Shown: positions 1 through 54,358 of the stretch, in pieces
Layout: each line of letters begins with the position of its first letter
Position numbering within the stretch: position 1 is the stretch's first letter
Assembly: GCA_947589575.1 (NCBI GenBank)
Contig: CANQBM010000010.1
Span: 1 to 54,358 of the forward strand
Source of the DNA: an uncultured Clostridia bacterium
GTDB taxonomy: Bacteria > Bacillota > Clostridia > Oscillospirales > Acutalibacteraceae
Direction: 5' to 3'
DNA: 54,358 nt
The notes under the pieces: generated by a model
The model's database searches: none
Told to the model about the DNA's origin: nothing
Seen by the model: only the letters and a program-made list of their open reading frames with translations
Translations under genes and position numbers: made by a program

Positions 1-46
1 CTCTCAAAAACAGCCTCTTCGGCCCCTCTCTCAAGAGTGCTTTGCA

Positions 47-75
47 ATATTAGCACATTTATTTCCCTTTGTCAA
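47..75 (-). promoter_or_regulatory. Leftward sigma-A-type promoter with overlapping palindrome
   Basis: Read on the minus strand, TTGACA (70-75) and TAATAT (47-52) are separated by exactly 17 bp. It would drive a gene beyond the left edge. An inverted repeat GTGCT / AGCAC (37-41 and 52-56) overlaps the -10 box and the start region, so a repressor could act here. The target gene is not visible. Confidence 0.6.
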
Positions 76-218
76 CACTTTTATTTAAGTTTTTTTAATG
101 ATTTTCACACTCCGCCGAGTGTTTCAACCTTATGTAATATATACGATTAAAAGGAAATAAAGATTAAATTAATCTATATATATTATATACATTATATTAC
201 TGCCACATTATGATGTGT

Positions 219-455
219 TTAGATTAATACCGTATGTGATTTTTGGGGTATAATCGTACTTACTTTGTCAATAAAATCCGAAACATCTTTATAATAAATT
301 TCAAAATCCATAAAGGAAAATTTTTTATCGTCATAATCAACAACCTTAGCGTTTTCATCAAAGCCGAAGGATTTGGTGTTGTAGTACGCAACACTCATAC
401 CCGCCCCCAGCGCAATAACTGCACAGCACATTATTGCGGCAATCTTTTTTTTCAA
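219..455 (-). CDS. Small membrane-anchored or exported protein downstream of spoIIP
   Basis: A protein of about 78 residues with a lysine-rich N-terminus (MKKK) and one hydrophobic segment around residues 5-25, then a polar tail rich in Asp and Lys. This fits a single-pass membrane protein or an exported peptide. I choose the TTG at 455 because GGGAG lies 8 nt upstream; the in-frame GTG at 464 sits on top of that Shine-Dalgarno site. The site overlaps the spoIIP stop codon, so translation is probably coupled to spoIIP and a role in sporulation is possible. I do not recognise the family. Confidence 0.6.
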   Translation of the reverse strand: MKKKIAAIMCCAVIALGAGMSVAYYNTKSFGFDENAKVVDYDDKKFSFMDFEIYYKDVSDFIDKVSTIIPQKSHTVLI

Positions 456-467
456 TTTTAGCACTCC

Positions 468-1616
468 CTATTTTTCAGTATATTCCTCTTTCAACAGTTC
501 TCCGAAAGCTGTAGCGAACAAACGCGCAGAATAGCATGCCTCATCTAAAGTATTGGCATCTGTACCGATTTCTAACAAAAAAGAGTTTTTGGTTTCATCC
601 ATATTATATTTACGCTCAGAGAATAAGACAGGACGCATTAAACCGTCATACATCTCGCTGACCTTATTCTGAACCGCCAAATCAAATCTCAGGTTATATT
701 CCCAATCGGGATAATTTTCAACCCTTCCGTATTCTGCCCCTGCAATTATCATCATTCTTGCAGCTTTTTTTCCGTTTATTTTTGCAGTAGGCTTAACCTT
801 TGTCTTATTGTCATATGTAATATCGTCACGGTGCACGTCTATAGTTATCTCGATGGTTGGATATTTCTCAAGGTATTTTTCTATTGATTTTCTTGAGGAA
901 TCATATGCGCCGCTGTAATTTTCATCATGGATAGCGGTGTCATGAATAACACCTATTCCCATATTTTCAAGATATTCACACAGCTCGTCTCCGACCCTCA
1001 CCATATTTTTATCATTGTCATCTGAGCGAAGGTCGAAAGACTTTGTATAATAACCCACATCCAGAAGCGTGTAGCTTTCTGTTGTATGACTGTGGTAAAC
1101 AAGAACAGTTGGCTTTGAAATATCTTGAATAGAGAGGTCTGCCTTCTGTTTAAGGAGTTCCTCAATATTGAGCTTATAAAACGATTCAGGTATTTTACTT
1201 TGGATTTCAACTCGGTCAAAAGACACTAATGTCCCCCCACCGAAGTAATCCTCTTCTGACGTTTTGCCCTTTACCTTTTCTTTTTTGATAGTTTTTTCAG
1301 CGTCACTCATAAGCTTAGCTATGTCATCCGGAGTTTTTTTTATATCGGAATACCGGTCGCTGTCCTTCCCTGGTATTCCAGCGGATGACTTCATCGCTTC
1401 TGTTGTGGTGTTATTATTATTGTCATTTGATTCTTTTTTAGTATTGGAAATATCAGTTAAATCAGCAAAAATTTTTTGAGGTGAAAAGATTGTTATTACA
1501 CCTTGGTTAAATACAACTATTTCATTTGCAATATTCGGCGCAACATTGATAATTAATACTACAGCGCATATTATTGCAACAATATTTGTTATAAAAATTG
1601 CTATATCCTTTTTCAT
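468..1616 (-). CDS. spoIIP: Stage II sporulation protein P, peptidoglycan hydrolase
   Basis: SpoIIP is the amidase/endopeptidase of the SpoIID-SpoIIM-SpoIIP engulfment machine; it cuts septal peptidoglycan so that the mother-cell membrane can migrate round the forespore. The 382-residue protein has an N-terminal transmembrane helix (about residues 8-30), a low-complexity Asn/Lys/Ser linker, and the C-terminal amidase domain. Visible family motifs are VYHSHTTESY, the DVHRD stretch in the middle of the domain, and a C-terminal LLEIGTDANT containing the conserved Glu. It follows gpr on the same strand, the usual clostridial order rpsT/gpr/spoIIP. The ATG at 1616 is preceded by a modest GGTGA site. 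Confidence 0.95.
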   Translation of the reverse strand: MKKDIAIFITNIVAIICAVVLIINVAPNIANEIVVFNQGVITIFSPQKIFADLTDISNTKKESNDNNNNTTTEAMKSSAGIPGKDSDRYSDIKKTPDDIAKLMSDAEKTIKKEKVKGKTSEEDYFGGGTLVSFDRVEIQSKIPESFYKLNIEELLKQKADLSIQDISKPTVLVYHSHTTESYTLLDVGYYTKSFDLRSDDNDKNMVRVGDELCEYLENMGIGVIHDTAIHDENYSGAYDSSRKSIEKYLEKYPTIEITIDVHRDDITYDNKTKVKPTAKINGKKAARMMIIAGAEYGRVENYPDWEYNLRFDLAVQNKVSEMYDGLMRPVLFSERKYNMDETKNSFLLEIGTDANTLDEACYSARLFATAFGELLKEEYTEK

Positions 1617-1669
1617 ATGTTCACCATATAATTTATTATATACAAATATATATGATGCAATTTGTCACA

Positions 1670-2497
1670 TTATCCCACAAGAGAAAATAAATCCCTGGCG
1701 CTGATATTCTTTTGCAGGCAAACATTAATCGTCATACCGATAAGTTTTGCTCCCTGCTCGGTTATTCTGTCGATTTCTCTGGGAGTTACAAACATCTGCT
1801 CGTCGGTTTGTCCGTTACTGATAACGGCAGTTGAAACAACCGTTGGAATACCGATTGAAACCACCGGAATATCAAGTGTATTTTTTGAGATTTCATATCT
1901 GTGATTACCGACTCCCGAACCGGGAGAAATACCAACGTCGGAAAGCTGGACGGTTGTACCTAATCTCTCAGATGAAGAGGCTGCGAGAGCGTCGACAACG
2001 ATTACGCACGATGGCTTTGTAACGTCAACAACACCTTTGATTATTTCAGCGGATTCAATTCCGGTATCGGCAAGAACACCCGTTGTTACACCTGATACAC
2101 TGAAAAGGTCCTTAAAAATTTCAGATTTTTGCTCAGTTTCAATAATATGCCTTGTAGCTAAAACATAATTATTTGTTTTAGGTCCCAAAGCGTCTGCGGT
2201 TATATCAAGATTACCGACGCCTGCCACAAGCACGGAATTAATATTCTCAGGCAAAAGCGATTTTAATATAGATGATAACTTATCAAGCCTGCCGTCGAAA
2301 ATATCCGTATCATTAATAAATGAAGGGACGGAGCATGTAATATACTTTCCGACAGGCTTTCCAATTGCCGCGGCGCCGTTTTCATTCAAAACTGTTACGA
2401 CTGTTACACCGTCCGTCTCTTTAACCTTAACTCCGTCAATAGCAGTTTTATCTATTGATTCATATGATTCAACTGCCAAATCGGTACGGTTTTCCAT
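1670..2497 (-). CDS. gpr: GPR spore endopeptidase (SASP-degrading germination protease)
   Basis: GPR is made as a zymogen in the forespore and degrades the DNA-protecting small acid-soluble proteins at germination. The N-terminus MENRTDLAVES contains the family RTDLA motif near the self-processing site, and the body has the typical VAGVGN, GVTTGVLADTG and VVDALAA stretches. Frames extend upstream to 2542, but AAAGGATG lies 6 nt before the ATG at 2497, giving 275 residues, which also matches where family similarity begins. It is shorter than the Bacillus enzyme but within clostridial sizes. It is divergent from rpsT and leads into spoIIP. Confidence 0.93.
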   Translation of the reverse strand: MENRTDLAVESYESIDKTAIDGVKVKETDGVTVVTVLNENGAAAIGKPVGKYITCSVPSFINDTDIFDGRLDKLSSILKSLLPENINSVLVAGVGNLDITADALGPKTNNYVLATRHIIETEQKSEIFKDLFSVSGVTTGVLADTGIESAEIIKGVVDVTKPSCVIVVDALAASSSERLGTTVQLSDVGISPGSGVGNHRYEISKNTLDIPVVSIGIPTVVSTAVISNGQTDEQMFVTPREIDRITEQGAKLIGMTINVCLQKNISARDLFSLVG

Positions 2498-2556
2498 AAA
2501 ATACATCCTTTTTAAATCTTTTTTCATTAAAAGTATATCCAAAAATAAAAAAATAC

Positions 2557-2585
2557 TTGCATTTTATAAAAAGGTATGCTAATAT
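2557..2585 (+). promoter_or_regulatory. Promoter of rpsT
   Basis: TTGCAT (2557-2562), a 17-bp spacer and TAATAT (2580-2585). The leader that follows contains a small hairpin, AAGGGA / TCCCTT (2605-2621), which might take part in S20 autoregulation; that role is inference. Confidence 0.7.
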
Positions 2586-2660
2586 ACATAAGCGTAAAAA
2601 ATACAAGGGAATTAGTCCCTTTATATCTAAAATCCACCTGTTATCAAAGGAGTGAGAATC

Positions 2661-2915
2661 ATGCCAAACATCAAGTCAGCAAAGAAGAGAGTAAAGGTTA
2701 ACGCTGTTAAGGCTGCTAATAACAAGGCTGCCAACTCAGCGCTCAAGACAGCTATTAAAAAGGCTAATGCCGCTATTGAAACAAATGCTGATGATAAGGA
2801 CGCGCTTGTTAAAGCCGCTGTTAAGAAGATTGATCAGGCAGCCGCAAGCAATCTTATCCATAAGAACTGCGCAGCAAGAAAAAAGAGCAATCTTGCAAAG
2901 AAGGCTAACGCATAA
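2661..2915 (+). CDS. rpsT: 30S ribosomal protein S20
   Basis: An 84-residue, very basic helical protein starting MPNIKSAKKRVK, the standard S20 N-terminus, and ending in the typical Lys/Ala-rich region (HKNCAARKKSNLAKKANA). S20 binds 16S rRNA early in 30S assembly. An upstream in-frame ATG at 2652 is passed over because AAAGGAGTGA is positioned for 2661. It is transcribed alone from the 2557 promoter and closed by the 2922 terminator. Confidence 0.97.
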   Translation: MPNIKSAKKRVKVNAVKAANNKAANSALKTAIKKANAAIETNADDKDALVKAAVKKIDQAAASNLIHKNCAARKKSNLAKKANA

Positions 2916-2921
2916 TTATTT

Positions 2922-2952
2922 AAACTCCTGTTATTACAGGAGTTTATTTTTT
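2922..2952 (+). terminator. Intrinsic terminator after rpsT
   Basis: Perfect 9-bp stem AAACTCCTG / CAGGAGTTT with a 6-nt loop, followed by a T-rich tract. Confidence 0.9.
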
Positions 2953-2955
2953 CGC

Positions 2956-2984
2956 TTGACATTATAATGTAATCAATTTATAAT
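2956..2984 (+). promoter_or_regulatory. Full-consensus sigma-A promoter
   Basis: TTGACA (2956-2961), 17 bp, TATAAT (2979-2984). It lies directly after the rpsT terminator and should drive the 87-residue membrane protein strongly. Confidence 0.88.
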
Positions 2985-3013
2985 ATAAACAGAATTTGAA
3001 AGGGGTTACTATT

Positions 3014-3277
3014 ATGGATTTCAAAAAGATATTAAAAGTAATCAGCGCTATCGTTGCTCTTGCCGCTGTTGCAGCAGCCGTGTATGTTGCTGTTAAAAAG
3101 TTTACGGGAAAGAAAGAGCCTGAGTATTTTGACGACAATGATTTCTTTGAGTGCGACAACGAAATTGAAATTGTTGAGGCTAAACGCGAAGAAACAGTTA
3201 TTGAGGAGGCGCCGGCAGAGGAAAAGGCTCCGAAGAAAAAGCCTGCAAAAAAGACAACTAAGAAAAAGGCTGAATAA
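3014..3277 (+). CDS. Small single-pass membrane protein with a charged tail
   Basis: 87 residues in three parts: a hydrophobic helix at about residues 5-25 (VISAIVALAAVAAAVYVAVK), an acidic middle (DDNDFFECDNEIEIVEA), and a Lys/Pro/Ala-rich tail resembling a histone-like or nucleic-acid-contacting tail (KKKPAKKTTKKK). The start ATG at 3014 follows AAAGGGG. A perfect promoter lies in front and a strong terminator behind, so it is a monocistronic, probably abundant product. I do not recognise a named family; small membrane proteins of this layout are common in Clostridia. Confidence 0.75.
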   Translation: MDFKKILKVISAIVALAAVAAAVYVAVKKFTGKKEPEYFDDNDFFECDNEIEIVEAKREETVIEEAPAEEKAPKKKPAKKTTKKKAE

Positions 3278-3293
3278 AATTACATAAACACCC

Positions 3294-3322
3294 GGCTGTT
3301 TCACAAAATGAAACAGCCTTTT
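3294..3322 (+). terminator. Intrinsic terminator
   Basis: 9-bp stem GGCTGTTTC / GAAACAGCC, 7-nt loop, then TTTT. The in-frame ATG at 3308 lies in its loop, one reason for starting the next gene further downstream. Confidence 0.88.
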
Positions 3323-3346
3323 AATTTCCTGAATTTCGGTGATAAA

Positions 3347-3787
3347 ATGAATATCGGATATATGACAATAAATGATTATGATGAAGTTTATGGAATTTGG
3401 CTCTCATGCAAAGGAATGGGCTTGAATAATCTTGACGATTCAAAAGAAGAAATTGAAAAATTTTTAAACAGAAACCCCGACACATGCTTTGTCGCTGAAA
3501 TGGATAATAAAATCATCGGCGCAATCTTAGCGGGCAATGACGGCAGAAGAGGATATATTTATCACACCGCAGTATCTCCGTCATATCAAAAGCAAGGTAT
3601 AGGAAAGAAACTTGTAAATAAAGCAATCAGCGCATTGAACGGCATCGGAATAAACAAAACGGCGCTCGTTGTGTTTGAAAAGAATGAAAGCGGAAATGCT
3701 TTTTGGCAAAAGCTCGGTTTTACCGTAAGAAATGATTTGATTTACAGAAATAAAACTATCAATGAATTTGAAAGAATTGATACATAA
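3347..3787 (+). CDS. GNAT-family N-acetyltransferase
   Basis: A 146-residue protein with the GNAT fold. The acetyl-CoA pyrophosphate-binding loop is visible as SPSYQKQGIGKKLV, and the C-terminal ALVVFEKNESGNAFWQKLGF follows the usual beta-strand/helix pattern. The substrate cannot be told; small GNATs acetylate amino groups of protein N-termini, polyamines or antibiotics. The start at 3347 gives the family N-terminus (MNIGYMTINDYDEVY). Its stop overlaps the start of the next gene (TAATG), so the two are translationally coupled. Confidence 0.85.
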   Translation: MNIGYMTINDYDEVYGIWLSCKGMGLNNLDDSKEEIEKFLNRNPDTCFVAEMDNKIIGAILAGNDGRRGYIYHTAVSPSYQKQGIGKKLVNKAISALNGIGINKTALVVFEKNESGNAFWQKLGFTVRNDLIYRNKTINEFERIDT

Positions 3788-4467
3788 TGGCAGTTGTTTT
3801 TTGGGATTTTGACGGAACACTTGTCCACTCTAATCCTCTTTGGAGCAGAAGTGTTTACAGAGCATTAAAGGAAACAGATAATAATACGAAAGTACAGTTT
3901 AACAATATTAGAAAACGCATGGCTGTAGGTTTCACATGGCACACGCCGAATGAGGATTACAGCCGTCTCACAGAGGATAAGTGGTGGGACTTTATGCAGA
4001 GAAAATTTACAAATGACTATATAAGTCTCGGAGTAAATGATATAACCGCTGAGGCGGCAAGTAAAAAAGTCCGCAATATAATAAAATATGCATCTAACTA
4101 CAAATTGTACCCTGATTCAATTGAAACATTAAGAGCAGTAATAAAAACAGGACATAAAAATGTTATACTTTCTAATAACCACCCTGATTGGGTTGATGTG
4201 ATAAAATCACTTGATTTATACAAATATTTTGATAATTTTATTATATCGGCTGTTGTAGGATATGATAAGCCGAGACCCGAAATATTTAAAATAGCAAAGA
4301 ATTTATATGTAAATGAAAATGAATTTATAATGATAGGCGACAGTGTTAATGCAGATATAAAAGGCGGAAAAAATAACGGTATGAAAACAATCTTAGTACA
4401 TAGCGATCAAGACAGCAACGCCGATTATAGTTTTGATGATTTAAAATCAATTTTGAAAGTAATATAG
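3787..4467 (+). CDS. HAD-superfamily hydrolase (phosphatase)
   Basis: 226 residues. Motif I is FWDFDGTL (nucleophile and acid Asp, residues about 6-13), motif II is VILSNN, the Lys motif is in VVGYDKPRPEIF, and motif IV is MIGDSVNADIKGG. The helical cap between motifs I and II suits a subclass I, phosphoglycolate-phosphatase-like enzyme acting on small phosphate monoesters. It overlaps the GNAT before it by one base and abuts the GNAT after it, a three-gene operon. No substrate can be assigned. Confidence 0.85.
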   Translation: MAVVFWDFDGTLVHSNPLWSRSVYRALKETDNNTKVQFNNIRKRMAVGFTWHTPNEDYSRLTEDKWWDFMQRKFTNDYISLGVNDITAEAASKKVRNIIKYASNYKLYPDSIETLRAVIKTGHKNVILSNNHPDWVDVIKSLDLYKYFDNFIISAVVGYDKPRPEIFKIAKNLYVNENEFIMIGDSVNADIKGGKNNGMKTILVHSDQDSNADYSFDDLKSILKVI

Positions 4468-4968
4468 ATGATTAAACAAATTAATAAAAAGCATATTGAT
4501 GAATGTGCAAAAGTGATTAAATACAGCTTTTTGACCGTTGCAAAGAATTTTAATATTACGCAGGAAAATGCTCCTCGTTATGTTGCCTTCGCGACAGATT
4601 CCGATAAGCTGTTAAAACAGATTGACAGCGGTATAAATATATATGCTTATTTTACTGACGGCAAAATAGCAGGTGTGTATTCATTAAAAAATTCCGGTAA
4701 TGAATGCGAAATATGCAACCTTTGCGTTCTGCCGAAATACAGACATCAGGGTATAGGAAAATATCTTTTGCATCATGCTTTTGAAAGAGCCAAAGAGTTT
4801 AACTGTGAAAAGATAAATATCAGCATTGTCGCGGAAAACACAGTTTTAAAGGAATGGTATAAAAAGTACGGCTTTGTTACAACTCATATTAAAAAATTTG
4901 ATTTCTTCCCATTTACCTGTGAGTATATGGAAAAGGTAATCCCTACTAATATCAAGGTTTTATATTAA
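4468..4968 (+). CDS. GNAT-family N-acetyltransferase
   Basis: 166 residues. The acetyl-CoA motif is VLPKYRHQGIGKYLLHHA, followed by a C-terminal KINISIVAENTVLKEWYKKYGF, which fits the GNAT motif B region. The ATG directly follows the HAD stop codon with no spacer, so reinitiation or coupling is likely. It is only distantly similar to the GNAT at 3347, so this is not a recent duplication. The substrate is unknown. Confidence 0.85.
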   Translation: MIKQINKKHIDECAKVIKYSFLTVAKNFNITQENAPRYVAFATDSDKLLKQIDSGINIYAYFTDGKIAGVYSLKNSGNECEICNLCVLPKYRHQGIGKYLLHHAFERAKEFNCEKINISIVAENTVLKEWYKKYGFVTTHIKKFDFFPFTCEYMEKVIPTNIKVLY

Positions 4969-5081
4969 AATGTATAATATACACAGTTGAAAAATTTGAC
5001 TAAAAAAGTGTTTTAAATATGTTTATATTACCGAAACTGTAATTGAGAAAGTTAAGCAAAGCAAATAAAGAAGGTTATAGA

Positions 5082-5930
5082 ATGTACAAAAATGGATTAG
5101 TGCTTGAGGGCGGAGGACTTCGCGCGATATATACAAGCGGTGTGCTTGACGCATTTATGGAAAACGATATTGAATTTCCTTACGTTATCGGAGTATCGGC
5201 AGGCACCTGCAACGGCGTTTCTTTTCTCGGCAAGGATATCCACAGAATGAGGGATATATCTATCGGATATTCGGGAGACGAAAGATATATGAGCCTTAAA
5301 TCAATGTTAAAAAACGGCGAATATCTTAATTCAAAATGGATATTCGGCGAGCTGTCATACGATATGTTTCCGCTAAGCTATGATAATTATGAAAAGTCAA
5401 ACGCCGTTATGTGCTGTGTTGCGACAAATGCGAAAACGGGAAAGGCGGAATATTTTTATCCTAAAGATTTCAGAAACGGCTGTGAGGAACTCAGGGCAAG
5501 CTGTGCTCTGCCTGTTGCGACAAAGCCTGTTCCGCTTGGAAAAGATGTTTACTACGACGGCGGCTTAGTCGATTCAATCCCGCTTAAACGCGCGTTTGAG
5601 GACGGATGTGAAAAATGCGTTGTTATACTGACGCAGGATAAAAATTATATTAAAAATCCTATGTCACACACAGGTATTCTTAAATGGGCGCTCAAAAAAT
5701 ATCCGCTTATTGTTGACGATGTCCTTGCAAGACATAATATCTACAACGGCCAGCGTAAATTTGTTTTTGAGCAGGAGCGTCTCGGCAACGCGGTTGTAAT
5801 TTGCCCCGATAAGCCCCTTAACGCGCCCACGCTTGAAAAAAATCCCGTAAAATTAAGGGAAATCTATAATATCGGATATAAGCAGGGAATAGAAAATATT
5901 GATAAAGTAAAAGAGTTTATGAATCACTGA
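5082..5930 (+). CDS. Patatin-like phospholipase (RssA/YjjU type)
   Basis: 282 residues with the full patatin Ser-Asp dyad: oxyanion loop GGGLR (about residues 10-14), nucleophile elbow GVSAG (Ser39) and the DGG motif at Asp159. Such proteins hydrolyse acyl esters of phospholipids or related lipids in the cytoplasm. No signal peptide is seen. The reading frame is open back to a TTG at 5043, but AAGAAGG and the start of similarity place the start at 5082. It is monocistronic with a strong terminator. The physiological substrate is unknown. Confidence 0.88.
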   Translation: MYKNGLVLEGGGLRAIYTSGVLDAFMENDIEFPYVIGVSAGTCNGVSFLGKDIHRMRDISIGYSGDERYMSLKSMLKNGEYLNSKWIFGELSYDMFPLSYDNYEKSNAVMCCVATNAKTGKAEYFYPKDFRNGCEELRASCALPVATKPVPLGKDVYYDGGLVDSIPLKRAFEDGCEKCVVILTQDKNYIKNPMSHTGILKWALKKYPLIVDDVLARHNIYNGQRKFVFEQERLGNAVVICPDKPLNAPTLEKNPVKLREIYNIGYKQGIENIDKVKEFMNH

Positions 5931-5934
5931 AAAA

Positions 5935-5971
5935 AGCTGTATCAAATTTTTATTTGATACAGCTCCTTTTT
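5935..5971 (+). terminator. Intrinsic terminator after the patatin gene
   Basis: 13-bp perfect stem starting AGCTGTATCAAAT, 4-nt loop, then CCTTTTT. The following 190 bp up to the VanZ-like gene are very AT-rich; I see no gene there. Confidence 0.9.
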
Positions 5972-6162
5972 ATATATATCAAAAAATCTTACAAAATTAG
6001 AATATCGATAATTTTACAATAATTTTGCATATTTTTAATATCTCTATTGATTAATATTTCTTGTAAATTATAATAAACATATGAAATATTTGAAATGAAG
6101 TGATTATATGTTTTGAGGAAAATTTATTATAAAATATATTTTTAATTTGAAGGAAAATAACC

Positions 6163-6753
6163 ATGAAAAATTTTAACGGTAAAAAGTTATTGAAGAATTT
6201 TGCTATAGCATTATTGGGAGCAGTTATAGGATATTTATTATATTATAGTGTCCTTATGGAAACGATTCCGTTGCTTGTCGAAAGTTCGGGTGTCAAATAT
6301 ATTGCCATCAGCATTTTGGCTCTTGTTATAAGCGTGGCAGGATGTATAGCCGTTTTGAGCTTGATAATTAATAGAAAAATAAATAAGCAATTGTTTTTTA
6401 TTATATGTGTTACCTACTATGCAGTATTGTTTGCCGCACTGTTTCTGCGGTCTTCGATTGAACGGGTATTTATATTTAATCCTATGACAGGTTTAATAGA
6501 TACTTTTTCAAACTGGGAAATGGCGCTTCAAAGCATCATAAATCTTGCATTGTTTATCCCAATGGGATATTTTGTGCGAAAGCTTAAATACAGCAAGCTT
6601 TTTATCTTTTCAATTGGGATACCTTTGGCGATTGAGCTTATTCAGGTTGCAACAAAACGCGGATTTTTCGATGTTTTCGATATTTTACTTTATTTTATCG
6701 GGATCAATAAAGGGTATTTCATATTTAAGAAATGGCCGTTAATTGTGAAATAA
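6163..6753 (+). CDS. VanZ-like membrane protein
   Basis: 196 residues with about five hydrophobic helices. The C-terminal half carries the VanZ pattern: N-x-x-LFIPMG (about residues 126-132), an IELIQ motif, and RGFFDVFDILLYFIG. VanZ-domain proteins are integral membrane proteins; the founding member gives low-level teicoplanin resistance, but most relatives have no known role. The extra N-terminal helices are usual in clostridial forms. AAGGAAAA precedes the ATG. A distant role in envelope homeostasis is inference. Confidence 0.8.
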   Translation: MKNFNGKKLLKNFAIALLGAVIGYLLYYSVLMETIPLLVESSGVKYIAISILALVISVAGCIAVLSLIINRKINKQLFFIICVTYYAVLFAALFLRSSIERVFIFNPMTGLIDTFSNWEMALQSIINLALFIPMGYFVRKLKYSKLFIFSIGIPLAIELIQVATKRGFFDVFDILLYFIGINKGYFIFKKWPLIVK

Positions 6754-6839
6754 ATATTATCGTCTTTTTGTTGTCATGATTTCAATTCTTTTCACTTCTT
6801 ATATTATGGACATTGACAATTTTTCATTTCCACAACGTA

Positions 6840-6876
6840 AAAACGGACTTGTTCAATAAATGAACAAGTCCGTTTT
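6840..6876. terminator. Bidirectional intrinsic terminator
   Basis: 16-bp perfect stem (starts AAAACGGACTTG) with a 5-nt loop and A/T tracts on both flanks. It separates the rightward VanZ-like gene from the end of the leftward metF-metH-rrf2 operon. Confidence 0.9.
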
Positions 6877-6879
6877 AAT

Positions 6880-7272
6880 TTACAGTAAATCGGCTAAGGT
6901 TTTTGATGAAAGGAAGTCCTCAATCAAATCGTCAAGCTCCTTCCACATTGTATACGTTTTGCAGTTGGGTGAATTTTCACAACAGTCACTCTCAACACAC
7001 GCTACCGGAGCAAGACTCCCCTCCGCCACATGAAGAATTGTTGAAAGCGTGTATTCCTCAGGCGCTTTATTTAGTCTGTAACCGCCGTTTTTTCCCCGTG
7101 TGCTTTCAAGCAGACCCGCTTTATTTAATGAGGCAACAATAATTTCAAGGTATTTGATACCCATATTGTTATCCTCCGCTATATCCTTTAGCGATACAGA
7201 GCCTTCATTTTGATGCTCTGCCAAATATGTCATAATCATCAGTGCGTATCTTCCCTTGGTTGATACCATCAT
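6880..7272 (-). CDS. Rrf2-family transcription regulator, IscR-like, with an Fe-S cysteine motif
   Basis: 130 residues. The N-terminal winged helix (STKGRYALMIMTYLAEH) and the RGKNGGYRL wing are typical of Rrf2 proteins. Cys92, Cys98 and Cys104 reproduce the CX5CX5C spacing that holds the [2Fe-2S] cluster in IscR, followed by a Trp that aligns with IscR; the IscR His107 ligand position is Tyr here. An extra Cys97 is present. It is the last gene of the metF operon, its ATG overlapping the metH stop (ATGA). Likely role: an iron-sulfur- or sulfur-sensing repressor of this operon. CymR-like control is the alternative, but CymR lacks such cysteines. Confidence 0.88.
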   Translation of the reverse strand: MMVSTKGRYALMIMTYLAEHQNEGSVSLKDIAEDNNMGIKYLEIIVASLNKAGLLESTRGKNGGYRLNKAPEEYTLSTILHVAEGSLAPVACVESDCCENSPNCKTYTMWKELDDLIEDFLSSKTLADLL

Positions 7273-9578
7273 TTTTCATTACCTCCGAAAAAAGCCTCGG
7301 CAATTCTGACACTTTCCATTGCGTCCTTTGCATAAAAATCAGCGTTTATCATTTGTGCGTAAGATTTTGTAAGTACCGCTCCGCCGACAAGTACCTTTGC
7401 GTCGGTATTTTTGTGGATAAGCTCAATCGTCTTTTCCATATTCGCAACGGTGGTTGTCATAAGCGCGGAGAGCGCAACAAGCCTGCAATCATTTTTTATT
7501 GTTTCCTCCAGCACTTTTTCGCACTTGACATCCTTGCCCAAATCAATTACGTCAAAGCCATAATTTGATAGCAGTACCTTAACTATATTTTTGCCTATAT
7601 CGTGTATATCTCCCTCAACGGTAGCAATAACAATTTTATTTTCGCTTTTCCTTTCCTGACCTGTCAAAGCGAGATGCTCCTTGATTACATTAAACGCCTC
7701 TTTTGCGGAATCGGCGCTCATTAAAAGCTGGGGAAGAAAAACCCTGTTTTTTTCAAAGCCGTCGCCGACAACATCAAGCGCGGGGATTATATACTGATTA
7801 ATAACCTCAAGAGGCTCGTTTGTTTTTAAAAGCTCTTTAGCGCACGCCCCTGCTTCTTCTTTTATACCCTTGATAATCGCAGTTTTCAAATCGTAGGAAG
7901 AAGTCACAGGCGCGGAAGTCTGAGACGAGACGACGGATTCAATATATTCTGCGCAGTTATCGTCATATCCTGACAGCGCATTAAACGAATAATATGCGTT
8001 CATCATTGATTCGCTCAGCGGATTTATTATACCCGCCGAAAGTCCGTTTTCAAGCGCGAGAGTAAAAAACGCGGTATTAATCGCTTCACGTTTCGGCAGA
8101 CCGAAACTGATATTTGACACGCCGAGCACAGTACCTATTCCAAGCTCATTTCTTATATATTTAACCGCCTTGAGTGTTTCAAGCGCGTTGTCCTTGTCTG
8201 TTGAAATAGTCATCGTCAGCGCATCAACAACAAGGTCTTTTTTATCAATTCTGTATTCTTCTGCCGTACCGATTATTTTCTTCGCAATGTCAATCCTGCC
8301 CTGCGCCGTTTCGGGAATACCGTTTTCGTCAAGGCAGAGGCATACGACAACACCGCCGTACTTTTTAACAAGCGGAAAAATCTCCTTCATTGAGGACTGC
8401 TTGCCGTTTACAGAGTTCACCATCGGCTTACCGTTATAAATACGCATCGCTTTTTCAAGCGCTTTCGGGTCGGAGGAGTCAAGCTGTAACGGCAGAGGAA
8501 GAACGCTCTGAAGATTATAGACAGCGTCGCTGAGCATTTTTACCTCGTCAATCTCAGGCAGACCGACATTGACGTCAAGAATATGCGCTCCTTTCTCCTG
8601 CTGGGAAAGCCCCTCCCTGATTACATAATCAATATCATTGTTTCTAAGCGCCTCTTTAAACAGCTTTTTACCGGTCGGGTTAATCCTTTCACCGATAATT
8701 ACAGGCTTTTTGCCGATAGTAACTGATGTAGAATAAGAGGTAACGACAGTATCATTTTTTCTTTGCGGCAGTGAATCGGGTATATTCTTACAAAGCGCTA
8801 TCATCTCTTTGATGTGCTCGGGTGTTGTGCCGCAGCAGCCTCCGAGATACGAGACTCCTATCCTTGCGATTTCAAGCATATCATCGGCGAATTCCTTAGG
8901 AGAAACATTATATACCGTTTGTCCGTTTACCGATTCGGGCAATCCCGCGTTAGGCATTACAAGAATAGGCAGAGAAGTACATTCTCTCAGCTCTTTTACA
9001 AGTCCTATCATCTGCTTTGGACCGAGACCGCAGTTAAGACCGATTACGTCAACACCAAGCCCCTCAAGCATTGCGCAGGCTGTTTTAATATCTCCGCCTG
9101 TGAGAAGCCGTCCCTTTTCATCAAAAATCATTGACGCAATAACAGGCAGATCGCAGTTTTCCTTAACGGCTAAAACAGCGGCTTTCAGTTCATAGGTGTC
9201 GCTCATTGTTTCAATAATTACTATGTCGCTGTCATCTTTACCCGCAATTACGACCTCTGAGAAAAGCTCAACCGCCCTTTCAAAATCAAGATCACCCATA
9301 GGCTTTAACAGCTTACCTGTAGGTCCCATATCAAGCGCAACCTTTTTGCCCGTCCTTTTTGCAAGCAGAACGCCTGCCTTGACAAGCTCAGCCGTGTTGT
9401 CATATTTAAGCGAATTTGCGCCGAAGGTGTTAGCAGTAATAAATTCCGCGCCCGCCTCGGCATAGCCCTTATGGACAGCGTAAACTCTGTCAGGTTGGGA
9501 AATATTCAGTTTTTCGGGGAGTTCGCCTGCCGACAGATTCAGCATGCTTCCCATTCCGCCATCAAAAAATCTAATCAT
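7269..9578 (-). CDS. metH: Cobalamin-dependent methionine synthase, lacking the activation domain
   Basis: Transfers the methyl group of 5-methyl-tetrahydrofolate to homocysteine through cobalamin. Domain order over 769 residues: homocysteine-binding barrel (1 to about 290; zinc cysteines in GLNCG and GGCCGTTPEH), pterin-binding barrel (about 290-560; GERINPTGKK and the LDVNVG region), B12 cap and Rossmann domain (about 570-769; EGDIHDIGKNIV holds the DXHXXG motif with the cobalt-ligating His). The AdoMet-binding reactivation domain of the long E. coli enzyme is absent; the adjacent gene encodes a reactivation-domain-like protein. Overlaps that gene by 8 nt and the Rrf2 gene by 3-4 nt. Confidence 0.95.
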   Translation of the reverse strand: MIRFFDGGMGSMLNLSAGELPEKLNISQPDRVYAVHKGYAEAGAEFITANTFGANSLKYDNTAELVKAGVLLAKRTGKKVALDMGPTGKLLKPMGDLDFERAVELFSEVVIAGKDDSDIVIIETMSDTYELKAAVLAVKENCDLPVIASMIFDEKGRLLTGGDIKTACAMLEGLGVDVIGLNCGLGPKQMIGLVKELRECTSLPILVMPNAGLPESVNGQTVYNVSPKEFADDMLEIARIGVSYLGGCCGTTPEHIKEMIALCKNIPDSLPQRKNDTVVTSYSTSVTIGKKPVIIGERINPTGKKLFKEALRNNDIDYVIREGLSQQEKGAHILDVNVGLPEIDEVKMLSDAVYNLQSVLPLPLQLDSSDPKALEKAMRIYNGKPMVNSVNGKQSSMKEIFPLVKKYGGVVVCLCLDENGIPETAQGRIDIAKKIIGTAEEYRIDKKDLVVDALTMTISTDKDNALETLKAVKYIRNELGIGTVLGVSNISFGLPKREAINTAFFTLALENGLSAGIINPLSESMMNAYYSFNALSGYDDNCAEYIESVVSSQTSAPVTSSYDLKTAIIKGIKEEAGACAKELLKTNEPLEVINQYIIPALDVVGDGFEKNRVFLPQLLMSADSAKEAFNVIKEHLALTGQERKSENKIVIATVEGDIHDIGKNIVKVLLSNYGFDVIDLGKDVKCEKVLEETIKNDCRLVALSALMTTTVANMEKTIELIHKNTDAKVLVGGAVLTKSYAQMINADFYAKDAMESVRIAEAFFGGNEK

Positions 9579-10128
9579 TTTCTATACCTATAATTGCTGT
9601 TACTGATTTTGTAGGTAACATTTGGTATGTGTCCGTCAGAGTAATACCGATACGTTTTGTCAGTTCAATCATATCAAATATTTTTTTGTTTTCCCTTATG
9701 TCCAAATCAAAATATCCGGGAGAAAACCTTTGCCTCAAACACATACCCTCTGCCCTTAGCGTATCCTCAAGTTTGTCGCAAACTTCTTCAATTTTAGAGG
9801 CAAGACAAGCCTGAAGCACCATTGATTTTGAAATATCTGTTGTACTGTATGTCCTTAAAAGTCTGTCACATTCCGTTCCCAGAGTCGCGCCAAAAACACA
9901 GACACGTCCGCATCCCTTAACGGTTTCGGCAAGCCTCACGCTGTGAAACACAACATTACCGATAATCAAGCTGTCGTCAGTTACCTTACAATCATATATC
10001 CTGTGAAGTGTTTTCGGCTTGACGCAGGCATTAATCTCCAAACAGCACTCGTCAATCAAACTTAAAAGCCGTTCATCGTCTGTTTTCGATGATGTCCTGA
10101 GATAACGCAGAATTTCAGCCTTATTCAT
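9571..10128 (-). CDS. Stand-alone methionine synthase activation-domain protein
   Basis: 185 residues resembling the AdoMet-binding reactivation domain of MetH (VFGATLGTECDRLLR near residue 78; the C-terminal RFSPGYFDLDIRENKKIF matches the RxSPGY signature). It should bind AdoMet and help methylate oxidised cob(II)alamin back to methylcobalamin in the short MetH next door. A split MetH of this kind is known in Firmicutes and is not a frameshift: the genes overlap by 8 nt and have separate starts. Its 5' end overlaps metF by 8 nt. Confidence 0.88.
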   Translation of the reverse strand: MNKAEILRYLRTSSKTDDERLLSLIDECCLEINACVKPKTLHRIYDCKVTDDSLIIGNVVFHSVRLAETVKGCGRVCVFGATLGTECDRLLRTYSTTDISKSMVLQACLASKIEEVCDKLEDTLRAEGMCLRQRFSPGYFDLDIRENKKIFDMIELTKRIGITLTDTYQMLPTKSVTAIIGIEND

Positions 10129-10987
10129 TTATAATTGCTGACAGTCCTTTCATTATATTATGAGCCACATCGGGTTTATTCATAGTATAAATATGAATAT
10201 TATTAACTCCGTTTGCCATTAAATCTATTATCTGCTCGGTAGCGTAAATAATGCCCGCCTGCTTCATAGCGTCGGGGTTTTCACCGAAGCGCTCCATAAT
10301 TTTTTCAAATTTTTTAGGAAGAGAGCAGTTGGAAAGCTCAACGCTGCGCCTAATCATTTTTGCGTTTGTAATCGGCATAATTCCCGCAATAACAGGGACA
10401 TTTATTCCCTTAATCGCGCACATTTCAAGAAAATCATAAAATACGCCATTATCAAAAAACATCTGTGAGGTCAGAAAATCAAGACCGCAGTCAACCTTTT
10501 CCTTAAGATGAGCAATATCCTCTATCCTGTTTCGTGATTCAGGGTGTATTTCAGGATAGCACGCTCCGCCGACACAAAAATTACCTCTTGCCTTTATTTC
10601 ACTTACAAGTTCATACGCATTGTGATAATACTGATTTTCGCTCATTATGAAGTCCTTTGGAATATCACCTCTTAGAGCTAAGATATTCTCTATGCCGTTT
10701 GCCTCAAACTCGTCAAGAACAGAATCTGTTTTCTCTTTTGTGGATGTAAGACATGTCAGATGTGAAAGCGGAGATACACCGCCTTTTCTAATAGCGTTTG
10801 CAATTTCGGTAGTATATCCGCTTGAGGTTCCGGACGCGCCGTATGTAACGCTCATAAATGAAGGTTTGTCCTTCACCATTTCGCTGATTACCTTTTTGGT
10901 ATCAGCCAGCTTTGCCCACTCCTTCGGCGGAAAAACCTCAAATGATACGGTTACTCTCTTTCTGTTTAAAATTTCACTTATTTTCAT
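10121..10987 (-). CDS. metF: 5,10-methylenetetrahydrofolate reductase
   Basis: 288-residue FAD enzyme that reduces methylene-THF to methyl-THF, the methyl donor for MetH. The start is family-typical (TVSFEVFPPKEW), followed by SVTYGASG, the ALRGD loop, GGACYPE with the HPES segment, and the CGLDFLTSQMFFDN flavin/folate region. It is the first gene of the four-gene operon, read from the promoter at 11027-11055. AAGGA lies about 11 nt before the ATG, longer than usual. Confidence 0.95.
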   Translation of the reverse strand: MKISEILNRKRVTVSFEVFPPKEWAKLADTKKVISEMVKDKPSFMSVTYGASGTSSGYTTEIANAIRKGGVSPLSHLTCLTSTKEKTDSVLDEFEANGIENILALRGDIPKDFIMSENQYYHNAYELVSEIKARGNFCVGGACYPEIHPESRNRIEDIAHLKEKVDCGLDFLTSQMFFDNGVFYDFLEMCAIKGINVPVIAGIMPITNAKMIRRSVELSNCSLPKKFEKIMERFGENPDAMKQAGIIYATEQIIDLMANGVNNIHIYTMNKPDVAHNIMKGLSAIINE

Positions 10988-11026
10988 TAGATTATTAATC
11001 CTTAATATTATTAAAATATATAAGCC

Positions 11027-11055
11027 ATTATACTACCGTTTTAGTAGGAATTCAA
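11027..11055 (-). promoter_or_regulatory. Promoter of the metF operon with candidate Rrf2 operator
   Basis: On the minus strand, TTGAAT and TATAAT lie 17 bp apart. The spacer holds an inverted repeat, CCTAC ... GTAG(T) (about 11031-11049), placed where a repressor would block RNA polymerase. Binding by the co-transcribed Rrf2 protein is inference. I looked for and did not see a SAM riboswitch or T-box in the short leader (about 35 nt). The -35 box overlaps the end of the upstream small gene. Confidence 0.7.
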
Positions 11056-11234
11056 GTTATATTTGCGTTGTCGTCTTGATTACAGTAAATTTCATTTCCC
11101 GCCTGAATTGTTTCAAGAGCGTCTCCAAGCTGATTAAAAAACACCGAAAGCAGAGTAAGCTCGTTGTTGCTCTTACCCTTTGCAATGGCGCAGGCAAGCG
11201 CCGAAACCGATAAATTTAAGGAGCATCCGTCCAA
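11052..11234 (-). CDS. Small clostridial protein, DUF6774-like
   Basis: 60 residues; the central pattern SALACAIAKGKSNNELTLLS then FFNQLGDALETIQA resembles a small protein family widespread in Clostridia (I recall it as DUF6774) that has no known function. It starts with TTG at 11234, supported by GGAGGG 7 nt upstream. The C-terminal acidic/Asn tail is short. It is upstream of metF on the same strand, but metF has its own promoter overlapping this gene's 3' end. The family call is from memory of the pattern only. Confidence 0.65.
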   Translation of the reverse strand: MDGCSLNLSVSALACAIAKGKSNNELTLLSVFFNQLGDALETIQAGNEIYCNQDDNANIT

Positions 11235-11346
11235 AACCAGCCCTCCATTTCATAAATAATAAATTAGATTTTGATATGATTTAGTTAGAAAAAACGAGAA
11301 AAAATAAGAAATGTGCCTTTAATATAAAATTATTTTTAATTTTTTG

Positions 11347-11375
11347 TTGACTATCAAATAACTCTATGATATTAT
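11347..11375 (+). promoter_or_regulatory. Promoter of rplM-rpsI
   Basis: TTGACT (11347-11352), 17 bp, TATTAT (11370-11375). Confidence 0.8.
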
Positions 11376-11393
11376 ATTCAAGCACTAAAAAAA

Positions 11394-11430
11394 TGACTGC
11401 GTCGGTTACGGCCTTAAGTATGTGCAGTCA
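11394..11430 (+). ncRNA. Leader hairpin of rplM (L13-leader-like)
   Basis: The rplM 5' UTR forms a stem TGACTGC / GCAGTCA closing a 23-nt inner region with its own GG/CC pairs. Firmicutes carry an L13-binding leader at this position, so autogenous control by ribosomal protein L13 is likely. I match it by position and shape, not by alignment to the Rfam model. Confidence 0.55.
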
Positions 11431-11464
11431 ACTATTTAAAATTTCAGTTTGGAGGATATTGATT

Positions 11465-11893
11465 ATGTCAACATTTATGCCAAAAGCTGACGAAATCGAG
11501 CGCAAGTGGTATATTATTGATGCTGCTGACAAGCCTCTCGGACGTGTGGCAAGCGAGGCTGCCGTTCTTCTCAGGGGTAAGCATAAGCCGATTTTTATGC
11601 CGAATGTAGACTGCGGCGATTTCGTTATTATCATCAATACTGATAAAGCTGTTCTTACAGGCGATAAGCTTAACAAAAAGCTTTATCAGCATCACACAGG
11701 TTACATCGGTAATCTCAAGGAAGTTAAGTACGCTACTCTTATGGAAAAGAAAAGTGACTTTGCCATGCAGCTTGCTGTTAAAGGTATGATTCCCGATACC
11801 ACACTCGGCAGAAAGCAGCTTACAAGATGTCGCATCTATAAGGGTGCCCAGCACAAGCACGAGGCTCAGAAGCCTGAAGCTTGGGAATTATAA
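11465..11893 (+). CDS. rplM: 50S ribosomal protein L13
   Basis: 142 residues with the L13 hallmarks: WYIIDAADKPLGRVASEAA, a central DFVIIINTDKAVLTGDK, and KGMIPDTTLGRKQ. Early 50S assembly protein. The frame is open upstream to 11366, but GGAGGATATTGATT places the ATG at 11465. Followed after 16 nt by rpsI, the conserved pair. Confidence 0.97.
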   Translation: MSTFMPKADEIERKWYIIDAADKPLGRVASEAAVLLRGKHKPIFMPNVDCGDFVIIINTDKAVLTGDKLNKKLYQHHTGYIGNLKEVKYATLMEKKSDFAMQLAVKGMIPDTTLGRKQLTRCRIYKGAQHKHEAQKPEAWEL

Positions 11894-11909
11894 GGGAGGT
11901 ATCTGAATT

Positions 11910-12308
11910 ATGTACGAAACAAATCCTTATTTCTACGGCACAGGCAGAAGAAAAGAGTCTGTAGCTCGTGTACGTGTTTACGCAGGTACCGGCAAAATCA
12001 CAATCAATGACAGAGATATTGACGACTATTTCGGTCTTGAAACTCTCAAGCTTATTGTTCGTCAGCCTCTTAATCTTACAGAAACAACCGAAAAGTTTGA
12101 CATCGTTTGCCGCGTAAACGGCGGCGGCGTTACAGGTCAAGCAGGAGCAATCCGCCATGGTATTGCGAGAGCTCTTCTTCAGTATGACGAAGCGCTCCGC
12201 CCGGCGCTTAAGAAGGCAGGCTTCCTTACACGTGACCCTCGTATGAAGGAAAGAAAGAAACCCGGTCTTAAAAAAGCACGCCGCGCTCCCCAGTTCTCAA
12301 AGAGATAA
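11910..12308 (+). CDS. rpsI: 30S ribosomal protein S9
   Basis: 132 residues. [16 protein letters not shown] at the N-terminus, [20 protein letters not shown] in the middle and the basic tail ending PQFSKR, whose last residues reach the P-site tRNA in the ribosome. Good site GGGAGG ahead of the ATG. Second gene of the L13-S9 operon. Confidence 0.97.
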
Positions 12309-12315
12309 TTATTTT

Positions 12316-12348
12316 ATACACTCCTGTTTGTTCAGGAGTGTATTTTTT
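12316..12348 (+). terminator. Intrinsic terminator after rpsI
   Basis: 11-bp perfect stem ATACACTCCTG / CAGGAGTGTAT, 6-nt loop, then TTTTTT. The stem core is nearly the same as in the rpsT terminator at 2922. Confidence 0.92.
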
Positions 12349-12386
12349 GTTAAGCTAAGTAATCATTTATGCAGGAGTAAAATTGT

Positions 12387-12839
12387 ATGTGTTTAATCTG
12401 TGACAGAATTGATATGATTAAAAAAGGAGAAAATCCGTATTTTGTTAAAGAACTTGAAACGGGCTATGTCGTTATCGGTGACTTCCAGCATTTTTATGGG
12501 TATTCCCTGTTTCTTTGCAAAGAACATAAAACGGAACTTGAAGAGTTAGAAAAAAGATTTCGTGATAAATTTCTATCCGAAATGGCAGACGTAGCCGCAG
12601 CAGTATCGAACGCCTTTCCCTGTGACAAAATGAACTATGAGCTTCTCGGAATGGGTGACGGTCATCTGCACTGGCATCTTACGCCGAGAAGAGACGGTGA
12701 TTTGAAAGGACACGGATATAACAAAAAGGGACCTATATGGTGGTATCCCCTTGATAAAATGTACGATGAATCAAACAGACCGACCATTGATAAGATTGAA
12801 GAGATGAAAAAACGGCTGCTTGCCGAACTGGAGGTATAA
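12387..12839 (+). CDS. HIT-family nucleotide hydrolase or transferase
   Basis: 150 residues with the histidine triad GHLHWHLTP (His93, His95, His97; the central-to-last His carry the nucleotidyl transfer). CLICD at the N-terminus gives a Cys pair common in this branch. HIT proteins act on nucleoside phosphoramidates or dinucleoside polyphosphates; the exact substrate is unknown. AGGAGTAAAA precedes the ATG. The stop codon overlaps the start of the NUDIX fragment downstream (TAAATG context). Confidence 0.88.
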   Translation: MCLICDRIDMIKKGENPYFVKELETGYVVIGDFQHFYGYSLFLCKEHKTELEELEKRFRDKFLSEMADVAAAVSNAFPCDKMNYELLGMGDGHLHWHLTPRRDGDLKGHGYNKKGPIWWYPLDKMYDESNRPTIDKIEEMKKRLLAELEV

Positions 12840-12941
12840 ATGGAAGATTATATTAAATATATACGCGGTAAAATCGGTCATAACATGATTATTCTTAATT
12901 ACGCAGGATGTATAATTTCTGATGAAAGGAAGATGTTATGA
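12840..12941 (+). pseudogene. NUDIX hydrolase N-terminal stub (33 codons)
   Basis: A 33-codon frame (MEDYIKYIRGKIGHN ... SDERKML) reads like the first 33 residues of a NUDIX hydrolase of the YIKxIRxxIGH type, then stops before the catalytic box. The intact NUDIX gene next door begins with the related MSYIKEIRKFIGHSP. The stub stop codon overlaps that ATG as ATGA. It is best read as the remnant of a tandem NUDIX pair after deletion. It could still be translated and couple ribosomes to the next gene. Confidence 0.6.
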
Positions 12942-13387
12942 GCTACATAAAAGAAATCAGAAAATTTATCGGTCATTCTCCTATGCTTAGCGCAGGAGCA
13001 ACCATTGTTGTATTAAAACAGAATAAAATTCTTTTAAACTTGCGTTCTGATACAAACACATGGGGAATACCGGGAGGAGCGATTGAACTCGGAGAAACTC
13101 TTGAGGAAACAGCCGCAAGAGAGCTGAAGGAAGAAACAAATTTAACAGCAAAAAGCTTTTCTCTTTTAAATGTGTTTTCGGGGAAGGATTTTTATTTCAA
13201 ATATCCAAATGATGACGAACTTTTTTCCGTGGTTGTACTTTATCTTGCAAACGGAGTTTCGGGCAATTTAAAAATAGCTGACGGAGAAAGTTTTGAACTT
13301 AAATATTTCGGTAAAAATGAATTGCCTTGCCTTGAAAGCAGAGCGAAAATAATTATTGACTGGCTGATAAAAAAAGAATATCTGTAG
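12938..13387 (+). CDS. NUDIX hydrolase
   Basis: 149 residues. The NUDIX box runs from GAIELGETLEETAARELKEE: Gly, GE, REL and EE are all in place, with the final Gly of the consensus replaced by Asn (EETNL). Hydrolyses nucleoside diphosphates linked to another moiety; the substrate is unknown. AAGGAAGA precedes the ATG, which overlaps the stop of the truncated NUDIX stub. Confidence 0.85.
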   Translation: MSYIKEIRKFIGHSPMLSAGATIVVLKQNKILLNLRSDTNTWGIPGGAIELGETLEETAARELKEETNLTAKSFSLLNVFSGKDFYFKYPNDDELFSVVVLYLANGVSGNLKIADGESFELKYFGKNELPCLESRAKIIIDWLIKKEYL

Positions 13388-13572
13388 ACAGGAATATTAT
13401 TAAATAAGCTCTGTAATAAGAACAATACTTTTTTACGGTGCCTTTAAATCTTAAAGGGAATTATTCAAATATTAGTTGAATTTATTTCAATAAACAAGTT
13501 ATTGTTTTTTCAATCTTTTCAGGATATTATTAAATTACAGACGGTACCGCTGAAATTTTTTGAGGTGATTAT

Positions 13573-13872
13573 ATGAAAATTTATTTTGGTGAAAATCTGA
13601 AAAGGCTGAGAAAAGAAAAAGAACTCACTCAGGAAACGCTTGCTGATTTTTTAGGCGTATCCTTTCAGGCGGTAAGCAAATGGGAAAGAAATGAAAGCTA
13701 TCCAAATATTGTACCAAGCACAACTCACTTCTGCTTAGATGAAGTCAGAAATATTTTTGCCGGCGCTGTAAATATAAGGCATTATCTGAACAATAATTTA
13801 CTGAATTCGGGTGAACATATCGGTGACGGCATAAGCCTTCGCAAAGAAACAAGGGTTACGGTACTGAGATAG
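13573..13872 (+). pseudogene. Chimeric ORF: XRE helix-turn-helix fused to a broken acetyltransferase
   Basis: The first 46 codons encode a clean XRE/Cro DNA-binding domain (LTQETLADFLGVSFQAVSKWE). From about 13711 the frame turns into the middle of an unrelated GNAT acetyltransferase (VPSTTHF, then VNIRHYLNN) and ends at a frameshift stop. The junction YPNI/VPST looks like a deletion joining two genes. A 99-residue product with a working HTH could still be made, since GAGGTGATT lies before the ATG. Confidence 0.7.
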
Positions 13873-14056
13873 CTTCTATGGCTATTTACAAGTACGAAAA
13901 ATTGGATATTAAAAAGGTTTTAATGATATGTGATAGTAATATACATTTGCAAAAGTTATTATTAAAAACGGCGAAATAATAAAAAATAAAATACTTGACC
14001 ATGGTACACTGATACAGCGTTATTGGATTAATATTAGTAAAAAGGATGGTAATTAA
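13711..14056 (+). pseudogene. GNAT acetyltransferase pseudogene, two frameshifts, N-terminus lost
   Basis: Three frames in succession give a GNAT: VNIRHYLNNNLLNSG and EHIGDGI in the frame of the XRE fusion; then, from about 13844, PSQRNKGYGTEIASMAIYKY (the acetyl-CoA loop) in a second frame; then, from about 13950, AKVIIKNGEIIKNK and TLIQRYWI in a third, ending at 14054-14056. Gene order within the protein is right, so this is one decayed gene. The intact GNAT at 14058 begins 1 nt later. Confidence 0.75.
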
Positions 14057-14057
14057 T

Positions 14058-14633
14058 ATGACTGAAATTGAGATGATGCCTCCCTTAAGACATTGCGGAA
14101 CAAAGACAATAAAAACAGAAAGACTGACATTACGTAAATTTGCAAGAGAGGATTATATTGATATGTATAAATGGGCAAGTAATCCTGATGTTGTAAAATA
14201 TTTATCATATTATCCGCATAAAAATCCTGATGTAACAAAATCAATTCTTGAAAAATGGATTATCAACTATCAAAAACCAAACGAATATAACTGGGCAATT
14301 GAATTTGATGGTAAATGTATCGGAAATATAAGTACAGTTTCTCAAGACAACGAATGCTTCTCCTGCCATCTCGGGTGGCAGATTGATGTTGATTTTTGGA
14401 ATAAAGGAATAATGACAGAAGCAGCAAAGGCAGTTGTTAATTTCCTTTTCAGTGAAGTCGGTTACGATAGAATTACCTCAGGATACGATACAAGGAATAT
14501 CGCTTCAGGCAGAGTAATGCAAAAAATCGGTATGAAACTTGAAGGTACTTTTCGCAGATATTGCTATCGGAAAGACGGCAGCATAGGAGATAAAAACTAC
14601 TATGCTATATTAAAATCAGATTGGGAAAATTGA
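14058..14633 (+). CDS. GNAT acetyltransferase, RimJ/RimL type
   Basis: 191 residues. ERLTLRKFAREDYIDMYKWASNPDV is typical of the RimJ/RimL branch, as are HLGWQIDVDFWNKGIMTEA (acetyl-CoA loop) and the final NIASGRVMQKIGMKLEGTFRR. These enzymes acetylate protein N-termini or small molecules; the target is unknown. I start at 14058 because AAAGGATGG is 8 nt away; an in-frame ATG at 14046 lies inside that site. Confidence 0.88.
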   Translation: MTEIEMMPPLRHCGTKTIKTERLTLRKFAREDYIDMYKWASNPDVVKYLSYYPHKNPDVTKSILEKWIINYQKPNEYNWAIEFDGKCIGNISTVSQDNECFSCHLGWQIDVDFWNKGIMTEAAKAVVNFLFSEVGYDRITSGYDTRNIASGRVMQKIGMKLEGTFRRYCYRKDGSIGDKNYYAILKSDWEN

Positions 14634-14645
14634 AAACATAACAAA

Positions 14646-14731
14646 ACGGACATCGCATTTACAGTGATGTCCGTATACGGTTTAAATTTTATTTTCTGCT
14701 TGCAGCTCTTTTCTGAACTGCAAGCCTTTTT
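14646..14731. terminator. Two tandem terminator hairpins between convergent genes
   Basis: First hairpin 14646-14674 (ACGGACATC / GATGTCCGT, A-rich on its left so it works leftward). Second hairpin 14698-14725 (GCTTGCAG / CTGCAAGC) followed by CTTTTT, which works rightward for the GNAT gene. Confidence 0.8.
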
Positions 14732-14736
14732 AGTTA

Positions 14737-15489
14737 TTACAATTTCTGTAAACCGAACAGCGCCTGATTTTCATATGGCATACGATATTTGAAATGCATA
14801 TAATTCCAATATTCAACTCGCTCTTGCTGTTCCTGATTATTTGGATTCTTTCGCAATTTATTAATATCTCTGCGAACACTCCAGGTGTAGTAACGATTCC
14901 AATCGTTCTCTGTACCTGTTGCAAAATGAGTTATGTAATATCCTAAATCATTGAACATTTTATTTAGCTTAGTTAATGGATATACTCCACCATCAAATTC
15001 ATCAAGCTCTTTGGGTACATCTTCAACAGTTGCGTAAACCTTTTGATAAAGCAATGTACCACTTTCCTTTAAAAATTTCTCACCAAGCTGAAATGTATTT
15101 TCAATAGAATCAATCGTTTCACTGCAAATTGCAACATCATATTTTGTATCATCTTTGTACTTGGTGACATCCTCATGAATAAGCTTAATGCTATCAATAT
15201 TACTTTCTCTCAATCGTTTTTTGCCTGTGTGAACAAAATCTTTGCAAATATCAACCCCTGTGCCTGATATATTAAATGCTTCACTCCATACTTTAAGCAC
15301 AGTACCATAACCACAGCATAAATCTAAAACCTTGCTGTTTTCATTAAGTCCAAGCTCGTAGCCTAATCTCAGTATTTCCTCAACAGGCACCATACTGATT
15401 AAGTATTGATTGTCCTCAATCTCGTTAATTCTGTTTTTATAAGTATCTAATTCAATATTTGTATTCTTTGATTTATTTATAAAACTCAA
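14737..15489 (-). CDS. SAM-dependent methyltransferase with attenuator leader
   Basis: About 250 residues, class I Rossmann methyltransferase: motif I is VLDLCCGYGT, followed by the acidic GVDI (motif II) and a VAICSETID stretch at motif IV. Substrate unknown; the C-terminal part is rich in aromatic and basic residues. The open frame reaches a TTG at 15504, but GGAGGAA at 15496-15502 lies inside that extension and points to the TTG at 15489. The 250-nt leader carries a 10-codon ORF and an intrinsic terminator, an arrangement known for genes induced by ribosome-targeting antibiotics. A role in protecting the ribosome or modifying a drug is inference. Confidence 0.85.
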   Translation of the reverse strand: MSFINKSKNTNIELDTYKNRINEIEDNQYLISMVPVEEILRLGYELGLNENSKVLDLCCGYGTVLKVWSEAFNISGTGVDICKDFVHTGKKRLRESNIDSIKLIHEDVTKYKDDTKYDVAICSETIDSIENTFQLGEKFLKESGTLLYQKVYATVEDVPKELDEFDGGVYPLTKLNKMFNDLGYYITHFATGTENDWNRYYTWSVRRDINKLRKNPNNQEQQERVEYWNYMHFKYRMPYENQALFGLQKL

Positions 15490-15529
15490 TTTAAGTTCCT
15501 CCAAAATATTATTTATAAAAATATCCTAT

Positions 15530-15680
15530 GGCGGCTATGCTTAAAAATGAGCACAAAAAAGGACACGCCTTGCGTGTCCTAAAATTTAATTTCACAAAAG
15601 GTTTGATTGACAACACAAATAAACACAGCTAAACTATGTGTTTTTGTATTGACAGTATTTATTTTTAAGCGATAGCCACC
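15530..15680 (-). promoter_or_regulatory. Attenuator region with long-range inverted repeat
   Basis: The end of the leader ORF (RNA GGUGGCUAUCGCUUAAAAAU, from 15661-15680) can pair with AUUUUUAAGCAUAGCCGCC (from 15530-15548): 19 pairs with one G-U and one bulged C. The terminator 15555-15580 and another hairpin (15621-15643, AAACACA / TGTGTTT) lie between. A ribosome on the leader ORF would cover one arm. The mechanism is inferred. Confidence 0.65.
15555..15580 (-). terminator. Intrinsic terminator inside the methyltransferase leader
   Basis: 9-bp GC-rich stem AGGACACGC / GCGTGTCCT with a 3-nt loop, followed on the minus strand by six T. It lies between the leader peptide and the methyltransferase, so it must be read through for expression. 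Confidence 0.85.
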
Positions 15681-15697
15681 TCAAAAATAACTCCCAT
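15665..15697 (-). CDS. Leader peptide MGVIFEVAIA
   Basis: A 10-codon ORF with a strong ribosome site (AAGGAG, 7 nt before the ATG), ending in TAA 84 nt before the terminator hairpin. Its last codons form one arm of the long inverted repeat. It is placed like the peptides that govern erm, cat and ABC-F genes, but the sequence is not one I know. Confidence 0.65.
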   Translation of the reverse strand: MGVIFEVAIA

Positions 15698-15745
15698 AAT
15701 CAAACTCCTTTCTTTATCTTGACTTAATCAAGACCTATTTTGTAT

Positions 15746-15774
15746 ATCATATCATTGTTAATATAAAAGATCAA
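15746..15774 (-). promoter_or_regulatory. Promoter of the leader peptide/methyltransferase transcript
   Basis: On the minus strand, TTGATC (15769-15774), 17 bp, TATGAT (15746-15751). The predicted start is near 15738, giving a leader of about 250 nt. Confidence 0.65.
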
Positions 15775-15902
15775 GTATAAATATTTGATTTTTTATACTC
15801 TTCTTTTAACAAGAACGCATTTTTGTTTTAAAATGCTAATTTATATTGAAGATGAAATTTTGTTATGATAATATAAGTAAAATAAATTTTTCGGGGATAC
15901 TA

Positions 15903-17099
15903 ATGAGAGGAAACATAAAGCAAAATTACAACAAAACAATATATGCTAGCTTTATCGGCTACATAGTTCAAGCGGTTATCAATAACTTTTTACCGCTTTT
16001 ATTTATAACCCTTCAAAAAACTTATAATATTGCGCTGAGCCAGATTACAATGCTTGTAACAATCAACTTTTTAGTTCAGCTTACGGTCGATTTGCTGTCC
16101 GCAAAGGTTATAGATAAAATCGGCTATAAAAAGAGCATTATAGCGGCGCACATTTTCTCCGCGGCGGGACTGATACTATTACCTATATTGCCGGATATTT
16201 TGCCCGACGCTTTTGCGGGAATTTTGATTTGTGTAATCATTTACGCTGTGGGCGGCGGAATTATTGAGGTTTTGATTAGTCCGATTGTTGAAAGCTGTCC
16301 GACTGATAACAAGGAGAAAGCTATGAGTCTGCTGCACTCCTTTTACTGCTGGGGACACGTCGGCGTTGTACTTATTTCAACAATGTTTTTCAAGCTGTTC
16401 GGCATTGAAAACTGGAGATACCTTTCGTTCATCTGGGCAATTCTGCCCGTTGTCAACGCAGTACTGTTCAGCAAAGTTCCCATCGCTCCTTTAATTGAGG
16501 AGGGCGGAAAGGGTTTATCATTAAAAGAACTTTTTTCTAAAAAAATCTTTTGGCTGATGCTTTTGATGATGATTTGCGCAGGTGCTTCGGAGCAGTCGGT
16601 CAGTCAATGGGCGTCCGCATTTGCCGAACAGGGGCTCGGCGTCTCAAAAGCGGTCGGCGACCTTGCGGGACCTATGGCGTTTGCACTATTAATGGGTACG
16701 TCAAGAGCCTTTTACGGAAAATACGGTGACAGAATTAACCTTGACAAATTTATGACCGTCAGCGGAATACTGTGTATTATTTCTTACCTATGTATTGCGT
16801 TAATAAATTCTCCTGCCGTCAGCCTTTTCTTCTGCTCAGTCTGCGGACTATCCGTAGGCATTATGTGGCCCGGCAGTTTCAGCAAAGCGTCTGCGTCAAT
16901 ACCAAAAGGCGGTACGGCAATGTTTGCGCTGCTTGCTCTCGGCGGTGATTTGGGCTGCTCCGCGGGTCCTGCCTTAGTTGGTATGATTTCAGGCAGATTT
17001 AATAACAACTTAAAAACAGGCATACTTTTTGCAGTAATTTTCCCTATTCTGCTTGTTATCTGCGCGATTGACAGCAAGCGAAAAAAGCATATAGCTTAA
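15903..17099 (+). CDS. MFS transporter
   Basis: 398 residues with about 12 hydrophobic helices. The loop between helices 2 and 3 has the MFS signature in the form DKIGYKKS, and the C-half repeats it as GKYGDRINLDKF. The overall pattern (NNFLPLLF, SFYCWGHVG) resembles fucose-permease/YfkF-like members in which the sugar or drug specificity varies. I start at 15903, where CGGGGATA precedes the ATG; the frame is open to 15846 without a better site. The substrate is not known. Confidence 0.85.
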   Translation: MRGNIKQNYNKTIYASFIGYIVQAVINNFLPLLFITLQKTYNIALSQITMLVTINFLVQLTVDLLSAKVIDKIGYKKSIIAAHIFSAAGLILLPILPDILPDAFAGILICVIIYAVGGGIIEVLISPIVESCPTDNKEKAMSLLHSFYCWGHVGVVLISTMFFKLFGIENWRYLSFIWAILPVVNAVLFSKVPIAPLIEEGGKGLSLKELFSKKIFWLMLLMMICAGASEQSVSQWASAFAEQGLGVSKAVGDLAGPMAFALLMGTSRAFYGKYGDRINLDKFMTVSGILCIISYLCIALINSPAVSLFFCSVCGLSVGIMWPGSFSKASASIPKGGTAMFALLALGGDLGCSAGPALVGMISGRFNNNLKTGILFAVIFPILLVICAIDSKRKKHIA

Positions 17100-17170
17100 A
17101 TGAACTTACAATTATCTATAAATTATCAGCATTTAGTTAAAAAACGCTTGCTTAATTTATTAAATATACG

Positions 17171-17196
17171 TATACTTAATTGTAGAAGTAAGTATA
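17171..17196 (+). promoter_or_regulatory. Inverted repeat upstream of clc
   Basis: TATACTTA-N10-TAAGTATA, perfect 8-bp arms, 25 bp before the clc start. It could be an operator or an RNA hairpin. Confidence 0.4.
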
Positions 17197-17220
17197 ACGG
17201 CACAGAAAAATGTAAGAAAA

Positions 17221-18786
17221 ATGAAAGATAAGGAAAAAACCACGTACAGAAAAATTGAATATCATAAAAAGGAAAGCTTTTATTTGATAATAAGAGGTCT
17301 TGAAGTTGGCGTTGCCTCAGGTCTTATTTCCGTTTTTTATAGGTACATTCTGACAAATGCCGAATCACTGCTGTTAAAAGCGGCAAACTTTGCAAAAGAA
17401 AGCGCATTAAAATGTATTGTCTGGTTTATAATACTTGCGCTGATGGGCTTTGCGGTATCAAAAATTATTAAATGGGAGCCTATGTCATCAGGAAGCGGAA
17501 TACCTCAGGTCAGCGGTGAAATCAAAGGAAATCTCTCTCAATGCTGGTGGAGAGTTATCCTTGCGAAGCTTATCGGCGGAACTTTGTCTATCTTCAGCGG
17601 CCTTTCACTCGGACGTGAAGGACCGAGTATACAGCTTGGCGCAATGGCGGGCAAGGGCGTTGCCATAGCCACTAAAGCTGACAAGACAAGCGAGCTCAGG
17701 ATGATTAGCTGCGGAGGCGGCGCCGGCTTAGCCGCTGCATTCAACGCTCCGCTTGCAGGCGTTATGTTTATGCTTGAGGAAATTCACAGAACAATAGATA
17801 AAAGCATAATATGTATGGGTATTGCCGCCTGCATTACTGCCGATTTTGTTTCAAAAATATTCTTTGGGCAGGATAATATTTTCACATACGAAACATCAAA
17901 TATTCCCCTTAGGTATTACTGGCTGCTCTTTATTTTAGGCGCTTTGCTCGGTCTTTTGGGCTGTTGCTATAATATAATAATGAGCAAGGGCCAGGATATA
18001 TTTAAAAAGATAAATAAGATACCCGCTGCGTTTAAAATGATTGCCGTGTTTATTACAGGCGGTCTTGCCGCGCTCTTTATCCCCGAAATAACGGGCGGCG
18101 GTCACGAAATGGTTGTACTTCTCTTAAAAAGCAAACCCGAAATTTCAGTTTTACTGTTTTTACTTATTGCAAAATTTTTATTTTCGGTTATAAGCTTCGG
18201 TTCCGGCGCACCCGGCGGTATTTTCTTTCCCCTGTTAATTTTAGGTACGTATATAGGGGCGGTTTACGCTAATATTTTCATACCGCTTTTTAATCTTGAT
18301 GAAAATCTGTGGCAGGAATTTGTTGTTATTTCAATGGCTGGAATATTCGCATCGATTGTACGCGCGCCGCTTACCGGCATTATTCTCGTATTTGAAATGA
18401 CAGGTAATCTTGAAAGCCTGCTGCCGCTGGCAACAGTAAGCCTAATAAGCTATGCCGTAGCAAATTTAGTCGGCGTTAACCCTATATATGAAACACTGCT
18501 TGAGAAAATTTTAAGTTCTAATCCGAAAAAGCCGGAGTTTCACAATGAAAACGAAAAAGTACTTAAAACATATGTCGTTCCCGTCGGAAGTCCGCTTAAC
18601 AATAAAGCCATTATGGATATTGACTGGGGAAGGCATTGTCTCGTGGTCAGCATTGAAAGAAACGATGTGTCAATCACCCCTAAAGGCGAAACCATACTTA
18701 AAGAGGGTGACGAACTCGCTGTGCTTGTAAGCCAGAGACATTTTTCCAAAGATAATGAAAGGCTGGAGAAAATTATAAACGGGTAA
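17221..18786 (+). CDS. ClC-type chloride/proton antiporter with C-terminal TrkA-C domain
   Basis: 521 residues. Selectivity motifs GSGIPQ, GREGPS (gating Glu) and APGGIFFP are present, and the internal Glu in MFMLEEIHR occupies the proton-glutamate site, so coupled 2Cl-/H+ exchange is expected rather than a pure channel. After the ClC core (to about residue 430), a TrkA-C/RCK-C domain (about 440-521) could bind a ligand. It acts in the cytoplasmic membrane, classically in acid tolerance or anion balance. The gene is 4 nt from the GH30 gene downstream and probably in an operon with it. Confidence 0.93.
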   Translation: MKDKEKTTYRKIEYHKKESFYLIIRGLEVGVASGLISVFYRYILTNAESLLLKAANFAKESALKCIVWFIILALMGFAVSKIIKWEPMSSGSGIPQVSGEIKGNLSQCWWRVILAKLIGGTLSIFSGLSLGREGPSIQLGAMAGKGVAIATKADKTSELRMISCGGGAGLAAAFNAPLAGVMFMLEEIHRTIDKSIICMGIAACITADFVSKIFFGQDNIFTYETSNIPLRYYWLLFILGALLGLLGCCYNIIMSKGQDIFKKINKIPAAFKMIAVFITGGLAALFIPEITGGGHEMVVLLLKSKPEISVLLFLLIAKFLFSVISFGSGAPGGIFFPLLILGTYIGAVYANIFIPLFNLDENLWQEFVVISMAGIFASIVRAPLTGIILVFEMTGNLESLLPLATVSLISYAVANLVGVNPIYETLLEKILSSNPKKPEFHNENEKVLKTYVVPVGSPLNNKAIMDIDWGRHCLVVSIERNDVSITPKGETILKEGDELAVLVSQRHFSKDNERLEKIING

Positions 18787-18790
18787 AATT

Positions 18791-20137
18791 ATGAAAATTA
18801 ATTTATCAAACGCCAAGAAAATAAAAAATCTGAAAGGTTTCGGCGCGTCGTCCTGTTGGTGGAGCCCTCAAATTAAAGATGAAAAAACCGCCGGCGAAAT
18901 AACAGAACTTCTTTATGGTGACAGCGGTCTTAAAATGAATATTTACCGCTACAATGCAGGCGGCGGATATGAGGAAGATAATCTGCGTATGGACAATCCG
19001 TGGCGCAAGGTTGAATCCTTTATGGAAAAGGACGGTACATATAACTGGGACAGGGATAAATACGCTGTAAGAGTTATGCGAAAGGCGCTTGATACAGGAA
19101 ATGTTGACACACTTATTTTCTTTGTCAATTCTCCGCACTTTACTCACACAATATCAGGCCAGACAAGCGGCGGATTTACGGAGCATTTTTCAAATCTTGC
19201 AAAAAATAAATATCACGCCTTTGCAAAGTATCTTATTGATATTGCGGAGCATTTCATTTCAGAGGGGTATCCCGTTAAATATATCAGCCCTATAAACGAG
19301 CCTCAATGGAAATGGGGCGGAGATTATGTTTGGCAGGAGGGCTGTCATTACGAGCCGGAAGAAGTAAGGGACTGTTTTCTCGCCTTTGCAGAGGAGCTTG
19401 AAAAACGTAATTCCCCCCTTCTCCTTTACGGACCGGAAAGCGGGAGCATTACCGACCACACAAGAGAATATTACGAGCTTTTGTCAGCGGAGCCTCTTAT
19501 TATGAAATACCTCGATGTGTTTGCATACCATTCCTACGGCTCAGACAATAATGTTGAAAATAAAACTGAAATGAAAAAATGGGCAAAGAGGAATGTTAAA
19601 ACTCCGCGTTTTGATATGAGCGAGTGGTGTGAGCTTCCGTGCAAACATGACACAAAATCTATTGATGGCGCTTTGATTATGGCAAGAATAATCGGCGAAG
19701 ATTTAATTTATTCGGGGGCAGACAGCTGGACTGCCTGGGTAGGCGTTAATCAGTGGGAAAGGGCCATGCGTGACGGCAAGTGCTACAGCGACGGACTGCT
19801 TGTCGCAAGCGACGATTTTTCAAAGTATTATACCGCAATGAGATATTACGCTATGGCTCATTATTCAAAATATATTCCTAAAGGAAGTATAAGCCTTGAC
19901 ATAGGTTACCAAACCTCTCGTGGACTTTCGGTTTTTGCTTTTCAGGCGCAAGATAAAAGTAAAATACTTGTTGTTTCAAACAACAGCAGAGCAAGGAGAA
20001 TTATCGAGCCTGATATTAAATTCAATACTGCTCATATAATAACCTCCACACAATATGAACAGTTGAAAACTCAAGATACAAAAATCAATAAAATAACGGT
20101 TGAGCCTAAAAGTATTGCAACTATTATAATGAGGTGA
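18791..20137 (+). CDS. Glycoside hydrolase family 30-like enzyme, cytoplasmic
   Basis: 448 residues: a TIM barrel (about 1-350) and a beta-sandwich (about 350-448), as in GH30. Predicted acid/base Glu170 in PINEPQW and nucleophile Glu278 in DMSEWCE. The entry GFGASSCWWSP is the usual GH30 first strand. No signal peptide, so it would act on imported oligosaccharides; the linkage (for example beta-1,6-galactan or xylan fragments) cannot be read. It lies between clc and a PHP phosphoesterase with 4-nt gaps, suggesting one transcript. Confidence 0.88.
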   Translation: MKINLSNAKKIKNLKGFGASSCWWSPQIKDEKTAGEITELLYGDSGLKMNIYRYNAGGGYEEDNLRMDNPWRKVESFMEKDGTYNWDRDKYAVRVMRKALDTGNVDTLIFFVNSPHFTHTISGQTSGGFTEHFSNLAKNKYHAFAKYLIDIAEHFISEGYPVKYISPINEPQWKWGGDYVWQEGCHYEPEEVRDCFLAFAEELEKRNSPLLLYGPESGSITDHTREYYELLSAEPLIMKYLDVFAYHSYGSDNNVENKTEMKKWAKRNVKTPRFDMSEWCELPCKHDTKSIDGALIMARIIGEDLIYSGADSWTAWVGVNQWERAMRDGKCYSDGLLVASDDFSKYYTAMRYYAMAHYSKYIPKGSISLDIGYQTSRGLSVFAFQAQDKSKILVVSNNSRARRIIEPDIKFNTAHIITSTQYEQLKTQDTKINKITVEPKSIATIIMR

Positions 20138-20141
20138 CAAT

Positions 20142-21125
20142 ATGGAAGAAAGACAATGGTACAAGGGTGACACACATCTGCATACAATAAACAGCGACGG
20201 CGTACTTACAAAAGGCCAGCTTGTTGATGCCTGCAAGAAAAAAGGTCTTGATTTTATGATTATCACAGACCACAATTTCAACTCTGTAGAAAAAAGCTAC
20301 TTTGACGGCGATATGCTCATCATACAGGGACAGGAGATTACAGGCGAACCGGGTCACGTAAACATATGGGGTAAAAAGGTGCCTGCCGAGCCACCGTATG
20401 CGCTTGACAATGCCGAGGATTACAAAAAAATAATAGATAAGTGTAAAAAAGAAGGCGCGACAATATCGGTTAATCATCCGTTTTGCTCAAAATGCGGATT
20501 TCATCTTAACTTGGAGGATTACCCGTTTGACTGCGTAGAGGTGTGGAACACTATACAACACAGTGATAATATGAAAAACCGTAACTGGTGGGTTGAACAG
20601 CTTCTTAAAGGAAACAGAATATCTGCTGTCGGCGGCTCCGATTATCATAAAGATTATTACAATGTCCCGCTGCTTGCAAGTCCCACAACATATGTAAACG
20701 CTAAAAGCAAATCTGAAAACGATATACTCGAGGCAATGCGTGAGGGCAGATGCTTTGTTACCAACTCTCCGAACTCAACGACCCTATTTCTCAACTGCGG
20801 TTGTGCCGAGATAGGCGACACAGTCAAACTGTCCGATAATCAGAAACTTGAAATCAAAGTATCTGATATGAAACGCGGTCATACACTGCGCGTGTATAAT
20901 AATGACAGAGTTATTTTTGAAAGCACCGCTCAAAAATCAGCCGAAGCTTATCTAACCGCAATTGACATTGAGGAGGCAGGCTTTGTAAGAGCTGAGATTA
21001 CATATAAATTCCCGCCCGTTGTTAAGAAGCTTTATACCGCTGTGGAAAGTAAATTTTTAAACGGAGACGGCGAAGTGCCCGAATTCATCTGGGCATTTAC
21101 AAACCCTATTTGGGTTGAAAAGTAA
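20142..21125 (+). CDS. PHP-domain phosphoesterase (CehA/McbA-like)
   Basis: 327 residues. The metal site is visible in GDTHLHTINSDG (residues 7-18), IITDHNF, NHPF and GGSDYHKD, the PHP pattern of a multi-metal phosphoesterase. The C-terminal third (about 230-327) is a beta-rich domain often found in CehA-type proteins. Substrates of this branch include phosphate esters of nucleotides or sugars; the specific one is unknown. GAGGTGACAAT overlaps the GH30 stop, indicating coupled translation. Confidence 0.88.
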   Translation: MEERQWYKGDTHLHTINSDGVLTKGQLVDACKKKGLDFMIITDHNFNSVEKSYFDGDMLIIQGQEITGEPGHVNIWGKKVPAEPPYALDNAEDYKKIIDKCKKEGATISVNHPFCSKCGFHLNLEDYPFDCVEVWNTIQHSDNMKNRNWWVEQLLKGNRISAVGGSDYHKDYYNVPLLASPTTYVNAKSKSENDILEAMREGRCFVTNSPNSTTLFLNCGCAEIGDTVKLSDNQKLEIKVSDMKRGHTLRVYNNDRVIFESTAQKSAEAYLTAIDIEEAGFVRAEITYKFPPVVKKLYTAVESKFLNGDGEVPEFIWAFTNPIWVEK

Positions 21126-21139
21126 ATATTGATAACATT

Positions 21140-21177
21140 AAAAGAGCTGTCTCAAGTTTATTTGAGACAGCTCTTTT
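21140..21177. terminator. Bidirectional intrinsic terminator
   Basis: 16-bp perfect stem (starts AAAAGAGCTGTC) with a 6-nt loop and A/T tracts on both sides, between the PHP gene and convergent htpG. Confidence 0.92.
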
Positions 21178-21187
21178 GGATTTTATT

Positions 21188-23068
21188 CTACATTAGCTCG
21201 GCAATCGTGTCAGAAAATTCTGTCGGGTTTGCAAGATCAAGTCCCGCAATCAGCCTTGCAGACGCATAAAGTAATTTCGTATATTTAACAATAGTTTCAT
21301 CGTCAGCGTTCGCAAGTTTTTCGGCAACAGGATGATTTGAGTTAATCTCAAGAACAAGCTGCGCCTTTACTCCCTGATTGGAACCGGGCATTGAATTTAA
21401 TACTTTCTCCATTTCAAGTGAAACGTAACCCTCAGCCGTAAGGCTTACAGGGTGCGAGCCGAGCTTGTTTGAAAGCTTAACGGCGGTAACCTGTCCGTCA
21501 AGCGCATTTTTCATTTTTTCAAGAAGCTCCTTTGATTCCTCGTTCTTTTTATTAATAGCCTCTTTTTCAGCGTCCGTGCTTAAATCAAGGTCATCCTTGC
21601 AGATATTCGCAAAGTGCTTGCCTTCATATTCCATAAGCATCTGAATGGCAAACTCGTCTACCTCGTCAGTAAAGTAAAGCACCTCATAGCCTTTTTCCTT
21701 TACCGCGTCAATCTGCGGAAGAAGAGAAATTTTTTCAGCATTCTCCCCGCAGGCATAATAAATTGAATCCTGCGAGTCAGCCATTCTGCCCACATATTCC
21801 TTAAGCGTTGTGTAACCGCCGCCGTTTGACGACTCGAAAAGGAGTAAATCTTTAAGACCGTCCTTTTCCATGCCATAATTTGCGTACACTCCGTATTTCA
21901 GCTGTAAACCGAATGACTTAAAGAACTTTTCATATTTTTCACGGTCATTCTTAAGCATTTTTGCAAGCTCATTTTTAATCTTTTTGTCAATCGCCTTTGC
22001 GATTATTTTCAGCTGATGGTCGTGCTGAAGCATCTCACGGCTGATATTAAGACTGAGGTCGGCGCTGTCGACAAGACCCTTTACAAAACTGAAATAATCC
22101 GGTAAAAGATCGGCACACTTGTCCATAATGAGTACGCCGTTTGAATAAAGCTGTAAGCCCTTTTCATATTCCTTGGTGTAAAAATCATACGGCGGATTTT
22201 CGGGAATGAACATTAAAGCGTCAAAAGTAGCCTGTCCTTCGGTTTTTGAATGAATGACCGCGAGCGGGTCTGTGTAATCCATAAACTTATTTTTGTAAAA
22301 CTCATTATAATCCTCTGACTTAATCTCGCTTTTTGATTTTCTCCATATCGGCACCATTGAATTAAGAGTTTCAACATTAAGTTCGGTAATATATTCACCC
22401 TCCTTTTCAGGGTCAGGCACCTGCCTGCTCATTTCCATAACAATGGGATAGCGGATATAGTCACTGTACTTTTTAACAAGCTCGTCAATCTTGTACTGCT
22501 CAAGGTATTGGGAATAATCCTCGTTTTCATTATCTTCTTTGATGTGAAGAATAATTACTGTTCCGGCATTATCTTTTTCACATTCTTCAATAGTATAACC
22601 GTCGGCGCCTGTTGACTTCCACTTGTGTGCAATATCCTCGCCAAACGCTTTAGAAATAACTTCAACCTTGTCCGCTACCATAAATGATGAATAAAATCCT
22701 ACGCCGAACTGACCTATAACAGAAATATCCTGCGCGTTTTCATTTTCGGCATTTTCATTTTTAAAGTTAAGCGAACCGCTTTTGGCTATTGTGCCGAGAT
22801 TGTTTTCAAGCTCGTCAGCAGTCATACCAATACCGTTATCGGTTAAGGTGAATGTACGGTTATCCTTGTCAATATCAATTTCAATTTTAAAATCATCTCT
22901 TGACAGCTTAACAGCGTTGTCTGTCAACGACTTAAAATAAAGTTTATCAATAGCGTCCGAGGCGTTTGAAATAAGCTCTCGCAGAAATATCTCCTTATGA
23001 GTATAAATAGAATTAATCATCATATCAAGGAGTTTTTTAGACTCCGCTTTAAACTGTTTTTTTCTCAC
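21188..23068 (-). CDS. htpG: Hsp90-family chaperone HtpG
   Basis: 626 residues. The N-terminal ATPase domain shows IFLRELISNASDAIDK, the DNGIGM motif, and GQFGVGFYSSFMVADKV; the middle and C-terminal dimerisation domains are complete. It remodels client proteins in the cytoplasm using ATP. I start at the GTG at 23068 (MRKKQFKAESKK), which has AAAGGATG 6 nt upstream; the in-frame ATG at 23077 is part of that site. Heat-shock control is evident from the CIRCE operator between promoter and start. Confidence 0.96.
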   Translation of the reverse strand: MRKKQFKAESKKLLDMMINSIYTHKEIFLRELISNASDAIDKLYFKSLTDNAVKLSRDDFKIEIDIDKDNRTFTLTDNGIGMTADELENNLGTIAKSGSLNFKNENAENENAQDISVIGQFGVGFYSSFMVADKVEVISKAFGEDIAHKWKSTGADGYTIEECEKDNAGTVIILHIKEDNENEDYSQYLEQYKIDELVKKYSDYIRYPIVMEMSRQVPDPEKEGEYITELNVETLNSMVPIWRKSKSEIKSEDYNEFYKNKFMDYTDPLAVIHSKTEGQATFDALMFIPENPPYDFYTKEYEKGLQLYSNGVLIMDKCADLLPDYFSFVKGLVDSADLSLNISREMLQHDHQLKIIAKAIDKKIKNELAKMLKNDREKYEKFFKSFGLQLKYGVYANYGMEKDGLKDLLLFESSNGGGYTTLKEYVGRMADSQDSIYYACGENAEKISLLPQIDAVKEKGYEVLYFTDEVDEFAIQMLMEYEGKHFANICKDDLDLSTDAEKEAINKKNEESKELLEKMKNALDGQVTAVKLSNKLGSHPVSLTAEGYVSLEMEKVLNSMPGSNQGVKAQLVLEINSNHPVAEKLANADDETIVKYTKLLYASARLIAGLDLANPTEFSDTIAELM

Positions 23069-23092
23069 TAATATCATCCTTTACTTTGAAAA

Positions 23093-23119
23093 TTAGCACT
23101 CTTTCTTCGTGAGTGCTAA
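23093..23119 (-). promoter_or_regulatory. CIRCE element (HrcA operator) of htpG
   Basis: Exact match to the CIRCE consensus: TTAGCACTC-N9-GAGTGCTAA. It lies 5 bp downstream of the -10 box and 24 bp before the htpG start, the usual place for HrcA repression. Confidence 0.96.
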
Positions 23120-23123
23120 TTTA

Positions 23124-23151
23124 ATTATAGCCTTTATTTTCCAGTTGTCAA
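23124..23151 (-). promoter_or_regulatory. Promoter of htpG
   Basis: On the minus strand, TTGACA (23146-23151), 16 bp, TATAAT (23124-23129). Confidence 0.85.
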
Positions 23152-23193
23152 TAGCAAAGTGAAAAATTATTACAATTTTCGCCGCAATATTGA

Positions 23194-23222
23194 TTGACTT
23201 TTAAAGCGCAATAGATTAAAAT
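23194..23222 (+). promoter_or_regulatory. Promoter of the GDPD gene
   Basis: TTGACT (23194-23199), 17 bp, TAAAAT (23217-23222), 22 bp before the GDPD start. Confidence 0.65.
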
Positions 23223-23244
23223 TTAAAAAAAGGGGTAATTTACC

Positions 23245-24240
23245 ATGGAATCAAAATCCACGAAAAAAAGAAGTGTAAAGATACTCGCGGTTATCGTTTG
23301 TATTATCGCCGTTCTCGGCATATTTATAAATGTCGAGGGTTTTTACAAATCAAATCCCGATACTATTGAAAGCTACGATACCCATAATCAGTATATATTA
23401 TCAAAAACAGACATCTCTGGTCACAGGAGCGGAGGCGGCATCGCCCCCGAGGAAACTATGATGGCATTCAAAAATTGTGCGGAAAACGATGATTTTTCCG
23501 TTGACGTTTTTGAATTCGACCTTCATATTACTAAAGATAATGTGCTTGTTCTGCTCCATGATGATACTCTTGACAGAACTTCAAACAGCGAGGAAGTATT
23601 CAAAGAAAAAGATGTCCGCCCCGAAGACAAAACATATGATGAGCTCAGGCAGCTTAATATGGGAGCAAAGTTTGAAAACGAACAGGGTGAAACACCGTAC
23701 GCGGAAATTGAAAACGGCAAAATCCCTAACGACCTTAAAATTCTTAGGATTGAGGACGTGCTTGATTACCTCAGCTCAATAGGAAATTATAAATATATAA
23801 TTGAAATTAAAAACAACGAAGAACTCGGCAAAAAAGGCGTTGACATTCTTCACAAAATCCTTGTTGAAAAAGGTCTTATTGAAGATGTAATATTTGGTAC
23901 CTTTCACAGCGAGGTAAGCGAATATGTTGATGAAAAATATCCCGATATGACAAGAAGCGCCGGTATTAACGAGGCTCTTGATTTTTGGTGGGCAGCGCTT
24001 ACCGACAGCGAAACATACACACCTCCGTGCAAGGTACTTCAGCTTCCTTACGGTTCTCCGTTTCAAAATTTAGGCTTAAACACAGCAACAGCTACCGTTA
24101 TTAATTACGCTCACAAACACGATATGGCAATCCAGTACTGGACAATAAACGACGAAAAAGATATGGAATATCTCGTCGATGTCGGCGCAGACTGCATTAT
24201 GACGGACTATCCCGACTTATTATATGAAGTGATGAATTAA
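23245..24240 (+). CDS. Membrane-anchored glycerophosphodiester phosphodiesterase
   Basis: 331 residues. A basic N-terminus and one transmembrane helix (about residues 10-30) anchor it outside the membrane. The GDPD active site follows: GHRSGGGIAPEET (catalytic His-Arg and metal Glu), EFDLHITKD (metal Glu-Asp) and LLHDDTLDRTS (second catalytic His). It splits glycerophosphodiesters, or lipoteichoic acid-like polymers, to glycerol-3-phosphate. The HR-GG insert is normal for Firmicutes. AAAGGGG precedes the ATG. It is monocistronic with its own promoter and terminator. Confidence 0.92.
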   Translation: MESKSTKKRSVKILAVIVCIIAVLGIFINVEGFYKSNPDTIESYDTHNQYILSKTDISGHRSGGGIAPEETMMAFKNCAENDDFSVDVFEFDLHITKDNVLVLLHDDTLDRTSNSEEVFKEKDVRPEDKTYDELRQLNMGAKFENEQGETPYAEIENGKIPNDLKILRIEDVLDYLSSIGNYKYIIEIKNNEELGKKGVDILHKILVEKGLIEDVIFGTFHSEVSEYVDEKYPDMTRSAGINEALDFWWAALTDSETYTPPCKVLQLPYGSPFQNLGLNTATATVINYAHKHDMAIQYWTINDEKDMEYLVDVGADCIMTDYPDLLYEVMN

Positions 24241-24282
24241 TATAGATTTTTTACATATAATATAAACTGAACAAAATATTTT

Positions 24283-24320
24283 AAACGGCGCCGATCTAAT
24301 CAGTGCCGTTTTTATTTTTA
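24283..24320 (+). terminator. Intrinsic terminator after the GDPD gene
   Basis: Stem AAACGGC ... GCCGTTT with T-rich 3' tract (TTTTATTTTT); inner loop of about 15 nt that can extend the stem by two pairs. Confidence 0.8.
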
Positions 24321-24373
24321 TAACAGTTTTTAGTCTGACTGCTTCTTACCAAAAAATCACAAATTATATTTTA

Positions 24374-24402
24374 GTATATACGACTTGAATATGTACAAAA
24401 TA
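24374..24402 (+). promoter_or_regulatory. Possible forespore (sigma-F/G) promoter of spoVT
   Basis: GTATA (24374-24378), 17 bp, CAAAATA (24396-24402) resembles the sigma-G pattern GHATR / CATNNTA with one mismatch. In Bacillus spoVT is transcribed in the forespore by sigma-G. A weak match in very AT-rich DNA. Confidence 0.35.
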
Positions 24403-24439
24403 TTACAGATAAATTTACATTATTTGAGGAGTAGATATT

Positions 24440-24613
24440 ATGAAAGCAACGGGCATTGTCAGAAGAATTGATGATCTTGGAAGAATAGTAATTCCAAAGG
24501 AAATCAGACGTTCATTCAGGATTAAGGAGGGCGACCGACCACTGACAACATTGACAGACGATGAACGCTTCTGTTTCGCAATGCTGAATTTCTATGAGCG
24601 CTGCGTTAGATAA
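24440..24613 (+). pseudogene. spoVT: spoVT 5' part fused to the integrase C-terminal tail
   Basis: Codons 1-32 (MKATGIVRRIDDLGR..., ending KEGD) are the SpoVT AbrB-type DNA-binding arm. At 24533-24536 (GACC) similarity ends within the domain, and 25 codons (RPLTTLTDDERFCF...) plus a stop follow. Those codons are in the frame needed to complete the serine recombinase at 36304-38052, so they are its displaced C-terminus. GAGGAG precedes the ATG. The 57-residue product has an incomplete AbrB domain and is unlikely to act as SpoVT. Confidence 0.9.
24530..24541 (+). other. attL, left junction of the element
   Basis: Left of GACC (24533-24536) the sequence is spoVT (AAGGAGGGC); right of it is element DNA (GACCACTGAC). 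The matching right junction is at 38050-38053. The maximum shared core is GACC, within a looser GGYGACC, short as expected for a large serine recombinase. Confidence 0.88.
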
Positions 24614-24932
24614 TTAAAAAGAAAGGCAAAAAAGCAATAAAATCGTTATTTAAATAACTAGGAGATACATACTCAAAAATTTGAGATGTCTATTTGCTGA
24701 ATGTTGTGTCTGTTTCAACAAAAGTGATTTTTACATGAGAGATCTAAAATTCTATTTGTACTTAAATAATGCAAGCATTGATTTATCATTTAATGGTTAC
24801 TCAATTTATCGTAATAATCTCATATCTTAAAGATAATACACCAATGACTTTGATTAAGTTATAATTAAATACATAAAATAACAACAGGCACTTGAGTCAA
24901 CCTCTCGTGCCTGTTTATCATATTTTGAAAAA
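24614..24932. other. Intergenic stretch at the left end of the element
   Basis: 319 bp, AT-rich. It holds a palindrome CTCAAAAATTTGAG (24672-24685) within a longer imperfect inverted repeat, a short inverted repeat near 24710, and the terminator at 24883. One 31-codon frame (24735-24830) has no ribosome site. In the circular form this DNA would lie directly downstream of the integrase gene. Confidence 0.5.
24883..24915 (-). terminator. Terminator of the leftward defence-like operon
   Basis: 9-bp stem AACAGGCAC / GTGCCTGTT with a 15-nt loop, followed on the minus strand by an AT-rich, T-biased tract; 18 bp after the DUF4062 stop. Confidence 0.65.
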
Positions 24933-26429
24933 CTAAAAATTAGAATTTTGAACGTTAAGTATTCCTTCGACAATTCCAGGATTGTTTTTAGAAGTGATTT
25001 TATATGGTATTTCTTTAAATGTATCTTCTATAAACAAAATCGATGGAAATGCCACAGTTGTATTGTGTTTGATATAGTCTACTTTCAATTTGACAATATA
25101 ATTATCACTTTCTGAATAAACCGAATAACAGAAAATGCTTTTTAATTCAGCAGTAAAGTCATCGCTGTAATTCGGAACATAACCGGGTAGCCCAATGGAA
25201 TGTGGAACATAATTGAATCCTTGATTCCTTTTCGACTCCGAGTACTCGATATATTCTGCAGTGCTATCAATACCGAATAAAACACTCATATCACAATCAT
25301 TTAACATATATCCCATTTCGTCATTCTTGAATTGTGGAAATCCATCAAGGGTCAGTAATGCTTCCTGAGGAATTATAAATGTTATTTCCACATCCTCATC
25401 TATCACCTTTCCGCAATTTTGAACAGCCAACCGAATACATCTTTTTTTGCTAAAAGCATTTTCTACAGGTGCCCATTCCAATGCTTTTGAGATAGTTTCG
25501 TGCAATCTTTTGATTTTCCAATATTTGCGTTTTTCTTCGGAGGTTCCTTTCAAATTAGGACCGTTTAAAAAATTGGAAGTGAGAGAATCCTTTACAAGAT
25601 TACCTAAATCAAAGAAATCATCAGGGAGTTCCAATTCCAACTGTTCAGCAACTGTTGTGATGAATTTTCGTTCTTCTTCATCTATATCCACCGGACTTGT
25701 AAAACCGGCAAAGAAAGCATTATTTACAGTAGTTCGTTTACCTACATTCATTCCTGCAATTTCCTGATATATTAATCGAATGGTATCAAAAAATTGATAC
25801 ATTGAAGTTTGAGTATTTAACCTAAAAGGATATATGTATACTTCCTCTGATAGCTTACCGTTTTCATCTATACTCATTAGCTTTAGGTCGGATACATTAT
25901 TGACCGTTGCTTCCTTGACTTTTTTGTCAGATAGAAAATACATTGAGAGCTGAGCAAAAAACAGTTTTTTGAATTCCTCATCTGATGAATATGTAAAATA
26001 GATGCCGCGATTTTTATATTTATTTCGGAATGCATAAATCTTTTTATATTCATCTTCGTTCATTTGAGAAGGAGAAATAGGCTTGTCCGAAAAATACATA
26101 AATACTTGTTTCCCGGATTGAAGCATAATTTCAATTTCTTCTTCAGTTCCAGATCTATATTCATCCGTTGGGGAACCAAACTTAGTCCAAAATATTGCAA
26201 CAGCCGCATCGCATTTATTTACGAATTGTTCATTCAAAAGGGTCTGCGGTTTGCCACCAGATTTAGCATAGGAACTTTTGCTCCAATGACGAGTTTTTAT
26301 TGTAATGCCTAATGTATCTGAATATAATTCGTTGAATTCAGAAACGGCGGTTTCTATTAATGCAACTTCGTTTTTTACATCACTAGGACAAGATATTAGC
26401 AGATTATATAAAGTTATACTTTGAGCCAT
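24933..26429 (-). CDS. DUF4062 (TIR-like) domain protein, putative defence effector
   Basis: 498 residues. The N-terminal 120 or so (LLISCPSDVKNE, then AVAIFWTKFGSPTDE, then SGTEEEIEIML and GKQVFMYFSDKPI) follow DUF4062, a Rossmann-like domain related to TIR and deoxyribosyltransferase folds; the Glu cluster at 96-98 sits where such folds keep a catalytic Glu. Residues about 160-498 are unrecognised, with a beta-rich C-terminus (around 345-498) that may sense a ligand. No membrane segment. It is the last gene of a leftward operon with a restriction-modification enzyme; AAAGGGATGA precedes the ATG, 4 nt after the previous stop. NAD- or nucleotide-cleaving activity is inference. Confidence 0.7.
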   Translation of the reverse strand: MAQSITLYNLLISCPSDVKNEVALIETAVSEFNELYSDTLGITIKTRHWSKSSYAKSGGKPQTLLNEQFVNKCDAAVAIFWTKFGSPTDEYRSGTEEEIEIMLQSGKQVFMYFSDKPISPSQMNEDEYKKIYAFRNKYKNRGIYFTYSSDEEFKKLFFAQLSMYFLSDKKVKEATVNNVSDLKLMSIDENGKLSEEVYIYPFRLNTQTSMYQFFDTIRLIYQEIAGMNVGKRTTVNNAFFAGFTSPVDIDEEERKFITTVAEQLELELPDDFFDLGNLVKDSLTSNFLNGPNLKGTSEEKRKYWKIKRLHETISKALEWAPVENAFSKKRCIRLAVQNCGKVIDEDVEITFIIPQEALLTLDGFPQFKNDEMGYMLNDCDMSVLFGIDSTAEYIEYSESKRNQGFNYVPHSIGLPGYVPNYSDDFTAELKSIFCYSVYSESDNYIVKLKVDYIKHNTTVAFPSILFIEDTFKEIPYKITSKNNPGIVEGILNVQNSNF

Positions 26430-26433
26430 TTAT

Positions 26434-26823
26434 TCATCCCTTTCTATTTTTTAAACTTTCCGGTACAAGAGCCAATTTGTTAATTGATTCATTGGCCTTA
26501 ACAAGGGAATCATAGAACGCTAATACATCTTCAGAGTCCCAAGTACGAAGTGATTTTTCGTCAATAACACCGATACTTTCACGAATAATTTTTACTAGTT
26601 GTTTTTCATCAACAATAGGGACAACTGTTTGAACAGTCGCATTACTTTGTGCTTTTTGAGATTTTAAGATAAGACTATATTTTTTATTGTCTAAAATGAA
26701 CATAGACCAAAGTTTACTTATGTGTTCCCAAAAATCCTTCTCGGTCATAGCAACAAGCTTGTCCTTAGTGGAAAGATTATCAGTATTCATTGCGTTCTTT
26801 TCGTTCCGTCCGATTTTCTTCAT
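26434..26823 (-). CDS. Uncharacterised 129-residue protein in the defence-like operon
   Basis: Helical, charged protein; no motif I recognise. A moderately conserved-looking core is KDFWEHISKLWSMFILDNKKYSLIL followed by DEKQLVKIIRESIGV (shown only as landmarks). Two starts are possible: ATG at 26823 (AAGG 9 nt upstream, overlapping the 37-codon ORF in another frame) or ATG at 26790 (118 residues). It ends 4 nt before the DUF4062 start, so the two products are probably made together and may form a complex. Confidence 0.6.
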   Translation of the reverse strand: MKKIGRNEKNAMNTDNLSTKDKLVAMTEKDFWEHISKLWSMFILDNKKYSLILKSQKAQSNATVQTVVPIVDEKQLVKIIRESIGVIDEKSLRTWDSEDVLAFYDSLVKANESINKLALVPESLKNRKG

Positions 26824-26893
26824 AATATGCAGCCTTGGATTCCTTTTGCTTTACAAACGCGGATATTTCCGAATTCAGATTCTGTATATTCAT
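26780..26893 (-). CDS. 37-codon ORF between the restriction-modification gene and the 129-residue gene
   Basis: Starts 15 nt after the restriction-modification stop with a strong AAGGAGTT site and encodes MNIQNLNSEISAFVKQ... ending in RKERNEY. It is helical and highly charged. Its last part overlaps the 129-residue gene in another frame, a compact overlap typical of coupled small genes. It may be a real small protein or a translational coupler for the next gene. Confidence 0.5.
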   Translation of the reverse strand: MNIQNLNSEISAFVKQKESKAAYYEENRTERKERNEY

Positions 26894-26908
26894 AACTCCT
26901 TCTGATTT

Positions 26909-29900
26909 TTACGGGCAAATACAAAGATACTCATCCATAAGCTGACGTTGAATCTTTTTAATATCAACATCTTGTGTAGCTGCTTTTTTAGCTAATGAAA
27001 CAATTTTTTTATGGTGCTTGTTATTCTTATCAAATTTAGGGATATAAATATTTGCTTTATTCAAACTATATCCATTTGACTTAAAAGAACTGTGCATATA
27101 TTGCTGAACAATTTCGCTATTCAAAATACCGCAAATAAAATGAGCTTCATCTTTGCTTATGAAATTTCTTTGCTTATCTTGACTAATAATAATCGTATGC
27201 TTTACACAAATAGTAGATTTTTTTTTACCCCACGGTGTTATTTGCGGTGTTATTACGCTTGCACAGAAATTACTGTTATCTCTTGCTGCAACAATATTTT
27301 TTGCAAATGTATATGGACCAATTTTAGACAATGCGTAAAATTCATTACCACGATGCATTTGCTTGCTTTTTTCTGATTGTTTATCAATTATATCTTTATG
27401 ATTAGCAAGATACATAAAAATATTTCGATTTTCTTTTAACATTTGTTCTGCCGTAATTGGGGATTTTGTGTCAGATTGTTTGTATGGTAATATACAAAAC
27501 TCATTACTTGAATCATATTTAAAAGCAGTAATATGAGGTCCAGTTATAATAGGATATATATTATTAGTTTCAAAATCCCATCCTAAATCAGGCATATCTT
27601 CAATTAAATATTTTGATAATTGAAATTTTTTATTAGCAAATCTATAATTCCCGATAGTTTCGGAATCTCCTATTCCTATTAACATATACAACTCTTGCGG
27701 TGTGAATTCTACACCAGTACGATATAAATATTGTGTTTCTCCTATTATTCTATCAAAATCATATTTCGTAGAAACATAAGCAAACGCAGTTGTCTTTTTG
27801 AACATTTGTTTTGCCTTACCATTCTTTATAATAAGATTATCTATAACGGTTTCATTGGAAGACGAATTTAATTTTTTATCCGAAATATATTTTGACCGTG
27901 TTATATATGTAACGGGAATACCTTTTGCATAGTCTTGATGTTTTCTTGCAAAATAATAAGTATTAAAATCTTGCATAACCGGTTTATTATCACACCTAAA
28001 AGGACGTAATGGAGGCATCCAACGGTCTACGTGTTGTAAATATAATCTTTCTTTTGTTTCGTAATCAAGCCAGAAATTTCTAAATCCTTCATAAGAATTT
28101 TGTGACATTATGCTGTCAGGCATTAAAAACGCTAATATTCCATGTTCACTCAACCAGTTTGTTGCTGTAACATTTGAAATCAGAGCGCATATATTAAGTT
28201 GCGTTCCACCATATTGACCCGCACCTGAAAAAATATGTTTTATATTACATAATTCTTTGATTCTGTGTGCATACATTTCCGGAAGATGTTCCCATTTAAC
28301 CCATGGTGGATTGCCTATAATCAAATCAAACTCTGATAGGCGAGCAATTAACATAAAATTTGTGGTTATTCTAACCCAAATACCATCCCAGTTGTTATGA
28401 TGCAATTCGGTTAATGAAACAGATAAATTTCTTATATGTGACATTAAAATTTCTGATGAACGCTCCTTATCCGTAAGTTTTTCAGATAATACTGCAAAAA
28501 GTATAGAAGATTCATCTGTTTTAACACACGCTTGAAGTTCACACATCATTTTTCCGAAATCGGGTAGTTTTACATAACGTTCCGGAAGTATAACATCGAA
28601 AGGTTTTTTATTGTTAGTAACTGAGTATTTAAAGCAAGGTATATCGTCAATAGTGATTTTTTCTGCTAAAATAGCCGAATCACCCAAATAAACAGGAATC
28701 TCCGTATTCTTCATATCACCGAATGGCTGAAGTGCTAAATAGTATCCAACCCTCGCAGAAAGAACAGAAAGAGGATTTATATCTATTCCATAAACTCTTT
28801 TCAAAATATCGTCTTTGAGTTCTTCCTTCTGTGCAATTGTCATTGCGTTGATGTTTATATTTCCAACGATTTTCTTTATTAAAGAAATTATAAATATTCC
28901 CGAACCGCAACAGGGATCAATAGCTTTCCAAGTTGGTTTTTTTACTTTATCAAGTGCTTTATCAACAACATAATCAGCAAGCCATTCAGGTGTAAAATAT
29001 TCTCCCATAGAGTGGCGAATAGATTTTGGAATAATACTCATGTATAAATCTTTAAAAATATCAATCGGTTCGTAGTACACATTCATTGAGAAAGCGGAAT
29101 ACTGGTCTATGCATTTTATAACATCTAAAATTACAGTATAGAAATCATCGTTCCATTGCAATGTGTCAGAATACCACGAAAAGAAATCTCCCTCTAAAAA
29201 ATTAGTGATATTATTGTTTCTATAAGAATATCCATCTTCCATTTTTTCGAAAAATTTTTGCATTTCAACTGATGTTGAGTTTGATAAATCATAGTAATGC
29301 TTAGCGTTATCGCTATATTCAATATTATCAATAACTTTACAAGCGATAAGCTTTACTATAATTGCATACGTTGTTTGCAGAGCATATAAAGCAGAATACT
29401 CATTTTCATTGCAATCAATTGTATCAGAAAAAATTAAAGAAAGATCTTTCCGTCGTTTTTCAATGTCATTACCTTTTCCATTATCATCTAAAGATAAATG
29501 CATTAAATTTTGCCACTCTTCAAACAACATCGTAGTTTTATCTGTTTTATCAATTTTCAACGCTTGGTATAACGATAGCGCAACACTTTTTGAAATAGAA
29601 GGAACAAGGTAATCTATAGAAAAATCTCCTAAGATGTTTTCAGGAACAAATCTTTTTGTATTGTTCGCTAATATTGCTCTAATAATAATATTAATATCAT
29701 TGTTTGATATGGTAGTAAGAGTTGTATGCTTCACAATTCCATTGACAAATGAAAAATAGCAAACACGTATTCCATCAGTCAAAATAGCGTTGTATTGAAT
29801 CTTTTGTTCTGTGTATATAGCATTTAAATAATCAATAACTTGTTGTATGGCTTTATTGATTGCATCTTTAGTTTTTAATTTTGAATGGTGTTTATATTCA

Positions 29901-30190
29901 ATTACTAAATTGTTTACCACAGCGTCCAAACGACCTTGTCCACTTGTTCTTTTCGCCAATGAGCCAAATGTATGATTGATTCCCGATATCGTTTTTTCCT
30001 TAACTATATTAAGAATGGTATCAGTTCGTTTTCTTATAATATAGTATAATTCATTTTCGAAAATAGTCGCAGTTGTGGCTTCGCTATTGGATTTTGCGGC
30101 TTGCTTCATGATAGATGTTCTCAATCCATCCAAATCAGAAACATATTCACCACTATTCAGCCAGTCTGTTACTTTTTTAATATCTTTCAT
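26909..30190 (-). CDS. Single-chain restriction-modification enzyme (type IIG, Eco57I-like)
   Basis: 1093 residues. Near residue 90 the PD-(D/E)XK nuclease pattern is seen: RLDAVVNNLVIEYKHH (Asp, then Glu-X-Lys). An N6-adenine methyltransferase core follows, motif I DPCCGSGIFI at about 425 and motif IV IIGNPPWVKWE at about 625, then a C-terminal target-recognition region. Cleavage and methylation in one chain fit type IIG rather than BREX PglX. I start at the ATG at 30190, since the ATG at 30202 lies within the AAGGATG ribosome site. First gene of the leftward operon; the recognition sequence is unknown. Confidence 0.85.
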   Translation of the reverse strand: MKDIKKVTDWLNSGEYVSDLDGLRTSIMKQAAKSNSEATTATIFENELYYIIRKRTDTILNIVKEKTISGINHTFGSLAKRTSGQGRLDAVVNNLVIEYKHHSKLKTKDAINKAIQQVIDYLNAIYTEQKIQYNAILTDGIRVCYFSFVNGIVKHTTLTTISNNDINIIIRAILANNTKRFVPENILGDFSIDYLVPSISKSVALSLYQALKIDKTDKTTMLFEEWQNLMHLSLDDNGKGNDIEKRRKDLSLIFSDTIDCNENEYSALYALQTTYAIIVKLIACKVIDNIEYSDNAKHYYDLSNSTSVEMQKFFEKMEDGYSYRNNNITNFLEGDFFSWYSDTLQWNDDFYTVILDVIKCIDQYSAFSMNVYYEPIDIFKDLYMSIIPKSIRHSMGEYFTPEWLADYVVDKALDKVKKPTWKAIDPCCGSGIFIISLIKKIVGNININAMTIAQKEELKDDILKRVYGIDINPLSVLSARVGYYLALQPFGDMKNTEIPVYLGDSAILAEKITIDDIPCFKYSVTNNKKPFDVILPERYVKLPDFGKMMCELQACVKTDESSILFAVLSEKLTDKERSSEILMSHIRNLSVSLTELHHNNWDGIWVRITTNFMLIARLSEFDLIIGNPPWVKWEHLPEMYAHRIKELCNIKHIFSGAGQYGGTQLNICALISNVTATNWLSEHGILAFLMPDSIMSQNSYEGFRNFWLDYETKERLYLQHVDRWMPPLRPFRCDNKPVMQDFNTYYFARKHQDYAKGIPVTYITRSKYISDKKLNSSSNETVIDNLIIKNGKAKQMFKKTTAFAYVSTKYDFDRIIGETQYLYRTGVEFTPQELYMLIGIGDSETIGNYRFANKKFQLSKYLIEDMPDLGWDFETNNIYPIITGPHITAFKYDSSNEFCILPYKQSDTKSPITAEQMLKENRNIFMYLANHKDIIDKQSEKSKQMHRGNEFYALSKIGPYTFAKNIVAARDNSNFCASVITPQITPWGKKKSTICVKHTIIISQDKQRNFISKDEAHFICGILNSEIVQQYMHSSFKSNGYSLNKANIYIPKFDKNNKHHKKIVSLAKKAATQDVDIKKIQRQLMDEYLCICP

Positions 30191-30329
30191 AGTATACAAC
30201 ATCCTTATGAATTATAATATTGATTAATACTGTAGTTATCTCTAAAAGATATACAAATTTCATACCCGTAGAGCAATGAACTTTGGCTTGAGAAAAAGAT
30301 ACTTGCGAGATAATAAAATTGTTACGCTT

Positions 30330-31712
30330 TTAACACATATCCTTATATTTAACAAGCGTTACATTTCCCATATCATTTGCCCTATCAATACAACCTTTTG
30401 TAAACCCTGTTTTTGCGAACAGATAAAAATATTTTTCTTTGAAATTGAATAATTCGCTGCGTTTTACAAGCGTATCTAATACTCCTGTATCAACCTTTTC
30501 ATTTGTCCATTTGCATTCGGCAAATAAAGCAGAGTCTTTATCGGTACCCATAATATCAATTTCTTCCTGAGATTTGGTTTTGGGGTTTGTGCCCCACCAT
30601 CTGCCGAGGTCTGAGAAATTTATCGGACTTTTTCCGTCAAGCAGCTGATTCCACAAATACTGTTTACAGATTTCTTCAAATACACTACCCATATAAGTTG
30701 AAAGCACAGGTTCAATTCGTTTATATGCAAGATCCGTTGCACCACGGGAAATAACAGATGTGTTTTCAGGTACAAAACGATACCAAAAACGAAACATATT
30801 ATCTTCAATGGAATAAATTGTTTTTCGGCTTGATTTTTCGCCATAGGGCGTTTCCTTTTTCACAATGCCGAGTGAAATAAGGTTTTTAATATAGGTTGAA
30901 CATACGCTTGTATCTTCTGCTACCTTGCTTGAAATCTCACTCATTTTTGATGCACCGACAGCAATAGCAGTAATAATTGCATTGTAAATGGCAGGCTCTC
31001 TGACTTCCTGTTTCAAGAGGTTATTTGGTTCCTCATATATAGCCGAAGTCGGATTAAGATAAATGTTTTTGATGTTATCTTCAATAGAGATGTTATCATT
31101 TATCTGCAAAAGATATTGGGGTGTACCGCCGATAATTCCATAAGCCATTAATTTTTCTTCTGCAGTATAATTCTTGAAATAATCACATATATCAAAAAAG
31201 TCAAATGGCTGTATTTTAAACTGAGATGTTCTTCTGCCATACAGAGGTGCTTTATACGCCAATACTTTATCTTCCATATAGGACATAGAAGAGCCGCAAA
31301 GAATCAAAAACAGCTTTGATGAATCCTTGTACTTATCTATCAAAAGCTGAAGTGTAGAAGCAAGGCTTTTTGATGCGCGAGCGACATATGGATACTCATC
31401 AATTACAAGCACTATTCTTTTGCTTTTAGCCAATTCAAAAACATATTCTAACGCAGATTGAAAAGAAGAAAAGGTTGAATCAACAATTTTGCCTGTATTG
31501 TACTCCAAAATGTTTTTTGAAAAATTTTCAAGATTTTGTTTTGCATTGGTTTCAACGCCGGTAAAAAAAATAGTATCTTTATTTTTAGTAAATTCATTAA
31601 TAAGAGCAGTTTTACCGACACGGCGCCTGCCATATATAACGGTGAATTCAAATTTGTCAGAATTATACAGTTTATTTAATTCGCCTAATTCCTTTTTTCG
31701 TCCTATAAACAT
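30330..31712 (-). CDS. ATPase of the DUF234 (archaeal-type STAND/AAA) family
   Basis: 460 residues. Walker A GRRRVGKTAL (about 31-40), Walker B VLVIDEYPYV (about 100), sensor LILCGSS, then a winged helix and a C-terminal DUF234 domain with an EIDIMG ... FAECKW nuclease-like core (about 390-410). The role of this family is unknown; they are common in anaerobes and may be toxins or regulators. The start is the ATG at 31712 (AAAGGTG upstream). Its own promoter at 31754-31782 is flanked by two copies of an 18-nt repeat. Confidence 0.83.
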   Translation of the reverse strand: MFIGRKKELGELNKLYNSDKFEFTVIYGRRRVGKTALINEFTKNKDTIFFTGVETNAKQNLENFSKNILEYNTGKIVDSTFSSFQSALEYVFELAKSKRIVLVIDEYPYVARASKSLASTLQLLIDKYKDSSKLFLILCGSSMSYMEDKVLAYKAPLYGRRTSQFKIQPFDFFDICDYFKNYTAEEKLMAYGIIGGTPQYLLQINDNISIEDNIKNIYLNPTSAIYEEPNNLLKQEVREPAIYNAIITAIAVGASKMSEISSKVAEDTSVCSTYIKNLISLGIVKKETPYGEKSSRKTIYSIEDNMFRFWYRFVPENTSVISRGATDLAYKRIEPVLSTYMGSVFEEICKQYLWNQLLDGKSPINFSDLGRWWGTNPKTKSQEEIDIMGTDKDSALFAECKWTNEKVDTGVLDTLVKRSELFNFKEKYFYLFAKTGFTKGCIDRANDMGNVTLVKYKDMC

Positions 31713-31730
31713 TTTGTTCACCTTTTTGTG

Positions 31731-31819
31731 TTTAGTGATATATGATTTACTTAATTATACTCTACTAACTTCCTGATGTCAATAGTTAAAATAATATTTA
31801 GTGATTTACGATTTACTTG
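31731..31819 (-). promoter_or_regulatory. Promoter of the DUF234 ATPase gene flanked by direct repeats
   Basis: On the minus strand, TTGACA (31777-31782), 17 bp, TATAAT (31754-31759). Copies of GTGATNTANGATTTACTT lie just downstream of the -10 (31735-31752) and upstream of the -35 (31801-31818), 66 bp apart, a likely bipartite operator. Confidence 0.65.
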
Positions 31820-31850
31820 TTTATGATTTATATTTGTTTGAAAGTTACCA

Positions 31851-31897
31851 AAATCCGATATTTTGTACTTGTTGCAGATTATCGGATTTTTTATTTT
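31851..31897 (+). terminator. Intrinsic terminator, rightward
   Basis: 10-bp perfect stem AAATCCGATA / TATCGGATTT, 19-nt loop, then TTTTATTTT. No rightward gene is seen before it, so it may shield the next operon. Confidence 0.75.
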
Positions 31898-31923
31898 GCA
31901 AATAAATTGAAAAATGGTATAAT
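31896..31923 (+). promoter_or_regulatory. Promoter of the sigma-like gene / mobilisation operon
   Basis: TTGCAA (31896-31901), 16 bp, TATAAT (31918-31923). A leader of about 80 nt follows with a small GAGG / CCTC hairpin near 31975-31990. Confidence 0.65.
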
Positions 31924-32008
31924 TTTATTGAAAATATAGGAACAATTTAGATGCATCAATGTCGTGGGTTTAATAGAGGGCACTACCTCGGAAAGGAGAT
32001 GAAAAATA

Positions 32009-32908
32009 ATGCCAATTAATCTTTTTAGAAGAAATGGAACATTCAGCGAGTTCAAAAATGCTGATTATATTCCGGCATACTATTTCTTACCACGAGAAAT
32101 AATATCCATGTGGGGTAAGGAGTACAGACGAATACCAAGATCATTTAATGCACTGATTAATGATGATAAGGCTGTTGCATTAGTTGAAAGTCCTGACTTT
32201 ATGAATTTTCTTCTGCGCTCTTATGCTTACCTGATATGGCCTATTATGATGCCGGGTGTCGGCAGAGAAATTTATTCTGAAACAGAACCTTCCTGGGCAT
32301 TTTCTCACACACCATATTATTGGATCAGAACATTAACTCTGCAAGGCGTTATTAATGAGATTGAATTTATTGCTGAACGATTAGGAGATAAATTTTTTCC
32401 ATATCCGCCAATGGATGAGGTTATCAAATTCCTTAAACCGGCAGTAAAAGTCACTATGAGAAACAATAATATGTACGATGTTTTAAAAATTGCCGAAGAA
32501 TACCGCTCTTTTGATGATTTTGATTTAAGAAACAGCCGACAAAAAACAGATTTCTATCGCAAGTGGTATCATACAAGAACAAACCATCCTCAAATTTCGC
32601 TCGAGGGATTTCAGGCGGATTATGAGAATTCTCATAACGGTTTGAGTTGGGATATAATTGATACAAACATTGATGTTGAGAATGATGTGACATCTGATGT
32701 TTTAGTTGATCAGTTTCTTTCAACATTGAGCGAGAAGGATAGGAAAATTCTTGAATATCGTATGCAAGGATATACCCTTGAAGAAATTGCTGACAAGCTC
32801 GGCTACAAAAATCATAGTGGCGTACAAAAAAGAATTCGTAAGATTGGTCAGGCTTATGAATACTTTGCGGATGTTGATTATGGCTTTTCAGACAATAAGA
32901 TAATTTAG
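32009..32908 (+). CDS. Element-encoded sigma-region-4-like regulator
   Basis: 299 residues. The last 70 or so form a sigma-70 region 4-type helix-turn-helix (LSEKDRKILEYRMQGYT, then LEEIADKLGYKNHSGVQKRI). The first 230 are rich in Trp, Tyr and Phe and match nothing I know. AAAGGAGATG before the ATG. Placed ahead of oriT, mobC and relaxase, it may control transfer, as a transcription factor rather than a true sigma factor. The function is inferred from position. Confidence 0.65.
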   Translation: MPINLFRRNGTFSEFKNADYIPAYYFLPREIISMWGKEYRRIPRSFNALINDDKAVALVESPDFMNFLLRSYAYLIWPIMMPGVGREIYSETEPSWAFSHTPYYWIRTLTLQGVINEIEFIAERLGDKFFPYPPMDEVIKFLKPAVKVTMRNNNMYDVLKIAEEYRSFDDFDLRNSRQKTDFYRKWYHTRTNHPQISLEGFQADYENSHNGLSWDIIDTNIDVENDVTSDVLVDQFLSTLSEKDRKILEYRMQGYTLEEIADKLGYKNHSGVQKRIRKIGQAYEYFADVDYGFSDNKII

Positions 32909-32910
32909 TA

Positions 32911-32950
32911 AACACCTATTTGAATTAAAAAATCAGTAGGTGTTATTTTT
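32911..32950 (+). terminator. Intrinsic terminator after the sigma-like gene
   Basis: 8-bp stem AACACCTA / TAGGTGTT, 18-nt loop, then ATTTTT. Confidence 0.75.
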
Positions 32951-32968
32951 ATGTCTAAAAATACTCAT

Positions 32969-33046
32969 AGGATGTGTCTCATCCTGTAGCAAGCAGGGAG
33001 GATGTATTGCACATCCTCCATTTCCTTAGGGGAAATTTTCCCCTAA
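32969..33046 (+). other. Candidate oriT: three tandem inverted repeats before mobC
   Basis: Between a terminator and mobC lie hairpins AGGATG / CATCCT (32969-32985), GGAGGATGT / ACATCCTCC (32997-33019), and a 10-bp-arm palindrome TTAGGGGAAA / TTTCCCCTAA (33026-33046). Position next to mobC and relaxase, and the inverted repeats, fit a transfer origin. The nic site cannot be fixed by eye. Confidence 0.6.
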
Positions 33047-33080
33047 AACCCTTTAATAACTAATTGAAAGGAACGAAATT

Positions 33081-33368
33081 ATGAACAAAAGAGATAAAAG
33101 TATTTATGTTAGAGTTACTCAGAATGAACACACTTCTATTCGCAAAAAAGCGAACAAATGCGGTCTTTCTCTTTCAGAATATCTGCGTAAATTAGCATTA
33201 GGATACACACCAGAGGCAACGCCGCCTGATGCTTTTTATCAGTTTTCGTCACGGATAAATATGCTGTATTCGCTCTGCAATGATAAGATTAATAACGAAA
33301 CAGAAATTGAATTATTAAAACTTATTGACGATATCAGAGATGAATTTCTAAAGGAGGATAGGAGATGA
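33081..33368 (+). CDS. mobC: MobC-like relaxosome accessory protein
   Basis: 95 residues. The N-terminal ribbon-helix-helix (DKSIYVRVTQNEHTSIRKKA, then CGLSLSEYLRKLALGY) is the MobC pattern; the second half is a helical dimerisation region. MobC binds near oriT and helps the relaxase nick. AAAGGAACG before the ATG; its end is 4 nt from the relaxase start. Confidence 0.83.
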   Translation: MNKRDKSIYVRVTQNEHTSIRKKANKCGLSLSEYLRKLALGYTPEATPPDAFYQFSSRINMLYSLCNDKINNETEIELLKLIDDIRDEFLKEDRR

Positions 33369-33372
33369 TTTC

Positions 33373-34734
33373 ATGGCAACAACAGGCTTTTGGCCTGTAA
33401 AATCATCACTCAAAGAGGTTATTGATTATGCTGAAAATCCTGATAAAACAATCGACAAAAGATATCTTGATGATGATTTGGCAAGAGTAATAAACTATTC
33501 CAAAAATGATAAAAAGACTGACAAAAAGATGTATGTAACGGGTATAAACTGTGCTGCACCAAGGGCTTATGAAACAATGATCACAACTAAAAAGCGCTTT
33601 GGAAAGCTTGGAGGTAATGTTGCTTATCACGGTTATCAGAGCTTTGCAAACGGCGAGGTTACACTGGAAGAGGCTCACGAAATCGGTATCAAAACTGCAC
33701 AGCAAATGTGGGGCGGTAGGTATGAGGTGTTAGTTACTACCCACTTGAATACAGACAATATTCACAACCATATTGTAGTCAATTCAGTATCATTTGTAGA
33801 TGGTAAAAAGTTTGAAAACAAGATTAGCGACCATAAATTGCTACGGCAAATTTCTGATGCAATATGCCTTGATTATGGTAAATCTGTTATCAAAAATGCT
33901 GATTTTTACTCAAAGAACAAGAACATTTATTGGCTTCATCAGTCAAGTAAAATGACTCACAGAGATATGCTAAAGCAGGATATTGAGGAGTCATTGCAAA
34001 TAGCAACAGACCGGCATAGTTTTGAACGCCGGCTAAAGTCTATGGGTTATAAATTGAAAAGAGATAATGATTACAACCTCGTTGTTATTGCTCCCGGCTG
34101 GCAAAGGCCAATACGAATGAAAAGCATTGGCTATCCTGCTGATGAGATTAAGCGACGGCTTGATGAAAACTATCATAAAAACGGATTTGATTCGGGATAT
34201 GTATTTTATAAGCCGAAAGGAAAGCCGTTAAAGTTGTTACTCATTGAGTATAATCAACTCAAAAATATGAATGGTATTCAATTAACTTTTGCTTTGATAA
34301 GCGAGTTATTAAAGCTGCTGACAGGAAATAATATCAGTCAGGATAAAACAAAACCTCTGTTACCCATTCTCAGACAAGAGGTTAAAAACGCAGAAAAAAT
34401 AAATAAGGAATATTTGCTCCTAACAAAGAATGACATTCATTCGGTTGAGGAGCTTTCTTTATTTGTTGAGCAAAAACAAAAGCAGATTAAGATTTTATCT
34501 TCTCAAAGGCAAGGTATCTATAATCGCTGTCGCAGAGCAAATAGCAACGAAAAGGAAATGCTTTATGCAAAAGCAAGAGAGTTTACAAAGAAAATAACTC
34601 CACTGCGAGATGAGATGAAAATTGCCAAATCTGCACTTGAAAGAATATCTTATCTTGATGATTTAATCAAAACGGAAAAGGCAATAGAGGGCATTAAAGT
34701 AAATCAAAGACAGAATAGAAATCAGGAACGGTAA
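33373..34734 (+). CDS. Relaxase (MobP/VirD2-type)
   Basis: 453 residues. The relaxase domain shows the three-His metal motif as THLNTDNIHNHIVVNS (about residues 121-136) and a Tyr-rich N-terminal region with the candidate nicking Tyr (NVAYHGYQSF or earlier). The C-terminal 150 residues are coiled and charged. It nicks oriT and leads the strand to a helper conjugation channel. Downstream of mobC and followed by a small conserved ORF, the usual set for clostridial mobilisable elements. Confidence 0.92.
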   Translation: MATTGFWPVKSSLKEVIDYAENPDKTIDKRYLDDDLARVINYSKNDKKTDKKMYVTGINCAAPRAYETMITTKKRFGKLGGNVAYHGYQSFANGEVTLEEAHEIGIKTAQQMWGGRYEVLVTTHLNTDNIHNHIVVNSVSFVDGKKFENKISDHKLLRQISDAICLDYGKSVIKNADFYSKNKNIYWLHQSSKMTHRDMLKQDIEESLQIATDRHSFERRLKSMGYKLKRDNDYNLVVIAPGWQRPIRMKSIGYPADEIKRRLDENYHKNGFDSGYVFYKPKGKPLKLLLIEYNQLKNMNGIQLTFALISELLKLLTGNNISQDKTKPLLPILRQEVKNAEKINKEYLLLTKNDIHSVEELSLFVEQKQKQIKILSSQRQGIYNRCRRANSNEKEMLYAKAREFTKKITPLRDEMKIAKSALERISYLDDLIKTEKAIEGIKVNQRQNRNQER

Positions 34735-34788
34735 CGAATATTGCTACCAATTTTTGTTAAAAATATATATGAAATGGAGGTAAATGAT

Positions 34789-35073
34789 TTGCTTCGTGAA
34801 ATATTAGAAAAAGAAAAGGTTGTTTGTCTCTATCTTTCTAAAGAGGAACGAGACAACACGGAGTTCAGAGAAAGCCTTAAGCCGTATTATAAACAATGCA
34901 AGGCAGCAGGTTACAAGGTGGCTGTTTTATTATCCGGCGAAGAAGACTTAATAGAAAATACCGTAAGATTGCTGAAATACAACAGAGAGTTGTTCGCAAG
35001 AAATGCGGTCAGAGCAGAAATGGCACAGGCAAAAAAACTCAAAAATCGCAGAGAGCGTAACTGGGAAAGATAA
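34789..35073 (+). CDS. Small protein downstream of the relaxase
   Basis: About 94 residues, no recognised domain: helical and basic, with VVCLYLSKEERDN near the start and a Lys/Arg/Ala-rich end. The frame is open to 34741, but GGAGGTAA is 5-7 nt before a TTG at 34789. It occupies the position of a mobilisation-linked hypothetical protein found behind relaxases in similar elements; a function in transfer is inference. Confidence 0.6.
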   Translation: MLREILEKEKVVCLYLSKEERDNTEFRESLKPYYKQCKAAGYKVAVLLSGEEDLIENTVRLLKYNRELFARNAVRAEMAQAKKLKNRRERNWER

Positions 35074-35089
35074 TTTATGAGTTGCTGCC

Positions 35090-35260
35090 TCAATCGACAT
35101 CAGTTGGTTGAGGTGGCATTTTAATCGAGGGCAACGCCCGAACACCAACATTTGTTAAGGGCTTAAGCCCGTTTCAGCGGGAGATTATAACTTCCGCTGA
35201 AAGAAAAAGGTGTTACCCGCCGCCTATAGAGGCGGGGGACATCTTTTCAAATGTTATATT
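35090..35260. other. Intergenic cluster of hairpins
   Basis: Between the small mobilisation ORF and hepT lie in sequence: CCTCAA / TTGAGG, GGGC-aac-GCCC, the palindrome GGGCTTAAGCCC, TTTCAGCGG / CCGCTGAAA, and GGTGT..CCCGCC / GGCGGG..ACATC followed by TTTT (35209-35246, a likely rightward terminator). Five stems in 160 bp suggest a structured RNA, a replication or transfer site, or a terminator complex. Confidence 0.5.
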
Positions 35261-35293
35261 AAAAAGTTGACCTTGGCTCATGTAAAAGTCAAC
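35261..35293 (-). terminator. Terminator of the mntA-hepT operon
   Basis: 6-bp stem GTTGAC / GTCAAC, 16-nt loop, five T on the minus strand; 10 bp after the hepT stop. Confidence 0.65.
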
Positions 35294-35302
35294 ACAAATG
35301 AA

Positions 35303-35635
35303 TTATTCGTTTTTTAACATTTCTAATAATTCGGGAATATCATTTTTCAATGTTTCATAGATTACATTTAAATCGACACTGCCATAATCATGAACAATTC
35401 TGTTTCTTAATCCTGAAATTGCATACCATGGAATATGTGGCTTTGATGATTTGTATTCTTCAGATAACAATTTTGTATTTTCGGAAATCTGAATCATGCG
35501 AAAAAGCATAGAATCAAGAAGAATGTCGTTTTTGGTCAGTTCCTCTAAATTAACTGTTTCCATATGCACAGTGATAAACTCTAAATCCGTAATTATCTTG
35601 TTTACATAATAGCTATCATTTTTGATATTATCCAT
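35303..35635 (-). CDS. hepT: HepT-like HEPN toxin
   Basis: 110-residue all-helical HEPN/DUF86 protein. The catalytic RX4HXY motif is present as RNRIVHDYG (residues about 77-85). In characterised MntA/HepT pairs HepT is an RNase toxin silenced by AMPylation of its Tyr by MntA. It overlaps the mntA stop by 8 nt. Confidence 0.85.
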   Translation of the reverse strand: MDNIKNDSYYVNKIITDLEFITVHMETVNLEELTKNDILLDSMLFRMIQISENTKLLSEEYKSSKPHIPWYAISGLRNRIVHDYGSVDLNVIYETLKNDIPELLEMLKNE

Positions 35636-36098
35636 ATATTTTTATTCCGTCCTTTAATATTTCTCTTGTTAAATCCGGATTATTATTTAGTTGATTAATA
35701 TCTAATGCATCAACCTTTTTTTGCAAAGCTATTCGCAGTTCCTCTACTAAGGCAAAAAACTTTATGCCTTTAATATCCGCAGAAATCAGCAAATCCACAT
35801 CGCTTTTTTCATTTGCAGAGCCCTTTGCGTAGGATCCGAATAAATAGCAATAGTCAACGCTATATTTTTCAAAAACATGATTACATTTGTTTTTGATGTA
35901 ATCAATGCTGACTACACCGTGTTCCTCGTCAACAGGATTTATTTGACTCAGCTTCTCAATAATGTAATTATATTTAATAGTTCCTATTTTTGTTTCATCA
36001 TTCTCATATGTTATATAGGAACGTAGGGAAATATTGACTAACTCTGCAACCTGCTTTTGTGTCAATGCTTTTTCAATTCTTAAATCTCTCAGATTCAT
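35628..36098 (-). CDS. mntA: MntA-like nucleotidyltransferase antitoxin with N-terminal XRE domain
   Basis: 156 residues. An XRE helix-turn-helix (ALTQKQVAELVNISLRSYITY) is followed by a minimal nucleotidyltransferase: GSYAKGSANEKSDVDLL has the GSX10DXD active site. It should AMPylate HepT and, with its extra HTH, bind its own promoter. I start at the ATG at 36098 (GAGGTG upstream); the frame runs to 36140. The palindromes TGCAATNATTGCA lie in its promoter. Confidence 0.85.
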   Translation of the reverse strand: MNLRDLRIEKALTQKQVAELVNISLRSYITYENDETKIGTIKYNYIIEKLSQINPVDEEHGVVSIDYIKNKCNHVFEKYSVDYCYLFGSYAKGSANEKSDVDLLISADIKGIKFFALVEELRIALQKKVDALDINQLNNNPDLTREILKDGIKIYG

Positions 36099-36119
36099 AA
36101 TAATTGCACCTCTGATTTG

Positions 36120-36171
36120 ATTATAGTGCAATAATTGCATATTGTCAATGTGAAAATGTGCAATTATTGCA
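36120..36171 (-). promoter_or_regulatory. mntA-hepT promoter with two palindromic operators
   Basis: On the minus strand, TTGACA (36143-36148), 17 bp, TATAAT (36120-36125). The palindrome TGCAATAATTGCA (36127-36139) fills the spacer; a second copy TGCAATTATTGCA (36159-36171) is upstream, 32 bp centre to centre (three turns). A half site overlaps the ribosome site near 36101-36109. This fits autorepression by the MntA HTH. Confidence 0.85.
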
Positions 36172-36219
36172 TTTGCGATTATTATATGTAAGACTGCGAA
36201 ATAAATACAAACAAAACTA

Positions 36220-36288
36220 TTGAATTTATTAAATTTACCTGTTACAATGTTATTAGTAAATATATTTTTATGAAATATAACATTGTAA
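36220..36288 (+). promoter_or_regulatory. Integrase promoter and inverted repeat
   Basis: TTGAAT (36220-36225), 17 bp, TACAAT (36243-36248). A 12-bp inverted repeat TTACAATGTTAT / ATAACATTGTAA (36242-36253 and 36277-36288) overlaps the -10 and ends before the AAAGGAGGAG ribosome site, so it may be an operator or a leader hairpin. Confidence 0.7.
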
Positions 36289-36303
36289 AAAAGGAGGAGT
36301 ATT

Positions 36304-38493
36304 ATGACGAATAAAGTTTTAAAGATAGCCGGTTATTTGCGAATTTCCGTTGATACGGAAGAAGACCGTGACAATACCTCAATAGAAAATCAACGCCGCA
36401 GCATTGAGATGTTTGTATCAAGAGAATTTCCTGATGCTCAGCTTGATTTTTATACCGACAGAGACAGAAGCGGCTATACTTTTGAGCAAAGAGAGGATTA
36501 TATGCGGCTTCGTCCATTACTAAAAAACGGCACTTATGATATTTTAATGGTAAAGGATTTATCCCGTTTTTCCCGTAGGAACAGCAGAGGTCTTGTTGAG
36601 CTTGAGGATTTAAGGGATTGCGGACTTCGAATCATTGCTATAAATGATGGTATTGATTACCCTGTTCAGGATGACTGGACACTTATTCAGTTTAAATTTC
36701 TTATGAATGAAATGCCTGTAACAGATACATCAAAAAAGGTAAGACGAGTTATTGATGTTAAGCAAAAGAGCGGTGATTGGATATGCAGCGTGCCTTTCGG
36801 CTATGTAATTACCAACACTAAATTAGGCTATTTTGAAATTGAACCGCAAGCTGCGGAGGTGGTTAAAAAGATTTTCTCATTGTATCTTGAAGGATGGGGA
36901 TATAAAAAAATTGCCAACTATCTGACTGATGAACATATTCCGACGCCAAGAATGGTTGAAAAGCAGCGCAAAGATGAACAGAATATACCTAACAAAATCA
37001 GAGCAAAGCCTGTTTGGGCAATTCCCACCATTCAAGGAATTCTGGGTAATGATTTTTATATAGGCACGCTCCGTCAGAAAAAGTATAGTCGTTCAAAAAT
37101 TAACGGCCCTGATGTGAAGCTGTCCGAAAACAGTCATATAGTGTTTGAAAATCATCACGAACCTATCATTGATTACAGGACCTTCGCAACGGTTCAGGAG
37201 CAAATGAAAAAGCGAACACGCTCAAATTACAGGGGTGTTAAAAAATACGATACATCTTTCAGTGGATTTTTATTCTGCGGAGATTGCGGAAGCCCTATGT
37301 TTTCAATGAGTCGTTCGGACATGGCGGCAGCCTACACCTGTGGAACATATCACAAAAGAGGATTAAAGGGATGCACGTCACATCATACAAGAGTTGATAT
37401 GCTCACTGCCATCTTAAAAAGCTATGTTGCAAGAGTTGTGAAGAACTCCGAAGAAATGCTTGCAAAATTAGAACAGGGCATTAAGGATGAAAAAAAGAAC
37501 CTCAAAAAAGGTCAATCTGAAATCAACGAATTAAAAACTCAACTGTCTGATGCAAAGGACGAGCTTGTAGTTACAATGCGACAGAAAATTAAGGAGATAC
37601 AGAAAAATCCTGACAATGCAGATGTAATTGAGGAAAGCTATGAGTATTTGATTAACGATTTGCACAGCAGAATTGCCGGTATAGAAAATCAGATAACCTT
37701 TGCAACCGAAAGAGAAAACACAATAATCAAGGTAAATCGTATTGCCCGAACAGCTATTGATATTTTTAATGATATATTAAATAAAGAACTGATTGATAAA
37801 AATGACCTTGAAATAATTATTGACCGTATAGATATTTATGATGACCATATTGATATACAGCTCAAAGGCGATATTCAAATGCTCCTTGAAACAGGAGCAA
37901 TATGCGAGGAACTTATGCCTGATTTCACACCTATGAATAAAGCTGTAAATTTTGATTGGGACATCAGGAGTAACTCAAATGCCAAAGTCGTCCTTAAGGT
38001 GACACACCAGAAGGACAAGGCTCTTGATGTCAATGTTATCAGTAGCGGTGACCCACTTGAGATTTTTACCGATGCCGAGGGAGAAGTGATTTTTAAAAAA
38101 TATTCGCCTATAGGCGAGCTTTCAAATTTCGCAAACCAGTATGCTGAGGTGCTGCACAAAAACGGCGGGCTTCCTATTGCAATTATGGACAATGATCATG
38201 TTATTGCCGCATCGGGAATAAGCAAGAGGGAAATTCTTGAACGCAGAGTAACAAAAAATCTTGAAGAGCTTATGGAAAACAGAGCTATCCATATTTCAAC
38301 AGATCAGGTTCCGAGTATGAACGCTATTGAAGGGTTTGACAGAAAGGCAAATGTAGTATACCCGATTATATACGGCGGAGATGTCAGCGGAGCGGTAGCC
38401 CTTATCGAAGAAGATAATAATTCCGTTCCAAGTGAAACGGACATTAAACTCGTTCAGGTTGCTGCTGCGTTTCTTGGTAAGCAAATGGAATAG
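36304..38493 (+). CDS. Large serine recombinase (integrase), fused in frame to the SpoVT C-terminus
   Basis: 729 residues. Resolvase domain: GYLRIS with catalytic Ser15 and KDLSRFSRR. Then recombinase domain, zinc ribbon with paired Cys (CGDCG at about 325, CGTYHKRGLKGC), and a coiled coil (about 390-460). Residues 1-583 are integrase; from Pro584 the sequence is SpoVT residues 33-178 (PLEIFTDAEGEVIFKKYSPI...GKQME), a GAF-like domain. The normal integrase tail is at 24536-24613; the uninterrupted protein would have about 608 residues. AAAGGAGGAG precedes the ATG. Whether the chimera recombines is unknown. Confidence 0.93.
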   Translation: MTNKVLKIAGYLRISVDTEEDRDNTSIENQRRSIEMFVSREFPDAQLDFYTDRDRSGYTFEQREDYMRLRPLLKNGTYDILMVKDLSRFSRRNSRGLVELEDLRDCGLRIIAINDGIDYPVQDDWTLIQFKFLMNEMPVTDTSKKVRRVIDVKQKSGDWICSVPFGYVITNTKLGYFEIEPQAAEVVKKIFSLYLEGWGYKKIANYLTDEHIPTPRMVEKQRKDEQNIPNKIRAKPVWAIPTIQGILGNDFYIGTLRQKKYSRSKINGPDVKLSENSHIVFENHHEPIIDYRTFATVQEQMKKRTRSNYRGVKKYDTSFSGFLFCGDCGSPMFSMSRSDMAAAYTCGTYHKRGLKGCTSHHTRVDMLTAILKSYVARVVKNSEEMLAKLEQGIKDEKKNLKKGQSEINELKTQLSDAKDELVVTMRQKIKEIQKNPDNADVIEESYEYLINDLHSRIAGIENQITFATERENTIIKVNRIARTAIDIFNDILNKELIDKNDLEIIIDRIDIYDDHIDIQLKGDIQMLLETGAICEELMPDFTPMNKAVNFDWDIRSNSNAKVVLKVTHQKDKALDVNVISSGDPLEIFTDAEGEVIFKKYSPIGELSNFANQYAEVLHKNGGLPIAIMDNDHVIAASGISKREILERRVTKNLEELMENRAIHISTDQVPSMNAIEGFDRKANVVYPIIYGGDVSGAVALIEEDNNSVPSETDIKLVQVAAAFLGKQME
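38047..38058 (+). other. attR, right junction of the element
   Basis: Element DNA ends at GGT-GACC (core 38050-38053) and spoVT resumes with CACTTGAGATTT. Joined to the left half at GACC it restores KEGD-PLEIF, the unbroken SpoVT sequence. Confidence 0.9.
38050..38493 (+). pseudogene. spoVT: spoVT 3' part (codons 33-178)
   Basis: 146 residues from PLEIF to GKQME match the SpoVT C-terminal GAF-like domain, which in Bacillus stabilises the regulator and may bind a ligand. With the 32 codons at 24440 they total 178, the usual family length. Here the part is only translated as the end of the integrase reading frame, unless an internal start is used. Confidence 0.92.
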
Positions 38494-38597
38494 TTTTTTG
38501 TGTATTTTGCATAAAATATTTAATATTATTTTGTGCAAAATGTTACATACAGAGAAAGTTGCACAAAAAACTTGATTTTTTAAAATACAAGGATATA

Positions 38598-39470
38598 ATG
38601 AACATAAAGAGAGGCAAAACAACGAACGAGCAGAGGCCGGATATGAAAAGTTTAAAATCAGAAACCTGCGGATATATAAAAGATATGTTTGCTCAGCACA
38701 ATATGCCAAAACGTGTGATTCTCTCATTTATCAGCATTATTGTAATGGGCTTTGGCATTTCTCTTTTCTCCGTTTCCGGTTTTGGAGTCGACCCGTTCAC
38801 ATCTATGAATATGAACATCGCAAGCTCGCTTGGTATAAGTTTTGGTACATATCAGATGATAATAAACGCTGTCATACTGCTTTATGTTATACTTGTTGCT
38901 CACAGAGGTTTGGTTGGTGTTGGAACCATATTTAATATGGTCGGTTGCGGATATACGTGTGAATTTTTTCAAAAATTAATTCAGCCCGCGATTGAAGAAC
39001 ACTACACAATGGCTGCAAGAATCTCTCTTCTCATAGCAGGCATAATAACTCTGTGCTTTGCTTGCTCACTCTTTTTTACGGCAAACATCGGAGTTGGACC
39101 ATATGATGCGCTCGGCTTTATGCTCAGCCGTTCAATTAAGCTTGAACACAAATGGGTAAGAGTCATAACCGATTTTACAGTAATACTTATAGGTTTGATT
39201 GTAAGCGGCGGATTTAGTGCAATATTAAACGGAAACTTTTCCGAAATTAAAAACATAGGAATAGGAACAGTCATTACCGCATTTTGTATGGGTCCTCTGA
39301 TTAACGCGTTCAACAAAAATGTATCTGCAAAAATATTTAATGTAGACTATGAAAAAATAAGCAAGGAGCTCGCTTTCTTTATGATAAAGGGCTCAATCGT
39401 AAAAAACGCAAAGCCCGTTTATATACTTAAAGCGGAAAGAAATTCCAACATAAATCCTTACAGACTTTAA
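38598..39470 (+). CDS. YczE/YitT-like membrane protein
   Basis: 290 residues with about six membrane helices. GFGISLFSVSGFGVDPFTSMN and later ANIGVGPYDALGFMLSR are the YczE/YyaS pattern; these proteins have no fixed function, though some lie beside transporters and regulators. I take the ATG at 38598 with AAGGATAT; starts at 38559 (TTG) or 38643 (GAGGCCGG before it) are possible. It is downstream of the spoVT 3' part, outside the element. Confidence 0.8.
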   Translation: MNIKRGKTTNEQRPDMKSLKSETCGYIKDMFAQHNMPKRVILSFISIIVMGFGISLFSVSGFGVDPFTSMNMNIASSLGISFGTYQMIINAVILLYVILVAHRGLVGVGTIFNMVGCGYTCEFFQKLIQPAIEEHYTMAARISLLIAGIITLCFACSLFFTANIGVGPYDALGFMLSRSIKLEHKWVRVITDFTVILIGLIVSGGFSAILNGNFSEIKNIGIGTVITAFCMGPLINAFNKNVSAKIFNVDYEKISKELAFFMIKGSIVKNAKPVYILKAERNSNINPYRL

Positions 39471-39553
39471 AACAGTCAACAAGGTTGATGAAAATTTTTC
39501 TCAGCCTTTTAATATATACCAACTACGTTTTCACATAAATTTTTACCCCTTAT

Positions 39554-39590
39554 GAAAAAGGCACGGCGTGTTATACGCTGTGCCTTTTTC
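39554..39590. terminator. Bidirectional intrinsic terminator
   Basis: 16-bp stem (GAAAAAGGCACGGCGT with one G-U), 5-nt loop, A/T tracts both sides; ends the YczE-like gene and, on the other strand, overlaps the rlmH stop. Confidence 0.9.
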
Positions 39591-40065
39591 ATTTATGGTA
39601 TTTTGAATTATTAGATATAGAAAACGCTCTGTACACCTGCTCAAGAAGCACCATTCTTGCAAGCTGGTGAGGTAAAGTCATTTTACCAAAGGACAGCTTG
39701 ATTTTACCAAGCGCCTTAACGTCATCATCAAGTCCAAAAGAACCTCCTATTACAAAACATATATGCGAGGTGTTCAGTGACACAGCGTCAAGCATTGCAG
39801 AAAAATCACGGCTGTCATATTCTTCTCCCTCAATACACAACGGGATAACGGCGGCGCCCTTAGGGATTTTTTTAATTATTCGTTCTCCCTCTTTTTTTAT
39901 TACGCTTTTTATCTCGCTGTCCGACGGGTTATCCAAGCATCTTTCCTCATTTATCTCAACAACATTAATCTTCGCGTAAGCGCCGAGCCGCTTAATATAT
40001 TCGCCGCAGCCCTCACGAAGATAGCTTTCTTTCAATCTGCCTACCGCAAGCACAGTCACATTCAT
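39589..40065 (-). CDS. rlmH: 23S rRNA pseudouridine-1915 N3-methyltransferase
   Basis: 158-residue SPOUT enzyme that methylates Psi1915 of helix 69 after subunit joining. FVIGGSFGL (knot loop) and LSFGKMTLPHQLARMVLLEQ at the C-terminus identify it. The ATG at 40065 shares its A with the stop of the upstream hydrolase (TGATG), so the pair is translationally coupled, a very common neighbourhood. Confidence 0.95.
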   Translation of the reverse strand: MNVTVLAVGRLKESYLREGCGEYIKRLGAYAKINVVEINEERCLDNPSDSEIKSVIKKEGERIIKKIPKGAAVIPLCIEGEEYDSRDFSAMLDAVSLNTSHICFVIGGSFGLDDDVKALGKIKLSFGKMTLPHQLARMVLLEQVYRAFSISNNSKYHK

Positions 40066-40853
40066 CAAATTGAAATTCCACCTCCGCTGTTTTCAGGCTC
40101 AGATACAAAAAGTCTGAAATCAGTATTCTCGCTTAATCCGATTTCACTAAGAGCGCAAACCGCTGACTGCCTTGCAATGTGCGGAGTATTGTTTTCTCTG
40201 CTGAGATGAGACAGAATAAAGCGCGTCGTCCCGCTTTGAGCAAGCTCTTTTATGTATTCACCGCAGGCGAAATTTGAAAGATGACCGCTCTCGCTCAATA
40301 TTCTCTGCTTTAAGTGATAGGGATACGGTCCCGTTTCAACCATTGAGGTTTCATGATTTGATTCAATAAAAATTAAATCAGTTCCCGGAAGAACATCCCT
40401 CGCGTTTTCTGTTATATATCCTGTGTCGGTACAAACGGAGATACTCCTTGAGTTCTGTAGATTAAATCTGTACCCGAGGCAGTCAACACTATCGTGGCTT
40501 TGCCTAAATGTAACAATCTCTACACCGCAAAGTTCCATACAGTTGTCAACAGTATTTATAACGACCTTATCATTAAGCATACCTGTATACATCATATTTT
40601 CAATACATTTTTCAGCCGCAAACACAGGAGTTTTATGCCTTTGTGCAAATATTCTCACTCCGTTGCTGTGGTCGGTATGCTCGTGGGTAACAAAGACGGC
40701 ATCGATACTGTCAGGGTCAATTCCGATATTAAAAAGTGAATTTTCACATTTCTTTGCAGATACGCCTATATCCACCAAAAAATTATGTCCCTTTGAGGAT
40801 ATTAATATTGAATTGCCGCTGCTGCCCGAAAAAAGCTGACACACCTTAGACAT
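40065..40853 (-). CDS. MBL-fold hydrolase, YycJ/WalJ type
   Basis: 262 residues. GSSGNS near the N-terminus, THEHTDH (metal motif), and a later CTDTGY and LSHLSREN fit the YycJ/WalJ group, metal-dependent nucleases or phosphodiesterases linked to DNA repair and the WalRK region. GGGGAG precedes the ATG. Coupled with rlmH. The exact substrate is not known. Confidence 0.88.
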   Translation of the reverse strand: MSKVCQLFSGSSGNSILISSKGHNFLVDIGVSAKKCENSLFNIGIDPDSIDAVFVTHEHTDHSNGVRIFAQRHKTPVFAAEKCIENMMYTGMLNDKVVINTVDNCMELCGVEIVTFRQSHDSVDCLGYRFNLQNSRSISVCTDTGYITENARDVLPGTDLIFIESNHETSMVETGPYPYHLKQRILSESGHLSNFACGEYIKELAQSGTTRFILSHLSRENNTPHIARQSAVCALSEIGLSENTDFRLFVSEPENSGGGISI

Positions 40854-40877
40854 AATATTCTCCCCTGATTACTGACA

Positions 40878-40906
40878 AAAAGGCGTACCATACTGATACG
40901 CCTTTT
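40878..40906 (-). terminator. Terminator of murA
   Basis: 10-bp stem AAAAGGCGTA / TACGCCTTTT, 9-nt loop; on the minus strand it precedes TTTTTG. Confidence 0.8.
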
Positions 40907-40913
40907 ATTTTTA

Positions 40914-42203
40914 TTAACCCGCAGCATCGGATACTGCTTCGGACTCTCCGTTATCGACACGCCTGATGTCTGCGCCAAGCATGCTGAATTTCTCAACCAC
41001 ATCTTCATATCCGCGGTCAATATACTGAATATCCTCAACCGTTGTTTCACCTCTTGCAACAAGGCCCGCAATAATCATTGCGGCTCCTGCGCGAAGGTCG
41101 GTTGCTTTAACATTAACGCCTGTTAATTTATCAACGCCCTCTATCACGGCTATCTTGCCGTCAACCTGAATATCTGCGCCCATTCTCAGGAGTTGTCCGA
41201 CATATTGAAAACGATTGTCCCAAACGCTTTCAGACAAAATACTTGTTCCCTTCGCGACTGAAAGCAGAACTGCCATCTGCGGCTGCATATCTGTCGGAAA
41301 GCCTGGATGGGGCATTGTTTTAACATTACATCTTGTAAGCGGTTTAAATCGCGTTACGCGTACCGCGTCATCATATTCTATAATCTCCGCTCCCGCCTCT
41401 TCAAGCTTAGCGCTGATTGACTCAAGATGCTTTGGAATAACATTTTTAACAAGTACGTCTCCTCCGCACGTTGCGGTAGCTACCATATAAGTTCCGGCTT
41501 CAATCTGGTCCGGAATAATAGAATAACTGCAGCCGTGAAGTTTTTCAACTCCGCGGATCTTAATAACATCTGTACCCGCGCCGCGAACATCGGCGCCCAT
41601 AGAGTTTAAAAAATTCGCAAGGTCAACAATATGCGGTTCCTTAGCAGCATTTTCAATAATTGTAAGGCCTCTTGCCAAAACCGCAGCGAGCATAACATTC
41701 ATTGTCGCTCCGACGGATACAACGTCCATATAAATAGACGCGCCGACAAGCTTGTCTGCCTTCGCGCAGACCATGCCGTTTATCGTTTCAACCTTGGCGC
41801 CGAGCATTTCAAATCCCTTGACATGCTGGTCAATAGGTCTTACTCCGAAATTACATCCGCCCGGCATCGCTACCTCAGCCTCTTTAAATCTGCCGAGCAT
41901 TATGCCGATTAGATAATAGCTTGCTCTGAAATGGGAGGCAAGCTCGTACGGCACAGGCTGACATGTTACTGTACGCGAGTCAATTTCAATTGTATTATTG
42001 TTAATCATTTTAATTCCTGCTCCCATTCGGTCAAGAATCTGAATGATAAGACTTACATCACTGATATTTGGAATGTTCTCTATACGAACCACGTCATCAC
42101 AAAGAAGAGCCGCGGGAATAATCGCAACAGCGGCATTCTTGGCGCCGCTTATATTTACCTCGCCGAAAAGCTCTCGCCCACCGTTTATGACAAAATTTTC
42201 CAA
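40914..42203 (-). CDS. murA: UDP-N-acetylglucosamine 1-carboxyvinyltransferase
   Basis: 429 residues; first committed step of peptidoglycan synthesis, adding enolpyruvate to UDP-GlcNAc. ISGAKNAAVAIIPAALL at the N-terminus and Cys117 in AMPGGCNFG (the fosfomycin-sensitive Cys) are in place, as is GFPTDMQPQMA. The start is TTG at 42203, with AGAGGTG 8 nt upstream. The unusual N-terminal position of the Cys fits the family, so the enzyme should be fosfomycin-sensitive. Confidence 0.96.
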   Translation of the reverse strand: MENFVINGGRELFGEVNISGAKNAAVAIIPAALLCDDVVRIENIPNISDVSLIIQILDRMGAGIKMINNNTIEIDSRTVTCQPVPYELASHFRASYYLIGIMLGRFKEAEVAMPGGCNFGVRPIDQHVKGFEMLGAKVETINGMVCAKADKLVGASIYMDVVSVGATMNVMLAAVLARGLTIIENAAKEPHIVDLANFLNSMGADVRGAGTDVIKIRGVEKLHGCSYSIIPDQIEAGTYMVATATCGGDVLVKNVIPKHLESISAKLEEAGAEIIEYDDAVRVTRFKPLTRCNVKTMPHPGFPTDMQPQMAVLLSVAKGTSILSESVWDNRFQYVGQLLRMGADIQVDGKIAVIEGVDKLTGVNVKATDLRAGAAMIIAGLVARGETTVEDIQYIDRGYEDVVEKFSMLGADIRRVDNGESEAVSDAAG

Positions 42204-42540
42204 CTACAGTTCACCTCTCTTAACAGGTTTACGATTATAAAAAGCTTCAGTAATAATGTTTGTAATTAATGATTAAATATGTATACCGTAAACAATCATA
42301 TTATAGCAAAAACTAATATTAAAATAAATCGCATACATAATATTTTATCCAAAATGTAAACACTTTAAATTGTGCCAAAAAGATTATTTTAAATTAAAAA
42401 CCATACAATATATTGTGCATAGCTTTCATATATAAAATTTATTCCAAAATATAGTATGCTCAAACAGTAACAAAAGAGTAACACACTGTAACAAAATTGT
42501 CAAGTATATTGTTGGTGTTTTTTATTGATTTATTATAAGT
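42204..42540. other. Long intergenic region upstream of murA
   Basis: 337 bp, AT-rich, no gene seen. It ends on the left with the murA ribosome site. Three repeats of GTAACA or TAACA occur at 42468, 42479 and 42489, 10-11 bp apart, the spacing of a response-regulator site. The distance to murA is about 270 bp. Confidence 0.5.
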
Positions 42541-43914
42541 TTATACAGTCGCTTTTTGATTATCAAATTTGCCTCCCGTAAGGATAGAATCAACCGCGAA
42601 AATCAATCTTTTCATATTGATGTTACTTTTCATAATTTTGCTCGGAATTGATACAACGGACATCACAAGCCTGTAATAATCATCTTCTCTGCTGTACTTT
42701 TTAACGCTTCCGTCAAATGCGGCAAGCATTATCTCGTCCGCAAAGGATAACAACTTTTTATTTTTAAATTTTTCTGCAAGTGATTTGTCAATATCCTTAG
42801 CAAGTCCTAAACGCTTTAATTTTTTATAAAGCATTTTTACGTCGGCAGTTCTTATAAATTTAAAAAGAGGTAAAATTACATATGAAAATTTTGAAAGTTT
42901 ATTGCCGTTAAGTTGTAAGGCCGTGAGCCTGTCCGAAAGCTCTTGCTTATTTAGTGAATACAAAAGTCTGTGGATTAAAGCCAGAGCATGATTTTTTAAA
43001 AATTCCTGGGCGTCAATTTCTTTCCCGTCAAGAGTGAAGCTTTCAAGATGCTCAACCTCATAACTGAGCGTCAAATCGTCATTTACGGTCACATTGACAA
43101 TCGGCGCAGGATAACCGACAAGCGAACCGACATTTATCTCCGTTATAATGTTTCCCTTTTCCGATTTAAAATCAGCGGTATTCTGTATATGCGAATGACC
43201 GACAAACATATAACGCAACCCCGCATCGGCAAGACGCGAAGCAACATATTCCCTGTCGGCAACACATACGCTTCCACCCGTAATCAACGGACTTATATGA
43301 GGAATAAGCAGATGATGTTCCATTCCGATAATAAGGCAATTATCTTCACGCGCCTTTTTTATCTGAGCCTCAATCCATTGAAAATGCTCTTCTGTAAAGC
43401 CTGCGTGGTCCTTTTCGTTTTTATCATCATTAAGCGCAAGCAGTCTTACATTTTCGCCAATCTGTGCAACGTATGAGCAAGTACCGATATGAGTAATAAA
43501 TTTGCTTATTGCGTCATCCGGTCCGAACTCTCTGTAAAATTCCGGAAGTTCACGGCTTTGCATAACCTCAACATCGTGGGTTACGGTATTACCGCTGAAA
43601 CGGCGCGGATTTTGATCACAGCACCAGTCATGAGTTGCGGTAATAAGAAATATCCTTTTTTTCTCTCTGAGCTTATAAAGCTTTTCGCGAAATTCTATAT
43701 GCGACGCCATCTCCCCGTCATTTGTAAGGTCGCCGGCAATCATTACCGCATCCGTATCGGAATCGGCAATTTTCTTAAATGCGGCGTCAATAATTTCTCC
43801 TGTCTGAGCAAGACATTTCTGATCAGAGCCGGAGCGAAGATTATACTGTCTGCCTGTTGTGCCGAGAGTTTTGCTGTAATGGTGAGTATCCGCAATAAAT
43901 GTTAATTTAGTCAT
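42541..43914 (-). CDS. Calcineurin-like metallophosphoesterase
   Basis: 457 residues. Metal-binding motifs are visible as FIADTHHY, MIAGDLTNDGE, TATHDW, EHHLLIPH and FVGHSHIQN. The C-terminal 170 residues are helical and unassigned. Cytoplasmic, no signal peptide. It probably hydrolyses a phosphodiester or monoester; substrate unknown. AGGAGAG precedes the ATG. The HAD-IB gene ends 10 nt upstream, so they form a two-gene operon. Confidence 0.88.
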   Translation of the reverse strand: MTKLTFIADTHHYSKTLGTTGRQYNLRSGSDQKCLAQTGEIIDAAFKKIADSDTDAVMIAGDLTNDGEMASHIEFREKLYKLREKKRIFLITATHDWCCDQNPRRFSGNTVTHDVEVMQSRELPEFYREFGPDDAISKFITHIGTCSYVAQIGENVRLLALNDDKNEKDHAGFTEEHFQWIEAQIKKAREDNCLIIGMEHHLLIPHISPLITGGSVCVADREYVASRLADAGLRYMFVGHSHIQNTADFKSEKGNIITEINVGSLVGYPAPIVNVTVNDDLTLSYEVEHLESFTLDGKEIDAQEFLKNHALALIHRLLYSLNKQELSDRLTALQLNGNKLSKFSYVILPLFKFIRTADVKMLYKKLKRLGLAKDIDKSLAEKFKNKKLLSFADEIMLAAFDGSVKKYSREDDYYRLVMSVVSIPSKIMKSNINMKRLIFAVDSILTGGKFDNQKATV

Positions 43915-43924
43915 TTTTTCTCTC

Positions 43925-44491
43925 CTATTTTATTTGCTCAATCCTGTCACCCGTAACAAAAAATACGTGATCTGAAATATCCATCATTGCTTTGTCGTTC
44001 ATTGAGTCTGTATAGAAATTATCAATATGAGCGTCGCCGAATACCTCTTTGAATATTTTTACTTTATTCTCTAAAAAGCATAGACGCTCAAATTTACCTG
44101 TCTTTTTATCTATGGAGGAACCGACGTAATTTTTTATACCCATTCTTTTCATAATTTCATCAAGAATAAAATCAGTTGTACCCGAAACGATAATATCATC
44201 ATCACGCCTCACCTTATTATACCAAGGCTTTATTTTACTTTCGTTCTTGTCCCAGAATTTTTTTACATCTTCCTCAATTATATCAACTTTAACATAATAT
44301 CCTTCAAGAAAGCCTGCATAAGCATTAAGCGCCTGTTCAACAGTGAAAAGATGAAAAGTATCCTTAAAATATATGTATAAGAGTTTTGGGACATATTTCC
44401 ATATACGCCGATCTGTTTTTATGTAATAGGAAATAAAATCCACAAGCGTTTCGCCGTCATAAATTGTGTTATCAAAATCGTATACGTTCAC
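43925..44491 (-). CDS. HAD-IB phosphatase (SerB/PSP-like)
   Basis: 188 residues; motif I is YDFDNTIYDGET, with the later IIVSGTTDF (motif II) and FYTDSMNDKAMM (motif IV). This is the HAD-IB branch that includes SerB and phospholipid-pathway phosphatases. I start at the GTG at 44491 because AGAGG is 6 nt upstream; the frame runs to 44530. In an operon with the metallophosphoesterase. The substrate is unknown. Confidence 0.85.
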   Translation of the reverse strand: MNVYDFDNTIYDGETLVDFISYYIKTDRRIWKYVPKLLYIYFKDTFHLFTVEQALNAYAGFLEGYYVKVDIIEEDVKKFWDKNESKIKPWYNKVRRDDDIIVSGTTDFILDEIMKRMGIKNYVGSSIDKKTGKFERLCFLENKVKIFKEVFGDAHIDNFYTDSMNDKAMMDISDHVFFVTGDRIEQIK

Positions 44492-44551
44492 AAATAGCCT
44501 CTCATTTCCCATTTTCTTTGATTTTATCATATACTATATGCTTTTTCAATC

Positions 44552-44580
44552 TTGACATTACAGTTAAAAAAATATATATT
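44552..44580 (+). promoter_or_regulatory. Promoter of nadB-nadC
   Basis: TTGACA (44552-44557), 17 bp, TATATT (44575-44580), 60 bp before nadB. Confidence 0.75.
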
Positions 44581-44639
44581 AGAATAAGTATTATTTAAAA
44601 TGGTATAAATAATTAAAATACATATTCAGGATAAAATTT

Positions 44640-45965
44640 ATGGATATAAAAGATTTCATCAAAACAGATATAGTAATTGTAGGAAGCGGAGTGGCAGGCT
44701 TATTCTGCGCGCTTTGTCTGCCGAAGGATAAGGAAATACTTGTAATCACCAAGGAGAACTTAAATGAATGTGACTCATATCTTGCCCAAGGCGGGGTTTG
44801 CGTCTTAAAAGATATAGATGATTTCAACTGCTATTTTGAGGACACAATGAAGGCAGGTCATTATGAAAATAATCCTGAATCCGTAAGGGTTATGATTGAA
44901 TCGTCAACGGATATTATTAAAACACTTGTTGAACTTGGAGTTAAGTTTGATACTGATGAAGAGGGCGATTTTGACTATACCCGTGAGGGAGCTCACAGGC
45001 GAAACAGAATTTTGCATCATAAGGACGAAACCGGAAAGGAAATAACGGCAACTCTTTTAAAAATCGCTAAAAAGCGAGAAAATATCACATTCGTGGCACA
45101 GACAACCATGATCGACTTTATTGAAAAGGATAATATTTGTCAGGGAATTGTCTGTGAGGACGAATATGGTGAAATGGGCGCAATCATTGCAAGGGATATT
45201 GTACTTGCCACAGGCGGAATAGGCGGTCTTTTTCTCAATTCAACAAATTATCCGCACATCACAGGTGATTCTTTTGCCCTTGCATTAAAGCATAATGTTG
45301 AGCTTCAGGATATGAATTACATCCAGATTCATCCCACAACGCTTTACAGCAAGCAAAAGGGCAGGCGCTTTTTAATCAGTGAAAGCGTCCGTGGCGAAGG
45401 CGCGATTCTGCTTAATGAAAACGGAGAAAGATTTACTGACGAGCTTCAGCCCCGCGACGTTGTAACAAACGCGATTGTTGATGAAATGGCAAAATTCAAT
45501 ACCGACCACGTATACATAACACTGCCGACCATGAACAGCGGTGAGGCGGCAGAAAGATTTCCTAACATATATGAGGCGTGTTTGGATGAGGGGTACGATA
45601 TAACAAAGGACAAGGTGCCCGTCACTCCCGCTCAGCATTATATGATGGGCGGAGTTAAAACTGATATTAACGGAAAAACGTCTATGCAACATCTTTATGC
45701 AGTGGGTGAAACCGCCTGCAACGGTGTACACGGCAGAAACAGGCTTGCATCGAACTCACTTTTGGAAAGCCTTGTATTCGCAAAAAGAGCCGCTATTCTG
45801 ATTGCAAATGACAATGAGGAAAAACCTCTTGATTTGCCGAAACTCGACTTAAAATCATATCCTGCCAAGGCTGAAAGAGAAAAAGAATTCAAAAGGCTTA
45901 TTATGGATGAAATAAGAGGGAAGGACCGGGAATTTTATGATAAATGGTGTAACTATGAGGATTAA
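44640..45965 (+). CDS. nadB: L-aspartate oxidase
   Basis: 441-residue FAD enzyme turning L-aspartate to iminoaspartate for NAD synthesis, with fumarate as a likely electron acceptor in an anaerobe. IVGSGVAGL (FAD loop), AQGGV, HHKDETGKEI, HPTTLY, ISESVRGEGA and ETACNGVHGRNRLASNSLLE are all typical; the shorter C-terminal cap suits clostridial forms. AGGAT precedes the ATG. nadA is not in the window. Confidence 0.95.
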   Translation: MDIKDFIKTDIVIVGSGVAGLFCALCLPKDKEILVITKENLNECDSYLAQGGVCVLKDIDDFNCYFEDTMKAGHYENNPESVRVMIESSTDIIKTLVELGVKFDTDEEGDFDYTREGAHRRNRILHHKDETGKEITATLLKIAKKRENITFVAQTTMIDFIEKDNICQGIVCEDEYGEMGAIIARDIVLATGGIGGLFLNSTNYPHITGDSFALALKHNVELQDMNYIQIHPTTLYSKQKGRRFLISESVRGEGAILLNENGERFTDELQPRDVVTNAIVDEMAKFNTDHVYITLPTMNSGEAAERFPNIYEACLDEGYDITKDKVPVTPAQHYMMGGVKTDINGKTSMQHLYAVGETACNGVHGRNRLASNSLLESLVFAKRAAILIANDNEEKPLDLPKLDLKSYPAKAEREKEFKRLIMDEIRGKDREFYDKWCNYED

Positions 45966-46794
45966 TGTTGACGATTACATTCTCAACACACTTAAAGAAG
46001 ATATAACATCAGAGGACGTATCGACAAACGCCGTAATGCCTTGCGACAGACAAGGAAAAGCTGAACTCATCTGCAAGCAGAACGGAATTTTATGCGGCAT
46101 TGACATTTTTAAGCGTACCTTTGAATTGCTTGACAACACAAGCCGTTTTGAGTCAGATTTCAAGGACGGAGACAAAGTACATAACGGCGACATTATAGGC
46201 ATTATTTACGGTGATATAAAAGCTATTCTGAGCGGGGAAAGAACCGCGCTCAATTATCTTCAGAGAATGAGCGGTATAGCAACTCTTACGAGAGAATATG
46301 CCGATGAGCTTGAAGGATATTCAACCACGCTGCTTGACACGAGAAAAACAACTCCGAATATGCGCCCCTTTGAAAAATATGCGGTAACGGTTGGCGGCGC
46401 GACCAATCACAGATACAATCTTTCAGACGGCGTTCTTTTAAAGGACAATCATATAGGCGCTGCAGGTTCAATCACAAAGGCAATTCAAATGGCAAAAGCA
46501 TATGCTCCGTTTGTAAGAAAAATCGAAATTGAAACCGAAACGCTTGACCAGGTTAAAGAGGCTCTTGACGCAGGCGCTGACATCATTATGCTTGACAATA
46601 TGGACAATGATACAATGAAAAAAGCTGTTGAAATAATTAACGGCAAGGCCCAAACGGAATGTTCAGGCAATGTTACAAAAGAAAGATTAAAAGAAATTGC
46701 TCAACTCGGAGTAGATTTTGTATCCTGCGGCGCGCTCACCCATTCCGCTCCGATTATGGATGTAAGTCTTAAAAATCTTACACCTGTTGAATAA
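45955..46794 (+). CDS. nadC: Nicotinate-nucleotide pyrophosphorylase (quinolinate PRTase)
   Basis: 279 residues. Quinolinate plus PRPP to nicotinate mononucleotide. EDITSEDV near the N-terminus, LNYLQRMSGIAT, LLDTRKTTPNMR, and the C-terminal SGNVTKERLKEIA then VDFVSCGALTHS are standard. The ATG at 45955 overlaps the nadB end by 11 nt; an in-frame ATG at 45937 lacks a ribosome site. Confidence 0.95.
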   Translation: MRINVDDYILNTLKEDITSEDVSTNAVMPCDRQGKAELICKQNGILCGIDIFKRTFELLDNTSRFESDFKDGDKVHNGDIIGIIYGDIKAILSGERTALNYLQRMSGIATLTREYADELEGYSTTLLDTRKTTPNMRPFEKYAVTVGGATNHRYNLSDGVLLKDNHIGAAGSITKAIQMAKAYAPFVRKIEIETETLDQVKEALDAGADIIMLDNMDNDTMKKAVEIINGKAQTECSGNVTKERLKEIAQLGVDFVSCGALTHSAPIMDVSLKNLTPVE

Positions 46795-46801
46795 ATCTTT
46801 A

Positions 46802-46827
46802 CGCCGCACAAAAGCGCGGCGCTTTTT
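46802..46827 (+). terminator. Intrinsic terminator after nadC
   Basis: 6-bp GC stem CGCCGC / GCGGCG, 8-nt loop, then CTTTTT. Confidence 0.85.
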
Positions 46828-46883
46828 ATTGATTATTATTTAAATTTTTTAGTATATTCTTATAGTGTTTTGGAGGTGTACTT

Positions 46884-48509
46884 ATGGCAGGCTTGGAGAT
46901 TGTTCTGCTCTCATCTCTTGAAAAAGTTATGAGGTATGAAACTCCGAAAAGCGGAGGATTCAGCGGGTTTTCCATGCTGAACAACGAAAAGAAATCTTTT
47001 CAGCTTTTCATATCCGCTCCGTTTGATGAAGCGGAATTTTATATAAACAGCGATCTTGACTGTGTTTTTCCCTACAAGGTAGAATACCTGCCGAGCAGAC
47101 TGCCGCTGAAAGGGGATACCGCCGACGACTATGTTTTGCTCAGTGACGACGGCTGTTACCCCGAACTGCTCTCTCCTGCCGAAAAGAAAGTTACTTTAAA
47201 AAACGGCAGAGCGCTGATGTGGTTTGAAATAAACCCTCAGCGTGAGCTTACGGCGGGAAAGCACACCGTGAGTGTAACCGTTTCCTGCGGCGGCGAGAGC
47301 AAAAACGCCGAAGTCTGTGTAAGCGTTATAGCCTGCCCGCTCGACAGGCAAAAGCTTATTTACACAAACTGGTTTCACACCGACTGTCTGATTGACTATT
47401 ACGGAGTCAGCGCCTTCTCCTGCGAATACTGGCGCATTGTCGAAAATTTTTTAAAAACAGCCGTCTGCCACGGAATGAACTGCGTTCTGACTCCAATATT
47501 CACCCCTCCGCTCGACACAGCAATCGGCGGAGAGCGCACCACAGTTCAGCTTATCGGCGTAAAAAAATTAAAGCACGGTTATGAATTTGATTTTTCAAAT
47601 TTAAAAAAGTGGATTGAACTTTCTTTGAAATGCGGCGTGGAGTATTTTGAACTGTCACATCTTTTTACACAATGGGGAGCAAGACACACGCCTAAAATAA
47701 TTGCCGACGTACACGGCAAAAGCAAAAAAATATTCGGCTGGAAAACATGGGTTTTCTCCAAGAAATACAAAGAATTTCTAACCGCTCTTGCCGCTTCGCT
47801 CAAGCCGTTTTTTAAAGAGCTCGGTATAGAAGAAAAAATATTTGTTCATGTCAGCGACGAGCCAAACAAAAAACAAATCAAAACGTACGCCTACGCCTCA
47901 CGTCTTGTGCGTTCTCTGTTTGGCGAATACAAAATAATTGATGCGCTTTCAGATTATGGGTTTTACAAAAAAGGACTTATAACCCAACCGATAGTTTCAA
48001 ATAACAGGATAGAACCATTTATCGGGAAAGTACCTGAACTGTGGACTTACTACTGCACGGGGCAGGACAATAATTACGTTTCAAACAGATTTTTCGCCAT
48101 GCCCTCTCAGCGCAACAGAGTTTTCGGTTATCAGCTTTATAAATACAATGTAAAAGGATTTCTTCATTGGGGATATAATTTTTACAACACAAGGCTTTCA
48201 AAAAGAAAAATAGACCCATATAAAGTTACGGACGCAGGAAAACAGTTTCAGTCAGGCGACAGCTTTATAGTATATCCCGCTTCGGACGGCACCGCGCTCT
48301 GCTCCCTGCGCCTAAAAGTGCTTTTTGACGGATTTCAGGATCTCGCGGCGCTGCAAACTCTCGAACGCCTTACAGACAGGGAAACGGCGCTCAGAGTTCT
48401 TGAACAGGGGCTTGATAACGAACTGACTTTTTCGCAATACCCTCACAGCGATAAGTGGCAGCTTGAAACAAGGGAAAGAATAAACGCCGAAATAGCAAAA
48501 AGAATTTAA
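46884..48509 (+). CDS. DUF4091 (GH123-like) protein
   Basis: 541 residues: a beta-rich N-terminal region (1 to about 160), a barrel with SDEPN (Asp-Glu pair as in GH123 N-acetylgalactosaminidase, about residue 328), and the DUF4091 C-terminus (FLHWGYNFYN, then FIVYPASDG and LRLKVLFDGFQDLAALQTLE). GH123 uses substrate-assisted cleavage; whether this does is inference. No signal peptide. GGAGGTG before the ATG. It may act on host or bacterial glycans together with importers not seen here. Confidence 0.82.
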   Translation: MAGLEIVLLSSLEKVMRYETPKSGGFSGFSMLNNEKKSFQLFISAPFDEAEFYINSDLDCVFPYKVEYLPSRLPLKGDTADDYVLLSDDGCYPELLSPAEKKVTLKNGRALMWFEINPQRELTAGKHTVSVTVSCGGESKNAEVCVSVIACPLDRQKLIYTNWFHTDCLIDYYGVSAFSCEYWRIVENFLKTAVCHGMNCVLTPIFTPPLDTAIGGERTTVQLIGVKKLKHGYEFDFSNLKKWIELSLKCGVEYFELSHLFTQWGARHTPKIIADVHGKSKKIFGWKTWVFSKKYKEFLTALAASLKPFFKELGIEEKIFVHVSDEPNKKQIKTYAYASRLVRSLFGEYKIIDALSDYGFYKKGLITQPIVSNNRIEPFIGKVPELWTYYCTGQDNNYVSNRFFAMPSQRNRVFGYQLYKYNVKGFLHWGYNFYNTRLSKRKIDPYKVTDAGKQFQSGDSFIVYPASDGTALCSLRLKVLFDGFQDLAALQTLERLTDRETALRVLEQGLDNELTFSQYPHSDKWQLETRERINAEIAKRI

Positions 48510-48597
48510 AATTGACTTTCCGCGTGTTTCCGGTTACTGGTGATTTTCACTATACCGCCGGTGTGTCGGCGCGCAGGAATACAAAGAATACAAATAT

Positions 48598-48626
48598 AAA
48601 AAGCGTCGGAAATCCGGCGCTTTTAT
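48598..48626. terminator. Bidirectional intrinsic terminator
   Basis: 10-bp stem AAAGCGTCGG / CCGGCGCTTT with one G-U, 4-nt loop, A/T tracts on both sides, between the DUF4091 gene and convergent rubrerythrin. Confidence 0.85.
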
Positions 48627-48628
48627 AT

Positions 48629-49171
48629 TTAATAATTTTCGGCTTTTATTTTAAAGTATGCCTGAGGGTGCTTGCATACGGGACACTGATTCGGTGCCTG
48701 CTTACCGATAACAATATTTCCGCAGTTTGAACAAATCCAGATTTTATCCTCATCTCTGCTGAAAACAAGCCCTCCTTTAACATTTTCAAGCAGCTTTCTG
48801 AAACGCTCTTCGTGCGATTTTTCAATTTTGCCCACGGACTCAAACAGAAAGGCTATATCGTCAAACCCTTCTTCCCTTGCCTCCTTCGCAAAGGCTGCAT
48901 ACATTTCGGTCCACTCAAAATTTTCACCGTTTACTGCGTCCTGTAAATTTGTGGCAGTATCTGCAAATTCTCCGCCGTTAAGATACTTGAACCAGATTTC
49001 AGCGTGCTCACGTTCATTTTCCGCTGTTTCCCGAAAAATCTCGGCAATCTGTACAAACCCATCTTTTTCTGCTTTATTTGCATAATAGGTATACTTGTTT
49101 CTCGCTTGGCTTTCACCCGCAAATGCCGCCATTAAATTTGCCTGTGTTTTTGTTGACTGTAAATTTTTCAA
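48629..49171 (-). CDS. rbr: Rubrerythrin
   Basis: 180 residues. A four-helix diiron domain (ESQARNKY, ENEREHAEIW, SHEERF) followed by a rubredoxin-like Cys4 centre (CSNCG ... CPVCKHPQAYF). It reduces hydrogen peroxide in anaerobes, fed by rubredoxin or NADH oxidoreductases. The start is TTG at 49171, with AGGAGAGG 6 nt upstream. A mark of an obligate anaerobe. Confidence 0.95.
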   Translation of the reverse strand: MKNLQSTKTQANLMAAFAGESQARNKYTYYANKAEKDGFVQIAEIFRETAENEREHAEIWFKYLNGGEFADTATNLQDAVNGENFEWTEMYAAFAKEAREEGFDDIAFLFESVGKIEKSHEERFRKLLENVKGGLVFSRDEDKIWICSNCGNIVIGKQAPNQCPVCKHPQAYFKIKAENY

Positions 49172-49205
49172 AAAGACCTCTCCTTTTGAGTATCAAAAAA
49201 TACTC

Positions 49206-51659
49206 CTATAATCCTAGTCTTTTTATTTTTAACACAATTTCCACAAATATACACCACAGCGTCTGAAAGATTACAATATTTACCGCTCCAAGCTGTTCAA
49301 TTCCGCCCATAGCTCCAAGCAGCGTTGCCACGCCGAATCCAAGCGCGCAACCGAAGGAAATAAGAACACTCAAAAGTTTTCTTGTGTCTTCAATATTTTC
49401 AGCTCCGCTCATTGCTGACACAAAGCCGAGAGCGCTTCCGTCATGAACCACATATGCAGGTGATTTTTCAACACACATTTCCGAATATTTTTCAAACGCC
49501 CTTCCGTTTGAGGAATTCATAACGCGTATAAATCCGTCAGGCAGTGAAAAAAGCTCCGCAATGCTCTCATCATTGATAAACGGATCCGAGCTTTTTACAA
49601 GTATTGTTATTCCGCTTTTTTCAAGCTTCCTGAGCGCTCTTTTAAGTGCGGGATCCGCATTATAAGACACAACAAACATTGCCATTACTTTTCCGGTAAC
49701 CGCAAGGTAAAGTATTTTTCTTCCCTTGCGTGTATACTTTGCCTCGTATTCCTCTCTCGGCACCTGAACCCCGTGATGTATAAGAAGTTCCCTTGTACCA
49801 ACAAGAATTTTTTTCCTGTATATCCACGCGGATGTACCGAGCCTGTCCTCATATATAACGCCGTCTACATCAGGAAGAATTGTCTGCTTGCCGATAACGA
49901 CATCATCAAAAACATATGAAAGAGGACTTTTTGTCTTCATAATAACAGCGGCTGTTTTTAAAATAACGTCATCGTCCTTTGCACCGTTAAATGTTTTTAC
50001 TCCGTGGATTTCACAACTGTTAGGTCCGAATAAATCCTGCGCCTCAATAACAATCGCGTTTGTATTGTCAACAACCTTTGCTCCTTCAAAGCCGTTAATC
50101 ATAGCTCCGCTGTTTTTAAGCGTTTTTGAAACACCCAGTAAAGCGCTGTTTGTGTTTAACAAAGATATACATGGAACCGAAATACACATTGTGCATACGG
50201 CAAGATTAAGCCCGATATGCCAGTTATGATTGATTATCGAAAATACGGCAAACAAAACGACGTCGAGTCCGAGCATAATCATACCTGTTATTTTTGCTAT
50301 GCTGTCAGCAGGCTCGTCACTGCATCCTATATCAAGGAATTTTGTTGGAAAATCAGTTTTTATGCTTGTCTTAAGACTCGGCTCGCCAGTCAGTATGCCC
50401 CGGCTGATTATTGTTGCGTCTACAGCGTTCACTATATCCTCAACGGTATGCGTTTCCTCCTGACCTGTTAAAAACTCAAAATTTTCAATTAAGCGTGAGA
50501 TTAAAAATTTTTTTCCTATACTGCTTAAAAACAGAGCGAATGATGCGGCAAGCGGATAAATATTTCCCGAATCAATATAGACATTGCTGTCCGCAAGCAT
50601 AAGTATTGTGTGTACAAGAACTACTATACTTACAATAGCAATAGGAAAATCACTGTTAATTCCGTTTTTCAGCTTAAAGCCGTGAATAACAGTTTTAAAA
50701 TTAATTATGAAAATAATACCGTATAAAACAATTAAAGCAATAAAATATGCAGTATAATCAAGCAGAAACGACGGGATATATGCGCTGTCTTTAAAGAAAG
50801 TTAAAAGACCGAGCAAGATTGAAAGTATAAATGTTAAAATTGCAGTTAAGGAAACTGATGATTTTGCTGCAAACAGCTTTTCCATAAAAGCCGTTTTTTC
50901 ATCATCATTCTCGTATTCACCTTCAAGAGATGACCGTGTTCCTGTCTGTGCGCTTACCTCATCGGGACTGAAAAGTCGAAACTTGTTAATTTTTTCCTTT
51001 CTTCTTTCCTTAAGCTGCTGCTCCGCGACATCCTCGTCTATTTTTGCAACCTCTTCCGTCACGTCCTCAAAACCGTCAAGAACTATCTGCTCGCCCTCGT
51101 CGCTCTTGTACTTTTGCTCGGATTTTATGTATTTTACAGGGGAAATCTTTGTATGCTCAAGCTCCTCGACCGCAACTATAGTAGGCAGTTCTTCTAAATC
51201 CGATGTTTTGTCAAATCGTGATTTGCTCTTTATGGTTGCCGGTCTTTCAATAATTTCCGGCGGACGTTTTGAATAAAGCGGTTCGCTTGACTGACTGGAG
51301 AAAAAACTTTTTTTCTTTTTAACATTTTTTATATTTTCAATTACGCCTGTTTTTTCTTCAAGTGTTACCTGCTTTGTTTTTTGATTTGCAATTTCCGTTT
51401 TTTCTTTTCTGACATCAGCATTGCTTTTTACGGCTTTTTTTTCAATAACAACCGTCTTTTGTTTCTGTCCGCTGTTGTCAGACTCAGGCTTTATTTCAGT
51501 AGTTTCATGTTTAACCTTAGACAACTCGGTACTCTTTTTCTCTGTTTCTTTAACGCATGAATCAATATCCTTAATTGCAGACTGAGCGGTCCTAATTGTC
51601 TTCTTTCTTATTTCCTCCGCCTGTCTAAGTATTTCCTCTATTGATAAATTCTCACTCAT
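49206..51659 (-). CDS. P-type-ATPase-like membrane protein lacking the catalytic motifs
   Basis: 817 residues. The first 260 are charged, low-complexity and cytoplasmic. Then about eight membrane helices and P-ATPase-like actuator and HAD domains. At the CPC position of helix 6 it has CISVPCISLL, and the phosphorylation motif DKTGT is replaced by DNTNA (VVDNTNAIVIEAQDLF); the hinge TGD is KSSD. So it should not form the aspartyl-phosphate and is probably a pseudo-transporter with a structural or sensory role. It follows rlmB by 10 nt on the same strand. The family is seen in related gut Clostridia; the function is unknown. Confidence 0.75.
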   Translation of the reverse strand: MSENLSIEEILRQAEEIRKKTIRTAQSAIKDIDSCVKETEKKSTELSKVKHETTEIKPESDNSGQKQKTVVIEKKAVKSNADVRKEKTEIANQKTKQVTLEEKTGVIENIKNVKKKKSFFSSQSSEPLYSKRPPEIIERPATIKSKSRFDKTSDLEELPTIVAVEELEHTKISPVKYIKSEQKYKSDEGEQIVLDGFEDVTEEVAKIDEDVAEQQLKERRKEKINKFRLFSPDEVSAQTGTRSSLEGEYENDDEKTAFMEKLFAAKSSVSLTAILTFILSILLGLLTFFKDSAYIPSFLLDYTAYFIALIVLYGIIFIINFKTVIHGFKLKNGINSDFPIAIVSIVVLVHTILMLADSNVYIDSGNIYPLAASFALFLSSIGKKFLISRLIENFEFLTGQEETHTVEDIVNAVDATIISRGILTGEPSLKTSIKTDFPTKFLDIGCSDEPADSIAKITGMIMLGLDVVLFAVFSIINHNWHIGLNLAVCTMCISVPCISLLNTNSALLGVSKTLKNSGAMINGFEGAKVVDNTNAIVIEAQDLFGPNSCEIHGVKTFNGAKDDDVILKTAAVIMKTKSPLSYVFDDVVIGKQTILPDVDGVIYEDRLGTSAWIYRKKILVGTRELLIHHGVQVPREEYEAKYTRKGRKILYLAVTGKVMAMFVVSYNADPALKRALRKLEKSGITILVKSSDPFINDESIAELFSLPDGFIRVMNSSNGRAFEKYSEMCVEKSPAYVVHDGSALGFVSAMSGAENIEDTRKLLSVLISFGCALGFGVATLLGAMGGIEQLGAVNIVIFQTLWCIFVEIVLKIKRLGL

Positions 51660-51669
51660 TTTTTATCAC

Positions 51670-52428
51670 TCACAGTCCAAGTCTTTGCTTTGTCACTTCG
51701 TACATAATAATTCCCGCCGCAACAGAGGCGTTAAGCGAATTTACCTTTCCGCGCATCGGCAGGCTGACGGCTGCGTCACACCTTTCTTTAACGAGTCTGC
51801 CTACGCCGTTTCCCTCGCTCCCGACTACTAATGCACAGCCGCCTGAAAAATCGGTTTTGCACCAAGTTTGCCCGTCCATATCGGCACAGTAAACCCAAAT
51901 ATTTTTCTTTTTCAGATCGTCTATTGTTGAGGCGAGGTTGCTCACCCTCGCCACTCTCATATATTCAAGCGCACCGCAAGAGGTCTTTGACACAGTAAAA
52001 TTAAGCCCTGCGTTACGTCTTTTCGGAATTATAATTCCGTGAGCGCCGCAAGCTTCCGCGCTTCTTATTATAGCGCCTAAATTACGGCTGTCCTCAATTC
52101 CGTCACAGATGATAATAAAAGGCTGTTCATCTTGGCTTTTTGCATATTCCAAAATTTCTTCAACAGTCGAGTAGCTGTGTGCAGAAACATTTGCGGCAAC
52201 GCCCTGATGATTTGCGTTTCCCGAGATAAAATCAAGTTTTTTCCTGTCAACATTCTTAATTACAATTCCCTTTTCTCTGCACATTGCGATAATGCGATTT
52301 ATCGAACCTTCACGCTCGCCCTTGGCAACAAGAATATTTTCTACCTCTCGTCCGCTTTTCAACAGCTCTAAAACAGCATTTCTGCCAATGATTAAATTGT
52401 CATTTGTTATATTCTCATCCTTTGGCAT
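51670..52428 (-). CDS. rlmB: 23S rRNA (guanosine-2251) 2'-O-methyltransferase, RlmB/SpoU type
   Basis: 252-residue SPOUT methyltransferase: GRNAVLELLKSGREVENIL (substrate-binding domain), DGIEDSRNLGAIIRSAEA, VVGSEGNGVG and the C-terminal SLPMRGKVNSLNASVA. The ATG at 52428 (MPKDEN) has GGAG 9 nt upstream; the ATG at 52443 overlaps that site. Family members also include TrmH-like tRNA enzymes; RlmB is most likely. Confidence 0.92.
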   Translation of the reverse strand: MPKDENITNDNLIIGRNAVLELLKSGREVENILVAKGEREGSINRIIAMCREKGIVIKNVDRKKLDFISGNANHQGVAANVSAHSYSTVEEILEYAKSQDEQPFIIICDGIEDSRNLGAIIRSAEACGAHGIIIPKRRNAGLNFTVSKTSCGALEYMRVARVSNLASTIDDLKKKNIWVYCADMDGQTWCKTDFSGGCALVVGSEGNGVGRLVKERCDAAVSLPMRGKVNSLNASVAAGIIMYEVTKQRLGL

Positions 52429-52459
52429 ATTTTGTGTCTCCATACATTTATTCGTAATA

Positions 52460-52488
52460 ATTATAACATTATATAGTAATTATATCAA
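52460..52488 (-). promoter_or_regulatory. Promoter of rlmB
   Basis: On the minus strand, TTGATA (52483-52488), 17 bp, TATAAT (52460-52465). Confidence 0.75.
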
Positions 52489-52506
52489 CCACAAGAATAA
52501 ATTTCC

Positions 52507-52546
52507 AAAAAACAGGCAGACAATACGCGACTGCCTGCCTTTTTTA
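52507..52546 (-). terminator. Terminator of hisF
   Basis: 7-bp stem CAGGCAG / CTGCCTG, 11-nt loop; runs of T on both outer sides. It ends the hisH-hisF transcript. Confidence 0.85.
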
Positions 52547-53302
52547 TAATCTTACGGGAATATTATTTTCATTCAGATATTTTTTCAGTTGAGGAATTGG
52601 AAGTTCGTTAAAATGGAACAGGCTTGCCGCAAGAACCGCGTCTGCCTTACCTTCTGTAAACGCATCATAAAAATGTTCAGCCTTTCCAGCGCCACCTGAC
52701 GCAATAACAGGTATTCCTACATTTTCGCTGACCGTTCTTGTAAGTTCAAGGTCATAACCTGTTTTCTGCCCGTCGCAATCCATTGATGTAAGCAGTATCT
52801 CGCCTGCTCCCCTCTGCTCCGCCTCGACAGCCCACTTTACAGCGTCAATTCCTGTCGGGATACGCCCTCCGTTAAGATAAACCTCCCAACTGCCGTTTAA
52901 CGTTCTCTTTGCGTCAATAGCACAGACAACGCACTGCGCACCGAATTTATATGACGCTTCGTTAATTAAATCAGGATTTCTGACCGCCGCCGAATTAACA
53001 GAAATCTTATCCGCTCCTGCACGCAGCAGTTCTTTGAAATCATCTACCGTTTTAATTCCGCCGCCTACCGTAAAAGGGATAAATACAGTTTCGGCCACTC
53101 TTGCCACAATATCAACCATTGTGCTTCTGCCCTCGTGTGTGGCTGTTATATCAAGCAGCACAAGCTCGTCAGCCCCCTGCCTGTCGTAAGCCGCCGCGCA
53201 CTCCACCGGATCTCCCGCATCTCTTAAATCAACAAATGATACTCCTTTTACAACTCTTCCGTTTTTCACATCGAGGCAGGGTATAATTCTCTTGGCATAC
53301 AT
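52544..53302 (-). CDS. hisF: Imidazole glycerol phosphate synthase, cyclase subunit
   Basis: 252-residue TIM barrel. [16 protein letters not shown] holds the catalytic Asp near residue 11; ASGGAG and LLTSMDCDG hold the second Asp. It uses ammonia from HisH to form imidazole glycerol phosphate and AICAR. It starts 2 nt after hisH with AGGGAGGTC upstream. The other his genes lie outside the window. Confidence 0.96.
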
Positions 53303-53304
53303 AA

Positions 53305-53913
53305 TCAGACCTCCCTCAAAAAGTTTTTAAGGATTTTTAATCCTGCTGTACCGCTTTTTTCAGGGTGAAACTGAGTAGCGCAAAGATTTCCCTTTTGCAC
53401 GGCGCACTCAATATTTACACCATATTGTGTTGTAGCCGCAACAACATCATCGTCAGCATCTTTAAGATAAAATGAATGTACAAAATAAAAATAACTTTCA
53501 TCAATTATATTTGTAAAGATTCCGTCCCTTTGACTCAGCTTAATTGAATTCCATCCCATATGAGGTACTTTAAGCCCGTTATTCTTAGGAATTTCAACAA
53601 TTTTGCCTTTAAGAAGTCCAAGTCCCTTTACGCCTTCGCTTTCGTCACTGCTTTCAAACAAAAGCTGAAGTCCGAGACAAATACCTAAAAACGGCTTACC
53701 GCAAGTTGCCGCCTCTCTGACAGTATCAACAAGGTCTCTCTCTTTCATAGAGTTCATAGCGTCGCCGAATGATCCCACGCCGGGAAGTATAACGTGAGTG
53801 GCAGATAAAATTTTATTCCTATCCTGTGTAATTTCGCTTTCAGCGCCGAGATAATCAAGTGCTTTTTTTACACTTGATAGATTACCGGCGCCGTAATCAA
53901 TAATCGCAACCAT
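53305..53913 (-). CDS. hisH: Imidazole glycerol phosphate synthase, glutaminase subunit
   Basis: 202 residues. [13 protein letters not shown] at the start, the nucleophile Cys in GICLGLQLL, and the C-terminal His and Glu in TQFHPEKSG form the class I glutaminase triad. It passes ammonia to HisF. I start at the ATG at 53913 (GGAG upstream), not at the 54006 end of the open frame, which would run through the promoter. Confidence 0.96.
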
Positions 53914-53941
53914 ATTTTTCTCCGTAATTTGTAATAAAAAT

Positions 53942-53970
53942 ATTCTATCATAAATAACTTTCACTTTCAA
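53942..53970 (-). promoter_or_regulatory. Promoter of hisH-hisF
   Basis: On the minus strand, TTGAAA (53965-53970), 17 bp, TAGAAT (53942-53947). Confidence 0.7.
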
Positions 53971-53974
53971 TACA

Positions 53975-54003
53975 TTGACAAATCGCGTATGAAATGGTAA
54001 AAT
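53975..54003 (+). promoter_or_regulatory. Promoter of tRNA-Ser
   Basis: TTGACA (53975-53980), 17 bp, TAAAAT (53998-54003), 18 bp before the tRNA. Confidence 0.8.
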
Positions 54004-54021
54004 CATCAGGCAGTAGTAAAT

Positions 54022-54110
54022 GGAGACGTATCGAAGTGGTCATAACGGGGCTGACTCGAAATCAGTTAGGGAGCAATCCCCCGCGAGTTCGAATCTCGCC
54101 GTCTCCGCCA
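54022..54110 (+). tRNA. tRNA-Ser (anticodon CGA)
   Basis: Acceptor stem GGAGACG / CGTCTCC, discriminator G and encoded CCA. The anticodon arm has loop CTCGAAA, so the anticodon is CGA (Ser, codon TCG). The variable arm is long (GGGAGCAATCCC), as in class II tRNAs, and the T arm is GCGAG-TTCGAAT-CTCGC. It has its own promoter and terminator. Confidence 0.96.
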
Positions 54111-54143
54111 AAAATCGGCAAGGCATAGGCCTTGCCGATTTTT
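54111..54143. terminator. Intrinsic terminator after tRNA-Ser
   Basis: 14-bp perfect stem (AAAATCGGCAAGGC) with a 4-nt loop, then TTT. Symmetric, so it can also end the leftward gene at 54188. Confidence 0.9.
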
Positions 54144-54187
54144 ACTGTTATTTCGCAAGCTACACAAGGATGTTGATGTTTGCGCCT

Positions 54188-54358
54188 CTATTCTTTCAGT
54201 TTCTTTGTGCTTTTTTGTCCGTATAACACGATCGCTGCGCCGTAGGCGACCGTCAAAACTCCCGCTAGAATATAGCTTGCCGTCCACGGCAGATGAAAGC
54301 CGATGGCAGCGTTTAAGATAAAGCTCGAAATTATAAACATATAAAACATACCCGGTAC
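54188..54358 (-). CDS. Membrane protein, C-terminal end (partial)
   Basis: 56 codons up to the right edge, ending at a TAG at 54188. Two hydrophobic segments (FIISSFILNAAIGF and YILAGVLTVAYGAAIVLY) with a basic end (KSTKKLKE) fit the last helices of a polytopic membrane protein. No family is recognisable from so little. The gene runs leftward from beyond the window; its terminator is at 54111. Confidence 0.65.
   Translation of the reverse strand, partial: VPGMFYMFIISSFILNAAIGFHLPWTASYILAGVLTVAYGAAIVLYGQKSTKKLKE

Follow-up and report, generated by a model that had tools for sequence, protein, structure and literature searches.

Comparison of the two ends of integrated copies points to a family of serine-integrase elements with an attP within the 3' end of the integrase gene and a preferred attB around codon 32 of the sporulation gene spoVT. 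As the paired ends indicate, crossover at a GGyGACC core swaps an integrase tail of mostly 25-29 residues for residues 33-178 of SpoVT, and SpoVT 1-32 gains that tail in return. That the two proteins exchange their ends reciprocally, and that a family of such elements exists, we regard as practically certain from sequence.

The window, by which we mean the whole stretch of 54,358 nucleotides that was analysed, contains one such element in integrated form, with the following features:

36304..38493, plus strand: chimeric ORF as integrated, 729 aa, made up of serine integrase 1-583 and SpoVT 33-178, with an ATG start and AAAGGAGGAG upstream
36304..38052, plus strand: element-borne portion of the integrase, ending at D583
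38053..38490, plus strand: host spoVT codons 33-178, remainder of the DNA-binding domain plus GAF-like SpoVT_C
24440..24613, plus strand: attL ORF, 57 aa, SpoVT 1-32 plus the integrase tail RPLTTLTDDERFCFAMLNFYERCVR
24536..24613, plus strand: conserved 25-residue C-terminal tail of the inferred free-form integrase, through the stop codon
24533..24534, plus strand: predicted crossover dinucleotide GA at attL (attL and attR agree on G in 57/57 and on A in 56/57 pairs)
38050..38051, plus strand: predicted crossover dinucleotide GA at attR, in codon D583
38030..38050, plus strand: attP left arm, encoding the integrase end, pairing with the right arm at 15/21 positions in the window's reconstructed attP
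24534..24554, plus strand: attP right arm, encoding the start of the tail, pairing with the left arm at 15/21 positions
34741..35073, plus strand: integrase-linked conserved small gene, 110 aa, candidate recombination directionality factor
33373..34734, plus strand: relaxase, MobA/VirD2 type (Pfam PF03432)
33081..33368, plus strand: NikA-like mobilization protein (Pfam PF21983)
26909..30202, minus strand: cargo, type IIG restriction-modification enzyme
35303..36140, minus strand: cargo, HepT-like / nucleotidyltransferase-HTH pair, between the small linked gene and the integrase

A previous, sequence-only reading had proposed that the integrase runs without a stop across attR into SpoVT 33-178 to give a protein of 729 residues. 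The open reading frame and its Pfam domains agree, with Resolvase (8-159), Recombinase (181-304) and zinc ribbon (319-372) domains followed by SpoVT_C (605-729, E 4e-39). The junction sits downstream of all recognised integrase domains, and a long extra stretch follows the zinc ribbon. The proposed reciprocal product, SpoVT 1-32 continuing into the integrase tail, is found at the left end as the 57-aa ORF at 24440-24613, and joining both pieces from the window does yield the 608 aa that had been predicted for the free form. The core GGyGACC is common to attL and attR of the window element, and the positions of the GA dinucleotides give an element size of 13,517 bp (24534 to 38050). In a search of the window genome, the two split pieces were the only SpoVT matches.

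Because a NikA-like protein, a relaxase and cargo genes lie between its ends, the window copy looks like an integrative mobilizable element; a relaxase of the window type occurs in just 16 of the 80 loci considered below, many of which are short. The defence-like cargo at 24933-31721 comprises the type IIG restriction enzyme and matches to PDC-S27 and PDC-S60 type models. The HepT/nucleotidyltransferase pair at 35303-36140 separates the small linked gene from the integrase, and the distance between these two genes is similar in L004; in L003, with a 97% identical integrase, they lie within 0.45 kb of each other, and this difference in spacing suggests a recent gain or loss.

The arrangement is not peculiar to the window. 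From a collection of genome contigs we kept, and analysed, 80 of 87 loci found to be related in the integrase part. Seventy-two of them are complete SpoVT chimeras, a further chimera is truncated where its contig ends, and seven are something else. The complete chimeras are all joined in frame at the same residue, extend for 143-156 residues beyond the junction and have an intact SpoVT reading frame (72/72); frame breaks within the integrase occur in L064 and L095. Among the carriers are the isolates Anaerotruncus massiliensis AT3, Chakrabartyella piscis BP5G and Butyricicoccus pullicaecorum DSM 23266. The sequence-only reading had suggested a search for further recombinases ending in SpoVT as a check on the chimera and had named a lost stop codon as the observation that would undo it: the check thus turned up the same join in 72 of 80 loci, named isolates included, which rules out a stop removed by chance or by sequencing error.

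Sampling more broadly within the window's order, we find that 35 of 394 genomes match the integrase end, some of them weakly or partially. Of 34 loci read from genome searches in which the joined end served as query, 32 represent this integrase and 31 of those run on into SpoVT, 29 as judged by motif and two (L234 and L248) by eye; L230 is the one that does not. Plasmids contain no match of at least 60% identity. Two of 12 records in a phage collection are close: H22 ends in SpoVT, and H21 does not reach the junction. Among four close IMG/VR records, L198 is a complete SpoVT chimera, L199 and L200 are chimeras cut by contig ends, and L197 (G380) ends within the core and is uninformative on the free form.

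To what extent does the presence of the element coincide with a broken spoVT? Intact SpoVT was searched for in 93 genomes (51 + 42, with at least two duplicates among them, G300 and G372). In 83 of these only pieces are found, the C-terminal piece usually within the chimera and most genomes having a separate SpoVT 1-32; in two of the 83, G243 and G361, the integrase frame is broken. In the remaining ten, SpoVT is full-length or nearly so (the match in G352 covers 9-176 of 178). In eight of the ten the integrase is at another site, fragmentary or decayed; the other two, G329 and G351, have a full-length SpoVT in addition to a chimera, and we take G329 to be a mixed population, whereas G351 may be a binning mix. 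In a second set, several members of which repeat genomes already counted, 31 of 31 chimera carriers lack a full-length SpoVT, which is present in G558, where the element occupies a secondary site. All 20 genomes without the integrase have the full-length SpoVT, with the match beginning at residue 7 or 8 in two cases. Split pieces in carriers, an intact gene in non-carriers and an empty site, to which we return below, show that spoVT is interrupted precisely by the element. Two copies of SpoVT 1-32 plus tail occur on one contig in L216 (G310) and L218 (G379), and L216 has two additional orphan tails, its four features lying at 4435, 11961, 13850 and 17813; these tandem copies are perhaps remnants of several integrations.

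To reconstruct the attachment sites, we joined 57 attL/attR pairs by genome, sometimes across contigs, leaving out L125 (short flank) as well as L166/L064, G310 and G379 (two left ends each). Around the GA of codon 583, 15.6 of 21 positions in the resulting attP are symmetric, compared with 8.6/21 for the next-best centre and 8.4/21 for attB. A short common core together with a symmetric attP that differs from attB is what is expected of a serine integrase. Since the palindromic attP is centred on codon 583, a free integrase would read through its own attP, and the paired ends place attP, we infer, inside the integrase's own gene. The sequence-only reading had located attP in the integrase ORF and attB in spoVT, both in frame and with reciprocal ends, and this is borne out by the 57 pairs and the empty site, as well as by halves that differ in history and by a tail found at a secondary site without SpoVT.

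Two assemblies contain contigs that branch exactly at the core, which indicates alternative junctions in the same sample. The chimera contig of G329 runs 99 bp beyond the core before it ends, and those 99 bp are identical to an intact spoVT on another contig, so that the alternative junction there, as assembled, is an empty site. In G082 there are two overlaps of exactly 99 bp, one between the attL contig and the contig with the 5' part of spoVT, which stops at the core, and one between the attR contig and the contig with the 3' part; here, too, the alternative would be an empty site. Excision and mixed strains both fit these branches.

What the integrase stands to lose upon integration can be gauged from the tails that follow SpoVT 1-32 at 62 left ends (61 distinct), a set that omits L126, L130, L177 and L184, which are cut by contig ends, and L154, which was missed by the pattern. 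In 57 of the 62 the tail is 25-29 aa long, with a consensus near P-S/L-x-I/T-T-L-T-x-x-E-x-F-C-F-A/G-M-L-x-L-x-K-R, and it is probably helical. The first seven tail codons vary little at any codon position, as expected if they constitute the attP right arm. Across codons 8-25 of 54 gap-free tails, variation is 1.36, 1.19 and 1.63 bits at the three codon positions, the third being highest, and pN/pS over these codons is 0.37 (17 disjoint pairs) or 0.40 (19 pairs), with pairs chosen by integrase similarity alone. The tail is thus constrained at the protein level; constraint on the integrase body is tighter, at 0.10 (22 pairs). Across 53 elements, tail distance follows integrase distance (partial rank correlation 0.33, 0/500 permutations), the corresponding value for SpoVT distance being 0.06 (49/500 permutations). 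At the secondary site in G558, the far end of the element has a tail of the same kind that no SpoVT precedes (E 1.7e-9), which is independent evidence that the tail belongs to the element. The conservation of the tail could partly reflect the attL peptide, although the G558 tail argues otherwise, and we think it very probable that the tail is the natural C-terminal end of the free integrase. An ssrA-like degron is not supported, as a terminal AA is absent from all 62 tails.

The eight genomes in which the integrase lies elsewhere or is fragmentary or decayed are L025, L055, L059, L069, L072, L073, L086 and L094. In L072, L086 and L073 the integrase continues into unrelated proteins, and in L025 and L055 it stops soon after the junction, which fits an integrase that would mostly target spoVT and occasionally other places. 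The fusions at the secondary sites in L072 and L086/L116 are in frame, with partners that we take to be a GspE-like ATPase-like and an endonuclease/exonuclease/phosphatase-like protein; in L279 the integrase ends beside another gene, presumably a glycoside-hydrolase-like one (GH97). That unrelated domains, or none, are added at secondary sites implies that the SpoVT end is dispensable for the element's existence. In L069 (Angelakisella massiliensis, 11560-12000) an intact spoVT is preceded, at about 120 bp, by a decayed integrase, which is probably left over from a lost or deleted element.

Having established how the two proteins are rearranged, we wondered whether the rearrangement does anything for the element. 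Our best explanation, to which we give an even chance, is that the swap provides two state-coupled forms of the integrase and so may change its activity with the state of the DNA. Imagine a free circle: it would make the form of about 608 aa with its own tail, and this would be the integrating form. Once in the chromosome, only the 729-aa form would be made, which would keep the Resolvase, Recombinase and zinc-ribbon domains and have a GAF-like host end in place of the tail. This form might be a poorer integrase, awaiting a directionality factor for excision. Excision would restore spoVT, and the free circle would again make the tailed form and could reintegrate. In the available text of PMC5737554, fusing a serine integrase C-terminally to its own directionality factor favours excision, so that additions at this end of the protein can matter. 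Several observations speak against our explanation. The attP junction had no match in two IMG/VR pattern scans, and a joined 129-aa end used as a query against 394 + 391 overlapping genomes returned only attR- and attL-type matches, keeping in mind that this query would recognise only similar tails. Furthermore, the in-frame join follows from the homology of the att sites, so that its constancy is no proof of function by itself, the tail is looser (0.37-0.40) than the integrase body (0.10), integrases at secondary sites do without a SpoVT end, and, instead of reintegrating, the element might disappear from the spore lineage.

The same observations might be accounted for more simply. If attP merely happened to overlap the 3' end of the integrase gene, the exchange would be real and yet regulate nothing, the tail being of general importance to the integrase and the SpoVT end tolerated baggage. 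We consider this a serious possibility that falls somewhat short of even. It sits well with a junction that lies past the recognised integrase domains, with the unrelated or absent domains at secondary sites (L025, L055, L072, L073, L086), with homologous sites that force in-frame joins, and with a tail less constrained than the integrase body. Two observations are less easily reconciled with it. First, a constrained tail leaves the integrase upon integration, so that the two forms differ by a conserved part. Second, the SpoVT frame is kept in every one of the 72 complete chimeras, for which recent or reversible insertion would be an explanation as well.

If, on the other hand, integrase form is coupled to DNA state, the best candidate for the directionality factor is a small gene linked to the integrase. 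We examined 81 loci, 73 of which have upstream ORFs; the small gene scored close upstream of the integrase in 59 of the 73 (one of these matches, L060, is spurious at 4 bits) and was missed in 14. It is present in 20 of 295 genomes, all 20 of which are integrase carriers; in G513 and G581 it is distant from the integrase or on a different contig. The gene belongs to no Pfam or PHROG family and has no significant NCBIfam or PDB match, and it is by its linkage that it becomes a candidate recombination directionality factor.

What might insertion mean for the host? PDB 2ro5 represents SpoVT residues 1-55, the N-terminal DNA-binding domain, and a cut after residue 32, within this domain, should destroy it. 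According to the available text of PMC3789822, SpoVT acts in the forespore and is needed for mature spores in Clostridium difficile, where the spores of a spoVT mutant are phase-dark and none is heat-resistant. A sigma-G-class match of at least 358.9 bits, full-length or nearly so, is present in 30 of 33 carriers, only one of them above the curated cut-off; a loose sigma-G E-value also matches 10 of 14 control genomes, and it is the gap in score that counts. The exceptions are G088, which is among the 30 and has an internal stop, G314 and G315, which have no match, and G321, in which the gene appears split; on contig C30 of G321 the two parts (7429-7941 and 11589-12008) are separated by about 3.6 kb. 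Taken together, the mutant phenotype and the sigma-G-class matches suggest that good spores can probably form only once the element has left, as is the case with skin and gin. With SpoVT at work in the forespore, an excised circle would end up inside the spore. It is conceivable, though we think it unlikely, that the GAF-like sensory SpoVT end allows the inserted enzyme to respond to the state of the host forespore. On this unlikely reading, integration would rewrite the recombinase, which would excise when SpoVT is needed, and the circle inside the spore would make the tailed form and reintegrate after germination.

Rather than being removed, SpoVT might be rewired, with the chimera or the 57-aa attL peptide keeping or altering its regulatory function. 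SpoVT 33-178 is open in 72 of 72 complete chimeras and pN/pS there is 0.30 (22 pairs). However, the 32/33 cut falls inside the DNA-binding domain, and most of the SpoVT divergence is probably older than the insertion, so that the value of 0.30 says little; we therefore hold rewiring to be improbable.

A domesticated gene, in which integrase and SpoVT were fused once and then inherited as one, would readily account for the same architecture in at least 80 genomes. Against it, the two halves have diverged unequally: in 22 disjoint pairs of chimeras whose integrases are about 75-99.5% identical, the SpoVT half is more diverged (pS) in 21 of the 22. Summed over pairs, pS and pN are 0.37 and 0.04 for the integrase and 0.60 and 0.18 for SpoVT; in the pair L009/L076, for example, pS is 0.13 for the integrase and 0.72 for SpoVT. 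Such discordance indicates that each chimera formed anew from a travelling half and a host half. In addition, most carriers keep SpoVT 1-32 elsewhere, joined to the element's tail, and a genome of the same genus as the window (L093) has an intact spoVT, that is, an empty site. L093 matches the right flank of the window element at 73% over 1585 bp starting at the core, and the left flank at 76% up to the core over 161 bp only, the gene further upstream being unmatched. Discordant halves, leftover pieces and the empty site together lead us to reject a single stable fusion as extremely improbable. An assembly or sequencing artefact, which might be suspected because most carriers are metagenome-assembled, we dismiss with near certainty, given that finished and isolate genomes have the same junction and that 57 attL/attR pairs yield one palindromic attP.

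How does the element compare with known systems? The skin(Cd), SPbeta/spsM and gin/gerE elements are likewise large serine recombinase elements in a sporulation gene, with short att cores and excision that restores the gene, and the available portions of the sources mention no exchange of integrase ends (PMC5025042, PMC4191935, PMC5595907). The targets there are sigK, spsM and gerE rather than spoVT, and, as far as the accessible text goes, sigK and gerE belong to the mother cell whereas SpoVT is a forespore regulator (PMC5025042, PMC5595907, PMC3789822). Archaeal suicidal (SSV-type) integrases, as presented in the available part of a review, similarly have attP within their own gene, which integration alters; these are tyrosine recombinases whose catalytic part is separated, whereas the serine integrase here keeps its domains and gains a host end (PMC8371274). 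The same part of that review describes integrases that disrupt their own gene as found only in archaea and as tyrosine recombinases (PMC8371274). In mycobacteriophage BPs, again from the text available, attP also lies in a coding region and a C-terminus differs between free and integrated states with a known regulatory effect, but the changed protein is the repressor, which is truncated, the free form being ssrA-like tagged (PMC4557955). Here, by contrast, attP is in the integrase gene, it is the integrase itself that changes and gains a domain, and 0/62 tails end in AA. In its available text, a large survey that covers serine recombinases with their att sites, filtered by coding length and att distance, mentions no such exchange (PMC10083194).

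The best solved relative of the integrase part is the SPbeta integrase YokA (PDB 9dxh, 9dxd). YokA plus YotN, a chain of 620 residues, illustrates that a C-terminal addition to a serine integrase is amenable to structural study, although it reads as an engineered fusion and not as a natural exchange with a host gene. We take YotN to be a directionality factor. The sequence-only reading knew of no element that exchanges protein ends in this way, and that claim stands in part. Among the open-licence papers listed, we found none in which a serine integrase trades ends with a host regulator, allowing for one in print elsewhere; the SSV-type integrases and the BPs repressor are partial precedents. 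Within the literature found, then, this is a serine-integrase element that interrupts a sporulation gene, with a previously undescribed exchange of ends.

Serine integrases are widely used tools in genome engineering, and how their direction is chosen is a central question. In at least 80 genomes, the state of the DNA appears to be coupled to the C-terminus of the enzyme itself, which offers ready-made pairs of free and integrated enzymes for comparison. For the Clostridia, the finding means that a widespread family of elements breaks a key regulator of sporulation.
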